DNA from: Favolaschia claudopus | Taxonomy: Eukaryota > Basidiomycota > Agaricomycetes > Agaricales > Mycenaceae | Reading direction: 5' to 3' | DNA: 64,000 nucleotides | Assembly (NCBI GenBank): GCA_037176885.1 | Contig: JAWWNJ010000056.1 | Coordinates: forward strand, 868,001 to 932,000 | Part shown: in pieces, positions 1-64,000 of the stretch | Position numbering within the stretch: the first letter of the stretch is position 1 | Layout: each line of letters starts with the position of its first letter | Translations under genes and position numbers: made by a program | Notes under the pieces: model-generated | What the model was told of the DNA's origin: nothing | The model's input: the letters and a program-made list of their open reading frames with translations, nothing else | Databases searched by the model: none

Positions 1-821
1 GCATGACAGACTGCAAACCTGTATTCACGCCTATGTCTACTGGAACCCCGCTCACAGAGAATGACCCTGATGACGACAGTATCATTACCCATATGGCTAT
101 TGTCGAAGGTGGATCTATTGTTCCATATCAAAGTGTAATCGGGTCTGCTATGTATGCCATGCTAGGTACTCGACCAGATCTTGCATACAGTGTAGGAGTA
201 CTTGGTCGATTTAGTGCAAAGCCAAAGAGAATTCATTGGGCAGCAGCAAAACGACTTCTTCGATACCTCAAAGGCACCCGTCATTGGGAACTTGTATACA
301 ACGGGGCTGACATCAGCATGGACATGCAATTTCTGGGATACAGTGATGCCAATTGGAATGGAGACAGAGATACATCTCGTTCTACTTCTGGTTATGTGTT
401 CATTGTCAACTCTGGAGCAATCGGATGGTCTAGCCGTCGGCAATCCATGGTCGCTCTATCTTCTACTGAGAGTGAATACATTGGACTTGCAAATGCAGGA
501 CAACATCTAGCATGGTTAAGATCGTTTTTTGACGAACTAGGCCAACATCAGAGAAATCCCACTGAGTTGAGATGTGATAATCGAGCTGCCATTATTCTGT
601 CCCAGGATCCACAATACCGCGCTAGGACTCAGCATATACAAAGAAAATACCATTTCGTTCGTGATGACTTGGTTCGCACCGGAGAATGTATTGTCTTGTG
701 GTATCCTACAGATGAAATGGTGGCTGATATTTTCACAAAACCTTTATCTCATGACAAGCACTCCAAATTCTGTCTATCTATGGGACTACGGCCTGGGTCG
801 AGTGGGGGTGTCAGAATATGA
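1..821 (+). CDS. Ty1/Copia polyprotein, C-terminal RT/RNase H part (5' partial)
   Basis: C-terminal end of a Copia Pol polyprotein, cut by the left window edge. The visible 270 residues hold the end of the reverse transcriptase (RPDLAYSVG, KRLLRYLKGT) and then Copia RNase H. RNase H acidic residues are visible in YSDANWNGD, STESEYIGL and CDNRAAI, and the domain ends with the usual ADIFTKPL. The enzyme would copy element RNA into cDNA in the virus-like particle. The frame is open to its stop at 819-821, which overlaps the polypurine tract and the first bases of the 3' LTR, as is normal for Copia elements. Whether the whole element is intact cannot be judged, because gag, protease and integrase lie outside the window. 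The first ATG at position 3 is internal, not a start codon. Confidence 0.93.
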   Translation, partial: MTDCKPVFTPMSTGTPLTENDPDDDSIITHMAIVEGGSIVPYQSVIGSAMYAMLGTRPDLAYSVGVLGRFSAKPKRIHWAAAKRLLRYLKGTRHWELVYNGADISMDMQFLGYSDANWNGDRDTSRSTSGYVFIVNSGAIGWSSRRQSMVALSSTESEYIGLANAGQHLAWLRSFFDELGQHQRNPTELRCDNRAAIILSQDPQYRARTQHIQRKYHFVRDDLVRTGECIVLWYPTDEMVADIFTKPLSHDKHSKFCLSMGLRPGSSGGVRI

Positions 822-944
822 ATTATTCCGGGTAGCCGCCCCGCCGCTCCGGCCCTTGATAGATATCTGATAGTTATCATACAGCCTTGTTCTTACATAT
901 AAACCGTGCTCGTCTGTCCACCACCCTCAGTCTTTCATCCCACA
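809..944 (+). repeat. Copia 3' LTR (short, about 136 bp)
   Basis: Directly after the purine tract GAGTGGGGG the sequence begins TGTCAGAATATG. It contains a TATA-like ACATATAAACC near 895-905 and reaches CCCACA at 944, giving TG...CA ends. The KH reading frame resumes immediately afterwards, which supports this right boundary. The matching 5' LTR is outside the window, so the end points are inferred and not confirmed by pairing. Confidence 0.6.
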
Positions 945-1787
945 TTGCGGGAGACTGAGGTTATTGCGCCTTCCGCGCATTTTCAGATTCTGTTAGACTC
1001 ACCGTCCCGCTACTCCTGTACGCTTGTGGTGCCTGACTCAGTTGTCGGACATATCGTTGGCCGTAGTGGTAAGGGTCTCCATCAGTCGCACGACGTCTCC
1101 GGCGCCCAGCTTCGAGCCTATACGGATAAGGCTTCCCCCCTGGAGCGCCGTGTCTCTATCCGTGGTACCGACCAGCAAGTCGGTGAAGCGCTGATTGCGC
1201 TTGGGAAGCGGTTCATGCGTAAGCGTATCCGCTCCAAGAAGAAAGGTCCGTCACGCCCTTCTGGGGACCTTGCCCCTCCCCCTCCTAGCCCGGCGCTGGT
1301 TTCGCTGGACCTTTCGAGTGAGGGCGCTTGCCCGCTGAAGAAGCGCGCACACCCTCCCTATTTGCCTCTGGCCCCTGCTTCGGTTCGACCCCCTCCAGCG
1401 GCCAGTGCTCAGCTGCGCCCAGTTGGTGCCGCTATACGACCAAGGAAGTCTGGGGTGCGATTCGCACCACAGGAGTCTTCTTACCACGCCTCTCACTCCC
1501 TACCCCATATCCCTGCTACCACCTCTATTCCTACGCAGGTAATGGCGTCCCCTATTCCTACTCCCCACCCCAACTCTACTCCTCATGTCCCCTCGGTGGC
1601 CATGCCCACTGCTGTCCCATCCCCCTCTCCACGCTCAGCAGCTCCTTCGCCCATGGCCATTGACGCTGTTCGACCTAAAAGGGGACGTCGCCAACAGACG
1701 GCACGGCGAGGCGGTGCAGTGTCTGCGTCTGACGCGCGGATTGACTCCCAGGGCAACCTACTCTTCCGTGGCGATCCAGAATTTTGA
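945..1787 (+). CDS. KH-domain protein of an LTR element (5' part cut by Copia)
   Basis: Open frame of about 280 codons after the Copia LTR. Its N-terminal 75 residues form a K-homology RNA-binding domain: a hydrophobic first strand (YSCTLVVPDSVV), the GxxG loop in IVGRSGKGLHQ, then strand and helix (RRVSIRGTDQQVGEALIAL) and a basic patch (KRFMRKRIRSKKK). The rest is proline/serine-rich and low complexity, ending GNLLFRGDPEF. The frame stays open upstream of any good ATG and runs into the LTR, so the true start was lost or displaced by the Copia insertion. About 65 bp after its stop a purine tract and an LTR begin, so the protein sits at the 3' end of the internal region, where Pol or an extra ORF would be expected. 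KH domains are known RNA binders. A role in packaging element RNA is inference. Confidence 0.6.
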   Translation: MRETEVIAPSAHFQILLDSPSRYSCTLVVPDSVVGHIVGRSGKGLHQSHDVSGAQLRAYTDKASPLERRVSIRGTDQQVGEALIALGKRFMRKRIRSKKKGPSRPSGDLAPPPPSPALVSLDLSSEGACPLKKRAHPPYLPLAPASVRPPPAASAQLRPVGAAIRPRKSGVRFAPQESSYHASHSLPHIPATTSIPTQVMASPIPTPHPNSTPHVPSVAMPTAVPSPSPRSAAPSPMAIDAVRPKRGRRQQTARRGGAVSASDARIDSQGNLLFRGDPEF

Positions 1788-1852
1788 AGGATCGTTCATT
1801 CGACTGGGCTTTGGTCTTCGTCGGGGCGATGAATCTTGAAGAGGGGGTGAGC

Positions 1853-2265
1853 TGTGAGGTGTGATGCGGGTCGTCTTGCATCCAGTTCGCATGGCTTCAC
1901 GGTATTGAAGCAGGACCTCCGAAGCAGCCACTACGGCGCTAGACGGTGTCCGTAGAGGAAGAGCCGAGGAGGAGGAGGTCGTCGTGAGTCGCAAGGCCGT
2001 TGTAACCCATCGGTAAGGGATTGTATGACCCTCAGCCGGGCTCCTGTGACCTAGGAGGCACGGGGAACAGTTATACGCATGTTCAGGCTAGCAACGGGTC
2101 CTGGGTGGTTAGCCTTCGGCGGTAGCGCCGCCGCTCGTTAAGATTCCTCTTAACCGTAGGATATGGTGGTCAAAGTTAAGCAAGATTATTATTATGTAAT
2201 AGTTGACAAGCGGAATGTAAGGTAGCAAGCGTGTAAGTAAGTAAATATAATATAGCCCTATCACA
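1853..2265 (+). repeat. LTR of the KH-protein element (about 413 bp)
   Basis: A purine tract (GAAGAGGGGG) precedes TGTGAGGTGTGATG, and the segment ends ...CCCTATCACA, giving TGTGA/TCACA inverted ends. Its last 90 bp (ATTATGTAAT, TGACAAGCGGAAT, GTGTAAGTAAGTAA) recur at 8495-8584 with the same terminal TCACA, which fixes the right border. The left border is inferred from the purine tract and the TGTGA start. Confidence 0.6.
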
Positions 2266-2985
2266 GTGCCCCCCACACGGTTGGTGCCTGCCATGAAGCA
2301 GAAATTGAGTATGCTCATCCCATGATAGCATCACAATGGCCCCCCAAACTCTGCATCGCTAGGATGAAGAGATTCCCACCAAGGAGAAAGAAAAAAAAAG
2401 TCGGCCAGCTTTATTGGAGAATGCGGCAGGATGCTCTGCATCAATGGCTGCCGCAATGACATGCTGCCTATCCCCAGCTGGCAGCCAGCTAGCAGAGCTA
2501 CAGAAGGAAGGTGTTCCTCTGTAGACTCTGGACTGCGCCTGCAGTGCGCCCTGGCTAAGCTCCAGATCTGTGATTCCACAGAGATCCTTGGGCCAGCCTC
2601 CGTTGCCCTCGTCTGGCAAGAGGTATGAGCTATGGTGCATCCCAGACGCTAGGCTCTGCTGACGCTCTGCCTGCTGCGAGTCATAGACTCGGGTATGCAT
2701 GCTGGGGGGGATAGCAGAGCTATGGAGGCGTAGCCTCTGTGCATAGACTCTGCAGTATTGTCCTAGCAATGCTCCAGGTCTTCCCTCAAGGCAGTACCCT
2801 GTAGCTGTTTAGGCCAGCCCATATTGCTCTTGTCTGGCCCGTAGGGTACGATGAGTGCATCCCGGCGCTATATTGAGCTGATGCTCAAGCAGCCTCTGAG
2901 TCTACGCTATGCATAGACTCAGGGTATGCACTCCCTATACATCCCCTACAGCCCCCCACTTTTTCTTCGTGTAGTCCATGCAAAG
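2266..2985. repeat. Imperfect local duplication, non-coding
   Basis: About 200 bp at 2585-2720 recurs at 2805-2955 with clear but diverged similarity. Shared landmarks in the same order are GGCCAGCC, TTGC(C/T)CT(C/T)GTCTGGC, GTGCATCCC, ATAGACTC and GGGTATGCA. A short A-rich run follows position 2388. No protein family is recognised. It may be the remnant of another repeat family. Confidence 0.45.
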
Positions 2986-4080
2986 ACGGCTGAGCATGAT
3001 CTACGCGATGAAAAATTATCACTCCTCGTCGGTAGGTTTGGGTGGAAAAATTTTCAGGAGGAAATGTGGGTGTTGTTGAGGAGCGGGAGAATGTACTGGC
3101 CGTAATCTGGGTCCAGCGGCAAGAGAAGACGGGACGGGTGGTAAGGTGTCAGCCTGGATGAGGAAGGAATGTGGAAATGGGTTTGAGATGCAGCAGTATG
3201 ACGGGCAGGAAGTCCGCAGGCAAATCGAAGGGGTGAAGCTGAATATGATGGGAGTGTAGTGGCGAAGGCAAATGAAGTGTGGTGAGAAGCATATGACATA
3301 TTCGGCTTTTGAGATCGTGGTCGCCAGTAGGTAAGTAAGTAGATAGATAGATTTGAGAAAGACGGCATAATGAAGAAAGCAGAAACAAATCGTTGACTTC
3401 GCCTCCTTCGGAAGTCAAGAAAACACTGAAGTGTAGACCAGCAGCGAATCAACCGCGCTCAATGTGAATAAGACAGGGACTTGAATCTCGCAAGTCGCTC
3501 TGGGAATGTGTCGTGAAAGCACAGCTTCCTCCTCAAGCATGCTCGGAATGCGTAGGAATAAATGGTAGCACGTGAACGTGCAGGTGCAGAACAAGGAGAC
3601 CTCGAGGACGTGAAGGGCAGCATCCGTGCAGCAGGGGCAGCTAAATGGCGAGACTGATTGGCATGTCTCACGCAGCGCTCCACAGCTGATAGCAAGAAGG
3701 AATATGGAAAGCGGAATGACTAGCGCATTTAAGCACGGCAAGTTGACGCGGATGGCCAAGGAACCGTGGCGACGTGCCGGTAGCGCCAGGTGTAGGCCAT
3801 GATACGAGAAGCAAGGCAGCGTTCAAAAACGCGCTCGCGACTCGAGCGATGGGGTTGGAGAGGACTGGTGAGGAGGTCGGCCACAAGAGTGTGCGAGACA
3901 GATAGCAGCCAGATCGAAGAAATCCTGGAAACAGTATCGTCTTCGTTGTGTTGTTGCTCCAGATCCCATCTCAGCCCCCCAGCGACAGCGCAATGAAGAG
4001 AAAAAAAATCGCAACAAAACTCGAGCCTCAGCAGCGTATCAAACGTCTCGAGATTGAAATGGAGCGCGTGAACGCGCAGT
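2986..4080. other. Unassigned stretch without recognised gene
   Basis: Only short overlapping ORFs occur, on both strands, with no recognisable domain. A small GTAA/GATA-type microsatellite lies near 3330-3352. I see no terminal repeats or RNA gene here. Confidence 0.4.
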
Positions 4081-7000
4081 ACTAGTAGCCGCACTCCCTG
4101 AATCCTCAACTCATTCCAGGAACCTCGGGGAGGGTGGCTCGCTCGGGGAAGAAGAAGATAAAGAGTCGAGGAAAAAGTCGGAAGTTTGGGGCGGGTACGG
4201 AATCCGATGAGTAGAAGCGAACAATTATATTGAAAGAACGAGCGAGCCTTTGGGGGAGGAGAAGAGGAGCGTGTCGGTGGTGGAAGATGGTGAAGCGTTC
4301 GGCGTATCGGATCCGAAACCCGATCCGCTGTGCCTCTCGATCTAAATCTTTCTCACAAAGTCTCGCTACAGTCCCTCCGACTTCCAATCAAATGCCGACG
4401 CTGGATCGCCCCTTTTTCAACGACGAACGACGGGTAGCACTAGCCATCCGGGCGATATGAATATGCCTCCCAGTCGCGAGGAATCTGGCTCGCTGAGCTG
4501 AGGATTCCGGTACGTCGCAGGATTGGTTTCCATCCCCTCCTCTGCTGACGCGGCTGAGGCAGACACTCATGGAACGAATCCTCACGAGGGACTTCCAGCG
4601 CCGAAAGCAGAACGTTCACTTCCGTGCTCAAATGACGTCCGTCCACCAAATCTTCACATCTTCCGCGTTCGCTCAAGCTCATTTCCGCCCCCCAATGAAG
4701 GAGGCGACGAGCGAACGACACACCTCATACGGGCAAAGCTGACGCGTTGAGCAGAAGAAGGCAATTGGCTCAGCACGATGAAATTGGTGGGAGGTTGAAA
4801 GGGAGGAACGCGCGAGGGGACAAGTAGATTGGAGGTACGTCATACGAATCTATATCCTGCGCCGAGTGCGCTAACAACGACTTGACAACGACTTGAAGTC
4901 GTGCGCTGCTCCCCAGGTTAGGCAGTTCCCCATCAAGTCCTCTTCCTCGCAGTCGCTGCCCCCCGACTCCGCTCGGCCGCGCTTCCCAAGCAAACCTGCT
5001 TGGGATTCGCCGCATGAAGATGGAGAGGTGGAAGCTGAGTGTTCAGGAAACTCAAGGTACGTCAATTCGTTTCACTTGATATTTCTCCCTTACAACGCGA
5101 CCTGTGCAGAAGCTACGCACGCAGGGGAGGAAAAACTATTGACTCCCGTGTGCTTTGCTTGTAGATTTCCATCCCCAACGACGCGCCACCAGCGGATTGG
5201 AAGACGTACAGCATTTTGTCGACGCTGCCCCCCACTCAACGGATGAAGGTACTGAACGATGGAATACGACGAGGGTGGCGGAACGTGAAAGGAAAAGCGC
5301 GTGGGAGTGACGAGAAAACGCGAGGTACATCACACAGATCTTCGTCTTTCACATTGGCTTCGCTGACGAGGGTTTGCAGCCAGGAGATATGTACCAAGTT
5401 TCCTTGTATTTTCGCATCCGGACACCTTGAATATCCCGTGTCCCTGAGCGCTTACGTTTAAAACGACGGAGGCATGCAGCTGAACCATCAGCGCTTCCTC
5501 ATACTCGCAACTCATCCCCAACACTACCATACCCAATCTGCCCCCACGTCCAAAGATTTCCGCAGCGCGTTGCCAGGTTAGTTCCCAGCACACCTTTATC
5601 CAATGATCCTCAGTGATCACCAGCAGCAACACGAAGGTGGAGGAAAGTGGTAATTGATGGAATATGTTAATGGCGGCGGAAGATCGTGAGGGAAGCGAGT
5701 GTCGTTTAAGAGGGCAGGCGAGCTTGAGGTACGCCGCACGAATCTACCTTTTCCTCTTATCTTGCTAACGAGAATCTCGAGAATGAGTACGCGGCAACGA
5801 GAGCATAGGACGGACGTCTGAGGCGTGCAGCCAGCCACCCAGCGCTTCCTCAGACGTGGACTCCATCCTTATCTCAGCTCACTCACTCCCAGCGTCCGTG
5901 AACCGTTGCATCTTGTGAACGCCCCCATGCGCAATCATTCAAGGCGCTCGACATCACGCGGTAACCGCCTTCCGTTGGCGACTCGGAGCAGCCGCTCTTC
6001 GCATATGTCGTTCGTTCAAAATCCATTCGCTCAACCAGAATCACACCAAGGTATGTCGCTGCTTTTCTTGACCTTCTGCTCCCTTCCGCTAATGCGACGT
6101 AGACAGAAGTCACGCCCGAAACGGAAGAAGGCTTGACAATGCGAGACGTGAGAGGGCGGTCGTAGGAAGGTTGCGATCGTGCGGAGAGGGGCATGCCAAG
6201 CGAGGAGTCTCTGGTACGTTGTAGTAATTTATATTCTGCGTTGTGTTTTGCCGACGACGATGACTTGAAGTCATGCGCCGCTCCCCATGGTACGCGTTCC
6301 CCACCAAGCCTTCTTTCTCAAGCACGATCGTTCGATTGCCCCCCATTGGTGACTCCGCGCGGCCGCGCTTCCCACGTAGACATGAATGGGATTCGCAGCA
6401 TGAAGTCGGATAGGGCGGTCGGCGGAAAGTGGTGCTAGTAGCCGGAGATTGTGTTGGGTCTCGGAGGGATGCGCGAGACGGCGGAACGCGATTGTAAGGA
6501 AGAGAACCCGTGAGTCATCGCCCATTCATAACGATTTCGCTAACGCAACTTTGAAGGGAGCAGCCTATGTACAATGTCTGTATCTAGCTTTCCAATCCGT
6601 CTCCATCTTCGCTGCCACAGACATTTCGATCCCAACCAACGGAGGCATGCTGCCAGACGCAAAGCGTCGGGGCTCGATGGGTACGCACAGCGTAGTCAGA
6701 ACTTCGGCGCGGTAACTCTCTGTACCGATGCAACACGAAACCACCGCTAGGTCGAACGTAGTCCAAGCAAAGTGGTGCGTGGTGATTTCTCGTTAGACGC
6801 CAGCGTACGAATCCGGTGGAGAACATTGAAGTAAAGAAGCAAGTACGAGACCGCGTTGAATGAAACCATCGCAGCCGCAAGCAGCATTCGGGGGTTGCCT
6901 GTCAAGCGCTAGCACATCAACGCATGCACCGAGTCTTGCGATGCCGCACGACGCCGTAGTGGAAGCGTCTTCAACAAACACTGAGATTGAAGGCTCTTGA

Positions 7001-7480
7001 TACGGACCGTCTGCGGCGTGCAGCTGGCGATCCAGAGCTTCCTCAGACGGCAACAGGTTGGTGGTTCAATGATTATTCATTCCATATTGAGGAGAGCAGG
7101 AATGGCGACACCAACGGCGCCCAAACAAGTGCTTACTATATTTTCGTTCGCCCAGAACTCATCTACTCGAATCGCAGAATATCCAGCCCCTCGTTCACGA
7201 ACGCGGACGCAATGGATGCGGACATCGGAGGCTATGGAGGTATGCAGCCAGGCACCGAAGTGTCAGCGCTTTGTCCAATTTGAGCAAAGTCCGTTCGCAT
7301 CGTCCCAGCGTACTGCGGCGTCGTTTCCTTCCAACTCAAACTCTCCCAATCCAAACCTTCCTACGCCCTGCGGAATCTCAATCCTCTAGGCCCCCCACTC
7401 CGAAATCCTTCCCACATCTCAACACCTTAAACTCCCGTCTCCAGTTACGAAATCGCCAAACGGAGTGACACCCGCAGCTG
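4081..7480 (+). other. Decayed, internally repeated exon-intron array
   Basis: The stretch carries a series of sequences that look like short spliceosomal introns on the plus strand. Examples are GGTACGTCA at about 4834 with GCTAAC and GACTTGAAG at 4898; GGTACGTC at about 5056 to CCTGTGCAG at 5108; GGTACATCA at about 5326 with GCTGAC to TTTGCAG; and GTGAGTCATC at about 6508 with GCTAAC to TTTGAAG at 6556. The segments between them resemble one another. For example 4893-5050 and 6268-6420 both begin LKSCAAP in translation and share GCCCCCC and GGGATTCGC(C/A)GCATGAAG. A motif like GTGCAGC...CAGCGCTTCCTCAGACG recurs near 5475, 5827, 7018 and 7239. No continuous reading frame or known domain was found, so I read it as a degenerate repeated gene and not a working one. 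Confidence 0.4.
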
Positions 7481-8159
7481 TACAAACAGCGCTTGGTGCT
7501 ACCGAGACGTACGCCAGCGATTCCGGCCTTCGTCCATTGCACAAAGGCTTGACGTCCATAGAGGCAAGGTTTTGATGAACAAGGAGGAGGGGCCGGTCCC
7601 CGTTATTGAACTCTTCGAGGCAAAGACGACGAGAAGAGATAGCCAGCCTCGCATAGCGCGGAGTGAGAATCTTTATCCACCCAAAAGAGAGGTCTTGAAT
7701 GCTTCAGGAGGTAGGCGAAATACTTCAAGACAGAGACCACCAGCAGCTAAGCCCGTAGCAGCGCTCGGTGGTCAGTCGCCTGCGTCGGAGATGGTGGAAG
7801 GAGGAAGAAGGTCGTCACGTCACGGCGTGAGACCGGCGGCATCGTGCTACGTCACGCCCGTCGACGTAGTTGGCGGCGCTCGCGCCTGGCCCAAACAAGC
7901 CGTAAAATGTACGCGGCTTGCGCGTACGAGCACCCAGCCAGTGGACGAAAGATAGAGAGGAGGAGGGGGAGTCACCCAGTGACAACCGCTGCTCCGAGTA
8001 AATCCGATAAACCTGATGTGCCAGCTCATCGAGTCGGGCGCCCCGCGCCCCCCATTCCTTCCAACGCATCTCCAGCGGCCCAGCCCAGGGTGTTGAAAGG
8101 TCTTCATCGTCCCCAGTCTCACCCGTAAGCAGCTACAAGAGTCGAGAAACTCGACTCAG
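7481..8159. other. Unassigned, with one basic ORF of 127 codons
   Basis: A plus-strand ORF at 7572-7955 encodes a basic, low-complexity protein without a recognised domain. It ends next to an LTR-like repeat and could be eroded internal sequence of that element. A small palindrome (GTCGAGAAACTCGAC) lies at about 8137-8151. Nothing else stands out. Confidence 0.3.
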
Positions 8160-8584
8160 CGCTGGGTGAGACTTATGTTTTCTTCCCTCCTCCCGGAAGC
8201 CCTCGCGGTGGGCTCCATTGTGATGCGAGTCGTTTCGGCGGCTTCTTGGGAAAGAGGGAAGAGGGTGACCTGTGCTCTTGAGGCACAGAGGTCGGGAGCT
8301 GTGGGACGAGCGCTTTGTGAGTGCTCGCCATCGTCGTATCCCAGCGACGAGGGACCGTGTTACCCTCGATCGGAGCCCCTGCAACACCGGGGCCGTGGAG
8401 TAGTTAGACGCATACTCAGGCAAGCAGGGGGTCCAACCGAGAGCTCTGGTTCGCAGCATGAATATCTTAGTCTTCACACATCGTAGTAGATTGCAAAGTA
8501 AAGATTGTATTATGTAATGATGACAAGCGGAATATAAGGTATCAAACGTGTAAGTAAGTAATATAATAATATGTACCCGTCACA
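8160..8584 (+). repeat. Second LTR-like copy related to 1853-2265
   Basis: The right end ATTATGTAATGATGACAAGC through GTGTAAGTAAGTAA to CCCGTCACA at 8584 matches the LTR end at 2265. The middle (TTAGACGCATACTCAGGC) matches GTTATACGCATGTTCAGGC at about 2071. The left end is less certain, because no clear TGTGA start or 5-bp target duplication was found. It directly abuts the helicase fragment and probably interrupted that gene. It is either a solo LTR or the 3' part of a decayed element. Confidence 0.55.
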
Positions 8585-8895
8585 AGAGGCAGGACAAATG
8601 GGGTCGTCTTGCCCATTCCCGTGCCTGCGATGACCAAGCTGTCGAGCTTCAAAATGAGAGCCTCGGCAACGTCTAGCTGCCAGTCGTGCGCGGTGTTGTT
8701 TGTGCGCTGCCGGAACACCGAGCTCATTGTGTCGCGTGTATGCTTTGAATTGTAACCATATTCAGTGGCTGCGCGCCGCCGCGCATCATGTAGGAGGTGC
8801 TGAGAGCGCTCGCAGAGGGCGGGGTGACGGTCCCCACCCTCCGATTGTGACACTTTTTTTGCTGAGGATACATTGAGTCTTTCCAGATATGGCAA
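8585..8895 (-). pseudogene. DEAD/RecQ-like DNA helicase, N-terminal fragment
   Basis: Minus-strand frame starting with an ATG at 8895. It reads FRQRTNNTAHDWQLDVAEAL, a Q-motif-like region, and then LVIAGTGMGKTTPFVLPL, which is motif I (Walker A, GTGMGKT). This is the start of a superfamily-2 DNA helicase of the RecQ/DEAD kind that is multicopy in mushroom genomes. The helicase sequence stops at the LTR end (8584), and the last codons of the open frame are LTR-derived. DEAH, motif III and the C-terminal helicase domain are missing downstream. The gene is therefore truncated, probably by the LTR element. The call rests on two motifs only. Confidence 0.6.
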
Positions 8896-9238
8896 TAATA
8901 AGAAACTGTCCTGTTATTGATGCATTGTCAGGGCGTAATATATAACTGAGTGTTCTAAGCAGTACAGAGGTATCATATATTTATCTCTACATTTTATTTC
9001 ATGAAGTATACAGCAAGATTTTGGCCAAAAAGCCACGGCAATTTCTATTTGCCACCACTGTACAAGAAGCTATGCGGTATTTAAGGGAATCGGTAAGGAG
9101 CGAGTAAGTAGTGGAGGTGTAATTAAAGGAGCGTAAGTGTAGGTCAAGCAAGAAAGAGAAAACGCGACAACTTGGGACATGTAGCTAGCACGTGGTTTAG
9201 GGAAACCTTCGAGCATCGGAAACTTCACCGTTCAGCAT
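8896..9238. other. Unassigned AT-rich spacer
   Basis: This stretch of about 340 bp separates the helicase fragment from the DUF6818 gene. No ORF of note, terminal repeat or RNA gene is visible. Confidence 0.4.
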
Positions 9239-10019
9239 TCAAGCGCCGTCAACAGCGGTGGGGGAAGAGTCAGCGAGATGAGATGGGAAGATGTCGTCGT
9301 CGTCGTTATGGAAGTTATTGTGGGTGGACTCGGAGTTGGGATCAACATTCTCCTTGTCGCCTTCATCGTCGCTGGGATCTGAATACCATATGGTCATAGC
9401 GCCACCATCGGGATAAATGCTCACATTTGATCTTCCCGTCCACGCGAATGAGGTCGGGATTTTCCCTGTAGACATCAGCGCGGTGACGGCGCAGTGGGGC
9501 AGCGACAGGGGGAGGGGCAGAGGCAATGGGCGGAGCTGCAGGGAAGTTGGACTGATAGAGCTCGAGCTTCCACTCCGCTCGATCCCGGGCACGCTCCACG
9601 TCGTAAATGTGGGACTGCATGACCGAGATTTGCGTGCGTAGAGCCTCGAGGGAAGCTTGAGATTGTTGGAACTGCTGCGAGAGAGTGAGGATTTGGGTGG
9701 TCTGCGACGAGCGCTCAGCACGTTCGGCGTCGCGAGCCTGAGCGACCTTCGGATTGAAGGCTTTTGAGATCTCGTGAACGAGCACGGGTGCATTGAGGCG
9801 AGAGCGACGAGGGGCGGGGGAAGGTGCGCGCTGGGTGTGGACGGGTGCTTTTTCGGAAGCGGCGCCATCTTCATCCAAGGATAGGACGATATCGGAGTCG
9901 GAGTCGGAGAGGTCGCGAGTGTCGGCGCGGCTGTTGATCAAGTTCTCGATTTCGTTTGCCTCTTTGACTTCAGGAGGGCAAGTACCGGAGCCAGTGGGCT
10001 TTTTCTAGTCTCACCGAGT

Positions 10020-10077
10020 CAGACTCTACAAGATTTATGATAGTCGATAAATCTATTATAAGTACTTATAGAGTCTG
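10020..10077. repeat. Small inverted repeat (58 bp)
   Basis: CAGACTCTA at the left and TAGAGTCTG at the right form a perfect 9-bp inverted pair around an AT-rich centre with a second partial match (GATTTAT/ATAAATC). It lies in the DNA that interrupts the DUF6818 gene and may be a remnant of a very small foldback element. Confidence 0.4.
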
Positions 10078-10310
10078 AACTTGATGGCGCCAGTCATCCA
10101 AGACCTCAGATTCTGTGACACACGTGCCAGTTCACACGGTCGGATAAGGAAATGACACGTCGTTCGGAAAACTTGGCGGTCCAACTTGAGCCCAATATGC
10201 AGCTTGTTGGCTGTATGGAGGGCTTGAAACCCCACATTTACACTTGCCGGGGCTGATATTTACCATTGTGAAGCATCTGGGACTTTGGGCGGGGTCGTAA
10301 CCAGTACGTG

Positions 10311-10677
10311 CAGTTGCGGCAAAATCAATTTACTTACCAAATAAGGAAATTTGCATCAAAACCGCTCTACCGCACAGCAAAACCACCACAGGCACGCTGA
10401 AATGGCACAAAGGGCCTGTACTCCTGGAGTTGAGCCGGTCTACGCACAAAAAACAACCGGATTCGTCATGTTTCTCACTGCTTTTGGCTGCACTTTATGA
10501 GACAAAGTTGCTGCTTATCCCGGCGAAACCAATACAAAGACGCCAGTTTTTCTACATCAGGAACAGGCCAGCAGTTCTTAGTATTCTTATCAACTTACCG
10601 CTCGCAAAAAACGAGCAAAAGGAGCGAATTGAGGAGAATTTCCTTATTTAGTAAGTAAATTGATTTTGCCGCAACTG
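10311..10677. mobile_element. TA-type MITE (367 bp)
   Basis: Terminal inverted repeats start CAGTTGCGGCAAAATCAATT and run about 40 bp with small differences. The right flank is TA and the left flank is TG, consistent with a mutated TA target duplication. There is no transposase inside. The ends fit a Tc1/mariner-like non-autonomous element. It lies within the DNA separating the halves of the DUF6818 gene. Confidence 0.75.
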
Positions 10678-11084
10678 TATGCCGAAGATACTATACTTAT
10701 TCCATGAACACAATATTGCTTGATGGCTATGGTCCTAAAGCGTAAAATAGCACTGAATTATGTCTATCTATGGGCTGGGCAGTCTTTCAATACTTCTCTA
10801 GGCTTGCGAAGCCTTCACAGTGGGTCGTCGCTGCGTACCACAGCACCGAAGCGTATACGTGTTATGCCCCATTGGGGCGTGGGGAAATGCACATGATGTT
10901 ACAGCCGTGACAAAACCGAGGTCCGCCTAGCGAGGAACGAGCTACAAGTTGTAGCGTCTGTCTTAGAGAGACTAAGGTCCGCCAACAATTTCAGACTAGG
11001 CTTTTTCAGGCGAAGGAGCTAAACAAAGTGTTAGAACATTGATTATCTAGAGTGGAGAGAGCGCACCCGTTTGTACCAATTGTA

Positions 11085-11980
11085 AGGCTCCAACCATTTA
11101 GTTTCCGTTTGCGAACTTTGGCAAATCAAACGGAAACGGTTACAGCCGTTTCAGAAAAAGAATGCGGGTTTTGATCTTCTTTCCTTTTCGATTTTAATTG
11201 ACAGTTGTTGACGATTCCGTCAACGGCACCGTGCGGCTCCACAAGTCTCCACAACTGCCGTGAGCTTGGCGGTGTAAACAACTGGGCTCAAGCACGCATT
11301 TGAGCCCTGCTGGAGGTCAGATTGGAGCTCTGATGTATTCACAAACGTTCAGGGAGCCTCACCAACTCACTCTCTGGCAAGAGAATGCGCTGAAAGAGAC
11401 GAATAGCTGATTCGGCAAGGGTGGAGCCGAGGACGCAGGACCAAACACAGATAAGCAGATTTCGAAAACGAAAATCAATCAAAACCCGCATTCTTTTTCC
11501 GAAACGGCTGTAGGAAACAGTTTATAACAGTTTAAAACTGTTTTAAACGGATGAATTTCTGGAGTGGTCGAATTGGGCGTACCTAGAGGTGAGTCGGCAT
11601 GTTTTGTTCCCCTCCTTCTCGCGTTTATCACCCCAGCAACCCCCAGATGTCCTCACATGGGACCCGAGCCAATATGAGACCCCAAATCCGCGCCCAGAAG
11701 TCGTCCAGTTTCCTCGTTTGGACAAAGGTTGAGCATCCCAAGCTGCAAGTAATGAGCTATCATCATGATCAGGGAGCAGAGACTGGTCTATGGAACTTTG
11801 TGGCGGAAATATCAGTGAATTTTACTACCATTTGCAAAATTCTGTGTACTGAAAGGCAGTTCATTCAGCCCAACCGTTTGAACCGTTTACAAACTGTTTC
11901 CAAACTGTTTCCGACCTCGAGCAAATTAAATGGAAACGAAAACGGATATTACCGTTTGCAAACGGAAATGGTTGGAGCCT
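11085..11980. mobile_element. TA-type MITE inserted in DUF6818 gene, itself interrupted
   Basis: Inverted ends AGGCTCCAACCATTT (left) and AAATGGTTGGAGCCT (right) are flanked by TA on both sides. Further in, both arms carry repeats of CCGTTTGC/GCAAACGG and AAACGG. Removing the inner element (11143-11510 plus one TA) restores a roughly 526-bp element. The right end abuts DUF6818 coding sequence, so this insertion broke that gene. No transposase is encoded. Confidence 0.75.
11143..11510. mobile_element. TA-type MITE nested inside another MITE (368 bp)
   Basis: Inverted ends CAGCCGTTTCAGAAAAAGAA (left) pair with TTCTTTTTCCGAAACGGCTG (right) and extend inward past GCGGGTTTTGAT. Both flanks are TA (11141-42 and 11511-12). 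It has no coding capacity. It lies inside the 11085-11980 element and is therefore the younger of the two. Confidence 0.8.
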
Positions 11981-12574
11981 TAACCAATTGGCATCACGCT
12001 CCGGTCGATTGTGCTCCACAGCCCACGGCCTGAACAACGCCGCAACATCCTTCCATCCCTCTTTCCCCAGCGGCAACACTTTCCTGATGCACCGCATAGA
12101 CGCCTTCTTATCCGCTTTGCTATAGTTGTGAGCGCCATGTGGACGGCCGCGCTTGCCGTCGACACGCTTAGCAGGGGCGGCGTCGCTCTCGTCGTCAGAA
12201 TCGGGGGAACGTTTGCGCTTCTTGCCCTTGTCCTTGGGCCGAACACCAGCGATCTTGGAGGCTGGCTTTCCGAGGACAGCGGTGGCGGTTTCGAAGGGAG
12301 GAAGATGAGGAAGACTGTTCGAGTCGTGGTGCTGGAGATGAGACTCGAAGGGAAGCATGTTTGTGGCCGTGAAATTGAAGGCGTGCTACATATTGTTAGT
12401 TCAACAAGATAGTATGAGAATTTTGCGAGGCTTACCTGGGGCATGGCGCTGGAGGGGAAGGCAGGCTGCAAAGGCTGAGTCGTCTGAGCAGAGGGAACCT
12501 AAATAAGTTTATCAGCATGGTCAACGATGTCGAGAGAAGTCGAAGTTCTGTGGAGAGAGCGCTGTACGGATGTC

Positions 12575-14850
12575 CATCTGCTTCGGGCCGAACCGCTGTG
12601 TCAGTTTGGGTGCCTTGAGGCCAATGTAGGTCTCAATCTCCAAGACCGGCAGGTTGGCAACACGTTGCACAAGGGGAGGTGCATCAATATCCGTCTCATC
12701 CTCGCCGTCAGCCATATCCTCCACCTCAGCCGTGTTGAATTGCTGCGGAGGTTGAACACTGAATCGAGGTCAATCGGGGCATCGGAGTCCGTTGGCGCTG
12801 TCGGGTTGAGGAGGTCATCGAGAGTGGGAATGCGGACGCGTTTGGGGTCAGTTGGCTGTCGGTGATACTCGTTAAGTGAAGTTGGCTGTTGCAGGATGGC
12901 AGGAACTCACCGCCTTGGTGTCGAACTTAACCTGACCGCGTTCGAAGAGCGACTGAATGGCGTTGAAGCATCGGCTCACACTACTTGCCTGGTTGGCGAA
13001 TGTTGAGAAGCGAGTCTCGCCGAATGCGACCAGGGAACGACGATCCTCCTCGGTCTTGAGCTCGTCACGCAAGTATATGGTGGAATCATTGCTGTGGCTG
13101 AAGAAGGTCGTGATTAACGAGACAAATTTCATCGGCTGGAGAGCAGATTAGTCAAACGCGACTCCAATCTTTAATCGCACACAGTCACACCTCCGTGAAT
13201 CCCTTGATCTTCGGAAACTCCTTTGAACCAACCATAATCTCCTTCGCAAGTAGATTGAGCTGATGACAGGGGTCGGGGCAATTCAAGATCCAAGGCCATT
13301 TTGTGCAAATGAGAGCTCGGCATTTCTTGACATTTCCCGTGGTATCGGACACAACCATCGAAAAACGGACTGCGGTATACTCGAGTAGAATAGAATAACC
13401 TAGAAAAAATTCAGTACGGTGCGACAGAATACATGTTCCGATGGCACGAACCTTGGTGAGCTCTTCGCAAATTTTATCCCCAGTCGCAGAAATTCCAGTT
13501 AAAATGATACCTGCGACCAAGTACGACAGACAAGCCGAGGTCGTCACATGTGTAGTGTATATCTCGTCTTTGCGTCGACTTGACCAGCCGTCGAAGGAAA
13601 GCGTCAGATGTATGAAGCTTTGGACCATCGCTTGAAGCTGCTCCATCGCATATGTGGTTTCAATAGCGAGTCGGGAGGTCACAAACGACGATCGGTCGGG
13701 GACAGAATAAGAAGAGCAGCTAGATTCGGACGAATTGTGAGTGTTACTCCTGGTACAATTTGCTTGAACACTTACAGGGCATTACAAAAGTCGATGAAAA
13801 TCCGTTATCAAGAAGAGCAAACGCTAATGAACAGCACACAAGTAATCGCAAGAGTAGATAGTCAATAGCGGACTGATTGAATAGTTGAGTTAAGAATCAA
13901 AACGAAATAGCGGAGGACGTACCTGGCGAGGAGCGGTCATTTTTTCCGTACTTCCCCAGCTCGCGCCGAGGGTCCGCTGCACCGGTGCTGCTTTTGTCGA
14001 TGCAGTCGCGATTTCTGGAATCGCAACACGGTCATGATTTGGATCTTCTGCCTTTCGAGACTTTTCCCGCACAGGAGGAGCAACTGCCTTCCCTGTAAGC
14101 ACATTACTCGCGGATGCGTTCGAAAAGCTGTCTCGGAAAGCCTCCCATGCATCAGGAAAGTCCCGCTGGAGTTTCTTGACATACGATAGTCAATTACAAA
14201 TCAGACTGATCATTTTTGCTAACATACCGGGCAGGCAATTAAATGAGGACCGCATCGTGTGCGTGAATTGTTTCTCCAGCTGTTATCGCACCCCAGACAG
14301 TGATAAATAGGCTTCAGGTCGCCTACGGAGTTTTTCTCGCTACGCTCGATAACTAAAGCAGCCACCAATGTGTCGAAAGATTTTCCGAGTTTCTTGACCT
14401 CTCTGGTGACAATATTTCCGTTTGCCTTGCGTTCCTCCCGCTCTCACTGGCGGTCGGCCTGCCCATCGAGTGAAATTGACAGTACAGGTGTGCCAGAAGG
14501 TGCGGCGTCAGTCATGGTAACGTCGTCGCTGCCGAATTGCGGCGGGACCTAGATAAAACAAATTAAAATTGGACGGGTCCATGGAGGAGAAAACAAATCA
14601 AAGAGAGACGAACATCGGGGGCCGTGTATGGCTCGTCGCGATCGAGTTGCTCTGCGAGAGGAAAAACCCGCTCCCAGTACGAAGTCCATGCCAACGCGTG
14701 GTCGGAGCTGCGATCTGAGCCAAAAACCAATTGCATAACAGCTTTCACATCGTCGAAGCCGTAAGATGAGATAGTGAAGAACTTGTCAGAACCTGAGCAG
14801 AGGGCGTTGTACTCTTCGTTGGAGAGGCCCATGCCGACAATGTTTTGCAA
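12575..14850 (-). pseudogene. hAT-family transposase with BED zinc finger
   Basis: Minus-strand multi-exon transposase. In order it shows a short N-terminal region (about 14850-14470), a BED-type zinc finger (YHCLGCDNSWRNNSRTRCGP...H, about 14310-14226), a linker, and the hAT catalytic core at 13682-13185 (SFDGWSSRRKDEIYTTHV, SMVVSDTTGNVKKCR, NCPDPCHQLNLLAKEIM). Next comes an exon at 13130-12915 (YLRDELKTEEDRRSL, GETRFSTFANQASSVSRC). A GTGAGT...GACAG intron then joins in frame to a weakly characterised acidic segment down to 12575. The C-terminal hAT dimerisation domain is not visible. It is damaged by an in-frame TGA near 14470, between the N-terminal part and the BED finger, and by a one-base frame change near 12745. 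It is probably the former autonomous gene of the hAT end seen at 15396-15415. Confidence 0.82.
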
Positions 14851-15395
14851 AGGTCGAATATTTAAAGTCTCGCTGAAACTCGTATTTACTTTGTTGCCAA
14901 TGCACCGCTGAAAACCTTGGAGATAGCACAGATTTACGCAGGTTCTCGCTTAGAATCCGCTGAAACATGCACTGGGGACGAAATTTCACATTCGAATCAC
15001 ATTCAGCGCAGGAGGGCGACACCAGATAGGGAGTGTGCAAAGAGAAAATATTCAATTGATGCAGTGTAGTCGTCGCTGAAGGGACAAGATTGTCAATGAC
15101 GCAAATGGATTTTGAGTCGCGATGGCTCGAAATGCATTTGCGTCATTTGAAGAGGCGGATCCGTGGGAGAAGGGTGGGTGGGGCCTGCCTAATTCGGCCC
15201 CGTAGTTCACGTAAATCCTGGGCGTTTCGGCAGTGCTTCCGGTTGGCTTCAGCATCGCAAAAATGCTCACTGAACGTTTGCCCTTGAATTCAAGCCCAAA
15301 AAATCAATTTAATACACTTTAATACATTGAGCTTCTGGCCCCCAATGTATGATAGGTATGATACCCCGTATAATACGCCGTATATAATACGCCGG
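14851..15395. other. 5' flank of the hAT transposase, subterminal repeats
   Basis: Non-coding DNA between the transposase and the presumed hAT terminus. From about 15355 it carries several GTATAATACG/CGTATTATAC-type subterminal motifs, typical of sequences bound by hAT transposases. The short ORFs here show no recognised domain. Confidence 0.45.
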
Positions 15396-15415
15396 CCTTC
15401 CATACCCGGCACTAG
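15396..15415. repeat. hAT-type element terminus
   Basis: The sequence CCTTCCATACCCGGCACTAG is nearly identical to a second terminus at 60490-60509, and both are preceded by GTATAATACG-type subterminal motifs. This is the expected outer end of the element whose hAT transposase lies at 12575-14850. The partner end was not found, so the element is probably truncated on the other side. Confidence 0.55.
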
Positions 15416-15943
15416 TGCTTTATGGGGTGCTCCTAAAATATACTGAAGCAATCCGGACTGGCTATCCTCGAAGCACCATACAAATTCCAGTGTTTAGCTC
15501 ACTATCAACACCACTGCTGGTATATTTTGATTGTGGTGAGTGTCTCTATTGGCTATATAGCCCTAACACGTACAGATAATTCTTGTTTTTGAGGACTTGG
15601 CCTCCCAAAGCACGAACGACTGACGATAAGCAATATCCAGAGTTGATCCAGAGTCTTGTGACACCAAGTCACGGAGTGATGTAACGTGCGAAACCTACCC
15701 AAATCCGGAAGTTTATCGTCGCTTTGGCAGTTTGGAGGTCCCTTGCGTCAAAATACCACCTGCAGATGGGTCTGATATCAGTTTCCAACAGTTTGGGATC
15801 TCCAGGCAGCTTTTGCGTACTAGACATGAGACAAGTTTAAGACCCTACGGGGGACCCCCCCGGGACCAGCCGACGGCCAGGAAAAAACTTTTGTAGGTGA
15901 TATCTTGTTCTCTTATCGTTGGATCCCCTTGGCCCAAGGGTCT

Positions 15944-16860
15944 GATTTACTCTATTTCGGACAGACATTTGGGGCTAAATTTCAATTTTTCGCCCTGAGG
16001 CTACTGATAGGCGTCTTTTGCACTGTGAACCTCGGAACCCGTGAATTTCACTGCATATTTTCACCTTGTTTGAACCCAACTTTCACCACAAAACAGCCAG
16101 AAATTCGGGGAGAAGAAGGGAAATTCACCCATAAAACCCGCGAGCACCGTTCACGGGTTATATGACCGTTTTCACCCATTTTCGCTATGTTTTTTTTGGG
16201 TGAATTTCAGGGGCAAAGAAGTGAATTTCGCCCAAAATGCGACCTTGCTTAGACCGGCGAATAGCTCGTATTACTGCTACTCTACTACCACTTACATTAA
16301 ACACTTACTACGACTACAATTGCGGACCTCAATAATTATTCTACTACAGCTATTCGACTATGACAATAATCTTAATTAACTGTATACGGAAACCGTACTG
16401 GTGACCTGAACCATGTACCTTTTCAAGTACGTGAAACTGTAATTTCACTAGGAATTTACCTGAACCTACTTCCAAGCATCTGGTCACAGTTTCAGTGGAG
16501 TTTCATGCGAAATTTTCACCCAAATTTTGAGAGCTTATTTCAACCCAAATCCGGGTGAAAACCGAAATTCGCCAGGTCGGACTGTGAATTTCACGGACTT
16601 TGTTTTTCACAGTGTTGCACTGTTTCTGAAGCAAAAGTCTTCTCAAAACTGTCAAAATGTCGTCGTTTTTCCTGCCCAGCACCTCAATTTTGGTTTCTGA
16701 TTCATCCTCAGAAGAACATATACTCGAAAAATTTTCCGCACTGCGCGCGATTTACTCTATTCCGGACGGACATCGGGGAGTATCTGGCTGATTTACTCTA
16801 TTTTTCGGACAGACATCGGCCGTTTTTTGGACGTTGATTTACTCTAGCGCGGACAGACAT
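15944..16860. repeat. Field of two dispersed motifs (GATTTACTCT...GGACAGACAT and GTGAATTTCA)
   Basis: GATTTACTCTATTTCGGACAGACAT-like copies start at 15944, 16749, 16790 and 16836. They keep GATTTACTCTA and GGAC(A/G)GACAT with small changes between. Between 16030 and 16610 there are about ten GTGAATTTCAC/GTGAAATTCA-like words, the same kind of DNA as at 55290-56660. A shared line TGACCTGAACCATGTACC also occurs at about 16397, 55109 and 56276. No gene is recognised. Confidence 0.55.
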
Positions 16861-18215
16861 AGTAGGTAGTGACCTGGGGCCTTACTAAGATATATTAAAA
16901 GGCAAAAGGGGAGGGAGTTTCGGATTCAAGTTTGCACTCACCCCCGTGTTTTCGTAGTGTATCTGGTATCGAAGAGCCCGCAACAATATGGAATGCATCT
17001 TGATTTCCATGTCCAAATCCGGCCGCGGCTTGAATTCAAGATTGCGGCATGTCCTTAAATATGGACTAAGGACGCAGCCAATGTAATTCAAATTTGCACT
17101 CAAGTGGTCGAGGCCGGTCGCGGAGATTGCCAACACAAACAAGGACAAGCTTCGTCGTGGTGGCATTCAAGCAAGCTTGCCTTTCTCGCCGTCTCCTCCT
17201 TACCAGCTCACAGGGCTGGCCGTTGTCGACGTCGCATTTTTCAAGGCTCATGGCACGAGATTCCACTCTCCGCCTTGTTTAACTGTTCCTCCTTGTCTCA
17301 AAGCCCGCTTACTGCCCGACTGACTGGCTCCTGGCAGTAGTCCCGAGAACCTCGAATACCTCAAATCTCGTCGTTACAACTTGCATTTCCATTACTTCGG
17401 CGACCTGATATTCAGCTCCAACAAAGCGCGCCATGATGATTGCGTCGATGTGGGTTGGAAATGGTGAAAGGATACATTCTGGATGAAGCTGCGTGATTTT
17501 TCAATCTGTTAGGCTGCGAATAAGTAGACCGGCCATTTTCACTCTCTGCCCGCTGTCCCGATGTCCACTTATCCCTGTCCCCTCCCCCACGCGGATGTCA
17601 TTTCATGTTCACCAGGATAACTGCACACCCGCCTCCACACACGAGTTCGTGTATTTGGAGTCGTTGTGCAGTTCATCTGGAGAATAACTGTCTTGTATTC
17701 ACACATGCGCCGTGCCGACTCGTCCAAATCTATCAACGCCATCGACATTTAGATATACACAACAACGTTTTGTTGAATAGCGAGTTTGCGATGCAGCCAT
17801 TGGATGGCTAATGGCTACACAAAAGTCGAAATTCTGGCGCATTGCCCAAGGCTAACCCCGGTCTCAGCATCCAAACTTCATTCTAGGCAGCTCTTGTGTA
17901 ACTCGACATCATTGTTTGGGCCATCAAAGTTTCCTAATCGGGAAATCGTTAGCCATTCAATGGCTCCAATGGCTCATCGCAAACCCTCTAATTACTCCGT
18001 TCCCTTCCTTCTGCGCGGCTTCTCGCCTTTCCAAAAAGCCCACATTTGCATAATCCATGCCCGCCCCTTCCATAACACTCAAATCTTTCGCCTTGAGGCA
18101 CACGGAGCAGCAATCAGGTATCATTTTTAGGACGCTACACAAAGTAGTGATCGTCGCAACTACTAATAACATGAATTTCCTCGAGCGTACGCTCGGGGTA
18201 CTGTGCGTATGTGTA
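16861..18215. other. Unassigned stretch without recognised gene
   Basis: Only short, mutually overlapping ORFs occur and none shows a known domain. No terminal repeats or RNA genes are seen. ATTCAAGTTTGCACTCA near 16924 recurs in similar form near 17086. Confidence 0.35.
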
Positions 18216-18216
18216 T

Positions 18217-18573
18217 TGAAGCAACGCAAAATCGACCGTGACATTTCCGTTGCAATTTTCAAGGGCAACGGCCAGCATCGTGACCGTGACCGTTGCCTTG
18301 AGGTGCAACCTTTTGACCAATCTTTCACTGATTACGGGGCGATTCCGGCGCTTTTTACAGTGAAAAAGCATTCCTGCTTTAGCTGAAGAGCTGAAACCCG
18401 GAAATCTTGGGCAGAAATCAACATATTAATTGCTTCTAGGGTGCCTCCAAATTTCTTAATATTTTTCTGCAAAATGTCACGGTGGTTGAAAAGCAACGCA
18501 AGGCATCGTGACCGTGACCCGGAGGAAATTTCGCAACGCAACGGAGGTCATCGTGACCGTGACCGTTGCTTCC
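18217..18573. repeat. GCAACG / CATCGTGACCGTGACC repeat cluster
   Basis: The word CATCGTGACCGTGACC occurs at about 18274, 18506 and 18550. It is flanked by GCAACG(C/G) words, in partly inverted order. GAAGCAACG at 18218 and CGTTGCTTC at 18573 could be the ends of a small inverted-repeat element of about 355 bp. No target duplication was identified. Confidence 0.4.
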
Positions 18574-18800
18574 ATACAGGGAGACACAGTATTGGATTTA
18601 GCATCCATATTCTCTTGCCTACTGCTGTAGAGAACTGGCGGCAACTTGTCAAAATTCTGCGAGTATGGGGCTGTGGAAATTTCTTCTTCAATTTCGTGCG
18701 CATATAATAAATTGAAAATTTCGAAGAGCTAACATTAACAATCAGTTCACCTTAATGAAATTGTTCTTGTGTAGTCCAGGCAGAGGTGTTAGAAGTATGA

Positions 18801-18840
18801 AGCAGATACTGTATATGCTAAGCAGATACTGTATATGCTA
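18801..18840. repeat. Exact 20-bp tandem duplication
   Basis: AGCAGATACTGTATATGCTA occurs twice head to tail. The surrounding 18574-19003 holds no recognised gene. Confidence 0.9.
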
Positions 18841-19003
18841 AGAAATTGAACCACAGAACTGCGGAAATGCATTGTAATTAAATGTTATGGTAGGCTTTCA
18901 GCTCATTCAAACTGTCTGGAGTACTCTTGTCCACTTTTAAAGGGCATCGAATTTCAAGAGCCTTGCATGAGTGGAATCCGAGCAAAATTTGAGTTGATGA
19001 AAG

Positions 19004-19626
19004 TAGCGCTGGCCAAATACGAATATAATATGCCTTTTGGCGTATTGTATTCATATCCGTATCGTATTTGCCTCCTAGGACCGTATCATATCTGTAGTAT
19101 ATTGTACTCATAGTCATAGGGTTGAATACGAATATATTTTGAATATATTCAAATATATTTTGGGTTGCAAAATTTTCAACGAAGTGCTCCAAAAACAGCT
19201 CATATCCTCCTCTCATGCTGCTTCAATGCATTATAGTGCATTTCTAAGGAAGAATCTCCACCCCAACACTGAGATACAAAGCCAGATCAAATTGTTGTGA
19301 TGGTCGGTGTTCACCCGAGATGCCCGGGGATGCGTTGGAACTGTTGCCGAGCCGTCGGGAGCCCGGGACAACGGTTGTCAGCCGGCCGGACAGGCATTTG
19401 TTGATTTTGGCCCTCGGCTCCAAGGGCCGGAACACATTTGATGGCAAAAGTTGTGGTAAAATATATCTGAATACGCTGGGGTCCATATCGTACTCATATT
19501 CATACCGTATCGTAGTCATATTCTTCCATATTCATATTCACTTCCCCTCCCCGCGCCGTATCGTATTCGTATTCCGTTGAATATATTCAAAATATATTTT
19601 TCGTATTATATTTTTGGCCAGCGCTA
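19004..19626. mobile_element. hAT-type MITE with perfect 8-bp target duplication
   Basis: Inverted ends TAGCGCTGGCCAAA (left) and TTTGGCCAGCGCTA (right) with AT-rich subterminal repeats (ATACGAATATA, GAATATATTCAAA) in both arms. The 8-bp sequence GATGAAAG flanks both sides (18996-19003 and 19627-19634), which is diagnostic of hAT-type insertion. No transposase is encoded. A GC-rich centre (about 19310-19440) contains local inverted repeats. Confidence 0.9.
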
Positions 19627-19634
19627 GATGAAAG

Positions 19635-20015
19635 TGGTAGCTCGAAGGTGCAGCAATCTAGGCAGAATTGCGAGGTTTGTGAGTGAACGCTTCACACCTA
19701 TTTTATCAGTGCTAAAGCACTCCAATTTGTTTCTTGTTCTGGAGCGCGTCCATGGAAGTTGAAGTGTTGAGAGGCGTCGATTGGGCGTCAACTTGAACTT
19801 GGTAAGTACGTGAGTGGATCAGCGGGAATTGATCAGGCCGACGGCCATCATGCACGGGTGCAATCCTATGCCCAAATAAGGACATGGGCGTCCACAGCCA
19901 TCGCACATGAGCCTGAATTTCTGACCCGATATAGAAAAATAACGGTCACATATAAAACTGTTTTGGTCAATAGAAACTGTAGCTATGTATATATGCTGAG
20001 CGACAGAGGTTCCTC
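19635..20015. other. Unassigned spacer
   Basis: About 380 bp between the hAT MITE and a Gypsy fragment. No gene, terminal repeat or RNA feature is recognised. Confidence 0.4.
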
Positions 20016-20159
20016 GTAACGGGACTCGGCAAGGCCCGCGTATTCATCGGGTATGATTGGTTATTCAAACACAACCCTGAGGTCGACTGGCGCGACCAAC
20101 GGATAACCTTCAGCCGATGCCCAAAGGAGTGCATAGCAAAAAACCCCGAGACGCAGCCT
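20016..20159 (+). pseudogene. Gypsy/Ty3 Pol fragment (end of protease)
   Basis: A plus-strand frame without ATG reads VTGLGKARVFIGYDWLFKHN, then PEVDWRDQRITFSRCP. This is the conserved end of a Gypsy retropepsin and the linker to reverse transcriptase (usual pattern IGxDWLxxHNPxVDW...FxRCP). Both sides lack further Gypsy domains, so it is a fragment of about 48 codons. It abuts the truncated 3' end of the FunK1 pseudogene on the opposite strand. Confidence 0.7.
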
Positions 20160-20184
20160 CCGGAAACCCGTCGCGCATGATATA

Positions 20185-22361
20185 GAGTAGTAGGAATGCA
20201 AACGACTCAAGGTCGTGCCCATATTTGCGCTGGATAGTTCCATGCGGTTGGGTGAGCAGATCCGTAGAGATGAAAGGGAGGGTTCCGGTTCTTTCGAACC
20301 CCCGCAGCTGGTGACTCGCCGCCCGCTTCCATCAATGCACTGAGATCATAGTCAGACAAGACGATCCAGGGGTCCGAGTCAGCATCCTGCTCGGCTGCCA
20401 CGGTCCCGCCATGTGGGACTATTTGCTTAGCGACCATCAAGTTGGTGAGACTGATGTCGCCATGCGCAACACCGATCCGCCAGAGGAGGTTGTGACCTGG
20501 AAGAAAGCAAGATTAGATTAGACCAATACGCTTGCGAGAAATTATGCACACACATCGAATCGCTTTCCAGATCAGCCGCCATAGCATCTCAGGATCATCG
20601 AGGTAGTCTTGATAACGGAAGGGCGAAAGCCGCTTCGAAACCATCCAAAGAGGGATCTGCCGTCCGCAGGGTGTCCCAGTCGGGCACGGACACACTTGGT
20701 TGATGTTAACTCCATCGTGCCTGCGATTATGCAAGACGGCAGGTGGTTGGTCACAAAGCCGATGATATCAGCGGGAAGGTATTTGCCCGCACGCTCTCGG
20801 GCCTCCGCCACAATCTTGTACTCTTTATCTGTTCGCCTATCCTCTGACCAGCTTGATTTGAAGAATTCCTCCGGCGATTTCAATATGGGACAGGCAAATG
20901 TCCGGCGTCCTCGAATAGCAAAGGGACGGTCTACCCACTCAGAATTGGTATCAAGGGTGCGCGAAGCGAGCTCAGAGGGAAGAGTAATATGGCCCCAAGC
21001 CTGATCGTCAAACTCATCCAGGACAGATACGAGGGCAATGAGGAGGTCAAAACGGTGAATGAAATCGATGCTTTTCGACGCGATTCGGCCTTGCGCGTCA
21101 TAGAATTGTAGGCTGAGGGAACGGTCTGCATTACGCATATCAATGCCTGTCAGAGGACAAAACGATACCGTGGGCCAACCTTGGAGTAGTAACGTTATGG
21201 TATGTGATATAAATGGGCCACAACGGAGACGTTCCAGAGCATAGAAACCACCCTGTTGCTCTGGGCTGAGCGTAAGATTGAGTAGCTCTTTGACTTTCTC
21301 TCTAGAAGTTGATGTCGAGTCGGTTTTGGACCGTTTCTGCGGAGGAGCATCAGGGGATGGCCCCTCGCTGCCTCGCTTTGACCCACCGGCTAAGAAAAAG
21401 TCAGGTATGCGTCTATCCGATAGGGATGTTCCTGCGTACCGGGGCTCCTTGAGTTGATAGCTACGAATTGGGTGCAAAAGTATGATGAAGAAAATCATTG
21501 GTTAACATGCTAATACACACCTGGTTCACCTAGGTTGAAATTGCCTATTTTCCGCCCATATTTAAACTCCAGAGAGGCAAGGACGTTGCTCCATGCCAAA
21601 GGGGTGCCTTTGGGTTTGTTTGCTGCTGTTAAACGTAGGGTATCGAAGGATTCGTCCTCTGAAACTTCTGTATCTTGTAGATGCTCAACAAATGTTTTGA
21701 CTTTCACGATGATGCAGTCCGGGGACGTCTTCCTCATCCCTGCCTTCTTGAGCGCAGCGCTGTGTATGCGCTGGGGGTCGTTAGGAACGAAAATGATTTC
21801 CTCCTATGAGGCGGGGACATGGCGTTGGTCGGGGTGTTTCAAGTGACCAAGATGCTCCTTGATGAGATTTACGATATTAACGAAAGGAACATAACGGCTT
21901 TTTTCGTCGGATGCATGGCAGCTGAAAAGCAGTAATTAAGGGACGCCATAGGCAAAGCGCATACGTATGTACATACTAGATTGTCAAATCGTTTGCTATA
22001 AAGCCTCCCATTTCACGTTGAACATTCTTCGCCTTTTCTAGAACGGTGGGGAATTTGGGGAAAAGGGCTTCAAGTAAAACTTCGAGTTCAACGTTGTTGA
22101 TACCTCGATCAATATCCTCCTGCATGAGAGCCATATTCAGAGGATTCCGGGACCTGCAAAAGCACGTTCACCATGCTGTGAGCCGTTGAATGTGAGGCAA
22201 GAGTTATACCTTTGGTCCCGGACATGTTCGCCACTAGCCGCCGTCCCGCCAGCTAGAGGAGTGCCTTGAAGGATGTTATCAGTTACAACCGGTAAAGGCA
22301 GCAACCCTTGTTCCGGGGTCGTAGTTATTTCGTTCTGTTCTGAGGGGTTGGGACTACCCAT
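20185..22361 (-). pseudogene. FunK1-type fungal protein kinase
   Basis: Minus-strand multi-exon gene of the FunK1 family, multicopy kinases of mushroom-forming fungi. It starts MGSPNPSEQNEI at 22361, with a first intron at 22209-22154, and continues through the N-terminal FunK1 region (ELEVLLEALFPKFP, FVPNDPQRIHS). The kinase N-lobe follows (IDFIHRFDLLIALVSVLDEF) and then the catalytic segment HGDISLTNLM (HRD equivalent), WIVLSDYDLSAL (DFG equivalent) and KYGHDLESFAFLL. Damage: an in-frame TAG after RHVPAS (about 21830), a frame change near 20660, and loss of the rest of the C-lobe near 20185, where unrelated Gypsy sequence begins. Some splice sites could not be placed cleanly. A non-functional copy is likely. 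Confidence 0.85.
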
Positions 22362-22545
22362 CGCATTCGTAGGTGGTGAAAACCAGGCCAACACGTGACC
22401 AATACGTGTTCGCCGGGTTGTGATTCCGATTGGACGAGCTTTAGCGCCCTGCCTTCGGCACGGCCGACTCGCTCCGCTCGCGGCGTGCCTACGGGGGGTC
22501 ACAGCTCGTCGGGGCTGCCGCCCCAAACCCCGCAGTGAATTGCTT

Positions 22546-22875
22546 GCCGACGGCGCCGCACCGCCGCTCGCTACGCTCGCGACCGGCGCGCGCCGCGGGG
22601 AGCTTTGACAGAAAGTCATATGACCAATTCCCTTTCTTGGACGGAGGCTGTGCCTCCTCTTGTTTTCATGTATGACGAGCTATGGGACCCATGCCTTCGC
22701 CACTCAAGAGTCCTGCACTCATCTTGCTGCTTTCCAGGCCGACGGCGCCGCACTGCCGCTCGCTGCACTCGCCGGCGCGCGTCGCCGCGGGGATTCTCAG
22801 GCTTTGACAGAAAGTCACGGGGTGAATTTCCCTTTCTGGGCGCAATGCTGTGCCTCCTCTTGTTTTCATGTATGA
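22546..22875. repeat. Two direct copies of a 130-138 bp GC-rich repeat
   Basis: Copies at 22546-22675 and 22738-22875. Both begin CCGACGGCGCCGCAC(C/T)GCCG and include a GCGCGC(G/C)CGCGGGG block. Both continue TTTGACAGAAAGTCA and finish TGTGCCTCCTCTTGTTTTC ATGTATGA. A related GC-rich palindromic word (GCTCGCTCCGCTCGC-like) lies just upstream at about 22470. Non-coding. Confidence 0.7.
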
Positions 22876-23285
22876 TAGCGGACAGAACTTCATGTCGAGC
22901 CGTAATTTTGGTTAAAATTCTTCAAGATTTGAGATTTAGCAGGAACATAGGGTGGGTTTATAAGTAAAATTTTCATTTCAGAGAAAACGGAATAACCCTA
23001 ACCTAGGGTAAGAAATGCGGAAATTTCCAAAATTGCGTGTACCTAACTTGCGATTTTGCCAAGATTTTGCGCTGAAAAATTTGCAATTTGCCCTCCAAAC
23101 AGCACCAGATTGCTCAGTGATGGTATTAGACTCCCCTGATACTGTGAACCATTTAGTTCAAGGTTGTGGTTTGCTTTTTTTCGTCTGCTCGGCGGCTATT
23201 TGATGCGTTGATGGGATCACAGAGCCACCGGCTACCGGTCGGTCCGGACCAAAAGCGCGAAATCCGGGGAGCAAAAATAATTAGC
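22876..23285. other. Unassigned spacer
   Basis: No gene is recognised. The only notable word is CCCTAACCTAGGG near 22997, a short chance-like palindrome. Confidence 0.35.
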
Positions 23286-23483
23286 GGGTTTGTGCAAAGC
23301 GACCCGGGTCGCTTTGGGATCGCTCAAATCTCAACAACGAGCAGTCTCAGGTGTGAAGTCCCAGCGACCTAGGAGTATCCCAGGGCGATACTCTCTTGGG
23401 TCGCTTGGAGCTCACACCTGGTATCTGTTGTTGCGGAGATCTGAGCGGTTGAAAAGCGACCTGGGTCGCTCGCACAAACTCCC
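23286..23483. repeat. Foldback hairpin of about 198 bp with nested palindromes
   Basis: The two halves are imperfect inverted copies. GGGTTTGTGC and GCACAAACTCCC form the ends, CAGGTGTGA and TCACACCTG the middle, and GAGTATC and GATACTC the loop. Within the left arm, AAAGCGACCCGGGTCGCTTT (23296-23315) is itself a perfect 20-bp palindrome, and AAGCGACC(T/C)GGGTCGCT recurs in the right arm. This fits a foldback-type MITE. Confidence 0.75.
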
Positions 23484-23977
23484 TATTTTTCAACTTTTCA
23501 AACTTTTGCACCGGGGGATCTTTAGCTGGCCTTCTTAGAGTGCTTTCTACACAATTTTCAATTCACCTAGGTAAAAGGTGAGGTCACAGTAATGATTTCC
23601 AAATTGGGTAACCGACTTGTCACGAAGTTAGGTCCGCTATCATATAGTATACTGTTACTACTGTATAGGATTCCGAGGGAAATCGCAGACCTCACTTCCG
23701 AGTGTTGGGGAGTCACCGAGGGCGTAGATAGGCTCCCGGTCACTACCGCTTACGTCAGTCCGAATTAAAGTAAATCTGAGCTCGAAAATCGCGATTTTCG
23801 GTCCAAAAATTAAGGTAAATCTGCCTTTATTCTGTCCGGGATCACTGTGCGAAGTATTTGTCTTGAAATTCAAGATAATTATCTTGAAATTCAATTTTCA
23901 TGATGTGTGTCATGAACTACATCGGTGTGTTTCAACATGCTCAGAAACCCATTTTTTGTGAATGATGAATTCACGAC
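23484..23977. other. Unassigned flank of copy A
   Basis: No gene. Around 23760-23850 two words (AAGTAAATCTG, AAGGTAAATCTG) and CTGTCCGGGATCA are the reverse-strand kin of the GATTTACTCT...GGACAGACAT motif at 15.9-16.9 kb. Confidence 0.35.
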
Positions 23978-24407
23978 TACGGTTGGCGGGAAGGCCGCGG
24001 TTGATTTTGATTTTCGATTTGTGTCATCGGACCTTCGGGTACTCGGCCGAGTGGCTGTACCAGCTCACCTCGTACACAAAACCAAGCGCCAATTTGCCAT
24101 GGTCATCATTTGGCCGAGGTTTGTGGTGTAGGTACATATGTATTGTATGAATAAATAATATCTTCCACCTCAAAAGCCGTTAGAACATCGAGGGATGTGA
24201 AATAACGAGCTTTGATGGGAAATCAGCGGGGCAACGCGATCACATGACTTCTTTGATTTGCCTTTTCTCTTCGTGTTTGACGACAACAAAGGCAGTCTGA
24301 TTTTTTCTGTGTGGACCTACATAGAGATAAAGGTCATTCAAGTTGTCTCTCCGACTTTCAGGCAAAAACAGCGAGGTTAGAGGAGAATTTGAACATTGAG
24401 TTGAATA

Positions 24408-25137
24408 CAGTCGTAAACTAGGAAGCGCAACGTAACGTAGAAGAGCAACATGCATATTCCGTACCCGCGGATATTTTGGCGAGATAGAATTTGCACTCTC
24501 CTACCATTTTTGAGGTCGCTGAATTCAATGAGCCACTTTTTGGAGCCTAAAAATTACTTCCCTGAGCAATGGAGCGCAATTTGTCGAAAATGCCCAATTT
24601 TGGAAGGAAGTTTGTGATTTCCCCATACCTTTGAACATCTCCATGGAAAATTTGGTGTCTAAAAAGTCCCCACAAACCATATTTCCCACCAGCAAAAAAA
24701 TTAGACTGAATAGCTTCTTTAAAGGACTAGAACTAGCTGGTTTGTTGCAAGTTTGTTGCTGATTTTTGATGTTTTCAGCTGAATTGTGAAATTTGCCTTG
24801 CAATATAAACACCACCTGGTGTTCCTGTGCATGCTTGATTTGTGGTATGATACTTGTAGGGCCTAAATATACATGCTCTATGTTGTCGCGACCTGCGGGA
24901 GGATTCTAGCTTTGTTTGCTGTTGTTGCTCTTCTACGTTATTTGGCCCATTTGGGTGGAGCCAAACTTTGGCCCTTGATCTCACTCAAAACAGACTGTAT
25001 CGACCCCGAATTTTTGACGAATCTGCAGAACCGATGCGGGGCTATTACCCTAGCACACAAAACTCAGAGTTTTGGTGCATTTTTCATCCAATAATCGGCG
25101 GGGAAAGCTAATCGTTGCGCTTCCTAGTTTACGACTG
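24408..25137. mobile_element. TA-type MITE (730 bp), family with 27317-28038
   Basis: Inverted ends CAGTCGTAAACTAGGAAGCG are flanked by TA on both sides (24406-07 and 25138-39). The interior is nearly the same as 27317-28038 read in reverse, with shared landmarks ACGTAGAAGAGCAACA and GGAAGCGCAACG. No transposase is encoded. It lies inside the left arm of copy A, so it is younger than that element. Confidence 0.9.
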
Positions 25138-25282
25138 TATGATGTGAATACAGAAATACGACCCAACTCAAGGCCGTTGCATGCCGCAGGTCTATGCTAA
25201 CCACCAAAGACTCTAATTTGCAGTTGAATACAGTAGTTTTATTTATAGGAAGCAGTTGAATGCCACAAATTCAGGCTAAATA

Positions 25283-26066
25283 CTACTCGGAATTGGAGCC
25301 ATTGTCTTCCTCATTGGCATCCAGCGCTTCAGGTTCTCGAAGGGGTTTAAGGGAAAGTAGTGCACATTTCTGAACGCATTCATGCTGATCCAGAAATGTT
25401 TGGATCCCTTTCTCGCCGTGGTCTCCGGCACCACTGCCTCTGAATTAATTATGAGAATTGGCAAGAGAATCAAGTCAAAGGAGCTTACCCAGTCGCTGTA
25501 TGAGACATGAGATCGAACAAAATAGCCGCTTGACTCTTTGGATCGTGACTTTCTGAGGCTGGAATTGGTAGGTGGATCAGTACATCTGTGCAGATACAGC
25601 GGCGTGAAAATATTAGACTTGCCTTGAATATCGGCCAGAACAAGAGTCTCATTTGAATACTAGAGATAGGTGAAATGCTGAAAAGCGTTGATAGTTGCGC
25701 CTTGCTTGTCAGAATAGCGCGGATGGTCCAAGGTTCTGGAATATTTTCGAAGTTCAACATCACCTCTCTCTCGCTCGAGAAGCCAAGTAATCGAGGAGAT
25801 AACTGCAGTACCGGAAGTAATTTCGTCTTTCTCCGCGTCGGAAAGAGTGAGGTAGTGAGATGAATCAACACCGGAAGCTGGAGAAGGTTCGAAGCGGTCG
25901 TTGACGCAGGCAGTGCCCTCTCGGGCGAGAATAAAGTCGGTAACTCTAAATTCTAGACAGTTCAATTGTAAGTAGTACTAAATTCGGAACAGGAAACTGA
26001 CCTGATATCTCAACGCCGTCGTTTTCGCATTCCTTGTTGAAATTGTCAAGGAAGAACTTGGCGCCA
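25283..26066 (-). pseudogene. Alpha-type protein kinase, C-terminal part (copy A)
   Basis: Minus-strand exons of an alpha-kinase (MHCK/eEF2-kinase fold), 5' truncated at the internal deletion. It reads FFLDNFNKEC, VTDFILAREG, SITWLLERERGDVELRKYSR and KQGATINAFQHF, then TLVLADIQG (catalytic-loop region), FDLMSHTATG, and GSGAGDHGEKGIQTF with a Cys/His-containing tail (DQHECVQKC), ending in an acidic C-terminus with TAG at 25283-25285. The nucleotide-binding VAKR region is lost. An in-frame TAG lies within HFTYL*YSNETL near 25660. One intron would begin GC (CAAG|GCAAGT) instead of GT. Family assignment is from the ADIQG and GxGxxG-type motifs. Copy B matches it exon by exon. Confidence 0.82.
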
Positions 26067-26552
26067 TCTCATTCCCGGAGATTTGATCCACAGGTAAGCT
26101 CTTCTATCTTCTCTTGAGCATGCAATGAGCTGACTGCGATTCTTAGGCATCTGTTTCGCTGGCTGTGGCCTCAAATCGTTCAGATTGGTCTGGACGAATT
26201 TGTCGACTACTTTAATAACCAGAAGACACGCAAGCAACCTGGACGACGTCTCCCATCACGTGTGGCACCGAATGTTGTATTTGATATGCCTCAAGATTAC
26301 GGCCTTGAAAATGTTGCTGTAGAGGTTACTCAAGACGCTATCGATGAGCTTCGAGCGCTAATCGAAACTCCTCGGGAGGAAGCTTTCCGCTGGGTGCCTG
26401 ATGAGTTTGCAGCCCTTGCATTCGAAGTTTATATCCATTTGGGCTCTCCGACAATTGAAGCATTGTCTGGATGGGCTATATTCAATGCTATGGCGCCTCG
26501 GATTCGTGAGCAGGTTGAAACTCAAGGCTTGTACGAGGCGATTTCTGTTTGA
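26064..26552 (+). pseudogene. DDE integrase, C-terminal part (copy A)
   Basis: Two exons (26064-26093 and 26147-26552) joined by a GTAAGC...TTAG intron, equivalent to the end of exon 6 and all of exon 7 of the copy B integrase. The last exon is 406 bp in both. It reads HLFRWLWPQIVQIGLDEFVD, NVVFDMPQDYGLENV and FRWVPDEFAALAFEVYIHL, ending GLYEAISV. The catalytic D, D and E residues lie upstream and are deleted, so this copy cannot be active. It is read divergently from the kinase remnant, with a GGCGCC word at the junction. Confidence 0.85.
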
Positions 26553-26922
26553 GTAGCATTATCTCTGTCCATACTTAAATTACCAAGCAGAACCTCGCTG
26601 TTTTTCGCTGTAAATGCGGCACAAGGCGCCTATATCTACCCCAGTCTGTTAACTGCTGCAATTTGAAGTCAGACTGGCTTCCCTCACGCATAACGCGGCG
26701 CAAAAGAAAATAATAATGGGTCATGGTCTAGTAAATCTGGGCTTTATTGAAAGGCTGAAGAAGCGCATTGTATGCTTCTCCGAGGAGACAATGCTTCAAA
26801 TTAGGCCATCTCGCCAGGATCGAGGGCCTCCTTGTCCAATTTCGCAATTTCGACCTCGCTGACCCGTTTCGCTTGCAGCGCACGATCACCGCGATGCCGA
26901 TGGTCTTCTCCTCCAGCCTATT
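26553..26922. other. Right arm of copy A and junction
   Basis: Up to about 26690 this is the remaining right inverted repeat of copy A. From there to 26922 the sequence leads into the multicopy gene, and only weak coding signal is seen. Confidence 0.4.
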
Positions 26923-27316
26923 ATGGAGCGACTTCGTTGCTCAGTGATATTCCGCGTTATAGAGCCGCTCGAAGCCTACCGCGTCGAATGCCCATTTGTT
27001 TTGATTGTTTCGTCTGGCACCCAAACCCATCCCATACCACTAACCAAAACTCATATTTCGTCGCAAGGTCACCCAACTGTTGGACAGCATGAGCGACGAC
27101 ATTGCGGACATGACACCCCGCCGATTCTTGCGCCATCCTATTCTCAAGGCCTTCCTCGCCAAAGAAATCCCTCGTAACCCGCATCCTACCCTCAGCCACC
27201 TCCAGCCAATCGGTCCAGAATTAATCAGACAAGTGAAGGAGATTCACTGCCCATACGGAACCGCATGGGAAGGTACGTGAAACTACCACTGGAAAAGTCT
27301 GTTCCTTACTTTGGTA

Positions 27317-28038
27317 CAGTCGTAAACTGGGAAGCGCAACGATTAGCTTTCCCCGCGGATTATTCGATGAAAAGTGCACCAAAACTCTGAGTTTTTTGTG
27401 CTAGGGTAATAGCCACGCATCTGTTCTGCAGATTCGTCAAAAATTCGGGGTCGATACAGTCTGTTTTGAGTGAGATCAAGGGCCAAAGTTTGGCTCCACC
27501 CAAATGGGCCAAATAACGTAGAAGAGCAACAACAGTAAACAAAGCTAGAATCCTTCCCCGCAGGTCGCGACAACATAGAGCATGTATATTTAGGCCCTAG
27601 AAGTATCATACCACAAATCAAGCATGCACAGGAACACCAGGTGGTGTTTATATTGCAAGGCAAAATTCACAATTCAGCTGAAAAAATCAAAAAATCAGCA
27701 ACAAACCAGCTGGTTCTAGCCCTTCAAAGAAGCTATTCAGTCCAGTTTTTTGCCAATGAGAAATATGGTTTGTGGGGACTTTTTGAACACCAAATTTTTC
27801 ATGGAGATGCTCAAAGGTTTGGGGAAATCACAAACTTCCTTCCAAAATTGGGCATTTTCGATAAATTGCGCTCCCACTGCCCAGGGAAGTAATTTTTAGG
27901 TTCCAAAAAGTGGTCCATTGAATTCAGCGACCTCAAAAATGGTAGGAGAGTGCAAATTCCAGCTCGCCAAAATGTCCGCGGGTACGGAATATGCGTGTTG
28001 CTCTTCTACGTTACGTTGCGCTTCCAAGTTTACGACTG
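27317..28038. mobile_element. TA-type MITE (722 bp) within an intron
   Basis: Inverted ends CAGTCGTAAACTGGGAAGCG are flanked by TA (27315-16 and 28039-40). It is the reverse-oriented sister of 24408-25137. It lies in the intron 27273-28041 of the multicopy gene. The target TA belongs to the TAG splice acceptor, so the duplication leaves a usable TAG directly before the next exon (CTGTCGAACACC). Confidence 0.9.
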
Positions 28039-28073
28039 TAGCTGTCGAACACCTCAAAAAACTGCAAGATGCT

Positions 28074-31000
28074 CAGCTTCGGCGCGGTTCTGGTGTGTGT
28101 TGCATCAAATTTCCTTAAAAGTCAGCAACCCGTTTAGGTTGCTGCCTTTTTTGGTAGCAACCTAAACGGGTTGCTGCCATTTGGGAGCAACCAGAAGAGG
28201 CAATGATTGATATCACCTGTCAATTTGGGACCTAATAGGGGAATCTATTCCCATAGCCTCGTAAAATCCTATAGTAGTGAATAATGTCAAACACCCACAG
28301 TTCAAGGTTGGTGTGCAGTGGTATATATACAAAAAAATGGCATAGCATAGACAATATCAACTACTCATTCCAATTTCGGGTAAATCTAGTTCAAATTTTT
28401 ACACTCCAAACAGCACCGGCACAAGGTACTTCAGGATGAGATGAATCTCGCCCTTCACACTCAACTCGACCACAGTCTTTGCAGGAATTTTTACAAAGAT
28501 TGCTGAGCATTATGTAAGACTGGTTCAACTCACAAAACGGCTCAATTTCCATCCATTTTGAAGCATCTTGAGAGAATCTGCACCTTAATGTGAGGCTACA
28601 GGAGCTTGAGGTGTATGGGAGGCTTTTTGGATTTTTTTAGCCTCCGAATGTCTGATATATTGATATTCAGGAGCATTTCGAAACAATTTCGTTCTGGCTA
28701 CTTGGAAGCAGACAGAGAGCTCTGATAAGCAAAATCAAACAGAATGAGGTTGTAAGTAGCACTCAGAATACGATTTACAGCTATATTGAAGAAGCATCAC
28801 ACCGAAACCAACTAAAACGAAACCTGTAAACGGAGCTCCTTCCACCAATTCATAAATTGTTTTGATCCTTGTATAGATGGGTCTAGCTATCTACTTGTGT
28901 GTCTTAGGCGGTAATACTAGGCAGATAAGGTCTCTGACACAATCATCCTATAGTATATCTGGGGTTGAAAGTAAACACCGTCATTATCAATGTGTTTAAG
29001 TAATTCACGGCTTGACTGTGTTTGCATGATGACAGTGTGGAGTATACAGATACCTTTGTGGGTAATGTACTGCAAATGAACAGGAGCATCACCAGGGCTT
29101 GATTCAAATCAGTCGCGTTGGATGTTCAACATCCAAAATTCGCTATGAATAATGAATCGTATTGCGGTCTTGTTTTTCAAGTTTGAGTTCAGTTCAAGTT
29201 ACAACAGAGGTACCTCTGCGTGTTCTGATGTACTATCTTCAATGATTGACTACCTGGTATAGCAAACCGTTCTGCGGGAATCCGTGCTGCATTTGAACAA
29301 ATCAACTTAGAATGTTGCTCTGCCGGGCCGACGCTTCTACCTCGGCATCTCGGCACTGAGTGCCAGCATTTCACGAGAACTTTGGGGCGCAATCGCGAAA
29401 TTTACGGCCAGAGTACATCCAAAACTCTTGAAATTCCCCCTTTTCCCTCTCCTTCTCTTTCCCTTTTTGGACAATTTTTTGCAATTCTTTTGGGCAGCAA
29501 CACACACCGTGACCGAGCCAGCTTCGGCGCGGTTCTGGTGTGTGTTGCATCAAATTTCCTTAAAAGTCAGCAACCCGTTTAGGTTGCTGCCTTTTTTGGT
29601 AGCAACCTAAACGGGTTGCTGCCATTTGGGAGCAACCAGAAGAGGCAATGATTGATATCACCTGTCAATTTGGGACCTAATAGGGGAATCTATTCCCATA
29701 GCCTCGTAAAATCCTATAGTAGTGAATAATGTCAAACACCCACAGTTCAAGGTTGGTGTGCAGTGGTATATATACAAAAAAATGGCATAGCATAGACAAT
29801 ATCAACTACTCATTCCAATTTCGGGTAAATCTAGTTCAAATTTTTACACTCCAAACAGCACCGGCACAAGGTACTTCAGGATGAGATGAATCTCGCCCTT
29901 CACACTCAACTCGACCACAGTCTTTGCAGGAATTTTTACAAAGATTGCTGAGCATTATGTAAGACTGGTTCAACTCACAAAACGGCTCAATTTCCATCCA
30001 TTTTGAAGCATCTTGAGAGAATCTGCACCTTAATGTGAGGCTACAGGAGCTTGAGGTGTATGGGAGGCTTTTTGGATTTTTTTAGCCTCCGAATGTCTGA
30101 TATATTGATATTCAGGAGCATTTCGAAACAATTTCGTTCTGGCTACTTGGAAGCAGACAGAGAGCTCTGATAAGCAAAATCAAACAGAATGAGGTTGTAA
30201 GTAGCACTCAGAATACGATTTACAGCTATATTGAAGAAGCATCACACCGAAACCAACTAAAACGAAACCTGTAAACGGAGCTCCTTCCACCAATTCATAA
30301 ATTGTTTTGATCCTTGTATAGATGGGTCTAGCTATCTACTTGTGTGTCTTAGGCGGTAATACTAGGCAGATAAGGTCTCTGACACAATCATCCTATAGTA
30401 TATCTGGGGTTGAAAGTAAACACCGTCATTATCAATGTGTTTAAGTAATTCACGGCTTGACTGTGTTTGCATGATGACAGTGTGGAGTATACAGATACCT
30501 TTGTGGGTAATGTACTGCAAATGAACAGGAGCATCACCAGGGCTTGATTCAAATCAGTCGCGTTGGATGTTCAACATCCAAAATTCGCTATGAATAATGA
30601 ATCGTATTGCGGTCTTGTTTTTCAAGTTTGAGTTCAGTTCAAGTTACAACAGAGGTACCTCTGCGTGTTCTGATGTACTATCTTCAATGATTGACTACCT
30701 GGTATAGCAAACCGTTCTGCGGGAATCCGTGCTGCATTTGAACAAATCAACTTAGAATGTTGCTCTGCCGGGCCGACGCTTCTACCTCGGCATCTCGGCA
30801 CTGAGTGCCAGCATTTCACGAGAACTTTGGGGCGCAATCGCGAAATTTACGGCCAGAGTACATCCAAAACTCTTGAAATTCCCCCTTTTCCCTCTCCTTC
30901 TCTTTCCCTTTTTGGACAATTTTTTGCAATTCTTTTGGGCAGCAACACACACCGTGACCGAGCCCAGCTTCGGCGCGGTTCTGGTGTGTGTTGCATCAAA

Positions 31001-33856
31001 TTTCCTTAAAAGTCAGCAACCCGTTTAGGTTGCTGCCTTTTTTGGTAGCAACCTAAACGGGTTGCTGCCATTTGGGAGCAACCAGAAGAGGCAATGATTG
31101 ATATCACCTGTCAATTTGGGACCTAATAGGGGAATCTATTCCCATAGCCTCGTAAAATCCTATAGTAGTGAATAATGTCAAACACCCACAGTTCAAGGTT
31201 GGTGTGCAGTGGTATATATACAAAAAAATGGCATAGCATAGACAATATCAACTACTCATTCCAATTTCGGGTAAATCTAGTTCAAATTTTTACACTCCAA
31301 ACAGCACCGGCACAAGGTACTTCAGGATGAGATGAATCTCGCCCTTCACACTCAACTCGACCACAGTCTTTGCAGGAATTTTTACAAAGATTGCTGAGCA
31401 TTATGTAAGACTGGTTCAACTCACAAAACGGCTCAATTTCCATCCATTTTGAAGCATCTTGAGAGAATCTGCACCTTAATGTGAGGCTACAGGAGCTTGA
31501 GGTGTATGGGAGGCTTTTTGGATTTTTTTAGCCTCCGAATGTCTGATATATTGATATTCAGGAGCATTTCGAAACAATTTCGTTCTGGCTACTTGGAAGC
31601 AGACAGAGAGCTCTGATAAGCAAAATCAAACAGAATGAGGTTGTAAGTAGCACTCAGAATACGATTTACAGCTATATTGAAGAAGCATCACACCGAAACC
31701 AACTAAAACGAAACCTGTAAACGGAGCTCCTTCCACCAATTCATAAATTGTTTTGATCCTTGTATAGATGGGTCTAGCTATCTACTTGTGTGTCTTAGGC
31801 GGTAATACTAGGCAGATAAGGTCTCTGACACAATCATCCTATAGTATATCTGGGGTTGAAAGTAAACACCGTCATTATCAATGTGTTTAAGTAATTCACG
31901 GCTTGACTGTGTTTGCATGATGACAGTGTGGAGTATACAGATACCTTTGTGGGTAATGTACTGCAAATGAACAGGAGCATCACCAGGGCTTGATTCAAAT
32001 CAGTCGCGTTGGATGTTCAACATCCAAAATTCGCTATGAATAATGAATCGTATTGCGGTCTTGTTTTTCAAGTTTGAGTTCAGTTCAAGTTACAACAGAG
32101 GTACCTCTGCGTGTTCTGATGTACTATCTTCAATGATTGACTACCTGGTATAGCAAACCGTTCTGCGGGAATCCGTGCTGCATTTGAACAAATCAACTTA
32201 GAATGTTGCTCTGCCGGGCCGACGCTTCTACCTCGGCATCTCGGCACTGAGTGCCAGCATTTCACGAGAACTTTGGGGCGCAATCGCGAAATTTACGGCC
32301 AGAGTACATCCAAAACTCTTGAAATTCCCCCTTTTCCCTCTCCTTCTCTTTCCCTTTTTGGACAATTTTTTGCAATTCTTTTGGGCAGCAACACACACCG
32401 TGACCGAGCCCAGCTTCGGCGCGGTTCTGGTGTGTGTTGCATCAAATTTCCTTAAAAGTCAGCAACCCGTTTAGGTTGCTGCCTTTTTTGGTAGCAACCT
32501 AAACGGGTTGCTGCCATTTGGGAGCAACCAGAAGAGGCAATGATTGATATCACCTGTCAATTTGGGACCTAATAGGGGAATCTATTCCCATAGCCTCGTA
32601 AAATCCTATAGTAGTGAATAATGTCAAACACCCACAGTTCAAGGTTGGTGTGCAGTGGTATATATACAAAAAAATGGCATAGCATAGACAATATCAACTA
32701 CTCATTCCAATTTCGGGTAAATCTAGTTCAAATTTTTACACTCCAAACAGCACCGGCACAAGGTACTTCAGGATGAGATGAATCTCGCCCTTCACACTCA
32801 ACTCGACCACAGTCTTTGCAGGAATTTTTACAAAGATTGCTGAGCATTATGTAAGACTGGTTCAACTCACAAAACGGCTCAATTTCCATCCATTTTGAAG
32901 CATCTTGAGAGAATCTGCACCTTAATGTGAGGCTACAGGAGCTTGAGGTGTATGGGAGGCTTTTTGGATTTTTTTAGCCTCCGAATGTCTGATATATTGA
33001 TATTCAGGAGCATTTCGAAACAATTTCGTTCTGGCTACTTGGAAGCAGACAGAGAGCTCTGATAAGCAAAATCAAACAGAATGAGGTTGTAAGTAGCACT
33101 CAGAATACGATTTACAGCTATATTGAAGAAGCATCACACCGAAACCAACTAAAACGAAACCTGTAAACGGAGCTCCTTCCACCAATTCATAAATTGTTTT
33201 GATCCTTGTATAGATGGGTCTAGCTATCTACTTGTGTGTCTTAGGCGGTAATACTAGGCAGATAAGGTCTCTGACACAATCATCCTATAGTATATCTGGG
33301 GTTGAAAGTAAACACCGTCATTATCAATGTGTTTAAGTAATTCACGGCTTGACTGTGTTTGCATGATGACAGTGTGGAGTATACAGATACCTTTGTGGGT
33401 AATGTACTGCAAATGAACAGGAGCATCACCAGGGCTTGATTCAAATCAGTCGCGTTGGATGTTCAACATCCAAAATTCGCTATGAATAATGAATCGTATT
33501 GCGGTCTTGTTTTTCAAGTTTGAGTTCAGTTCAAGTTACAACAGAGGTACCTCTGCGTGTTCTGATGTACTATCTTCAATGATTGACTACCTGGTATAGC
33601 AAACCGTTCTGCGGGAATCCGTGCTGCATTTGAACAAATCAACTTAGAATGTTGCTCTGCCGGGCCGACGCTTCTACCTCGGCATCTCGGCACTGAGTGC
33701 CAGCATTTCACGAGAACTTTGGGGCGCAATCGCGAAATTTACGGCCAGAGTACATCCAAAACTCTTGAAATTCCCCCTTTTCCCTCTCCTTCTCTTTCCC
33801 TTTTTGGACAATTTTTTGCAATTCTTTTGGGCAGCAACACACACCGTGACCGAGCC
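28074..33856. repeat. Four tandem units of 1445-1446 bp inside an exon
   Basis: Units start at 28074, 29519, 30965 and 32411 (CAGCTTCGGCGCGGTTCTGG). A fifth CAGCTT at 33857 is followed by the host exon again (CCGGCAAGTGAAC). The units look almost identical over their whole length. The clearest difference is GAGCCAGCTT versus GAGCCCAGCTT at junctions. Each unit begins CGGCGCGGTTCTGGTGTGTG and ends CACACACCGTGACCGAGCC, forming imperfect 24-bp inverted ends (18 of 24 match). CAGCTT stands at every junction and at both outer borders, like a shared target duplication. No protein family is recognised inside. The repeated 67-codon minus ORF is not convincing. A local 21-bp-stem hairpin lies near each unit start. 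Confidence 0.92.
28123..28176. repeat. Perfect hairpin repeated in each tandem unit
   Basis: CAGCAACCCGTTTAGGTTGCT pairs with AGCAACCTAAACGGGTTGCTG across a 12-nt loop (21-bp stem). The same hairpin recurs about 49 bp into each of the other three units (near 29568, 31014 and 32460). Its place near the inverted end suggests a structural or transposase-binding role. That is inference. Confidence 0.85.
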
Positions 33857-35327
33857 CAGCTTCCGGCAAGTGAACACAATATTCGTCGCATGATTGTGCT
33901 GGACCCGGACACGATGGAACACCACGAAGAGGACGATGAGGATACAGCAACCAGCAAAAACCAGTTACGCATTATCATATGCATGTCCTTTGAAGCAAGC
34001 CGCCGCCTCATACGTCACAGCCGGTACCTACAAAGTGATATCGCATTCCAGCGGATTGTTGACTATCTTGAGTTTGAGCTCGCATGCATGGATTGCGACG
34101 CAAATACTAGTACGATCTCCTTCCCTGTGTAAAACCTCACTCAATCTCAACGCAGGTCTCATTTTCTGTCGCGTTTTCCTCAACCGACAAACGGCGGTCG
34201 CTCATCAACTGATATTCCAAGCCATACACGAGATAGTATATGCTGATACGGGTCACTACCTGCGGTGGCGGCACCTTCGCGCTACTAGTCTCGACGATTA
34301 CGATGGGTTCGTTTTACAGTGGGGCGCGGATCAGCATCGAGGTCAGGCAAAAGGTATGTAGCAATGATCTTCCTCTTTCATTTCCCCAACTCTTGCAGGT
34401 CTCGGACTTTTTCTACAATCTTTAGCAGCGTCGTTACCTCCTCGTCTGGACCTTCACGAACCTACACGCACTATTCAAAGCTTGACTCCGTATGAACACC
34501 TTCACCGCGTCTTCCGCCTTTGCTCCGTCCACTTCTACAGAAACATCAAGGCCTCACCTGTGCCAGACGACGTCAAATGGCTCATGCGGAGCTTTCTCTG
34601 CATGGAACACCCCAACTGGGAAGGAACACTTGCCGCCATTGAGGAGAAGGGCGGGAAAGCGGGGCGTGGTGCGTAATACCCTCTCAATCCCTTGCCAAAA
34701 CTGACTTGTGTTTACATTAGATTGGGTTAAAGATAAACGAAGTACGCACTTTGCATTCGAGGCCTTGTGCTGGGAAAAGAGCTTCATCCCGCGCACCGTC
34801 TGGATGGCGGGAGAATCCAATACAAACCTCATCGAAACTGTCCACCGCGACGTCAATCGCGAAGGCGTGCAGTGCACTCTTCTTGGTGGTCCAGAAAGGG
34901 CAGGCGTTCGACGCCTTGAAGACGAGGACCCTACAGGTAAAAATGAATCAATGTTGTAATATGCTTTGACGAACTTGCTTAGGTTCACGAGGTGTACGGC
35001 GTTCAGCCAACCTACTCCACTGGCCATATATTCGAGAATGCGTTCAAAAACATCCGGCGTCGAGGTGTGTGCCCTTGATCTGACCCAGATACGAGCCTCA
35101 ATCCCTTTCAGATCAAGCTCAGCGACGAAACCAATGCGCGACAGAATTTCTACTTGAAGATATCCACCAATCTCGCTCGCCGCGACATCACCGAAGCCCT
35201 CAATCGTCTTCGAGCTCTCATAGACAAAGCTTACGACGTTCACAACAAGCTGGTGCTCGAGGGTCAGGAATTGGAGGGGACAGGGACTGGCAGAGTTTCG
35301 GCTGCAGTTTTTGATCTCAATTCTTAG

Positions 35328-35519
35328 CTCACAGCCATGTAATCGCCGCGAATATATGTTCAATTTTTGCAAACACCGAGAATACATGCAGAGAAATCTA
35401 AACCATCCCCAAAAACGCCTTCACCTCACCCTTCTTGACGCTGCCGAAGAGATGAATGAAAGGGAGTTCCTTGCTCTGCGCGAAGGTAATAGCATCGGCG
35501 CTGGTGTATATCTCAAATA
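35328..35519. other. Spacer downstream of the multicopy gene
   Basis: Short non-coding stretch with no recognised feature. Confidence 0.4.
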
Positions 35520-35943
35520 CTGACGACAAGGGCAACGACTAACTCACCGAGAGTGGAACACCACCTTGTGGTTCTTGATTCCCCAGTAAGTGGTGGGCGC
35601 ATTGGGGCACGGAGTTCCGTGAACGCGGCGACAGTGGTCCGCCCAGACCGTGAGCGCCTCGTCTTTGGTGCGGCAGCTGTAGCGAACGTAGCCGGTGTAG
35701 CCATTAGTCACGCGTTCGGCGTAGGCGCTGTCAAAGATGCAGACAATCAGCACGGAGCGGACAGCGTGATGAGAAGACGACATACGGGTCGGTGAAGATG
35801 GCGGTCTCCCAGCCTTCGGGAACAGGATAGTACTTGGACTTGGAACAGCCGGAGTGGTGAGCGTGGTCGACAGTCGGACGGAAGTCGGCGAGGCAAACGG
35901 GCTCTTCGAAGGAAAGCTAGGGCAGGATTCAGTGGATACGGAA
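35520..35943 (-). pseudogene. Fragment with RNase H1 N-terminal (viroplasmin-like) domain
   Basis: Minus-strand exons reading FEEPVCLADFRPTVDHAHH and VPEGWETAIFTDPY, then (intron GTCGTC...ACAG, about 35783-35730) AYAERVTNGYTGYVRYSCRT and KDEALTVWADHC, ending KNHKVVFHS before a GTGAGT donor near 35552. The pattern G-(W/I)-FTD...A...V-G-(Y/F)-G...(Y/F)...EA resembles the small RNA:DNA-hybrid-binding domain at the N-terminus of RNase H1, which recurs in many mushroom proteins. Neither a start nor the rest of the gene is visible, so it is a fragment. The domain call is tentative. Confidence 0.45.
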
Positions 35944-36849
35944 CTGAGGGTTCGATCAATGGTTTCTGTGGGAATATCATTTTTATTGCTGTAGTATATA
36001 TATCTGCTTGTAAATTATGTACGTGAGCGAATTCTATCCCCCCATTATTGGCATTATCTTTGACTAGACTCTCAGTCTGAGCTGTGGGTTGCCTGAGGTT
36101 GTTTGCTAGCAACGGCTGAGCTGTGGTACCCTGAGGACTTGAGTTTGTCTAACTGTTTTCAATCTGCTGAGCTGCGTTCATTGAGATTGAAGGTCGATAC
36201 GCCTGACCTACCTCCCCGAACACACACACACGGCATTGGAGTTGTTAGTTAGTTGGATTTGGATTGGTACCAGGTACTGAGTACGGACTTCGTCTCTACT
36301 CTTTCTAGTTCGATTTCACTGCTGCACTTTGGTGCACCGTTTCATCTGGAGCCCACCGCGAGGGGTAACAGTCTTAAAACGAATTGGATAAAATCTGCTT
36401 AACAACCTTTGTGTTGAACTTGTATTGTTGCAAACCTGTCGAGCCCTAGCTCCAGGAACAAGGCGATTTGGGAAACAGATACTGGCTTGTATTGGACATC
36501 CGCTGCAGGGCGAACAAGTTCAAACTCTAAAGGGACAAGGGAACGTTCAGTTTCTCAAAGCCCAGCGGATTTAGCACGCCTTAGTGCGGCAGAACAAACA
36601 CAGCATCGGATACAGGCTAACTTGGAGCAGCAGCGTAGAGTTTCACAGACTCAACCTCCTACTGAAACAAGTGAACCAACTTCTAGTGTTGTAAATTGCT
36701 TGATAGGTCTTGATCAAGGTTGGGCGGGGAAAATGGTCAAAATGTAACAACTCTCTTGCGCTTTCTGTTATAGTACCTATACTTATGTATTTCAAAGTGT
36801 TTGATACTATAAGACTTCTATAGTTGCTATTTAGGTTAGAATTTACAAG
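35944..36849. other. Unassigned stretch
   Basis: No recognised gene. A short (AC)n run lies near 36220 and AGTTGTTAGTTAGTTGG near 36239. The 36487-36747 ORF has no recognised domain and may be a chance frame. Confidence 0.35.
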
Positions 36850-36854
36850 TATTT

Positions 36855-36925
36855 CGCATCGCGCGGTTCGAACCCGCGCGACTAAGTAATAAAACGACAC
36901 TATAACCACTATGCTAAGGAACCTT
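36855..36925 (-). tRNA. tRNA-like sequence (degenerate tRNA or SINE head)
   Basis: Read on the minus strand it contains a good A box (TAGCATAGTGG, 36916-36906) and a perfect B box (GGTTCGAACC, 36874-36865), spaced as in a tRNA. The T arm (CGCG...CGCG) forms, but the outer acceptor halves (GGTTCCT and GCGAAAT) do not pair and the anticodon arm is poor. It is therefore more likely a decayed tRNA or the head of a tRNA-derived SINE with intact RNA polymerase III boxes. Confidence 0.4.
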
Positions 36926-37040
36926 TAATATAGTGAGGTGGTCTACGTCACATATCATGGTAATACTCCACTTGCAGGCGTGATATCATCATCAACTGGA
37001 CTCTGTCCAATTCACTTGTGCGTGTCTTGACAGCTATCTA

Positions 37041-37378
37041 CAAAACACTGGAGCGCTCCGAAAAAAAGTTCCCATTGATGCGATGACGTCAATTACCATA
37101 TGAGGTAGGCACTGCCGGATATTGCGTCGACGGCTGGCGCGTCAGGGCGGGGCGACCTCGTGTTGCAGCCTATGCAATTTCTTGATTGGACATCCCGTTG
37201 GCGGCCATGGTAATCATGACCCGCTTGTGTGCAGGAGGGACGTAGCGGAAGGTATTGTAGGGCATGGTAGGCGAGAGTCGTTCCATCTCGTTGGAGAGAG
37301 TGGAGCGGGCTGGCCGAATTAGGCAGGAGCTGTCAAAACCGTTGTGTGAACTTTTTTTCGGAGCGCTCCAGTGTTTTG
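37041..37378. mobile_element. TA-type MITE (338 bp)
   Basis: Inverted ends CAAAACACTGGAGCGCTCCG (left) and CGGAGCGCTCCAGTGTTTTG (right) continue inward as AAAAAAAGTT/AACTTTTTTT. Both sides are flanked by TA (37039-40 and 37379-80). No coding capacity. Confidence 0.9.
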
Positions 37379-38297
37379 TAGATGGAATGCATAAGTAGTT
37401 TATAATGTCATTGTACCTACAAATGTAGTCCCATAGACTCTGAGATCTGACAATTGAATTCTATCTTCAATTGAATTATAATATAAGTCGGTCATGAATT
37501 CACAAATTCACTTCCCATATCTTTATGATGTGAGCTTACATGGACACTGTATACTTCAAGAATGAAAGTCTAAGTACATAGGGTGTGTTGGAGCAGTTTT
37601 TCGGCCTCATCCTGATACTACTTGACAGTGCTTGATATGGCTTGACCCTACTTGATCAAGCTTGACATCAGTTGATCAACGGCACTGGGAGCCTGATCAA
37701 GCTTGATGCCCCCGTCAAGCCTCGTCAAGCTTGATCAGGTAAATTCGGATTTTCCGACATACACAAAACTATTCGAACCAACTCGGTTCAAACTTCGCAG
37801 AACCACCGATTGTTACACCGCAATTTTCAGACACTCCCACCATTTTCAGCGAGATTGGGATCCTGTAAATTTGCTATTGCGTAAGTGCGCCGCAGGGGCT
37901 GGGACTTTATAGCTTGTCCCTCCTCTTCTGGATCTGCGCCATTTTTGGCAGAACTGTCGAAGTTTTTCACTGCATCCGTTCGGTGGAGGGGCTTCATTGC
38001 CTTCTGTTGTTCTTTGCCAACTTCTGCGTCAAGAATATGTAATTTGAGCTGCAATTCGAACACGAGGTGAGAATTCCTACGGTTCTTGGCGGGCATTGTC
38101 TACCGGATACGATCAGCGGCTTTTCCTCAATCAAGTAGAGCGTACGCAGGGAATACCTCGTCGATGTAGAGTATTGTGAAGGTTATTGCTAAGTTATTGC
38201 TTTTCTGCCCGTTATTTAACATGGTTCGGAACTAGAAATCCGTGGGCCGTATAGGAAAAGATTCTAAGTTCTTTGAATGATGATGCCCGAAAAAAAT
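37379..38297. other. Non-coding, with a MULE-type terminus ending at 37761
   Basis: The 37610-37740 segment is full of CTTGAT/TGATCAAG words and ends GGATTTTCCGACATA at 37761, matching the element end at 60421 and (inverted) 39492. The rest, to 38297, shows no recognised gene. Confidence 0.45.
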
Positions 38298-39101
38298 ATG
38301 GCGGTCGAAATGCACATTTGAGTTTCCGACACATATACTGACTTCGCGACACTTATATTGACAATTTTCGATTTTGCGACACTTATATACACTTTGAGCT
38401 AGTCAATAGAAGTGTCGCGAGTTCGTCGACTTATTATGGCGGTCAAAATGCACATTTAAGTTTGCGACACATATTCTCACTTCGCGACACTTATATGGAC
38501 AAGTTTTCGATTTTGCGACACTTATACACGATTTGAGGTGGTCAATAAAAGTGTCGCGATCTGGTCGAAATCGCGACACTTATATACTTGCGATCCGAGC
38601 CTTTGCGACACTTTTACACAACTCATTCTGAATTTCCGCGGAGTAACTTGCCGTGATAGCCGACCGCTGAGCCGATATGCCATCTATGCCGTGAAGGCTC
38701 ATGTTCGTTTCTCAGGCTCCAACTGAAGCATACTTGCCGGCCCATGGGCTGCCAGTGCAGCTTCAGCAAAAACTCTGCTTCAATAAACGACTGACCTGTT
38801 GTTTCTGCTCTTTGCAGGCGACCGTCGCCACGTCCGGACCACTCAAACCACTTTAAATTGCACCGATGTCTTGAGATATACGCCCGAAAGCCTATGAAGA
38901 TCAAAGTCATTCAGTGATTGGGTTATTTCACTATTGAAAAAAATCACAGGCAAAAAATTGGCTTACAGGCGTACTCAAGAGAATGCCTAAGCGCTGAACA
39001 CCAGCGTCGGTGGGGTGGACGGCATCTCGGCCCGGCTATCGCCTTGACGGCAATCTACTCCGCGGCAATCCAACTTGAGCTCAATAAAAGTGTCGCGACC
39101 T
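38298..39101. repeat. Iterated GCGACACTTATA motif
   Basis: About eleven copies of (G)CGACAC(T/A)TAT or its complement AGTGTCGCG lie between 38325 and 38620, with one more at about 39088. Two larger units starting TATGGCGGTC(G/A)AAATGCACA at 38298 and 38435 show that about 137 bp was tandemly duplicated. The pattern resembles subterminal transposase-binding arrays. No gene is recognised. Confidence 0.65.
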
Positions 39102-39122
39102 TCCACTGAGCAAGGTAAAAGT

Positions 39123-39310
39123 TAGGGCTGGGTATGATAAAATTTCGGCTCGGTATTATACACGGCCGCGCAGCGGCCTTCAGGTATTAAAATACAGGCC
39201 TGTAGTTTACGTATAATACGGGCGCCGCAGGCGAAAACATTTTGGGTACTGTATAATACATATTATACATGTATTTTTTTGCTGTATTTAATGTATTTTG
39301 AGTATTGAAA
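39123..39310. repeat. Left terminus of a hAT-like element
   Basis: It starts TAGGGCTGGGTATGATAAAA, a diverged counterpart of the TAGTGCCGGGTATGGAA ends at 15.4 and 60.5 kb. It is followed by repeated GTATTATAC/GTATAATAC subterminal words up to about 39265. No transposase follows. Confidence 0.5.
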
Positions 39311-39572
39311 GGACCTCCTCCGAACCCCGACTACCATCTGTCCCGGTACACCTGGACTGATTGGGAGAAGGAGCTGATGGGTTGTACACTCAATGTCAGA
39401 CTGGAAACAAAGGCTGAGATCCCCCTCCCGGAGGGCCGACATTGACTGAAGTGGACGCTACAATCATACATTTAATACCTCGATTTCTAATTATGTCGGA
39501 AAATCCGAAATTGCCTGACAAGCCCAGATGCGGGCACATCAGTACTGATCAAGCCATCAGCTCCAAGGATGC
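39311..39572. other. Spacer with an inverted MULE-type terminus at 39492
   Basis: TATGTCGGAAAATCCGAAAT begins at 39492 and is followed by TACTGATCAAGCC, the mirror of the ends at 37761 and 60421. No gene. Confidence 0.45.
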
Positions 39573-41060
39573 CCTATCCGTCCCTTTGTATATTCCTTAT
39601 ATTGTCTCGTACGTACCGATTTCCTGTAGCTCTCGCACCCCCCATCTCGTCGCTCTCTCGCGCCCGAATATACCTGCTTGGCTCTCTTCTCGCGTGATCC
39701 ATAACCTGTTCTATAGGTTATGGGCCCCGAGCCTGCCCTCTGCTCCTGATATTGTCTTTCTCTGCTGCAGACATCCACCCCTATCCCTGATTCGCTGTTC
39801 CCCACCCCCCATCTCCTCGACTGACTGACCGCCTCAACCTCGAACCCCGTAACAAGTGCCTGCGCCAGGTACCTCCCGACCGAACCGACTGACCGACTGC
39901 CTGCGCTAGGCACGACCGACCGAACCGACTGACGATTGCGATGGATTCGACGGCTTCTGATGCGAAGCATGGACTGCGCTTGTCCGACGATGTGCCGTTT
40001 GACGACTGGGAGTTTGTGACCAGGGCCGAGTTGCGCCGTCGAGGTGTACTGGCTGTTGTTTTAGGAGAAGAGACGAGACCCCTCGGTAGCGACAACTCGA
40101 AGGCCGTGAAGGCCTGGATTGCGAAGCGGGACATGGCGACAGCGACAATCATTGGCCGCCTGGATCCGTCCCAGTTCGCTCATATTCGCGCCTTTGAGGA
40201 GGATCCGAAGGGAATGTGGGAGCGGTTGGAGGAGATGTATCTCAGCACTGGGCTGGGTGGTGTTGTTGCGATGTGGAGGAAATTCTACAGCCTTCGTAAG
40301 CCTGACGGTCATTCGAGCATGCGCGCTTACATCGCTTCCGTCCGAGCCCATGCGGAGAAACTCGAACGCCTCTACGAGGACAAGCCGTCAGATGCGCAGA
40401 TTATCGCGACGCTTCTCATGTCCCTCCCCGCTTCGTACAACACCCTCATTATCTCCCTCGACTCTCACCCCCAGCACGACGAGCTGGAATTCGTTATCGG
40501 CCGGTTGCTCAACGAAGAAACACGTCAGGAAGCTGAGCTTTCTGTTACCCTCGACTCGGACCTCCCCGCTTCTGCGCTCACCGCCCGCACATACCGCGAC
40601 CGTTCCCGCATTACATGCTTCAAATGCAGGAAACTCGGTCATTACCAGAACGAATGCCCCGAGCCCGGCCCTCTCGTTCCTATCCCCGGGCGCGACGCCG
40701 CCACCGCAGCCGTCGTCGACACATACCAGTTCTGATTTTTTCCCCGCCATCGCTCCAGTGGGAGCCGTCATGGTTGTTGGACTTCATTTCTTGTTATTAT
40801 CTTCTGTTACCTATCGCTAATGTCGAGTACGCGGCGCGCGTTGGCCAGTGGGAGTGTTGGAGGTGTGAGACCATCACGCGCCGCCTTCCCTATCTGTCCG
40901 TTTCCTCGTTACACTCCCCCTATCCGTCCCTTTGTATATTCCTTATATTGTCTCGTACGTACCGATTTCCTGTAGCTCTCGCACCCCCATCTCGTCGCTC
41001 TCTCGCGCCCGAATATACCTGCTTGGCTCTCTTCTCGCGTGATCCATAACCTGTTCTATA
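39573..41060 (+). mobile_element. Gag-only Copia element (non-autonomous)
   Basis: Two near-identical LTR segments flank one gag gene. The 3' LTR runs 40855-41060, starting TGTTGGAGG after the purine tract CAGTGGGAG. The 5' copy (39573-39715) keeps only the last about 143 bp and differs by one C in a run. It is directly followed by GGTTATGGGCC, a plausible primer-binding site. Only about 120 bp separate the gag stop from the 3' LTR, so protease, integrase and RT/RNase H are absent. Because the 5' LTR is truncated, no target duplication can be checked. It would depend on enzymes of a full-length relative. Confidence 0.75.
39941..40735 (+). CDS. Copia-type Gag with CCHC zinc knuckle
   Basis: 264-residue capsid/nucleocapsid precursor. 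Residues about 45-200 form the Copia Gag (UBN2-like) region: KAVKAWIAKRDMATATI, KGMWERLEEMYLSTG, KFYSLRKPDGHSSMRAYI and SDAQIIATLLMSLPASYNTL. One zinc knuckle CFKCRKLGHYQNEC lies at about residues 228-241, which binds element RNA, and a short tail ends at DTYQF*. The ATG at 39941 follows a 5' leader with a duplicated GACCGAACCGACTGAC word. The frame is fully open. The product would assemble virus-like particles. No protease follows in this element. Confidence 0.9.
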   Translation: MDSTASDAKHGLRLSDDVPFDDWEFVTRAELRRRGVLAVVLGEETRPLGSDNSKAVKAWIAKRDMATATIIGRLDPSQFAHIRAFEEDPKGMWERLEEMYLSTGLGGVVAMWRKFYSLRKPDGHSSMRAYIASVRAHAEKLERLYEDKPSDAQIIATLLMSLPASYNTLIISLDSHPQHDELEFVIGRLLNEETRQEAELSVTLDSDLPASALTARTYRDRSRITCFKCRKLGHYQNECPEPGPLVPIPGRDAATAAVVDTYQF

Positions 41061-41868
41061 CCTTTTTCCTCCAATATTTTCTTGCACTTACCTGAGGTAT
41101 TGAGCGGCAAAATTGAGCTCAGGACACCTAGGGTATGGGTCCGGCATATCTCGGAAATGCCCACAACATGGGCCCAAGTCCCGGCCGAGGGCTGCCGAGG
41201 TGGCAGTGCTGTGGCGGTGCGTTCCAAATGTGTAGACCATTTTTTTTTTTGAAAGATGCCGCACTTCGCCAAAAAAACGCGTTTGGCACACTTCAATAAA
41301 TTTGTCACACTCATGTCACACCCTTTTATATCTTTCCTCCCTTCGACTTTTTTAAGAAAACTCTTCATAGAATATCATCTACTGCCCTGTAGCTTGTATT
41401 TCTATGTAAAACTTTGACCCTAAGTGGCCTGTGGGTGACGGTATAAATGTGTGACAAATGTCACTGTGACTGCTGACATAAGGGTGCGAGCTTCCCACGC
41501 CCTCCATCTTACTGACATTACATTTTTGTTTCTCTATTGAGACATTATTGGGGGAGCTTGCTCCCCCTTTTATCAGAGCGGACACCAAATGGTGATGGGG
41601 CTGTGCTGGAGCGTATGATGGGTGTCGTAAATCAGAGGCTGCCGTGATAAAGACGCGTTCCGAGAACGATATCAGTGATGCGGTGCGATCCAGTGTAAGC
41701 CAGCCTGATCCAGCGTGATGGAAGGCTGATCCCGGTGATGCAACGCGGATTTTGACAGCTCGTCGAGTTTGCTGCTGCCTCGGACCACTCTCATCGGGGT
41801 TGCGGAACATGGGTTTAACCACGCCGAATTTTTTTCACTTCCACCTGCTTTTAGCTGTTCAAGGAGCG
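41061..41868. other. Unassigned flank left of copy B
   Basis: No recognised gene. It contains a T-run (about 41241-41251), a perfect hairpin GGGGGAGC/GCTCCCCC (41551-41568) and repeated TGATCC words near 41688-41740. The last six bases before copy B (GGAGCG, 41863-41868) are the target duplication. Confidence 0.4.
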
Positions 41869-42310
41869 TACGGTTGGCGGGAAGGCCGCGGTTTACTACG
41901 GTTGGCGGGAAGGCCGCGGTTGATTTTGATTTTTGATTCCTGTCATCAGCCGTTTCGGGAAGGTGCCCGAGTGGCTGTACCAGGTCACCCCGCACACAAA
42001 ATCCAGTGTCAGTTTGCCATGGGCGCGTTGGTGCTTGAGGTAATAGTATAAATTTCTTAGTACTGCGCCAATACATCTTATTTGTTACCCCAAATAATGA
42101 CCCAATGCAAGGAGGATGTAAATAATCAACTTTGATCGGAAGTCAGGCTCTCATTCACGATCACATGACATCAGAAATTCGGGTCTCTGGTTGAGGACTG
42201 GCGAGGACAAGGCCAGTCTGATATTTTTTGGACGTGATTTCACGTAGCATACAGTCCAAAGGATATCTAATATCATTCTCAGGGAAAAACAGCGAGGTCT
42301 GGTGGAGAAA
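41869..42310. repeat. Left terminal inverted repeat of copy B
   Basis: It starts TACGGTTGGCGGG, and the first about 28 bp are tandemly duplicated (second copy from about 41897). Landmarks shared with the right arm and with copy A are CGAGTGGCTGTACCAG, ACAAAA, ATCACATGAC, CAGTCTGAT and AAAACAGCGAG. Confidence 0.75.
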
Positions 42311-42330
42311 CACAATTATTGAGTAGGTAT

Positions 42331-43948
42331 TCAAACAAGAAGTGCTTCATACAGGCCGTGTAATTCGACTTGTGCCCGAATTAGAGGAGCCATTGCGTTA
42401 AATACTGCCCAGCCATTCAGCGCCTCCAATTTAGGAGATCCTAGCTCGTGATACACCTCAAATGCAAGACCATTGAATAAGTCAGGTACCCAGCGAAGAG
42501 CTTCGCTGCGTGGGGCATCAATCAAACCACGAAGCGCGTCTATTGCTTCTTGGGCAACTGGAACGGCAAGGTTCTCAAGGCCATAGTCTTGAGGCATATC
42601 AAAGACAACGTTGGGAGCCACACCCGAGGGAAGAATCCGACCCGGTTGTTTGCGAGTCTTCTGATTGTTGAAATAATCCAAAAACTCGTCCAGACCAACT
42701 TGGACTATCTTGGACCAAAGCCAGCGAAATAGATGCCTTGAGTAGGGTTAGAGAACTGATACAGGTTAAGCAAGAAGTATCACCTATGAATTAAATTTCC
42801 CGGGATGAGATGGATACGTCCCTCTTCAAGAATCTCTCGAAGGCTGCGGCCATTGAAGTTGCGGTCAAATGACCAGGCAGACTCAATAGAGATGTTACTT
42901 GAACTCTTGACAGAGACAGTAGGCGGCCAGTCGGCCATACTGAGTCGCGGAGCAAACTCTTGCCTGTTCGGAATAAATTAATAAGTAATGTGGAAATGAG
43001 TTGACACACCGTAGTGTTGTCTGGAATGCAGCAAGCCAGCCAAGCTCGCTTCCACCGTCAAACGTGACTTGAACTGAGACTGCTGCAGAGATATCACGTA
43101 TAAGATACTTGTAAAATAATCAACCGGTTACAGTGATAGGGAGGGTACCTTTGTACTCAGTGACCATGTCCAAAAAGACATGCCCAATTGTGTCGCTAAG
43201 CCGAGCGTTCGGGACAACTACCAGCCAAAGAATCTTCCCAACATGATCCCGTGCTCCGTAAACATCAATCCCGATTCCATTGCCCATTTTCAGCCCCTTC
43301 TCCCCAAGTTTTTCATGGCCGTCAACGTGGATCTCTTGAAATATCCCAATAGCATCGAGCGCACCGCGCTTCTTGGGTCCGGTACGACGGCCAGGACGGC
43401 GCATATCCGAAGGTCCCTGGCCGACAAGGGCATGCATGGTACTGCGAACGAAATCTCTGGAACAGACACGTCAATTCAAATTCATGAAAAGAGTTGAAAA
43501 CTTTGAAACATACCGAGGAATGATGAGGTTCAGGCGCAATGAGGCGATCTTCTTGACAGTGTCGGGTCCTTGGCCTTGATTGACATCACGAGAAATAATG
43601 TTGGCAATGGCTGCAGTAGCCTCTTCAACGGCGCGAAATTTGCGTACACTTGGGACCTCGAATTTGTTGTTCAATTGTTTCAACTTGGTTTTACTGCAGG
43701 ATATATTGGCGATGTTGAATAAGTAGAGTAGATAAAGATAACTGACCCAATCTTGATCCCATGGCGTTCTTCCAAGTAGCGAAGACGAACAGCAAGTGAC
43801 AATGATCGGCGCTGGAAGTCGTGCAAAATTTCTCGGAGCTCCTCATCCGGGGGAACTAAATTTATTTAGAGGAGAACAACAGTGAAGTTTAGATAAAAGG
43901 CATACGAACTCCGTTGTTCACACCGTTTGCGCCGGTAGGATTAACCAT
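42331..43948 (-). CDS. DDE integrase/transposase, seven exons, intact frame
   Basis: Exons (minus) 43948-43924, 43855-43747, 43693-43514, 43456-43149, 43082-43010, 42963-42784 and 42736-42331 sum to 1281 nt, giving 426 codons and a stop with no interruption. All introns are 39-71 nt with GT...AG ends. The N-terminal 105 residues are helical, HTH-like (DEELREILHDFQRRSLSLAV, LRYLEERHG). The catalytic core has D at about 150 (EIHVDGHEKL), D at about 216 (QVTFDGGSELG) and E at about 259 (NISIESAW), i.e. a DDE triad spaced D-66-D-42-E. The C-terminus (NVVFDMPQDYGLEN...RWVPDLFNGLAFEVY) is shared with copy A and with a mushroom 'integrase core' family. It would cut and join the element ends in the nucleus. 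The kinase gene diverges from it about 830 bp away. Confidence 0.88.
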
Positions 43949-44775
43949 GGAGAGGAGGGTGAACTCGAAGAGGAGATTGAACTTGATGCTTCGTCGAAGG
44001 CAAGAGCTTTTAAATAGGTGTCCGGGAATTATCTGGCTCACCGTATAATCGACATATACTCAGCTATTTCGATTTTATTCCCACTCTACGAAGTAAGAAC
44101 AGACTTGGAAGTCCCGAGTCACTGAGGTCAAACAATAGCATAATTGTTTCGTGATTATTGCCCTGTGAAACTACCAAGTCAGTTGAATGATTGTGCCAAT
44201 CTGTTCTCACACTTTTCCTCTGGTTCAAATTGCACCGGGAAATCTATGAGTCAGTGTAAGAGCCAGCGTGGAAACCACTCGAGTCGAACTTGAATCAACA
44301 CAACGAATCAACTACAGTACGGATCACATTCACACGGTTCATCAATCCTTGCGCCAACTCATTCTCATAGTTAGGTTATATTATAAATTATACTGGGATA
44401 TACTGGAGTCATTTCGGACTTTGAGCTGAAAGTAGTACTGTGCCGGAGCGAGGCGCGGGAAACACCCGAGTCACTGTCTAGTCAACTCTGACTCGGGTTG
44501 AACAAGTGCGGATCATACTCCCACGGTTCATCAACCTTTTTGTGTCCTCCGATTCGGAAAGCCGGAATTGTGCGTACTCATTCACGACTCATTCTCTCAC
44601 AGCCAAGTAATTCTTTTGTGCTAATTTTCTGAACCCTCGATCGGACCTCGATCACGGTGCTCGAAGTGAATCAACTCAGAGAGCTCTGTTATATTTAAGC
44701 GACAGGTTAGTGCGTTATATTCCCTACTTTCTTTTCAAGTTCTCCCTATCTTCTATTCTCTTCTCTCTGCTATTC
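43949..44775. promoter_or_regulatory. Shared bidirectional upstream region with repeated motifs
   Basis: The only non-coding segment between the divergent integrase and kinase starts, so it must serve both. It holds two direct copies of a word like GCGGATCA...CACGGTTCATCAA (about 44330 and 44508) and several CCGAGTCA/TGACTCGG words (44116, 44278, 44469 and 44488, the last inverted). An ATTATAAATTATA stretch lies at about 44380. The kinase is preceded by TATATTTAAG at about 44691. Function as regulatory sites is inferred from position and repetition. Confidence 0.5.
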
Positions 44776-46099
44776 ATGTCCGAAGTCAATCCAACCGCTC
44801 AATGCTTCGGTGGTGAAGATGCCTGTCTCACCCATTTCGAGTACAAAGCCAGTGCTGGACGTTGTCACAAATGCTGTCTTCTCGCGAATAGCCCGCAGTC
44901 GGAGCACCAAAGAATTATGGTTCGTCTCGTCAAGAATTGTGTATCTCTCATGTTATTTAACTCATAACTCCATACAGGACATTCCACAGTGTCAAGGGTG
45001 TGGCAATATCTCGACCCGACTCGCAACTGAATTCTGTAATGCGTGCGAGCAGAAGAATGGTTTGTTTTCTCTCTCTGTATCTTTGAAACTACAGCCATAT
45101 TCTGACTCTCTTTGATCACGCTTGTCTATTTGTTCCACAGCCAAGCAACAGGGGCCGGTCACTGTGCCTTCGACTGCTCCATCGAATTTACCTCTTGCCC
45201 CAACCACTGCGTCAAATTTACGAAGTCAGTCTCCAATTAATCTTCACTCATTTCACTGCTAAATTGTACAATACAGTTCGAAACGCCGGCCAATTCCATC
45301 GTGCGAACTGGAAGGAGGCCGCAAGCTTCAACAATTCGAACATCAAAGCTCAACAATCTTCGCTGGCGATCACTAAATCTAATATGGCTGCTCTTCGGAA
45401 CAATAATCTGGCAACAACTGAATGTTACTCAGTCGTTTTCGAGCCTTATATCAACTCAAAGCCTTGTGATTATCTTCCGACCTTCGATGTTACTCGCGAG
45501 GCAACACTTAAACTGTCAGGTGTGTTCATTTCAATTTAGATTTGCATGCTGTTATAAATTAATCCTTCGCACTTCAGACCTCACGGATATGGCGGTCGTC
45601 TGCTATAACTCCAGCTGGGAGGAAGGCGCTGAAGCCGGACTCGACCGGTATGTTGTTCAGTACTAATATTGTGAGCAGCAACTGCATCAGCAATACCTGG
45701 GCCGGCTACGTAGCGCTGCGTAGCGCTCTGTAGCTCCGGTAGACCCTGTAGAGCCTGTAGACAAGGGTCCACTTCATGTAGAGCCTCGTAGATCCGCGGA
45801 TTCTGTGTAGTGCTTGCTGTGTAGAATCTCTGTAGAACGCTGTAGACTCCTGTAGAATTTGCTCAACAGCGCCAAAAAAAATTGAAATCCATTTTCCAGA
45901 TTCCAGCCAAAGAGAAGTAATGAGGGACAAATATATATATTGCTACGACATAAAGGTACACTGTATGGATAAATGGCACAGCGCAAAACTCACCCAGCGA
46001 CCCAAAAAGAAAATGAGCAAGCTGTCCGAATCAAACGGGCAAGAGAGCTTACCGTCTCGATGTACAAGCATGACTGCACGGGAGGTAAAAAATACAGAG

Positions 46100-46970
46100 C
46101 TTGAGATCGGCCTAACTCTGGGTAGATTTGTGAGCGTAAGAAGGAGATAATACAGCAAAAGACTTACTCGGAATTCTCTTCAATCGATCAGTTAACCCCT
46201 GCGATTCGAGAACACATTAGTATTTAGTTCCAACGGTAAATGACAACCCACTAATCAGCAGCATAAATACAAGTGAGCAGAGCGGCGACGTTAAACCTAA
46301 TGGAAATACACTCACCCACCATATGTAGCAGATACTTAGCAAAGAACCGTTATAATGAAGGACAAAGCAAACTTACCACATAGAGCGACGGAGGCCAGAG
46401 CAGAGGTGCCAATAAATAATGAAAGATGGAGTATTTGATAGATCGAGACGGGTGGAGGAGAGGGTGGAGGAGACTGACGTAGTGGCTGCTGAACATACTG
46501 GTCATTCAGGTGTTCATCCGCCCCAAACACAGACACAGCGGGGGGACGATCTTGGATAGAGAGAAATGATAAGAAACAGACATGAATATGCCGCAGAAAC
46601 CTACCATCCTGTACCTAACCAAAGGCAACCTCGGATTGTGTATGGAGATAGAGGAAACCAGAAACTAAAAGGGCAGCTATTGAGACAAGTAAGATGAGGA
46701 GGAGATAGACGTACACAGGGACTGATGCCTAACCCGAACCTAACCCTTGTTCCCTGCCCACTGCAGCAGGCTCGTCGATACTAGCGATATCTGGCGTCAA
46801 CGCGACGAAGAGGCATAGAAGAGAGTATATAGAGAGGAGAGAAGCCTGCGGAAGAACGTCGGCTGGGATAACGGACAGCATGGAGGACGACGTTGGGTGG
46901 AGATGGTGGAAGTAGACGAAGAGAAGGGAGAACAAATATTTGTTCCGAACCAAAGAAGTGTTTGTGACTT
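46100..46970 (-). other. Possible small membrane-protein gene (weak)
   Basis: On the minus strand several intron-like breaks (GTAAGTTTGC, GTAGGTTTCT, GTACGTCT/CAG types) separate short hydrophobic segments: LFSLLFVYFHHLHP, LLLILLVSIAALLVSGFLYL and LHLSLFIGTSALASVALCG, plus a proline-rich loop (SPPPSPPPVS). This could be a three-helix membrane protein carried by the surrounding element. The exon joins leave stops in some frames and I do not recognise a family, so no CDS is claimed. Confidence 0.25.
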
Positions 46971-46990
46971 GTCACTGATTCGCGGACTTA

Positions 46991-47741
46991 CAGCGCTTTT
47001 AGATTCTATGCGGAAAACGTAAAAAATTCTCAGGGTGGCTGTGCAGGACCCGGGAACTCCTCGCTTAGTTTCTCTCCACCCCTACTTACCGTCTTTCTCG
47101 CCATATCATGAACAGTATCCCGGTAGTCTTCCAAGATAGACTTCCCGGCAACACACCCCGCCCACTTTTTGGATCGAAGCGTACGAAATTCCGCAAGAAC
47201 TCGCCACTCGGAGGAGATTCTGGAAGTTTTGAATACGACTCATGGAGGCCCATGTACGTCGTTCTGCATGGCTAGTTATGCTTCGTATCGTCGCGGATGC
47301 CCATTGGAATCTCCCCTGCTCCATCTAACACTTTGTTACGGCTTCGAGGGGGAGTCTTTCCTGGGGTACTGTCGGATGCTACCCAGGCGGCCCACTCCCA
47401 AGCCTTCCATCACGCCTGGGGATGGTCATTCAAGTGTGCAGTGGTGACCAGATACATTCAAGCATAATTTTTGTCGTCCTTTCTCGCCGCTGGGACTCCA
47501 ACAGTAGAAGACAGCGGACCCATACTCTCCACGATCAGAGGAGACATCGGCCGAGGGAAACTGTTAGAGAAGGTTCCACATAGCATACAGAGTACTAGTA
47601 CACCCATTAGAATAGTGAATGAAGCCCATATCCTTCGCAGCACCGTCGAGAAACCAAGGCCGGCCTCCCCAGGGGTTCCCGGGTCCTGCACAGCCACCCT
47701 GAGAATTTTTTACGTTTTCCGCATAGAATCTAAAAGCGCTG
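46991..47741. mobile_element. TA-type MITE with about 67-bp perfect inverted ends (751 bp)
   Basis: The ends CAGCGCTTTTAGATTCTATG and their reverse complement pair perfectly through ACCCGGGAAC (about 67 bp). TA flanks both sides (46989-90 and 47742-43). The long perfect arms suggest recent activity. The interior ORFs (for example 47169-47447 plus) show no known transposase. Confidence 0.92.
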
Positions 47742-48803
47742 TAAAGAAATTTTCTTCAAGTCACTCACTCGACTACCGTCACCACCACCTCGACTGTCTC
47801 CCTCTCGCTCTCATTTCCGTGTGCGCCGACGATTCCGTCCCCAATTCCATCAAGAGGATCTCCCACAGCGACACCCCCACCCGCCGATTCTCCTTCCCAT
47901 TCACCTGTTTCCCCGCCTTCACTCCCACACGCCTCAATCCCGCCGTATCACTCGAAACCCCGCCACTACGCATCCTCCTCACCTTCCCACCCCCACCTCT
48001 ACTCGCCAACGCGTCGGGAACGACCCCATCGACGACGAAAGCACGTCCGCGCCCCCGTTTTTATTATTTCCGCTAACGACCTCTTTCAGCGAGTACGCGT
48101 CACCTCCACTCTCTGCTCCTTTCCGCAACATCACGCCGTCTCTTCTGCACCCCCTCGCCGACCCGAGCCGACTGTCCCTTTGCCCCGCTGCCGCCTACAT
48201 CCATTTACAGAGAAGTACATAGGTGTGTGCCGCCCTTCCTTCGTCTTTCCGCACTCTACTAGCAATACTTCCCCGCGCATTACTTGCGTCCCCTTCCCCG
48301 TGTGTCAAATGATTCCCCTCCCGCCTCTCCTCACACTGCGCCGCCGCCTGAACTCCACGCCACTCCACATCCTGATGACATTGATTTCCCCGACACGCAC
48401 GAATGGCGGCGCCAAATCTTTTCCGGGAACTCCACCGACGCTGCCATGGCAAGACCCTTCGTATTGCCTCGTCCTGCCGCCTCGTTGCCCGCATCCCGCA
48501 CTCCCAAAACTCGCCGCCTAACTGCATCACCGTCGGCTCATCGTTTCGACGTGACCGCTTCGTATGGTAAGAGTTCCCGTCACAATGAATCAAATCATAA
48601 ACCAAACTTACACTCTTTAAATCAGTGACCGCGCCGCCGGCGCCAAACGTCTCCGCGACTCGTTTGACCGTGTAGGCGGAACTGCGAAAGGTCGAAGCGA
48701 TGAAAATGAATACTTACCTTGACAACAAATCAGACGCAAATGTCCCGCCGGCTGCGCCTGAATTCGTCTGAACGCAACTCCGGAACTACAAGATCAAGTC
48801 AGG
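47742..48803 (+). other. Proline-rich reading frames, unrecognised
   Basis: Plus-strand frames at 47821-48222 and 48284-48628 are C-rich and encode proline/serine/threonine-rich protein with intron-like breaks (GTACATAGG...ACTAG near 48216-48262, GTAAGAGTTC near 48565). It may be a decayed gene carried by the element at 45688-52202. I recognise no domain. Confidence 0.3.
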
Positions 48804-49005
48804 TGTGACGGAAGCGAGAGGGAGTCGAGTTCCGGCACAAGGGGATCAACAAAGAACTGGTGTAAGTACTAAATTGACCAAGGGAAAAGCTACTACGACA
48901 AGAACTAAACTACTTATACAGGAAAATCGAGGCTGTGTACATGGAGTCATGGGGACGAAACGGGCAGATCTCGCCGTGAGCGGATGCGAACGCCGATCCG
49001 TCACA
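48804..49005 (-). repeat. 3' LTR of the Gag-only element
   Basis: 202 bp with inverted tips TGTGACGG/CCGTCACA, matching 51564-51765. Read on the plus strand (antisense to Gag) it contains a textbook intron, GTAAGTACTAAATT to AACTAAAC...TTATACAG (48863-48922). Confidence 0.92.
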
Positions 49006-49182
49006 TCCGCCCTCCAGATCGTCGACCACGACGAGCTCAATCTTCGACACAAAAATCAATAAATCTTGTTCAAAATCAATTCAACGTTCGAAATGGTCTT
49101 CGAAAAATCAAAATCAAACCATTTGGGTATCCTCGCCCTCCTCGACGAACATTTCGATGTCGAGGGAAGAAATCGTGCGAAT

Positions 49183-51468
49183 TTAGAAGTGTTCAAGAAC
49201 TTCCGTGCTCTCCAAAAGAGCATCGCGATCAGTCGTCATTGCGAAATCAACAGCATGGGACGCAAATCCAGGAGGTTTGCCTTTGGAAACCATTGTGTTC
49301 AATTCAGGACAGTTGCGGGAAAGGTGTCCATGCACCCCGCAATTAAAGCACAAGCCGGCCGCAAGGTATTCACTCCGCTTCTTGGCAGACAAATGGCCGC
49401 CATTGTCACGAGATTTCGACTTGGGAGGTTCGGGTTCAGCACTGGAAACCGAGATAACGCGCCCTCCGGTACGACGTTTCTCGTTCACATCTGTTTCCAA
49501 TTTGGGTTCATCGGGTCTGAATTGAGTCTTACTCGATTCAGCCATATCAATTTCATCGTTATCGTCGTCAACCTTGACGATAATTTCAGCGCTCTCTGCA
49601 CCAGCAGTAACTTCATCCCAAGAGGAGGTCTCTGGATCAAGTTTATCCCGAAACATTTCCTTGCGTATGTCGGCGTTGAGGCTACGCCAGAACATGACCA
49701 CCTTCTCTTGGTTGGCTTCAAGACCAATGGTGTTATAAATTCGCTCCCATTCGGCCTTGTGAATTAACACTGGCTTGGTGCCTTGAAGGCAAGAACTCAA
49801 TCGAGTGCGTTGCTTCTCACGGAAGTTCACAGGGAAACAGAAATTGAATAAACCCCAAAAGAATTCACTCAAAGTCCAAACATGCTCGTCGTTCTCAACT
49901 TTACTGTTGTAGAATTCCAGTGCACGAGCCGTCAAGTAGTACGACAAGTAAAACACTCGTTGGTCGGTTGGAACTTTTCCGAGTTGAACATAATTCGATC
50001 CTTCCTTGACGAATCGATGGAATGCAATGGCATCCGGTGAGCCATCGTATTCCTTTGGAGGGATAGGCTTGAGAATCATTTTATCCTTCCTACGAGAATT
50101 CCGGCTCTTCTTAGAGGAACGGCGCTTGCGCCGATGACGCGACGGGTGTGACTTCCCGGAACCTGAACCATCCGAAGGCTCAGAGTCTGAGCTCGACGAA
50201 TCAGATGGGTCGGATGGGGTGGGTGAACCATCTACGCGCTCGGCATTGCGCAACGTACGCTCTATAAAGCTGCCTGGCGCGACGCGTGCAGCAGGAGTGG
50301 GATCAGGACGGAATCCGCGAGCTCCGTGATCCGCACCGATCTGTCTATCAATGCTGTTTTTAACAGCAGTCTGTGCCCTGGTTAAGTTAACCTTAGGCGT
50401 TATCGTCCGAGAACGTTGCAAGCTGCTGATCTGCGCTTGCAGATCAGCAATCTTTTCATCTACACTCTGGCCAGAGTTAATTGAATCTTTCATCGGCTTG
50501 AGCAATGATCTCGGAGTTCGAGGTTCGGTCCGTTCAGAAGCCAATGTGATTGGCATTTGATCAAAGAACCCAGGTGGCGGTGAAAGCTGTTCTTCTTTGA
50601 CAGCACGGCGAATTTCGGCGAAATTCTCAAGAGCGGTTCTTTGCGCGTCGATATCGCGCTCAGAGAAATCTTCCGAGAGGTTAGCTGCACCCCAGTTGCG
50701 AGGGTCAGCACCTTTACCTTTCTGGCGGGAGGTTCCAACACCAGAAGGTATGGCCGGACTGACAATAGTTTCAGGCACATTCACTGCCGATCTATCATCA
50801 ATATCTATCAAGTTCGTGTTCTCATCAAGGGGCGGGATCTTACGCGGGATAGTTACCCCGCGCCCCGACGCAGCAGCCAAAGCTTCCTGGGCCAAAGCTT
50901 GATGGCGGCGAGCAACACTCACAAGCACGTCAACACTCATATTCTGAATCGCACGCGAGACGGTGGATGTGGAACGGGATATAACATCATTTACTACGGT
51001 ACGAGAACCCATAGTATTCTGACGACGGGGCGTTGCCATGTGAGACATAGCAACACCCTCGTCGAGCATCCCCCAATCTACGGCAGAGGTCAATACAGGC
51101 CCATAGAGCTCGGTATGCGTCGAGGGTATCGACGATGAGGTCTCGTTGCCCAGAGGCAACGGTTCGACGCCCGAGGGCGAAGCGGTCTCACCACCCGAAG
51201 GTGATGGGGTCTCGCTGCCCGAAGGCAGCGGTGTATCTACACGAGGGGAAGGTCTTCCACCCGAGACCGCCTGACTGTATGAGAAGTCAGGGGAAACGGG
51301 GCGTGATTTTGTCGAGGAGGCACGACTCTCCGGTCGGGGAGTCCCAGAGCGCGGACTCGCGGTGTTGGCAGCACTAGCAGGTCTTCCAGTCGACGCAGGC
51401 AGTCCGGGGACGGCTTGGTGAGCGTGAGAGCGAAGCGGGTAACGAGCGCGGCCAGCAGGATCAGTCAT
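49183..51468 (-). CDS. Gypsy-type Gag polyprotein, 761 residues
   Basis: Long uninterrupted minus-strand frame. The N-terminal 300 residues are disordered, with Ser/Thr/Pro/Glu repeats (SGSETPSPSGGETASPSGVE). A coiled stretch (SVDEKIADLQAQISSLQRS) and an arginine-rich acidic/basic linker (RHRRKRRSSKKSRNSRRKDK) follow. The retrotransposon-gag capsid domain occupies about 455-620 (EYDGSPDAIAFHRFVKEG, SYYLTARALEFYNSKV, RTRLSSCLQGTKPV, MFWRSLNADIRKEMF). A CCHC zinc knuckle (CFNCGVHGHLSRNC) lies about 50 residues from the end. It would form the particle that packages element RNA. The frame ends with EVLEHF*, with no Pol after it. The length is larger than most Gag proteins because of the N-terminal extension. 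The frame shows no damage, in keeping with the matching LTRs. Confidence 0.93.
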   Translation of the reverse strand: MTDPAGRARYPLRSHAHQAVPGLPASTGRPASAANTASPRSGTPRPESRASSTKSRPVSPDFSYSQAVSGGRPSPRVDTPLPSGSETPSPSGGETASPSGVEPLPLGNETSSSIPSTHTELYGPVLTSAVDWGMLDEGVAMSHMATPRRQNTMGSRTVVNDVISRSTSTVSRAIQNMSVDVLVSVARRHQALAQEALAAASGRGVTIPRKIPPLDENTNLIDIDDRSAVNVPETIVSPAIPSGVGTSRQKGKGADPRNWGAANLSEDFSERDIDAQRTALENFAEIRRAVKEEQLSPPPGFFDQMPITLASERTEPRTPRSLLKPMKDSINSGQSVDEKIADLQAQISSLQRSRTITPKVNLTRAQTAVKNSIDRQIGADHGARGFRPDPTPAARVAPGSFIERTLRNAERVDGSPTPSDPSDSSSSDSEPSDGSGSGKSHPSRHRRKRRSSKKSRNSRRKDKMILKPIPPKEYDGSPDAIAFHRFVKEGSNYVQLGKVPTDQRVFYLSYYLTARALEFYNSKVENDEHVWTLSEFFWGLFNFCFPVNFREKQRTRLSSCLQGTKPVLIHKAEWERIYNTIGLEANQEKVVMFWRSLNADIRKEMFRDKLDPETSSWDEVTAGAESAEIIVKVDDDNDEIDMAESSKTQFRPDEPKLETDVNEKRRTGGRVISVSSAEPEPPKSKSRDNGGHLSAKKRSEYLAAGLCFNCGVHGHLSRNCPELNTMVSKGKPPGFASHAVDFAMTTDRDALLESTEVLEHF

Positions 51469-51563
51469 CGGGGTCGGTGTCGAGCTCAGAGGGGTCAGAG
51501 AAGGTCGGGGGAAGGCGTAGTCAAGAGCGTCGACAGTCTAGAGACTTGGTTCAGTTCAAAAGA

Positions 51564-51765
51564 TGTGACGGAAGCGAGAGGGAGTCGAGTTCCGGCACAA
51601 GGGGATCAACAAAGAACTGGTGTAAGTACTAAATTGACCAAGGGAAAAGCTACTACGACAAGAACTAAACTACTTATACAGGAAAATCGAGGCTGTGTAC
51701 ATGGAGTCATGGGGACGAAACGGGCAGATCTCGCCGTGAGCGGATGCGAACGCCGATCCGTCACA
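51564..51765 (-). repeat. 5' LTR of the Gag-only element
   Basis: Appears identical to 48804-49005. It is followed on the right by TCAGG, the target duplication. The same antisense intron-like sequence lies at 51623-51682. Confidence 0.92.
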
Positions 51766-53849
51766 TCAGGCTGGGGAACGAGGTAAGTATGTACATCGGA
51801 AGCACACGCCTTGTTTTGTAGTTACCTTGAAATAAACCAATGTTTTGTACTGAGTAAAATGGAAAATACTGTGAGTCTGAGTTTGTGTTTGAATGAAACA
51901 GAGCAAATGAAGGAGACGCATAAAACACACGCATTGAAGTCCTTGCCGCTTTTGCCAGCTTTTGCCGCTATTAGGTGCCGCTAGATCAGTCACGGAGGCA
52001 CGGAGCCACAATGCCGCCAGCCGTTCCTAAACCGCAACAAGGCTGCATATTCCGGCGACTCTACGGAGAACTAAACGGCCGCCCCAATTCTACAGACTTC
52101 TACAGAGATCTATGCAGAAGCCGCGGATCTACACACGGCTACGTAACTCGGCCTGGATCTACAGCCCCTACCGGCTTCTACGGCAAAAACCAGGGATTGC
52201 TGATGTGATTGACAAATAGTCGGGACATACGTCTGTCACGGCTGAATAATGCTCACATAGATATTCAACCGCACTCCACCCTTCACGATATCTTTCAGAG
52301 TGTTCTCAAGGACTGTGGTCAAAGTCCCGAGAAGACTGTCCCTGCCAAATTTCGCAGTCGGAAGCTCTTGACACTCTATCTTGAAGCCCATATTGATCTT
52401 AATAAGGTACGATTCATCTTGTGATGTTCAATGTTTGCAAAATATTTATGTTGGCCAAGTTTTATGATAGAACTGGAGTCGAGCCGCCCGCAAACGTAAT
52501 GAAGGCAAGCAAACGACCTTGGAAGAACAGTGTTTCTGGTGGATCAGTTTTCAAGCGCAGTCGACTTTGTGCGTCACCGTAAATTTCAATTTGAACCAAC
52601 AGTTGCTGATGTGATTCACAGTCTCTGGAGGGTCTCATGTGTTGAAGTCTCAGTTCCTCCTCAATGCTGCTTCGACTCCAGAGCCTCCCTCGACTGCAGT
52701 CACTCTTTTCTTCGCAACACAGACATCTGATGTAACTACTGGACTTCAGTCCTTCAGCTGGACAGTCGGGGATTGTGTCCCCAATTCTGGTACTCTTGCG
52801 AATGGCCCCATCAACAAAGGAAAATCGAAGCTTGTGTTCAAAGTACGTCTTATTTAATGAGCTAAAAACCAACGGTGTTGCTAAAACTGTGGCGGCAGCT
52901 TTCTTTGAATGGTGTTGCATATGTTGCAAAGCGTTGCTATACCCTCGGAGACGGATCTCCTGTCTCTATTCTCGCCAATAGAGACCAACTCGTCAAGGAA
53001 GGTGTCACCCTTGGTCGGGCTGAATTTTTCCTCAACCATTTCAACTCCGAATGTGCGTATGAAGCGGTAGAAATTGCAGGTAATCGGGCACCTTCTACAG
53101 ATTAACCGTTGGCTCAGTTCCTGTTTTATTAGGCTTCGATGTTACGGACTTTCTCATTGCTCGGGAGGGTGTTGCTAGTTTGGCGGAATCTTTTGTCCCG
53201 TCCCCAGCATCCGGCATCACCTCCACAGATTATTCCAGTCTGACACCGGCAGAGAAAGATGAACTTACTACAGACAGTAATACTATATCTTCGATTACCT
53301 GGCTGCTAGAGAGGGAGCGAGGGGATGTTCAGCTGCGCAAGTACTCTGGTACTCTTGATCACCCCAAATACTCTGACAAGCAGGGTGCGACTATCAACGC
53401 ATTCCAACATTTTGTCTATTTGTGGTTCTGGCAGATATACAGGGTGCGTTGAATTCCCAGCTTCGGAGTTTGAACAGATCTAATGCTCTTTCCATAGCAT
53501 CAGAAAGTCACAGTCGTCTGATTCAGATTGCTGTCTTGTTTGATCTTATGTCTCACACAGCCAACCGGTGCGTACCATAAACATGTCTATAATTTATTTT
53601 TGATTCGCTTCAGCGAGAGTGGGGCTGGAGACCACGGTGATTTGGGAATCAAGACCTTTGTCAATCAACATGAATGCGTCCAGAAATGTGTTGCATTGAA
53701 TCAGAGGCTCTCAAGACACCAGAGAACGAGGAGGATGCTCAGGAGGAGGAAGAGTCTGGCTAAATTTACTATATCCCGGATGGCATTCAACTGCCGCCTG
53801 AATTTACCTTCGTATTCAACATACTTGCAGTAAATAAATGTGCTACAAC

Positions 53850-54257
53850 TTGCAAAACTCGCTGTTTTTTGGCGGGAATCGTGTCAGAGATTATCTTGAT
53901 CATTATGAACGTGAAACTACCTCAAACAGTTGTCAGACTGTTTTTGTCTCGCCGCAAAGCGAAGCATTAGAGGGACAACTGCCGAGTCATGTGATCGCGT
54001 TAGGCGGCCGTGATACGATCAAAACTTATTTTTTCACTCCCTTATGCATTTAAGCAAGTTTTTATATGATAGATATTGCTCACTACTATAACAGCAGCAT
54101 ATATACACTACTTATCTTAGCACCAAAGCGCCCATGGCAAATCGGCACTGGGTTTTGTGTGCGAGGTGACCTGGTACAGCCACTCGGGCACCTTCCCGAA
54201 ACGGCTGATGACAGGAATCAAATGTCGAAACCAACCGCGGCCTTCCCGCCAACCGTA
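53850..54257. repeat. Right terminal inverted repeat of copy B
   Basis: Reverse-oriented counterpart of 41869-42310, with landmarks ACTCGCTGTTTTTTGG (53856), AGTCATGTGATCGCG (53986), CTGGTACAGCCACTCG (54172) and CGCGGCCTTCCCGCCAACCGTA (split here only by notation) ending at 54257, then GGAGCG. Confidence 0.75.
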
Positions 54258-54263
54258 GGAGCG

Positions 54264-54573
54264 TCAATAAGGTTTGGACGAGGTTCAATAAGTAAAAATT
54301 CTCAAAAAGATATACAGAACCGACACCCGGGACAACTCTGACGATGGATGGAGTGAGGGCTCGGTGCGCCCAAAATGAATACAATGATCACTGATGCTGC
54401 GAGAAGGGCTCAACTAGCTGTTACTTTAGATAATGAGGACTACTGTAGGTGAACGATGTTTATTGACATTGTATGTACGGAAACTATGAATGTACTTTTT
54501 ATAAACCTACTCCACCGTACGGGCGTCGGGTAGTCCTTGAATATATGGATTCGCACAAGCTCCCCCACCTGTA
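54264..54573. other. Spacer right of copy B
   Basis: About 310 bp with no recognised feature beyond the target duplication on its left. Confidence 0.4.
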
Positions 54574-54984
54574 TGGTGCCGCTCACTTAGTCACCGCTAC
54601 TTTTGTACAGAAATTGATGGCCCATTGGTCTCATCAGGGAAAAATCTGATTTTCTAATCCTCTTGCAGAAATGCTCCATTTCATGGTAGCTACATTTTGG
54701 CAAGAGGAATTGAGCTCAGAATAAAAGCTGGGCGAGATATATATTTTACCTTCGACCGAATTGGCCACCCCTAGGAAAATGCCTCACGGGAGGCCTTACG
54801 AGGGGTGGAATACCACAGGAAAGGGCAAAAACGATGATTTTTCCCGCGCTGCGCGCGCTAAATCCTTCCAAAAGAGCTCTAAATTTGAGCCAAAATCTGC
54901 GAATTTAGGGGGTCTATCAGCCAAAAAATTTCCGCGGCCAGATTGGCCGCTGTACAAAAACTAGTGACTAAGTGAGCGGCACCA
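54574..54984. mobile_element. TA-type MITE (411 bp)
   Basis: Inverted ends TGGTGCCGCTCACTTAGTCA and its complement are flanked by TA (54572-73 and 54985-86). The 67-codon ORF inside is not convincing. A related single end (TGGTGCGCGTCACTTAGTCA) occurs at 63496. Confidence 0.88.
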
Positions 54985-56851
54985 TAGGCCGGGACACCGG
55001 CATACAAAACCTACGTATTGTACAGGTTAATCTAATCTACAACGTCATTGAAAGCCTTGGTTTATGTTAAGTGTGGAGCACGACTGCAATAGGTAGTGGA
55101 AATGTTGGGAGGTCATGACCTGAATCATGTACCGTGCTCGGACGACCTTTAGACCAGCAAATATACTGTTTCTCAACCATTTTTCGTGCTTTTTGCGTGG
55201 GGAAACTGTACTCACTCCCCGAGGGTGAGTTCAAGGACGTCGTCTGAGACGAAACTCGCTATCAAATGTGGTATGAGTTCTGACTGTCACTGTGGCCGGC
55301 AAACCCCGTGAATTTCACCTAGTTGATTCACCTCATTTTCGGGGGAAATTCATCCGAGAACCAGGTGAGTTTCACTGGGAAGTTGTAGTCTCCCTAGTCA
55401 GACCCTATATCCCGAGGTTATTTTTTTTTTCAAAATTTTGGGACGGGAAAAATAACCTGATATAGGGTCTGATTCTACATGTCACCCATTAGCCGTAGGT
55501 CAGCGTTCCGGATTAGGAAAGACCCAAAATGGAAGTCCCCTACTTGAATTTGCGCAACGTCTGGGGAAGCTACATATTGTCTTGGTCTGCGGAAGTAGTC
55601 AGTTCTGTATCCTCAAGCTTTCTGGGTGCCATAAAGTAGCATTGGGCGCTGAGATTTGCAATTTTGAAATTGTGGCTGTGCTGCTTGTCTGAAAATGCCG
55701 AGCTTTGATTTCCTCTCCTCGATGCTGCCACGACAAGAAGGAAAAAAAGTAAAGAGACAAAGGTTGAGTTTGGAAGGCAAGGTATCTGGTCTGACAGAAA
55801 TTTTACACATCTTTCTTTGTTTTCGGTGTAAAACAAGCCTCACGATCGAACTGTGACCTACGGCTAACGCGTGACAACCAAAACTAGACTAGGGAAGTTG
55901 TGAATTTCACCCAGTTCAATTCACGTAGTTGGACTAAGTGAATGGAACGTTTCATGGGGTTCATTCAGTTAGTTTTGGAGTGAATTTCATGTGAAGTTCT
56001 CATGAAAAAAGGATTCACTTGGTTCCTATTCACGTACAATACTCTTATATTTCACTTGTAAAGTCCATGAAAATCAAGTCAAAAGGGGTGAAAATGCTAA
56101 TTTGCCGCTTGGGCTAACCAGTCCTCTATGTTGCCTTCCTTCTACAGATTGTTTCAAGTTGTTGTTGCGCTAATACTCTGACATTCTATTTACTCTACTA
56201 TTTTGATTCTAAGTCACAAAGTTCCCTAATTACAGTCGACTGTCTTTACCTTATGTTACAGTGGAAATAACCAGTACTGATGACCAGAACCATGTACCTT
56301 GCTCGGGCCACCTTTGACCCCATGAATTTCACGGGGTTGTTGAGTGAATTTCAAGGAATGGTCCCGGAGCTTGGAATGTCATTTTTTGGGCCAATTTGAG
56401 GGTATATTACTTCACTTGATTCTTGAGGGAATTTCACGGAGTTCGGATACCAGTCCAGTAGCTCGGATTCACACATTTCATTCACGATATGTTCAGGGGA
56501 AATTCACGTACTTGACAGGACCCATACAAGCTACGTGAATCAGGTAAGTGAATGTTCAACTACGTGAATTCGAATTCCCTTGAAAATGCAGTGAATCATC
56601 AAATTCACACAACGGCTAAGGGAAATTCACGGGGTTTTACGTCCTCAGTGTGTGCTGACACGAGCTGATATGGACCTGACGGGCACAAAACCCCTTGGCC
56701 TCCCCCAGTCTGACAACCATATAAAATTGCTTACAAATAAGATAAGATATCGGTAACGCGTCCCCTTTTGTAAAGTACGCGTCCGTAGAGTGTATTTTAC
56801 GAAGTTTTCCGCGTCTACAATACTAAGTCCGTTGTCGTGTTTGTCTTGAGC
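54985..56851. repeat. GTGAATTTCAC-rich DNA with a 75-bp hairpin
   Basis: Between 55310 and 56640 at least a dozen GTGAATTTCAC, GGAAATTCAC or GTGAATTC words occur in both orientations, as at 16.0-16.6 kb. The line GACC(T/A)GAA(T/C)CATGTACC also occurs twice (about 55109 and 56276). A hairpin at 55398-55472 has arms TCAGACCCTATATC...GGTTATTTT and their complement. The minus-strand ORFs at 55570-55843 have no recognised domain. Position 56696 carries CCTCCCCCAGTCTGACA, the inner mirror of 60293, belonging to the MULE. Confidence 0.6.
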
Positions 56852-59800
56852 TCAGTACGGCGCGTCGCTGGAAGCAGCGGGTCTAGCGCGGTAGAACATG
56901 GCAGTGCTAGTTGATGAATCCCACGTCGAAGGTCTTCTGCCTCTTGTCGATACCATCCTCTTTTCCTTCTCCAAACACGCTCGAGCAAGCCTCAAGAACG
57001 ACGAGCCCTCGCGCTCCAACGTCTCTAGCATGCGTTGATCTCGAAATTGGCGCTGATACTTCAACCCCTTCGCAAACTCGACCAACAACTCAATATTCTC
57101 ATCCATCGCTTCCTCGAATGTGCGCCCGTCGTCGTTGGCCCGCGTATCCACTATCTCGTCGTCATCGTCGTCGTCGAGTTCGCGAGACGCGTCTGGAGGT
57201 GAGTCTGAATTTGTCGCATTTTCAGCAGTCTCATCTGACTCTGCATTGATGTCCGACAGTGGTTTTAGTGACGGATGCACCCAAAATGGTGCTGTACGCT
57301 GGCGCTTGACTTCAAGGAAGAATACAGGCGGTACGCGCTGGAGGCCCTGCACAATGTGTTTGCAGATGAGGAAGCGCGAGGTTGCAAGGGAAGGGCAGGT
57401 ACATATTCCTTTCTTGGCGTCTGTCTTGTATGCTGGGTTCACGGGAAGGGTTATAGGCGTCTTCTCAAGCTTCCGCCAGGTCTTCTTGAATTCTTTACGC
57501 CAAGCTGGTAGTTCACGATATCGGCCGGTGTCGGTAAGCAGCCGCCCTAACTTCCGAGTATAGGTCGGCCCTAATTTCACGATTAAGATCCAGGCAAGGA
57601 GGTCACAGCGCGGTAGATGGAAATGATGAAGAAAGTCACTCTTGATGCGACGCCAGCTGAAGCTAGTGAGTGGATGATACAATCTTTAATAACAACGCAC
57701 TCGCTGGCTTTCCAATCGTGGTCTTGAGAACAGGAATTTCGGCGTGCACACTCCGCGCCCAAAGCTCCCAGCGCGAGCTCCGGTACCAGTTCTCCCAAAG
57801 GTAGGCCCACGCCTCGCGAAGGTCGTGCTCTACGCAGAACTTATACATCTGGCTTACAGCCCAACGTTTTATGCCCTCGGCGCTTGGGTGGGCATAGCCC
57901 GGGAGTAACGGATGCGCACAGTAATGCTTCTCCATCATCTGCAAGATAGGTTCGCGATGCTCCTTCGAGCAGAAGGTGCGTCGCGAGATTTTTTCCTCTT
58001 CCTCCAAAACCTTATCGCCCTCAGCAGTGGCAGCACTGGGTTTGGGAGCCTGCGTACCCACGTTCGCAGCCTTCGGGTTGACAGGCTGGGATGATGTCGC
58101 CGCGACTGCTTTGCATCGTGCCTTCATTGCCTGCGCCAGAACCTTAGGATCGGCTGCTTCAGCCTCACGGGCGAGATGGGTTGGCTTGGAGACTCTTCCG
58201 CTTTTCGTGCGGATGGTATCGTGAGTAGGAGGTAATTCGTTCTCCTTTCCCTTGCTCATCTTTGAGCCAGCGTGCTTCTCCATTGCAGATCCATTGCCCA
58301 CGACATCTTTCAGCACCCCCAGAGTATCCGGCTTCTTCGCCTCCTCATCCTCTTCCTCCCCGTCCTCCTCGCCGTCATCGTCACTGCCGTCTGCTCGCCC
58401 CGACGCTCCTGTCGCTATATTCGCGCTGCCAACAGCAACGGCCGACGGCAGCTGCGCCAGAATAGTGATGCGAAGCCCGTTGGTCATTGTCATCGTCCGA
58501 GGCCCTGATGCACGTACAACCGGTGTGATGTGATCTGGCAGGCCCCCCTCGTATTCTTCGCCGTCTGCGTTACCTGGCGGGGTAAAGGATTTGTCGATGA
58601 ACGAGAATTCAGTGTTTGCACGCTCGGCATTATATGGTGTCGTCGAGAGCTTCGTGCTGGACAGCCGGGTGAGCACTGCACGACGGAGATGCCACCAGCA
58701 GAGGCTAATCTTCGCATCCCAGACCTCCCGCAGCATACGGATCTCAGCCATATCCTTATCGACGTGGGTGAACTTGGGATTGACGCCGTACGCCTCGCGT
58801 ACACATTTAGCCCATGCTGTCAGTGCTTTCGTACGCTTCCCTTCCTCTATTGATGCTGCTGTCGAGAGTAGGCAGTACGATAGTGGGAATCCGGACCCCT
58901 CGTGCTCCCCCATGAGACTGTAAAGCTCCAGGTGCTTGGTCTTGGTGTCGTCTGCATCGTTGTTAGTGATTTCCACCTCACTAATCAGATATTTAGCTCT
59001 CACATGTTGCGTCGACTCCAATCTCGACGATCTTCCCATCCAATGGCTCCGCAATGCTCTTCATCCCCCAACAAATGATTTCGACCCCATCGGGAACGTT
59101 CTCCGGCTCAAAGACATCAACGTCGTCGGTGTGTTCCTGCAACAGCTTCTTTGTCGAAAGAAGCTGATTGGTATCGAAACGCCAGAACGGCTCGCTGAGC
59201 TCCATCCAAGCACGATGGACCTGTGCAGATGTGACACTCGGAAAGGCGGCTTGGACCTTCGTGACCATTGCGACAGGTGTCAGCCATTCCACATTGTCTC
59301 GTATCATCGCGAGAGCTCCCGCGGGCATAGATACATCCTCGCAGTGGATGTGCATGCCAGCATGCTTCAGCTGCACTGTAACATCCAGTATGTCGTCGCC
59401 ATTCTCTCGTGCCCGACAGCTGATTGACAATTTACTACCACAGCTGAAGCGCTTCATCCCGACCGTGTCGCGATTACGGATGTCCGGGTTAGTCGATGCC
59501 TTCGACTTCTTCTTCCACGCGGCGTCTTGGCTGCAGAAGTAGCGAGTGCGGTGCCCGCTTTTGAGCTTTTTGTGGTCTTTGACACTGTATTTAAAGTGAG
59601 TCTTTGAATTATTAGCAGGCTTCAATCTTTTCCACGCACGTAAAGCGATAGTTGCTGACTTTCCACAGTTCCGTCGAAGCCATCTGCACCCGCTGTTGAT
59701 TAGATACCAAGCCATCGGCTGGAATTGGGTAAGTGCCGCGAATGTCGATGTCCTTCGTCGTCCTGAATATCTCCTTCACGGTGGTGTAGAAGCTTTCTGC

Positions 59801-60198
59801 GTCACTGAATCTTTCGACATTCTTCACACACATTATTCAAGGCCATGCAAGGCACGTACATCATTCTTGTTTTCTTCATCCTCCCCACATATGTCGTCCT
59901 CCGAGTCTTCTGACTCTTCCTCATCACCTCGGAACTGTCCAGAATCTGTACGTGCGCTGCTGGGAGACCGGTCATCATTGGAAGTATCAGGAGAGGGTCG
60001 TCTTCGTTTCTTTGGCTGGCTGCGTTCTTTGGCGGCTGTGGCGGCGCGCGCTCTGGAGTTTCTTTGGTTTGTCGTGTTAATTTTTCGGCAGTGTTGGCAC
60101 CGGACGTAGGTTGAATGTAGTGGGATTCTGTTGCTACATGAGTCTTTCTTGCATTTTTTGGTGTCTTCCACGGAGAGACGCTCTTCTTGTGTATCCAT
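56852..60198 (-). CDS. MULE-type transposase with SWIM zinc finger (probably damaged)
   Basis: Exons (minus) 60198-59860, 59821-59640, 59584-59004, 58951 to about 57700, and about 57682-56852. Exon 1 has a CxxC pair (CKKDSC, CQHC) and acidic stretches. Exons 2-3 hold a FAR1/WRKY-like DNA-binding region (RTRYFCSQD, MKRFSCGSKLSISC, HAGMHIH). The Mutator DDE core has D in IGVDAT|YDTKTKHLELYSL (split by the intron) and D in KFTHVDKDMAEIRM, with CWWHLRR following. A long acidic/basic insert follows, and then a conserved helix (WKASEC.../SFSWRRIKSDFLHHFH) where family members usually carry the catalytic Glu (ESHWRR). Here that Glu is not visible and the frames do not join cleanly near 57700. The SWIM finger is CTCPSLATSRFLICKH. 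It ends at 56852. It would excise and insert the element in the nucleus. Confidence 0.82.
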
Positions 60199-60421
60199 AT
60201 CGAGAGAGTATTTGACGAAGTCTTGTTTGTTTACGTCTCAGAGGCGCGGGAATGTACGGGACACGTGCTGATGAGATTCTCCTTTTATGGTAATGTCAGA
60301 CTGGGGGAGGCGTGGGCGAGTCGACGGGCACTGATCGAGTACTGATCAGCTTCCCCCGCAACCTGACCAGGCCTGATACGACGGTAAGGGCTGATCAGGT
60401 AATTTCGGATTTTCCGACATA
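60199..60421. repeat. Right terminal region of the MULE
   Basis: TGTCAGACTGGGGGAGG at 60297 mirrors CCTCCCCCAGTCTGACA at 56696. TGATCAG words follow, and the terminus GGATTTTCCGACATA ends at 60421, the same end as at 37761 and (inverted) 39492. The left terminus is not found, so the element may be truncated at about 56.65 kb. Confidence 0.55.
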
Positions 60422-60509
60422 GGGCCCTCTGATATCGAATGTATATACAGTATAATACGCTGTATAATACGGCTTGTATTATACATTGGCTTTCCATACC
60501 CGGCACTAG
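60422..60509. repeat. hAT-type element terminus
   Basis: Several GTATAATACG/GTATTATAC words lead to CTTTCCATACCCGGCACTAG ending at 60509, matching 15396-15415. It cuts a minus-strand frame (VPAVPATSYAEAV) at about 60510. Confidence 0.5.
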
Positions 60510-60724
60510 TACACAGCCTCGGCATATGACGTGGCGGGGACAGCGGGGACAGAGGGAGCTGGGTCAGCTGGGCCCACGGGAGGTGGGTCCAACGAGGTAG
60601 GGTCGGTGTCAAGGATGACGATCACCGTTGCAAGAGCTGAGTCGAGTAAGTGCTCGAGGCGGACAAGGTGGGCAGATGAGGGGTCATGGGGGGGAGTCGT
60701 GGGGGTGGCATTCCCCGTTACCAC
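60510..60724 (-). pseudogene. N-terminal fragment of an unrecognised protein
   Basis: Minus-strand frame from an ATG at 60724. It reads MVTGNATPTTPPHDPSSAHL and VPAVPATSYAEAV, and is then interrupted by the hAT terminus at 60509. The TSYAEAV end resembles the start of Gag- or element-encoded proteins, but this is too little to name a family. Confidence 0.3.
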
Positions 60725-61787
60725 CTAGTTATGCACCGGATTCCTGTTGTATTGGAGGGCAATAGATGCCAAGGATTATGTCTACCTACTCTATGGTGCG
60801 CGCGGCCTAAACACCAACAAATAGGTCCCATCATTGATGCCATCAGTGATGTCTCAAATCGACCGGCAGAAAGATTCCGAATTTAAATTGCTTTTTCTGC
60901 TGCAGAATAAGGTTGGGGCAGACTCAAAACATACCCCATTTCTGTAAGCCGGATACCGGCATTACAAACATACTTTAAGTAACGTTTCACCAGGACCCTG
61001 GGCAACCGCCTGCCCTCGACATCCTGGATTTTGAGGATTTTTATCCGCACCCCAAATCGGGCAATTTTTATCCGAATTTGACCTAGGCCAGGTCAGTGAT
61101 GTGCCTAAGGCCTTAGTTTACGACTCCCCGGCACTCTAAGCCCTTAGGTCTTAGTATAAGGCTTAGGGCTTAGAGGGTCTAAGGGCTTAGGGGGCTTAGA
61201 GCTCCCAAAAGGGAAATTTTTTTTCAAAATAAATATTATAATGTCTTGTTTGCCCTCGGAGCTCTCCTGGCAATTCAACTTGGTCCCACTGATAGATGCT
61301 CTTTGCTGTTGTATCCCTTTACTACTAGTTAGCAGGCTACGGGTACTTTAACACAGGGATTTACTGAACTTGGCCGGGGCCATCGGCTTTAATCGGTCTG
61401 GCGACCGACAGTGTGACCACGTGACTAACAACGTCTGCATCCCATCCAAAATCCCATCCAAATCGCGTCCTTCGTCTGGACCGATGGCTCTCAGTCCTGC
61501 GAGTAGCCTTTCCTCCTTGGTTTGTAATAGTTGATCTCCGAGAGGGCCACTTAAACAGTATTTTACTGCAGACCGATGATACACCCGAGCTAACGAAGGA
61601 CGTTGACTTGGAAAACGTGTATCGTGAATCTCGTTTTTCTCTATTGTTTTCATCGCGTTCACGTTACGATGATGGCACCACACACAAACCACACAACTTG
61701 ACACTGGCAAGTTCCGCTCTACCCGACAATCAGCTGGCTCCGAGCCTCCCTGCGGCGCCGACTCGTTTGATATACTCGGTGTCACGG
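60725..61787. other. Unassigned, with a CTTAGGG-rich stretch
   Basis: At 61100-61205 the words CTAAGCC, CTTAGG and GGCTTAG repeat about ten times in both orientations (for example GGTCTAAGGGCTTAGGGGGC), typical of a transposon subterminal region. The minus-strand ORF 61348-61884 has no recognised domain and partly reads foldback DNA. Confidence 0.4.
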
Positions 61788-62431
61788 AAAGTGATGGCGT
61801 CGCTTCTTTTTTGGATTTCTGGACACTGAATGGAGGGTTTTCCATGAGACAAAGTGCTAGGTGAGCTAGAATGACTATTTGCATATTTCTAGCATAATGA
61901 TCTGATCAAACTATCATGATATGCCATCAAATGGCTGAAAAAGGCAAAACCACCAAAATCTAGCTTGGCGCAAGATGTTTTTCGTCACAATCTGGAGGGG
62001 CCAGATTGTAGCCCTCGATGAGTAGATAGATGTGGCGTTTTGAAAAAATATACATCGGTTCTGTCGCTATAACCCGTGCAATATTGTGCTTTTCGTCAAT
62101 TTTGGCCATTTTTGCTATTTTTTGCGACTTTGAAGTCCACATATCTCGGTATTGCATGCATATTTTCGCATGGTTCAAAGTACCAGGTCTGTCTACTCCT
62201 TCAGGGCTACAATTTGGCTGATTTGAAGTTTGATGGAAAACATCCCACGGCAAGCTGAATTTTGGGTGTTTTGCCTTTTTCGGACATTTGATCGTGCATC
62301 ACAATTTATTGATCAAATCATGGTGCTAGGAATATGCGCGTAGTCATTCTACGCTGCCTAGCACTTTGATTTGGGCAAAGGCATTCATCCACCGTCCAGA
62401 AATGTGAAAAAACAGCGACGCCATCACTTTT
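61788..62431. repeat. Long foldback (two arms of about 240 bp)
   Basis: The left arm 61788-62026 and right arm 62192-62431 are imperfect inverted copies. Pairs include AGTGATGGCGTCGC/GCGACGCCATCACT, AAAAAGGCAAAAC/GTTTTGCCTTTTT, GATGTTTT/AAAACATC and GCCCT(C/G)...AGTAGA/TCTACT...AGGGC, with roughly 75 percent match by eye. The outer end of the right arm merges into MULE coding sequence. It is either a foldback element or an inverted duplication of MULE DNA. Confidence 0.7.
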
Positions 62432-63160
62432 GCTTCTTTCGACAGCAGCTTCGATTGGTAAACGGAAGACGGCATTGGAGGCTTGGGCCCGTATCGTTCG
62501 GAATAAAATACGGTGTCGTGCCCAAGTTCGTTCATGTTGACAAGCATATGGCCGAAATAGGGATGATTCGCAACATCTGGGATGCCAAAGTTCAAATTTG
62601 CGTCTGGCATATCAAACACGCTGGACTTGCTCGTTTACGTTGAAAATCCAAGCTCTCGACGACTCCGTATGATTCAGTTCTGGCGCAGGCAGAGGTTCCT
62701 TTCATTGATCCGAAGTTCAAACCAGCAGGCCGAGCCGACCCCAACGAGTTCGAGGGCGGGAATATTGGTCGGGACCCCACAGCTGTAGTCAACCAGAACC
62801 TTGCCCCTCGGCCGCGCGCTATCACCATTAAACTCCCGCCCACTCAGCCAACGAATTCAGCCGCCCTCATGGACATCACAAATATAGCTCAACATCCCGG
62901 GCCATTAACCCTGGCTCTAGATGCTACCGCCCCGTCCAAAGATGAAAATGAAGATGGCACTCAGAAACGTATATTCTGTCCGCAAGAATTGGAGGATCCT
63001 ATTGTTTCGATGATGGAACGGCCACTCATCCTGGCTACGCACATCCCAGTCCCGAAGGAATTCGTGAATGGGCGGTGCGCGAGATGTATACTCTGTGCTC
63101 GACAAACGATCTTCCGGAAGTGTGGGCCTAAGTGTGGGGGGGTAAGGTAGAGTTCAGACA
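62432..63160 (+). pseudogene. Broken MULE transposase, relative of the 56.9-60.2 kb gene
   Basis: Plus-strand pieces in changing frames match the MULE gene in order: LSTAASIGKRK and WARIVRNK; YGVVPKFVHVDKHMAEIGMI and NIWDAKVQICVWHIKH (the core with its second Asp); SKLSTTPYDS and AEVPFID; the low-complexity insert; KRIFCPQELEDPIVSMME; and finally HPSPEGIREWAVREMYTLC. Frame changes lie near 62510, 62640 and 63020, and an in-frame TAA follows EVWA near 63129. The match ends at about 63150 before the last conserved helix and SWIM finger. The left end abuts the foldback arm. It is a clear pseudogene and diverged from the other copy. Confidence 0.85.
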
Positions 63161-64000
63161 TGTACGGTTACCCCACGTGACGTACGTAACATGAGGCGGG
63201 GGGGATATACTAGCGATCCGCCAAAAGCGCGGGTTGCTCGCCGAGTCGCGAAGCGTAATCACGATGACCGACGCTTTCCCCCTTTTTTCTCGGACATAGC
63301 CGGTGTCTTTTTCTTATCCTAACACTGTAACAGCTTGAGACCAGGACCATTCGAACGGCCTCCTTGACGCGCATCTTTTGAACAAGTTTTTAGGGCGATA
63401 TCGTCAAAACTGTACGATTTTGCGGGCATTTTGTGGTGACACAGGTGCACAGCCCAGCGCGGAGAATTTCTTCGTGTTTGCAGACTGAGCTATGGTGCGC
63501 GTCACTTAGTCACCACCTCTCGATGACAAGGCTATCTGAGGCCGCAGTTTTTATCCCATTTTTAATTCCTCTTGCCAATCGACTCCTTTTCAACAGAGGA
63601 ACAACCTCTCAAGACGGATTTCCCAAATTTAAATATTTGAAGGAGCTATAACTTTTCAGCCCACCCAATTTGGCAGTACAGGCGTTTGTGACCTCCAGAA
63701 GGTTCAATACTGTGTGGTCATAAGCCCAGTATCTATGGCAGTGTTCCATACACCCGGGATTAGGCTCTAGGTATGTCAAAAGTCCACTAGAAAAACACCC
63801 AAATTGCGTCGAAAACCCGCTCTCAGATAGGCTTATGAATTATGTCTGTGGAGAGCCGTGAGAATTCAAGTTTTCAAGTTGCAAAAAGAGAAGAGAAAGA
63901 GAGAGAAAAGGGAGAGACTCACTATGTAGTAGAGACTCTGTTTCCAAGAAATCAGAGCTTCAAAGTCACTGTAGCGCTCACCAGAGCAATCACAATCTTG
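63161..64000. other. Unassigned, with one MITE-like end
   Basis: TGGTGCGCGTCACTTAGTCA at 63496, preceded by TA, resembles the ends of the 54574-54984 MITE. Similarity seems to continue for about 100 bp (TTTTAATTCCTCTTGCCA), but no second end is in the window. A purine-rich run (GAAGAGAAAGAGAGAG) lies near 63889. No gene is recognised. Confidence 0.4.

What the first reader, a model, noticed from the sequence alone, without database searches (positions are those of the whole stretch)
41869..54257. DNA transposon carrying a divergent DDE integrase and alpha-type protein kinase
Seen: inverted repeats starting TACGGTTGGCGGG, a GGAGCG duplication on both sides, a seven-exon integrase that adds up to exactly 427 codons with D-66-D-42-E, and an alpha-kinase diverging from a shared 830-bp region. 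Copy A (23978-26700) has the same ends and the same two genes. Known: 6-bp duplications are usual for Polintons and integrase-type elements, but those carry polymerase and capsid genes. An integrase element whose only partner is a protein kinase is not one I know described. Inference: the kinase may regulate the transposase or the host response, and elements like this may explain the alpha-kinase expansions of mushroom genomes.
Basis: partly seen in the sequence, partly recalled or inferred. Interest (0 to 1): 0.92.

Follow-up and report, generated by a model that had tools for sequence, protein, structure and literature searches.

The report
Jumping gene carrying a kinase
A mushroom genome carries a jumping gene that holds, besides the enzyme that moves it, a second gene for an unusual protein kinase; the pairing has been mentioned in print for rust fungi, and here it appears to be old, common and kept by natural selection in this group of elements.

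Summary
Window 41869-54257 is a DNA transposon in Favolaschia claudopus with about 140-bp inverted repeats and a perfect 6-bp duplication (GGAGCG); unfilled target sites occur elsewhere in the genome. The seven-exon integrase (432 codons, D-65-D-42-E) equals the NCBI model. An alpha-kinase gene diverges from it across 827 bp. Corrections: this copy's kinase is broken and a nested 6.5-kb insertion sits in its intron 4; copy A is an internally deleted relic without its right end; and the pairing is in print: Kojima 2025 (PMC12730594, passages read) reports transposase and alpha-kinase in opposite orientation in TET+ IS3EU elements, with 6-bp TSDs and TAYGG..CCRTA ends in rusts. New here: 36 of 65 related integrase loci have a kinase match within 13 kb (33 head-to-head; 0.8 expected), 43 when 11 misses are read directly, against 0 of 141 other rva_4 loci. 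All 6 two-ended elements with most of the integrase hold kinase sequence. Kinase dN/dS is 0.07-0.31, and its distances track the integrase's (r 0.81). Most likely an IS3EU transposon whose kinase is a selected component acting in trans; substrate unknown.

The parts
41863..41868 (.). left copy of the 6-bp target site duplication GGAGCG
   Evidence: unfilled sites
41869..42035 (+). left terminal inverted repeat; the outermost 28 bp (41869-41896) is a near-exact tandem copy of the tip, the 140-nt arm starts at 41896/41897
42331..43948 (-). integrase-type transposase gene, 7 exons: 43906-43948, 43747-43855, 43514-43693, 43149-43456, 43010-43082, 42784-42963, 42331-42736; 432 aa, D156 D222 E265
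43949..44775 (.). 827-bp intergenic region between the two divergent start codons (shared promoter inferred); no frame of 60 aa or more inside
44776..53761 (+). alpha-kinase gene, 11 modelled exons: 44776-44919, 44978-45059, 45226-45519, 45578-45647, 52220-52406, 52460-52568, 52622-52842, 52899-53079, 53133-53424, 53469-53567, 53614-53761; frame broken near 53425 (ADIQ motif lost), so a pseudogene in this copy
45685..52205 (.). nested 6,521-bp insertion in kinase intron 4, ends CATCAGCAAT..ATTGCTGATG, 2-bp duplication TG; not part of the original element
   Evidence: by comparison with L017
48804..51765 (-). LTR retrotransposon nested inside that insertion: identical LTRs, TSD TCAGG, one 784-aa frame with a zinc knuckle (49186-51537)
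54119..54257 (-). right terminal inverted repeat
54258..54263 (.). right copy of the target site duplication GGAGCG
23978..26725 (.). copy A: relic of the C50 subfamily (about 98%), left TIR present, kinase remnant (-) joined to integrase remnant (+), 730-bp insertion at 24408-25137, right 266 bp with the TIR missing

Best explanation
It is a two-gene cut-and-paste DNA transposon of the IS3EU kind (integrase-like DDE transposase, TACGG..CCGTA ends, 6-bp target duplication). The transposase binds the inverted repeats, excises the element and joins it to target cuts staggered by 6 bp. The head-to-head alpha-kinase gene is a regular, selected component of this clade, not a chance passenger; it most likely acts in trans by phosphorylating the transposase or a host protein so as to permit or protect transposition. 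Shown: anatomy, target duplications, unfilled sites, open frames for both genes in another copy, recurrence across lineages, dN/dS below 1, correlated divergence. Inferred: cut-and-paste mobility, the shared promoter, and the kinase's role and substrate. The window copy is a decayed instance: intact transposase frame, broken kinase. The confidence given is for the identity and for the kinase as a selected part; for a direct role of the kinase in transposition alone I would say about 0.4.
For: Perfect 6-bp TSDs in 9 of 27 two-ended elements, all of different sequence. Unfilled sites: for the window 6 loci match over 241 of 241 nt at 95% across the junction; for the C118 copy 40 listed matches at 96-100%, 38 over all 300 nt. 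Seven-exon model identical to the NCBI protein. AlphaFold model, pLDDT 82.8, matches TnsB, Mu, IstA and HIV integrase structures (13 with E <= 0.001, best 1.6e-5). 36 of 65 integrase loci have a kinase match within 13 kb, 33 head-to-head, 0.84 expected; 7 of 11 misses that were read also have one; 0 of 141 other rva_4 loci. Inward-facing TIR within 8 kb: 22 of 132 kinase and 18 of 65 integrase loci, outward control 1 and 1. All 6 two-ended elements with most of the integrase hold kinase sequence; all 10 with both are head-to-head (C50). Kinase dN/dS 0.21 at dS 0.13. Mantel r 0.81, p 0.0002, 9 Mycena pairs. Kinase hallmarks. Ends and TSD as in Kojima 2025.
Against: 29 of 65 integrase loci had no kinase in the search; of 11 of these read, 4 (L025, L026, L042, L043) show none in the stretch held. 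14 of 27 two-ended elements have four or fewer matching TSD bases. P0001 itself hits no Pfam family. The fold matches have low TM-scores over the whole chain (0.15-0.34). The kinase structure prediction failed (pLDDT 31.7). No Repbase IS3EU protein was at hand for a tree. No expression or transposition data. dN/dS values carry no test against 1 and rest on few changes or saturated dS. Three distant-lineage elements have 7-8 bp duplications, and one of them has both genes on the same strand.
Confidence: 0.82

Rival explanations
1. The kinase is a passenger, captured once and carried along without benefit to the element.
For: The window kinase is broken while its integrase is intact; several derivatives keep only integrase remnants (8 of 27); 141 other rva_4 integrase loci have no kinase nearby.
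Against: dN/dS below 1 between kinase copies and between subfamilies (no formal test); present in three deeply separate integrase lineages with different TIRs; catalytic residues conserved; distances track those of the integrase.
Confidence: 0.15
2. A special form of the best explanation: the kinase protects the element against host silencing, as proposed for the TET/JBP dioxygenases found between the same two genes in TET+ IS3EU elements.
For: Same gene neighbourhood in TET+ IS3EU (PMC12730594 passages), where the TET enzyme is thought to counter methylation-based silencing.
Against: No substrate or phenotype known; nothing here points to silencing in particular.
Confidence: 0.3
3. A Polinton, Ginger, KDZ or other integrase-type element rather than IS3EU.
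For: Integrase-like fold shared by several of these; distant-lineage copies have 7-8 bp duplications.
Against: In L017 the two genes fill 738-5458 of an element at 301-5955, leaving no room for polymerase or capsid genes; TACGG ends with 6-bp TSD do not fit Ginger (4 bp) or KDZ (8 bp), both recalled.
Confidence: 0.04
4. Two unrelated genes side by side by chance in repeat-rich DNA.
For: None found beyond the repeat-rich setting.
Against: 36 of 65 against 0.84 expected under uniform placement, and 0 of 141 in the comparison set; both genes lie inside shared TIRs with TSDs.
Confidence: 0.01

Closest known systems
TET+ IS3EU DNA transposons of rust fungi and Tuber indicum, with transposase, TET/JBP and alpha-kinase (Kojima 2025, PMC12730594; passages, outline and figure legends seen)
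   Same: 6-bp TSD, TIR over 30 bp, ends TAYGG..CCRTA (stated for the rust families), transposase and alpha-kinase in opposite orientation
   Different: No TET/JBP gene found between the two here; host is an Agaricomycete (Mycenaceae). The passages speak of TET+ families and do not treat the kinase's generality or selection
IS3EU/GingerRoot superfamily (Kojima 2023, PMC10045372; passages seen)
   Same: TA..TA termini, TSD usually 6 bp, integrase-like transposase without an HHCC motif
   Different: The passages seen do not mention a kinase
Alpha-kinases (MHCK A, eEF2K, TRPM7)
   Same: Invariant Lys, DIQ motif, glycine loop, HxCxxxC site; profile matches MHCK A (3pdt, E 2.4e-7) and eEF2K (E 0.0028)
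   Different: Own cysteine-rich N-terminal region in 13 of 18 relatives, GAGDHG where MHCK A has GLGNLG, carried by a transposon
TnsB, MuA and IstA transposases, retroviral integrases
   Same: RNase H-like DDE fold by Foldseek
   Different: Identity 10-16%, low whole-chain TM-scores, no relevant PDB sequence hit

Membership tests
IS3EU | TA..TA termini (TAYGG..CCRTA in the rust families) | tested here: met
   TACGGTTGGCGGG at both ends; TACGGTAGGCGGG in L049 and L051; L050 ends TACGAAG, so TA but not TAYGG
IS3EU | 6-bp target site duplication | tested here: met
   Window and 8 others of 27 two-ended elements perfect, 4 more five of six; unfilled sites. Distant-lineage L049 7 bp and L051 8 bp, L050 7 bp
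IS3EU | TIR longer than 30 bp | tested here: met
   140 nt at 93%
IS3EU | Integrase-like DDE transposase without an HHCC motif | tested here: met
   D156, D222, E265, and no cysteine before D156 (sequence); fold search; 16 of 27 aligned relatives hit rva_4 integrase core, P0001 itself not
IS3EU | Transposase groups with Repbase IS3EU in a tree | not testable with these tools
   No Repbase proteins held
IS3EU with alpha-kinase (Kojima 2025) | Transposase and alpha-kinase in opposite orientation in one element | tested here: met
   10 of 10 two-ended elements holding both (C50); 33 of 36 loci genome-wide
IS3EU with alpha-kinase (Kojima 2025) | TET/JBP gene between the two (TET+ families) | tested here: not met
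   Gaps of 827 bp (window), 815 (L017) and 825 (L036) hold no frame of 60 aa; L037 (1713 bp) and C50 (3222 bp): 10 of 30 frames of 60 aa or more scanned, no TET. A genome-wide PF12851 search did not complete
Alpha-kinase family | Catalytic Lys, DIQ, glycine loop, zinc-binding H and C | tested here: met
   YVAK 18 and ADIQ 18 of 18 relatives, GAGDHG 17, HxCxxxC 17; PF02816 E 1.3e-23 in P0121; PDB profile hit. Window copy itself: broken at ADIQ
Polinton/Maverick | Polymerase B and capsid genes, 15-20 kb (recalled) | tested here: not met
   L017 is 5,655 bp and filled by the two genes
Ginger1/Ginger2 | 4-bp TSD, TGT..ACA ends (recalled) | tested here: not met

The most novel reading that the evidence does not exclude
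The alpha-kinase is an obligate, co-evolving second component of one clade of IS3EU transposons across mushrooms, rusts and truffles, needed in trans for transposition or for escape from silencing. Repeated element invasions and later escape of their kinases would be a main source of the alpha-kinase expansions in mushroom and rust genomes.
Probability: 0.35. Interest if true: 0.75.

Novelty: new member of a known kind. Interest (0 to 1): 0.5.

Why it matters
A transposon that brings its own signalling enzyme is unusual, and the kinase's substrate would show how an element steers its host. The counts here turn a passing remark in print into a testable claim: one integrase clade keeps a kinase with signs of selection, while other rva_4 integrases in the same genome have none nearby. 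If kinases escape from such elements, they would help explain why alpha-kinase genes are so numerous in some fungi.

Tried and rejected
Pfam on the integrase gave nothing; the family link comes through relatives with PF24764. A PDB sequence search with the integrase profile gave one irrelevant hit at E 0.99. The kinase structure prediction failed and was not used. The C9 pair of 13-mers (L009) was dropped as a TIR element: the match lies in an exon of another kinase within an inverted duplication. Papers: searched alpha-kinase with IS3EU, with transposase and basidiomycete, and with transposon and mushroom; only PMC12730594 came up. Searches were broader or on neighbouring questions; most of their listings were not opened. 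That the wider survey is not in print rests on these searches of an open-access library only.

Limits. The genome search scores only the best candidates (97 of 487 for the integrase, 150 of 229 for PF02816, 150 of 692 for PF24764), so counts are lower bounds. Of 189 PF24764 matches 150 were listed and used (141 loci); 0 found against 1.8 expected is not by itself a depletion, the contrast with 36 of 65 is the point. Of 105 exact 13-mers 100 were listed and used. The assembly shows 86.8% of BUSCOs duplicated (PMC10905254, part 1 of 2 of the text read), so locus counts probably include alleles. dS above about 1 is saturated; one pair (I36-I15) gave no usable dS; the window-kinase value (0.80) is inflated by its broken tail; K49 and K50 are weak models. 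The L036 kinase model uses a shifted splice between exons 5 and 6. Contig-length sharing in Mycena (11 of 29 kinase hits on 10 contigs) shows linkage on contigs, not adjacency; 74 of 120 listed integrase hits (P0001-P0074) were entered. The Mantel set holds near-duplicate pairs (P0009/P0011, P0030/P0033), which raise r; with two Favolaschia pairs r is 0.74, with a distant one 0.90.
Full report
WHAT IS THERE. The window lies in a 264.6-Mb genome, inferred to be Favolaschia claudopus (Mycenaceae): the integrase rebuilt from it is identical over 432 residues to NCBI R3P38DRAFT_3573378, and the published genome is 265 Mbp (PMC10905254, part 1 of 2 of the text read). The element runs from 41869 to 54257 between two copies of GGAGCG, with arms of 140 nt at 93%. 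The outermost 28 bp on the left is a near-exact tandem copy of the tip.

THE GENES. D156, D222 and E265 leave 65 and 42 residues between. An AlphaFold model (pLDDT 82.8) resembles TnsB, Mu and IstA transposases and HIV integrase (13 matches with E <= 0.001, best 1.6e-5, but whole-chain TM-scores of only 0.15-0.34), although sequence searches do not find them. The kinase starts 827 bp away and reads to the right in eleven modelled exons. In L017 it is open over 611 aa; in L036 both kinase (612 aa) and integrase (432 aa) are open. In the window the kinase loses its frame at the ADIQ motif, and a 6,521-bp insertion, itself holding an LTR element with one zinc-knuckle frame, sits in intron 4. Among 18 kinase relatives YVAK and ADIQ are in 18, GAGDHG and HxCxxxC in 17, and the N-terminal cysteine motif HKC in 13. 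P0121 matches PF02816 (1.3e-23); the profile matches MHCK A (2.4e-7).

IS IT MOBILE DNA. Of 27 elements with both ends (26, plus C50), 9 have a perfect 6-bp TSD, all of different sequence, 4 have five of six, and 14 have four or fewer. Joined flanks find unfilled sites: for the window 6 loci align over 241 of 241 nt at 95%, others at 91-93%; for the C118 copy 40 listed matches at 96-100%, 38 over all 300 nt. Both sites lie in repeated DNA, so these are probably paralogous sites rather than alleles.

THE PAIRING. By content, 10 of the 27 hold both genes or their remnants, all 10 head-to-head; 8 hold integrase remnants only, 1 kinase only, 8 neither (C50). The 6 with most of the integrase (window, L017, L036, L037, L039, C50) all hold kinase sequence. 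Genome-wide, 36 of 65 integrase loci have a PF02816 match within 13 kb, 33 head-to-head and 3 on the same strand, with 0.84 expected under uniform placement. Of the 29 misses 11 were read: 7 do have kinase sequence, head-to-head (window, L033, L034, L038, L044, L045, L046), 4 do not in the stretch held (L025, L026, L042, L043). That makes 43 of 65. For comparison, 0 of 141 other rva_4 loci have one, 1.8 expected. Inward-facing 13-mers lie within 8 kb of 22 of 132 kinase and 18 of 65 integrase loci, outward-facing of 1 and 1; that 22 includes the C9 pair and C3:607526, later dropped. Seen from the kinase, 36 of 132 loci have an integrase partner and 9 more a TIR; 86 have neither. One of these 86 was read over 10 kb and had neither; three more were seen only in short stretches.

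AGE AND SELECTION. More distant integrases (33-50% by exon) at C61 and C110 sit in elements of 5.1 and 6.0 kb with TACGGTAGGCGGGATGGTCG at both ends, 20 of 20, and a head-to-head kinase; their duplications are 7 and 8 bp. A third lineage at C31 (about 30%) ends in TACGAAGCGCGG, has a 7-bp duplication and both genes on one strand. Kinase dN/dS is 0.21 at dS 0.13 and 0.29-0.31 between closer copies with few changes; between subfamilies it is 0.065 and 0.12 with saturated dS. The integrase gives 0.04-0.28 over five usable pairs. No test against 1 was made. Shared descent of whole elements is the simplest reading.

WHAT IS KNOWN. Kojima 2025 (PMC12730594; passages, outline and figure legends seen) describes TET+ IS3EU in rusts with 6-bp TSDs and TAYGG..CCRTA ends and says that all TET+ IS3EU families hold TET/JBP between transposase and alpha-kinase, which lie in opposite orientation; a TET+ IS3EU family is also reported from Tuber indicum. 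Kojima 2023 (PMC10045372, passages) gives TA..TA termini and usually 6-bp TSDs. The element here meets the tested features except the TET gene: three gaps are too short, and in the two longer gaps 10 of 30 frames were scanned without a TET hit. It is a new member of a known kind. The rust alpha-kinase expansion is on record (PMC4469406, one passage).

MECHANISM. Transposition by an integrase-like transposase on the repeats, with joining staggered by 6 bp, follows from the anatomy and is not shown by experiment. The kinase's retention with dN/dS below 1 suggests that it matters to the element; whether it acts on the transposase, on silencing or on another host process is open. I favour action in trans on the transposase or a host factor, about 0.4 for a direct role in transposition, with anti-silencing the strongest single alternative form.

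Noticed in passing
window 45685-52205: Nested 6.5-kb insertion with ends CATCAGCAAT..ATTGCTGATG and a 2-bp duplication TG, not identified.
   Followed up: partly
window 48804-51765: LTR retrotransposon with identical LTRs, TSD TCAGG and one 784-aa zinc-knuckle frame seen; apparently a recent insertion.
   Followed up: partly
window 46988-47744: Element-like stretch with 74-nt inverted arms at 99%, inside the nested insertion.
   Followed up: no
window 41869-41924: 28-bp near-exact tandem copy of the transposon tip; the outer copy adjoins the TSD, which may mean that a short end can serve.
   Followed up: no
L009 (C9:2196110-2198026): Inverted duplication of another alpha-kinase gene whose exon contains the 13-mer TACGGTTGGCGGG by chance; L008 shows the same exon.
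   Followed up: partly
L050 607-5925 (C31): Third lineage with 33-nt perfect TIR, 7-bp duplication, and kinase and integrase on the same strand.
   Followed up: partly
P0011/P0134 and P0009/P0137: Integrase 99% and kinase 95% identical between Mycena galericulata and M. leptocephala: a lead for horizontal transfer.
   Followed up: no
L024: TIR-bounded 9.2-kb copy with reverse transcriptase-like and recombinase-like frames, judged by eye only; probably a nested retroelement.
   Followed up: no
own genome: At least 141 other rva_4 integrase loci without a neighbouring alpha-kinase match: a second abundant group.
   Followed up: partly
P0149, Mycena sanguinolenta: Predicted protein with an alpha-kinase part and PF18759, perhaps a kinase joined to another transposon's gene.
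   Followed up: no
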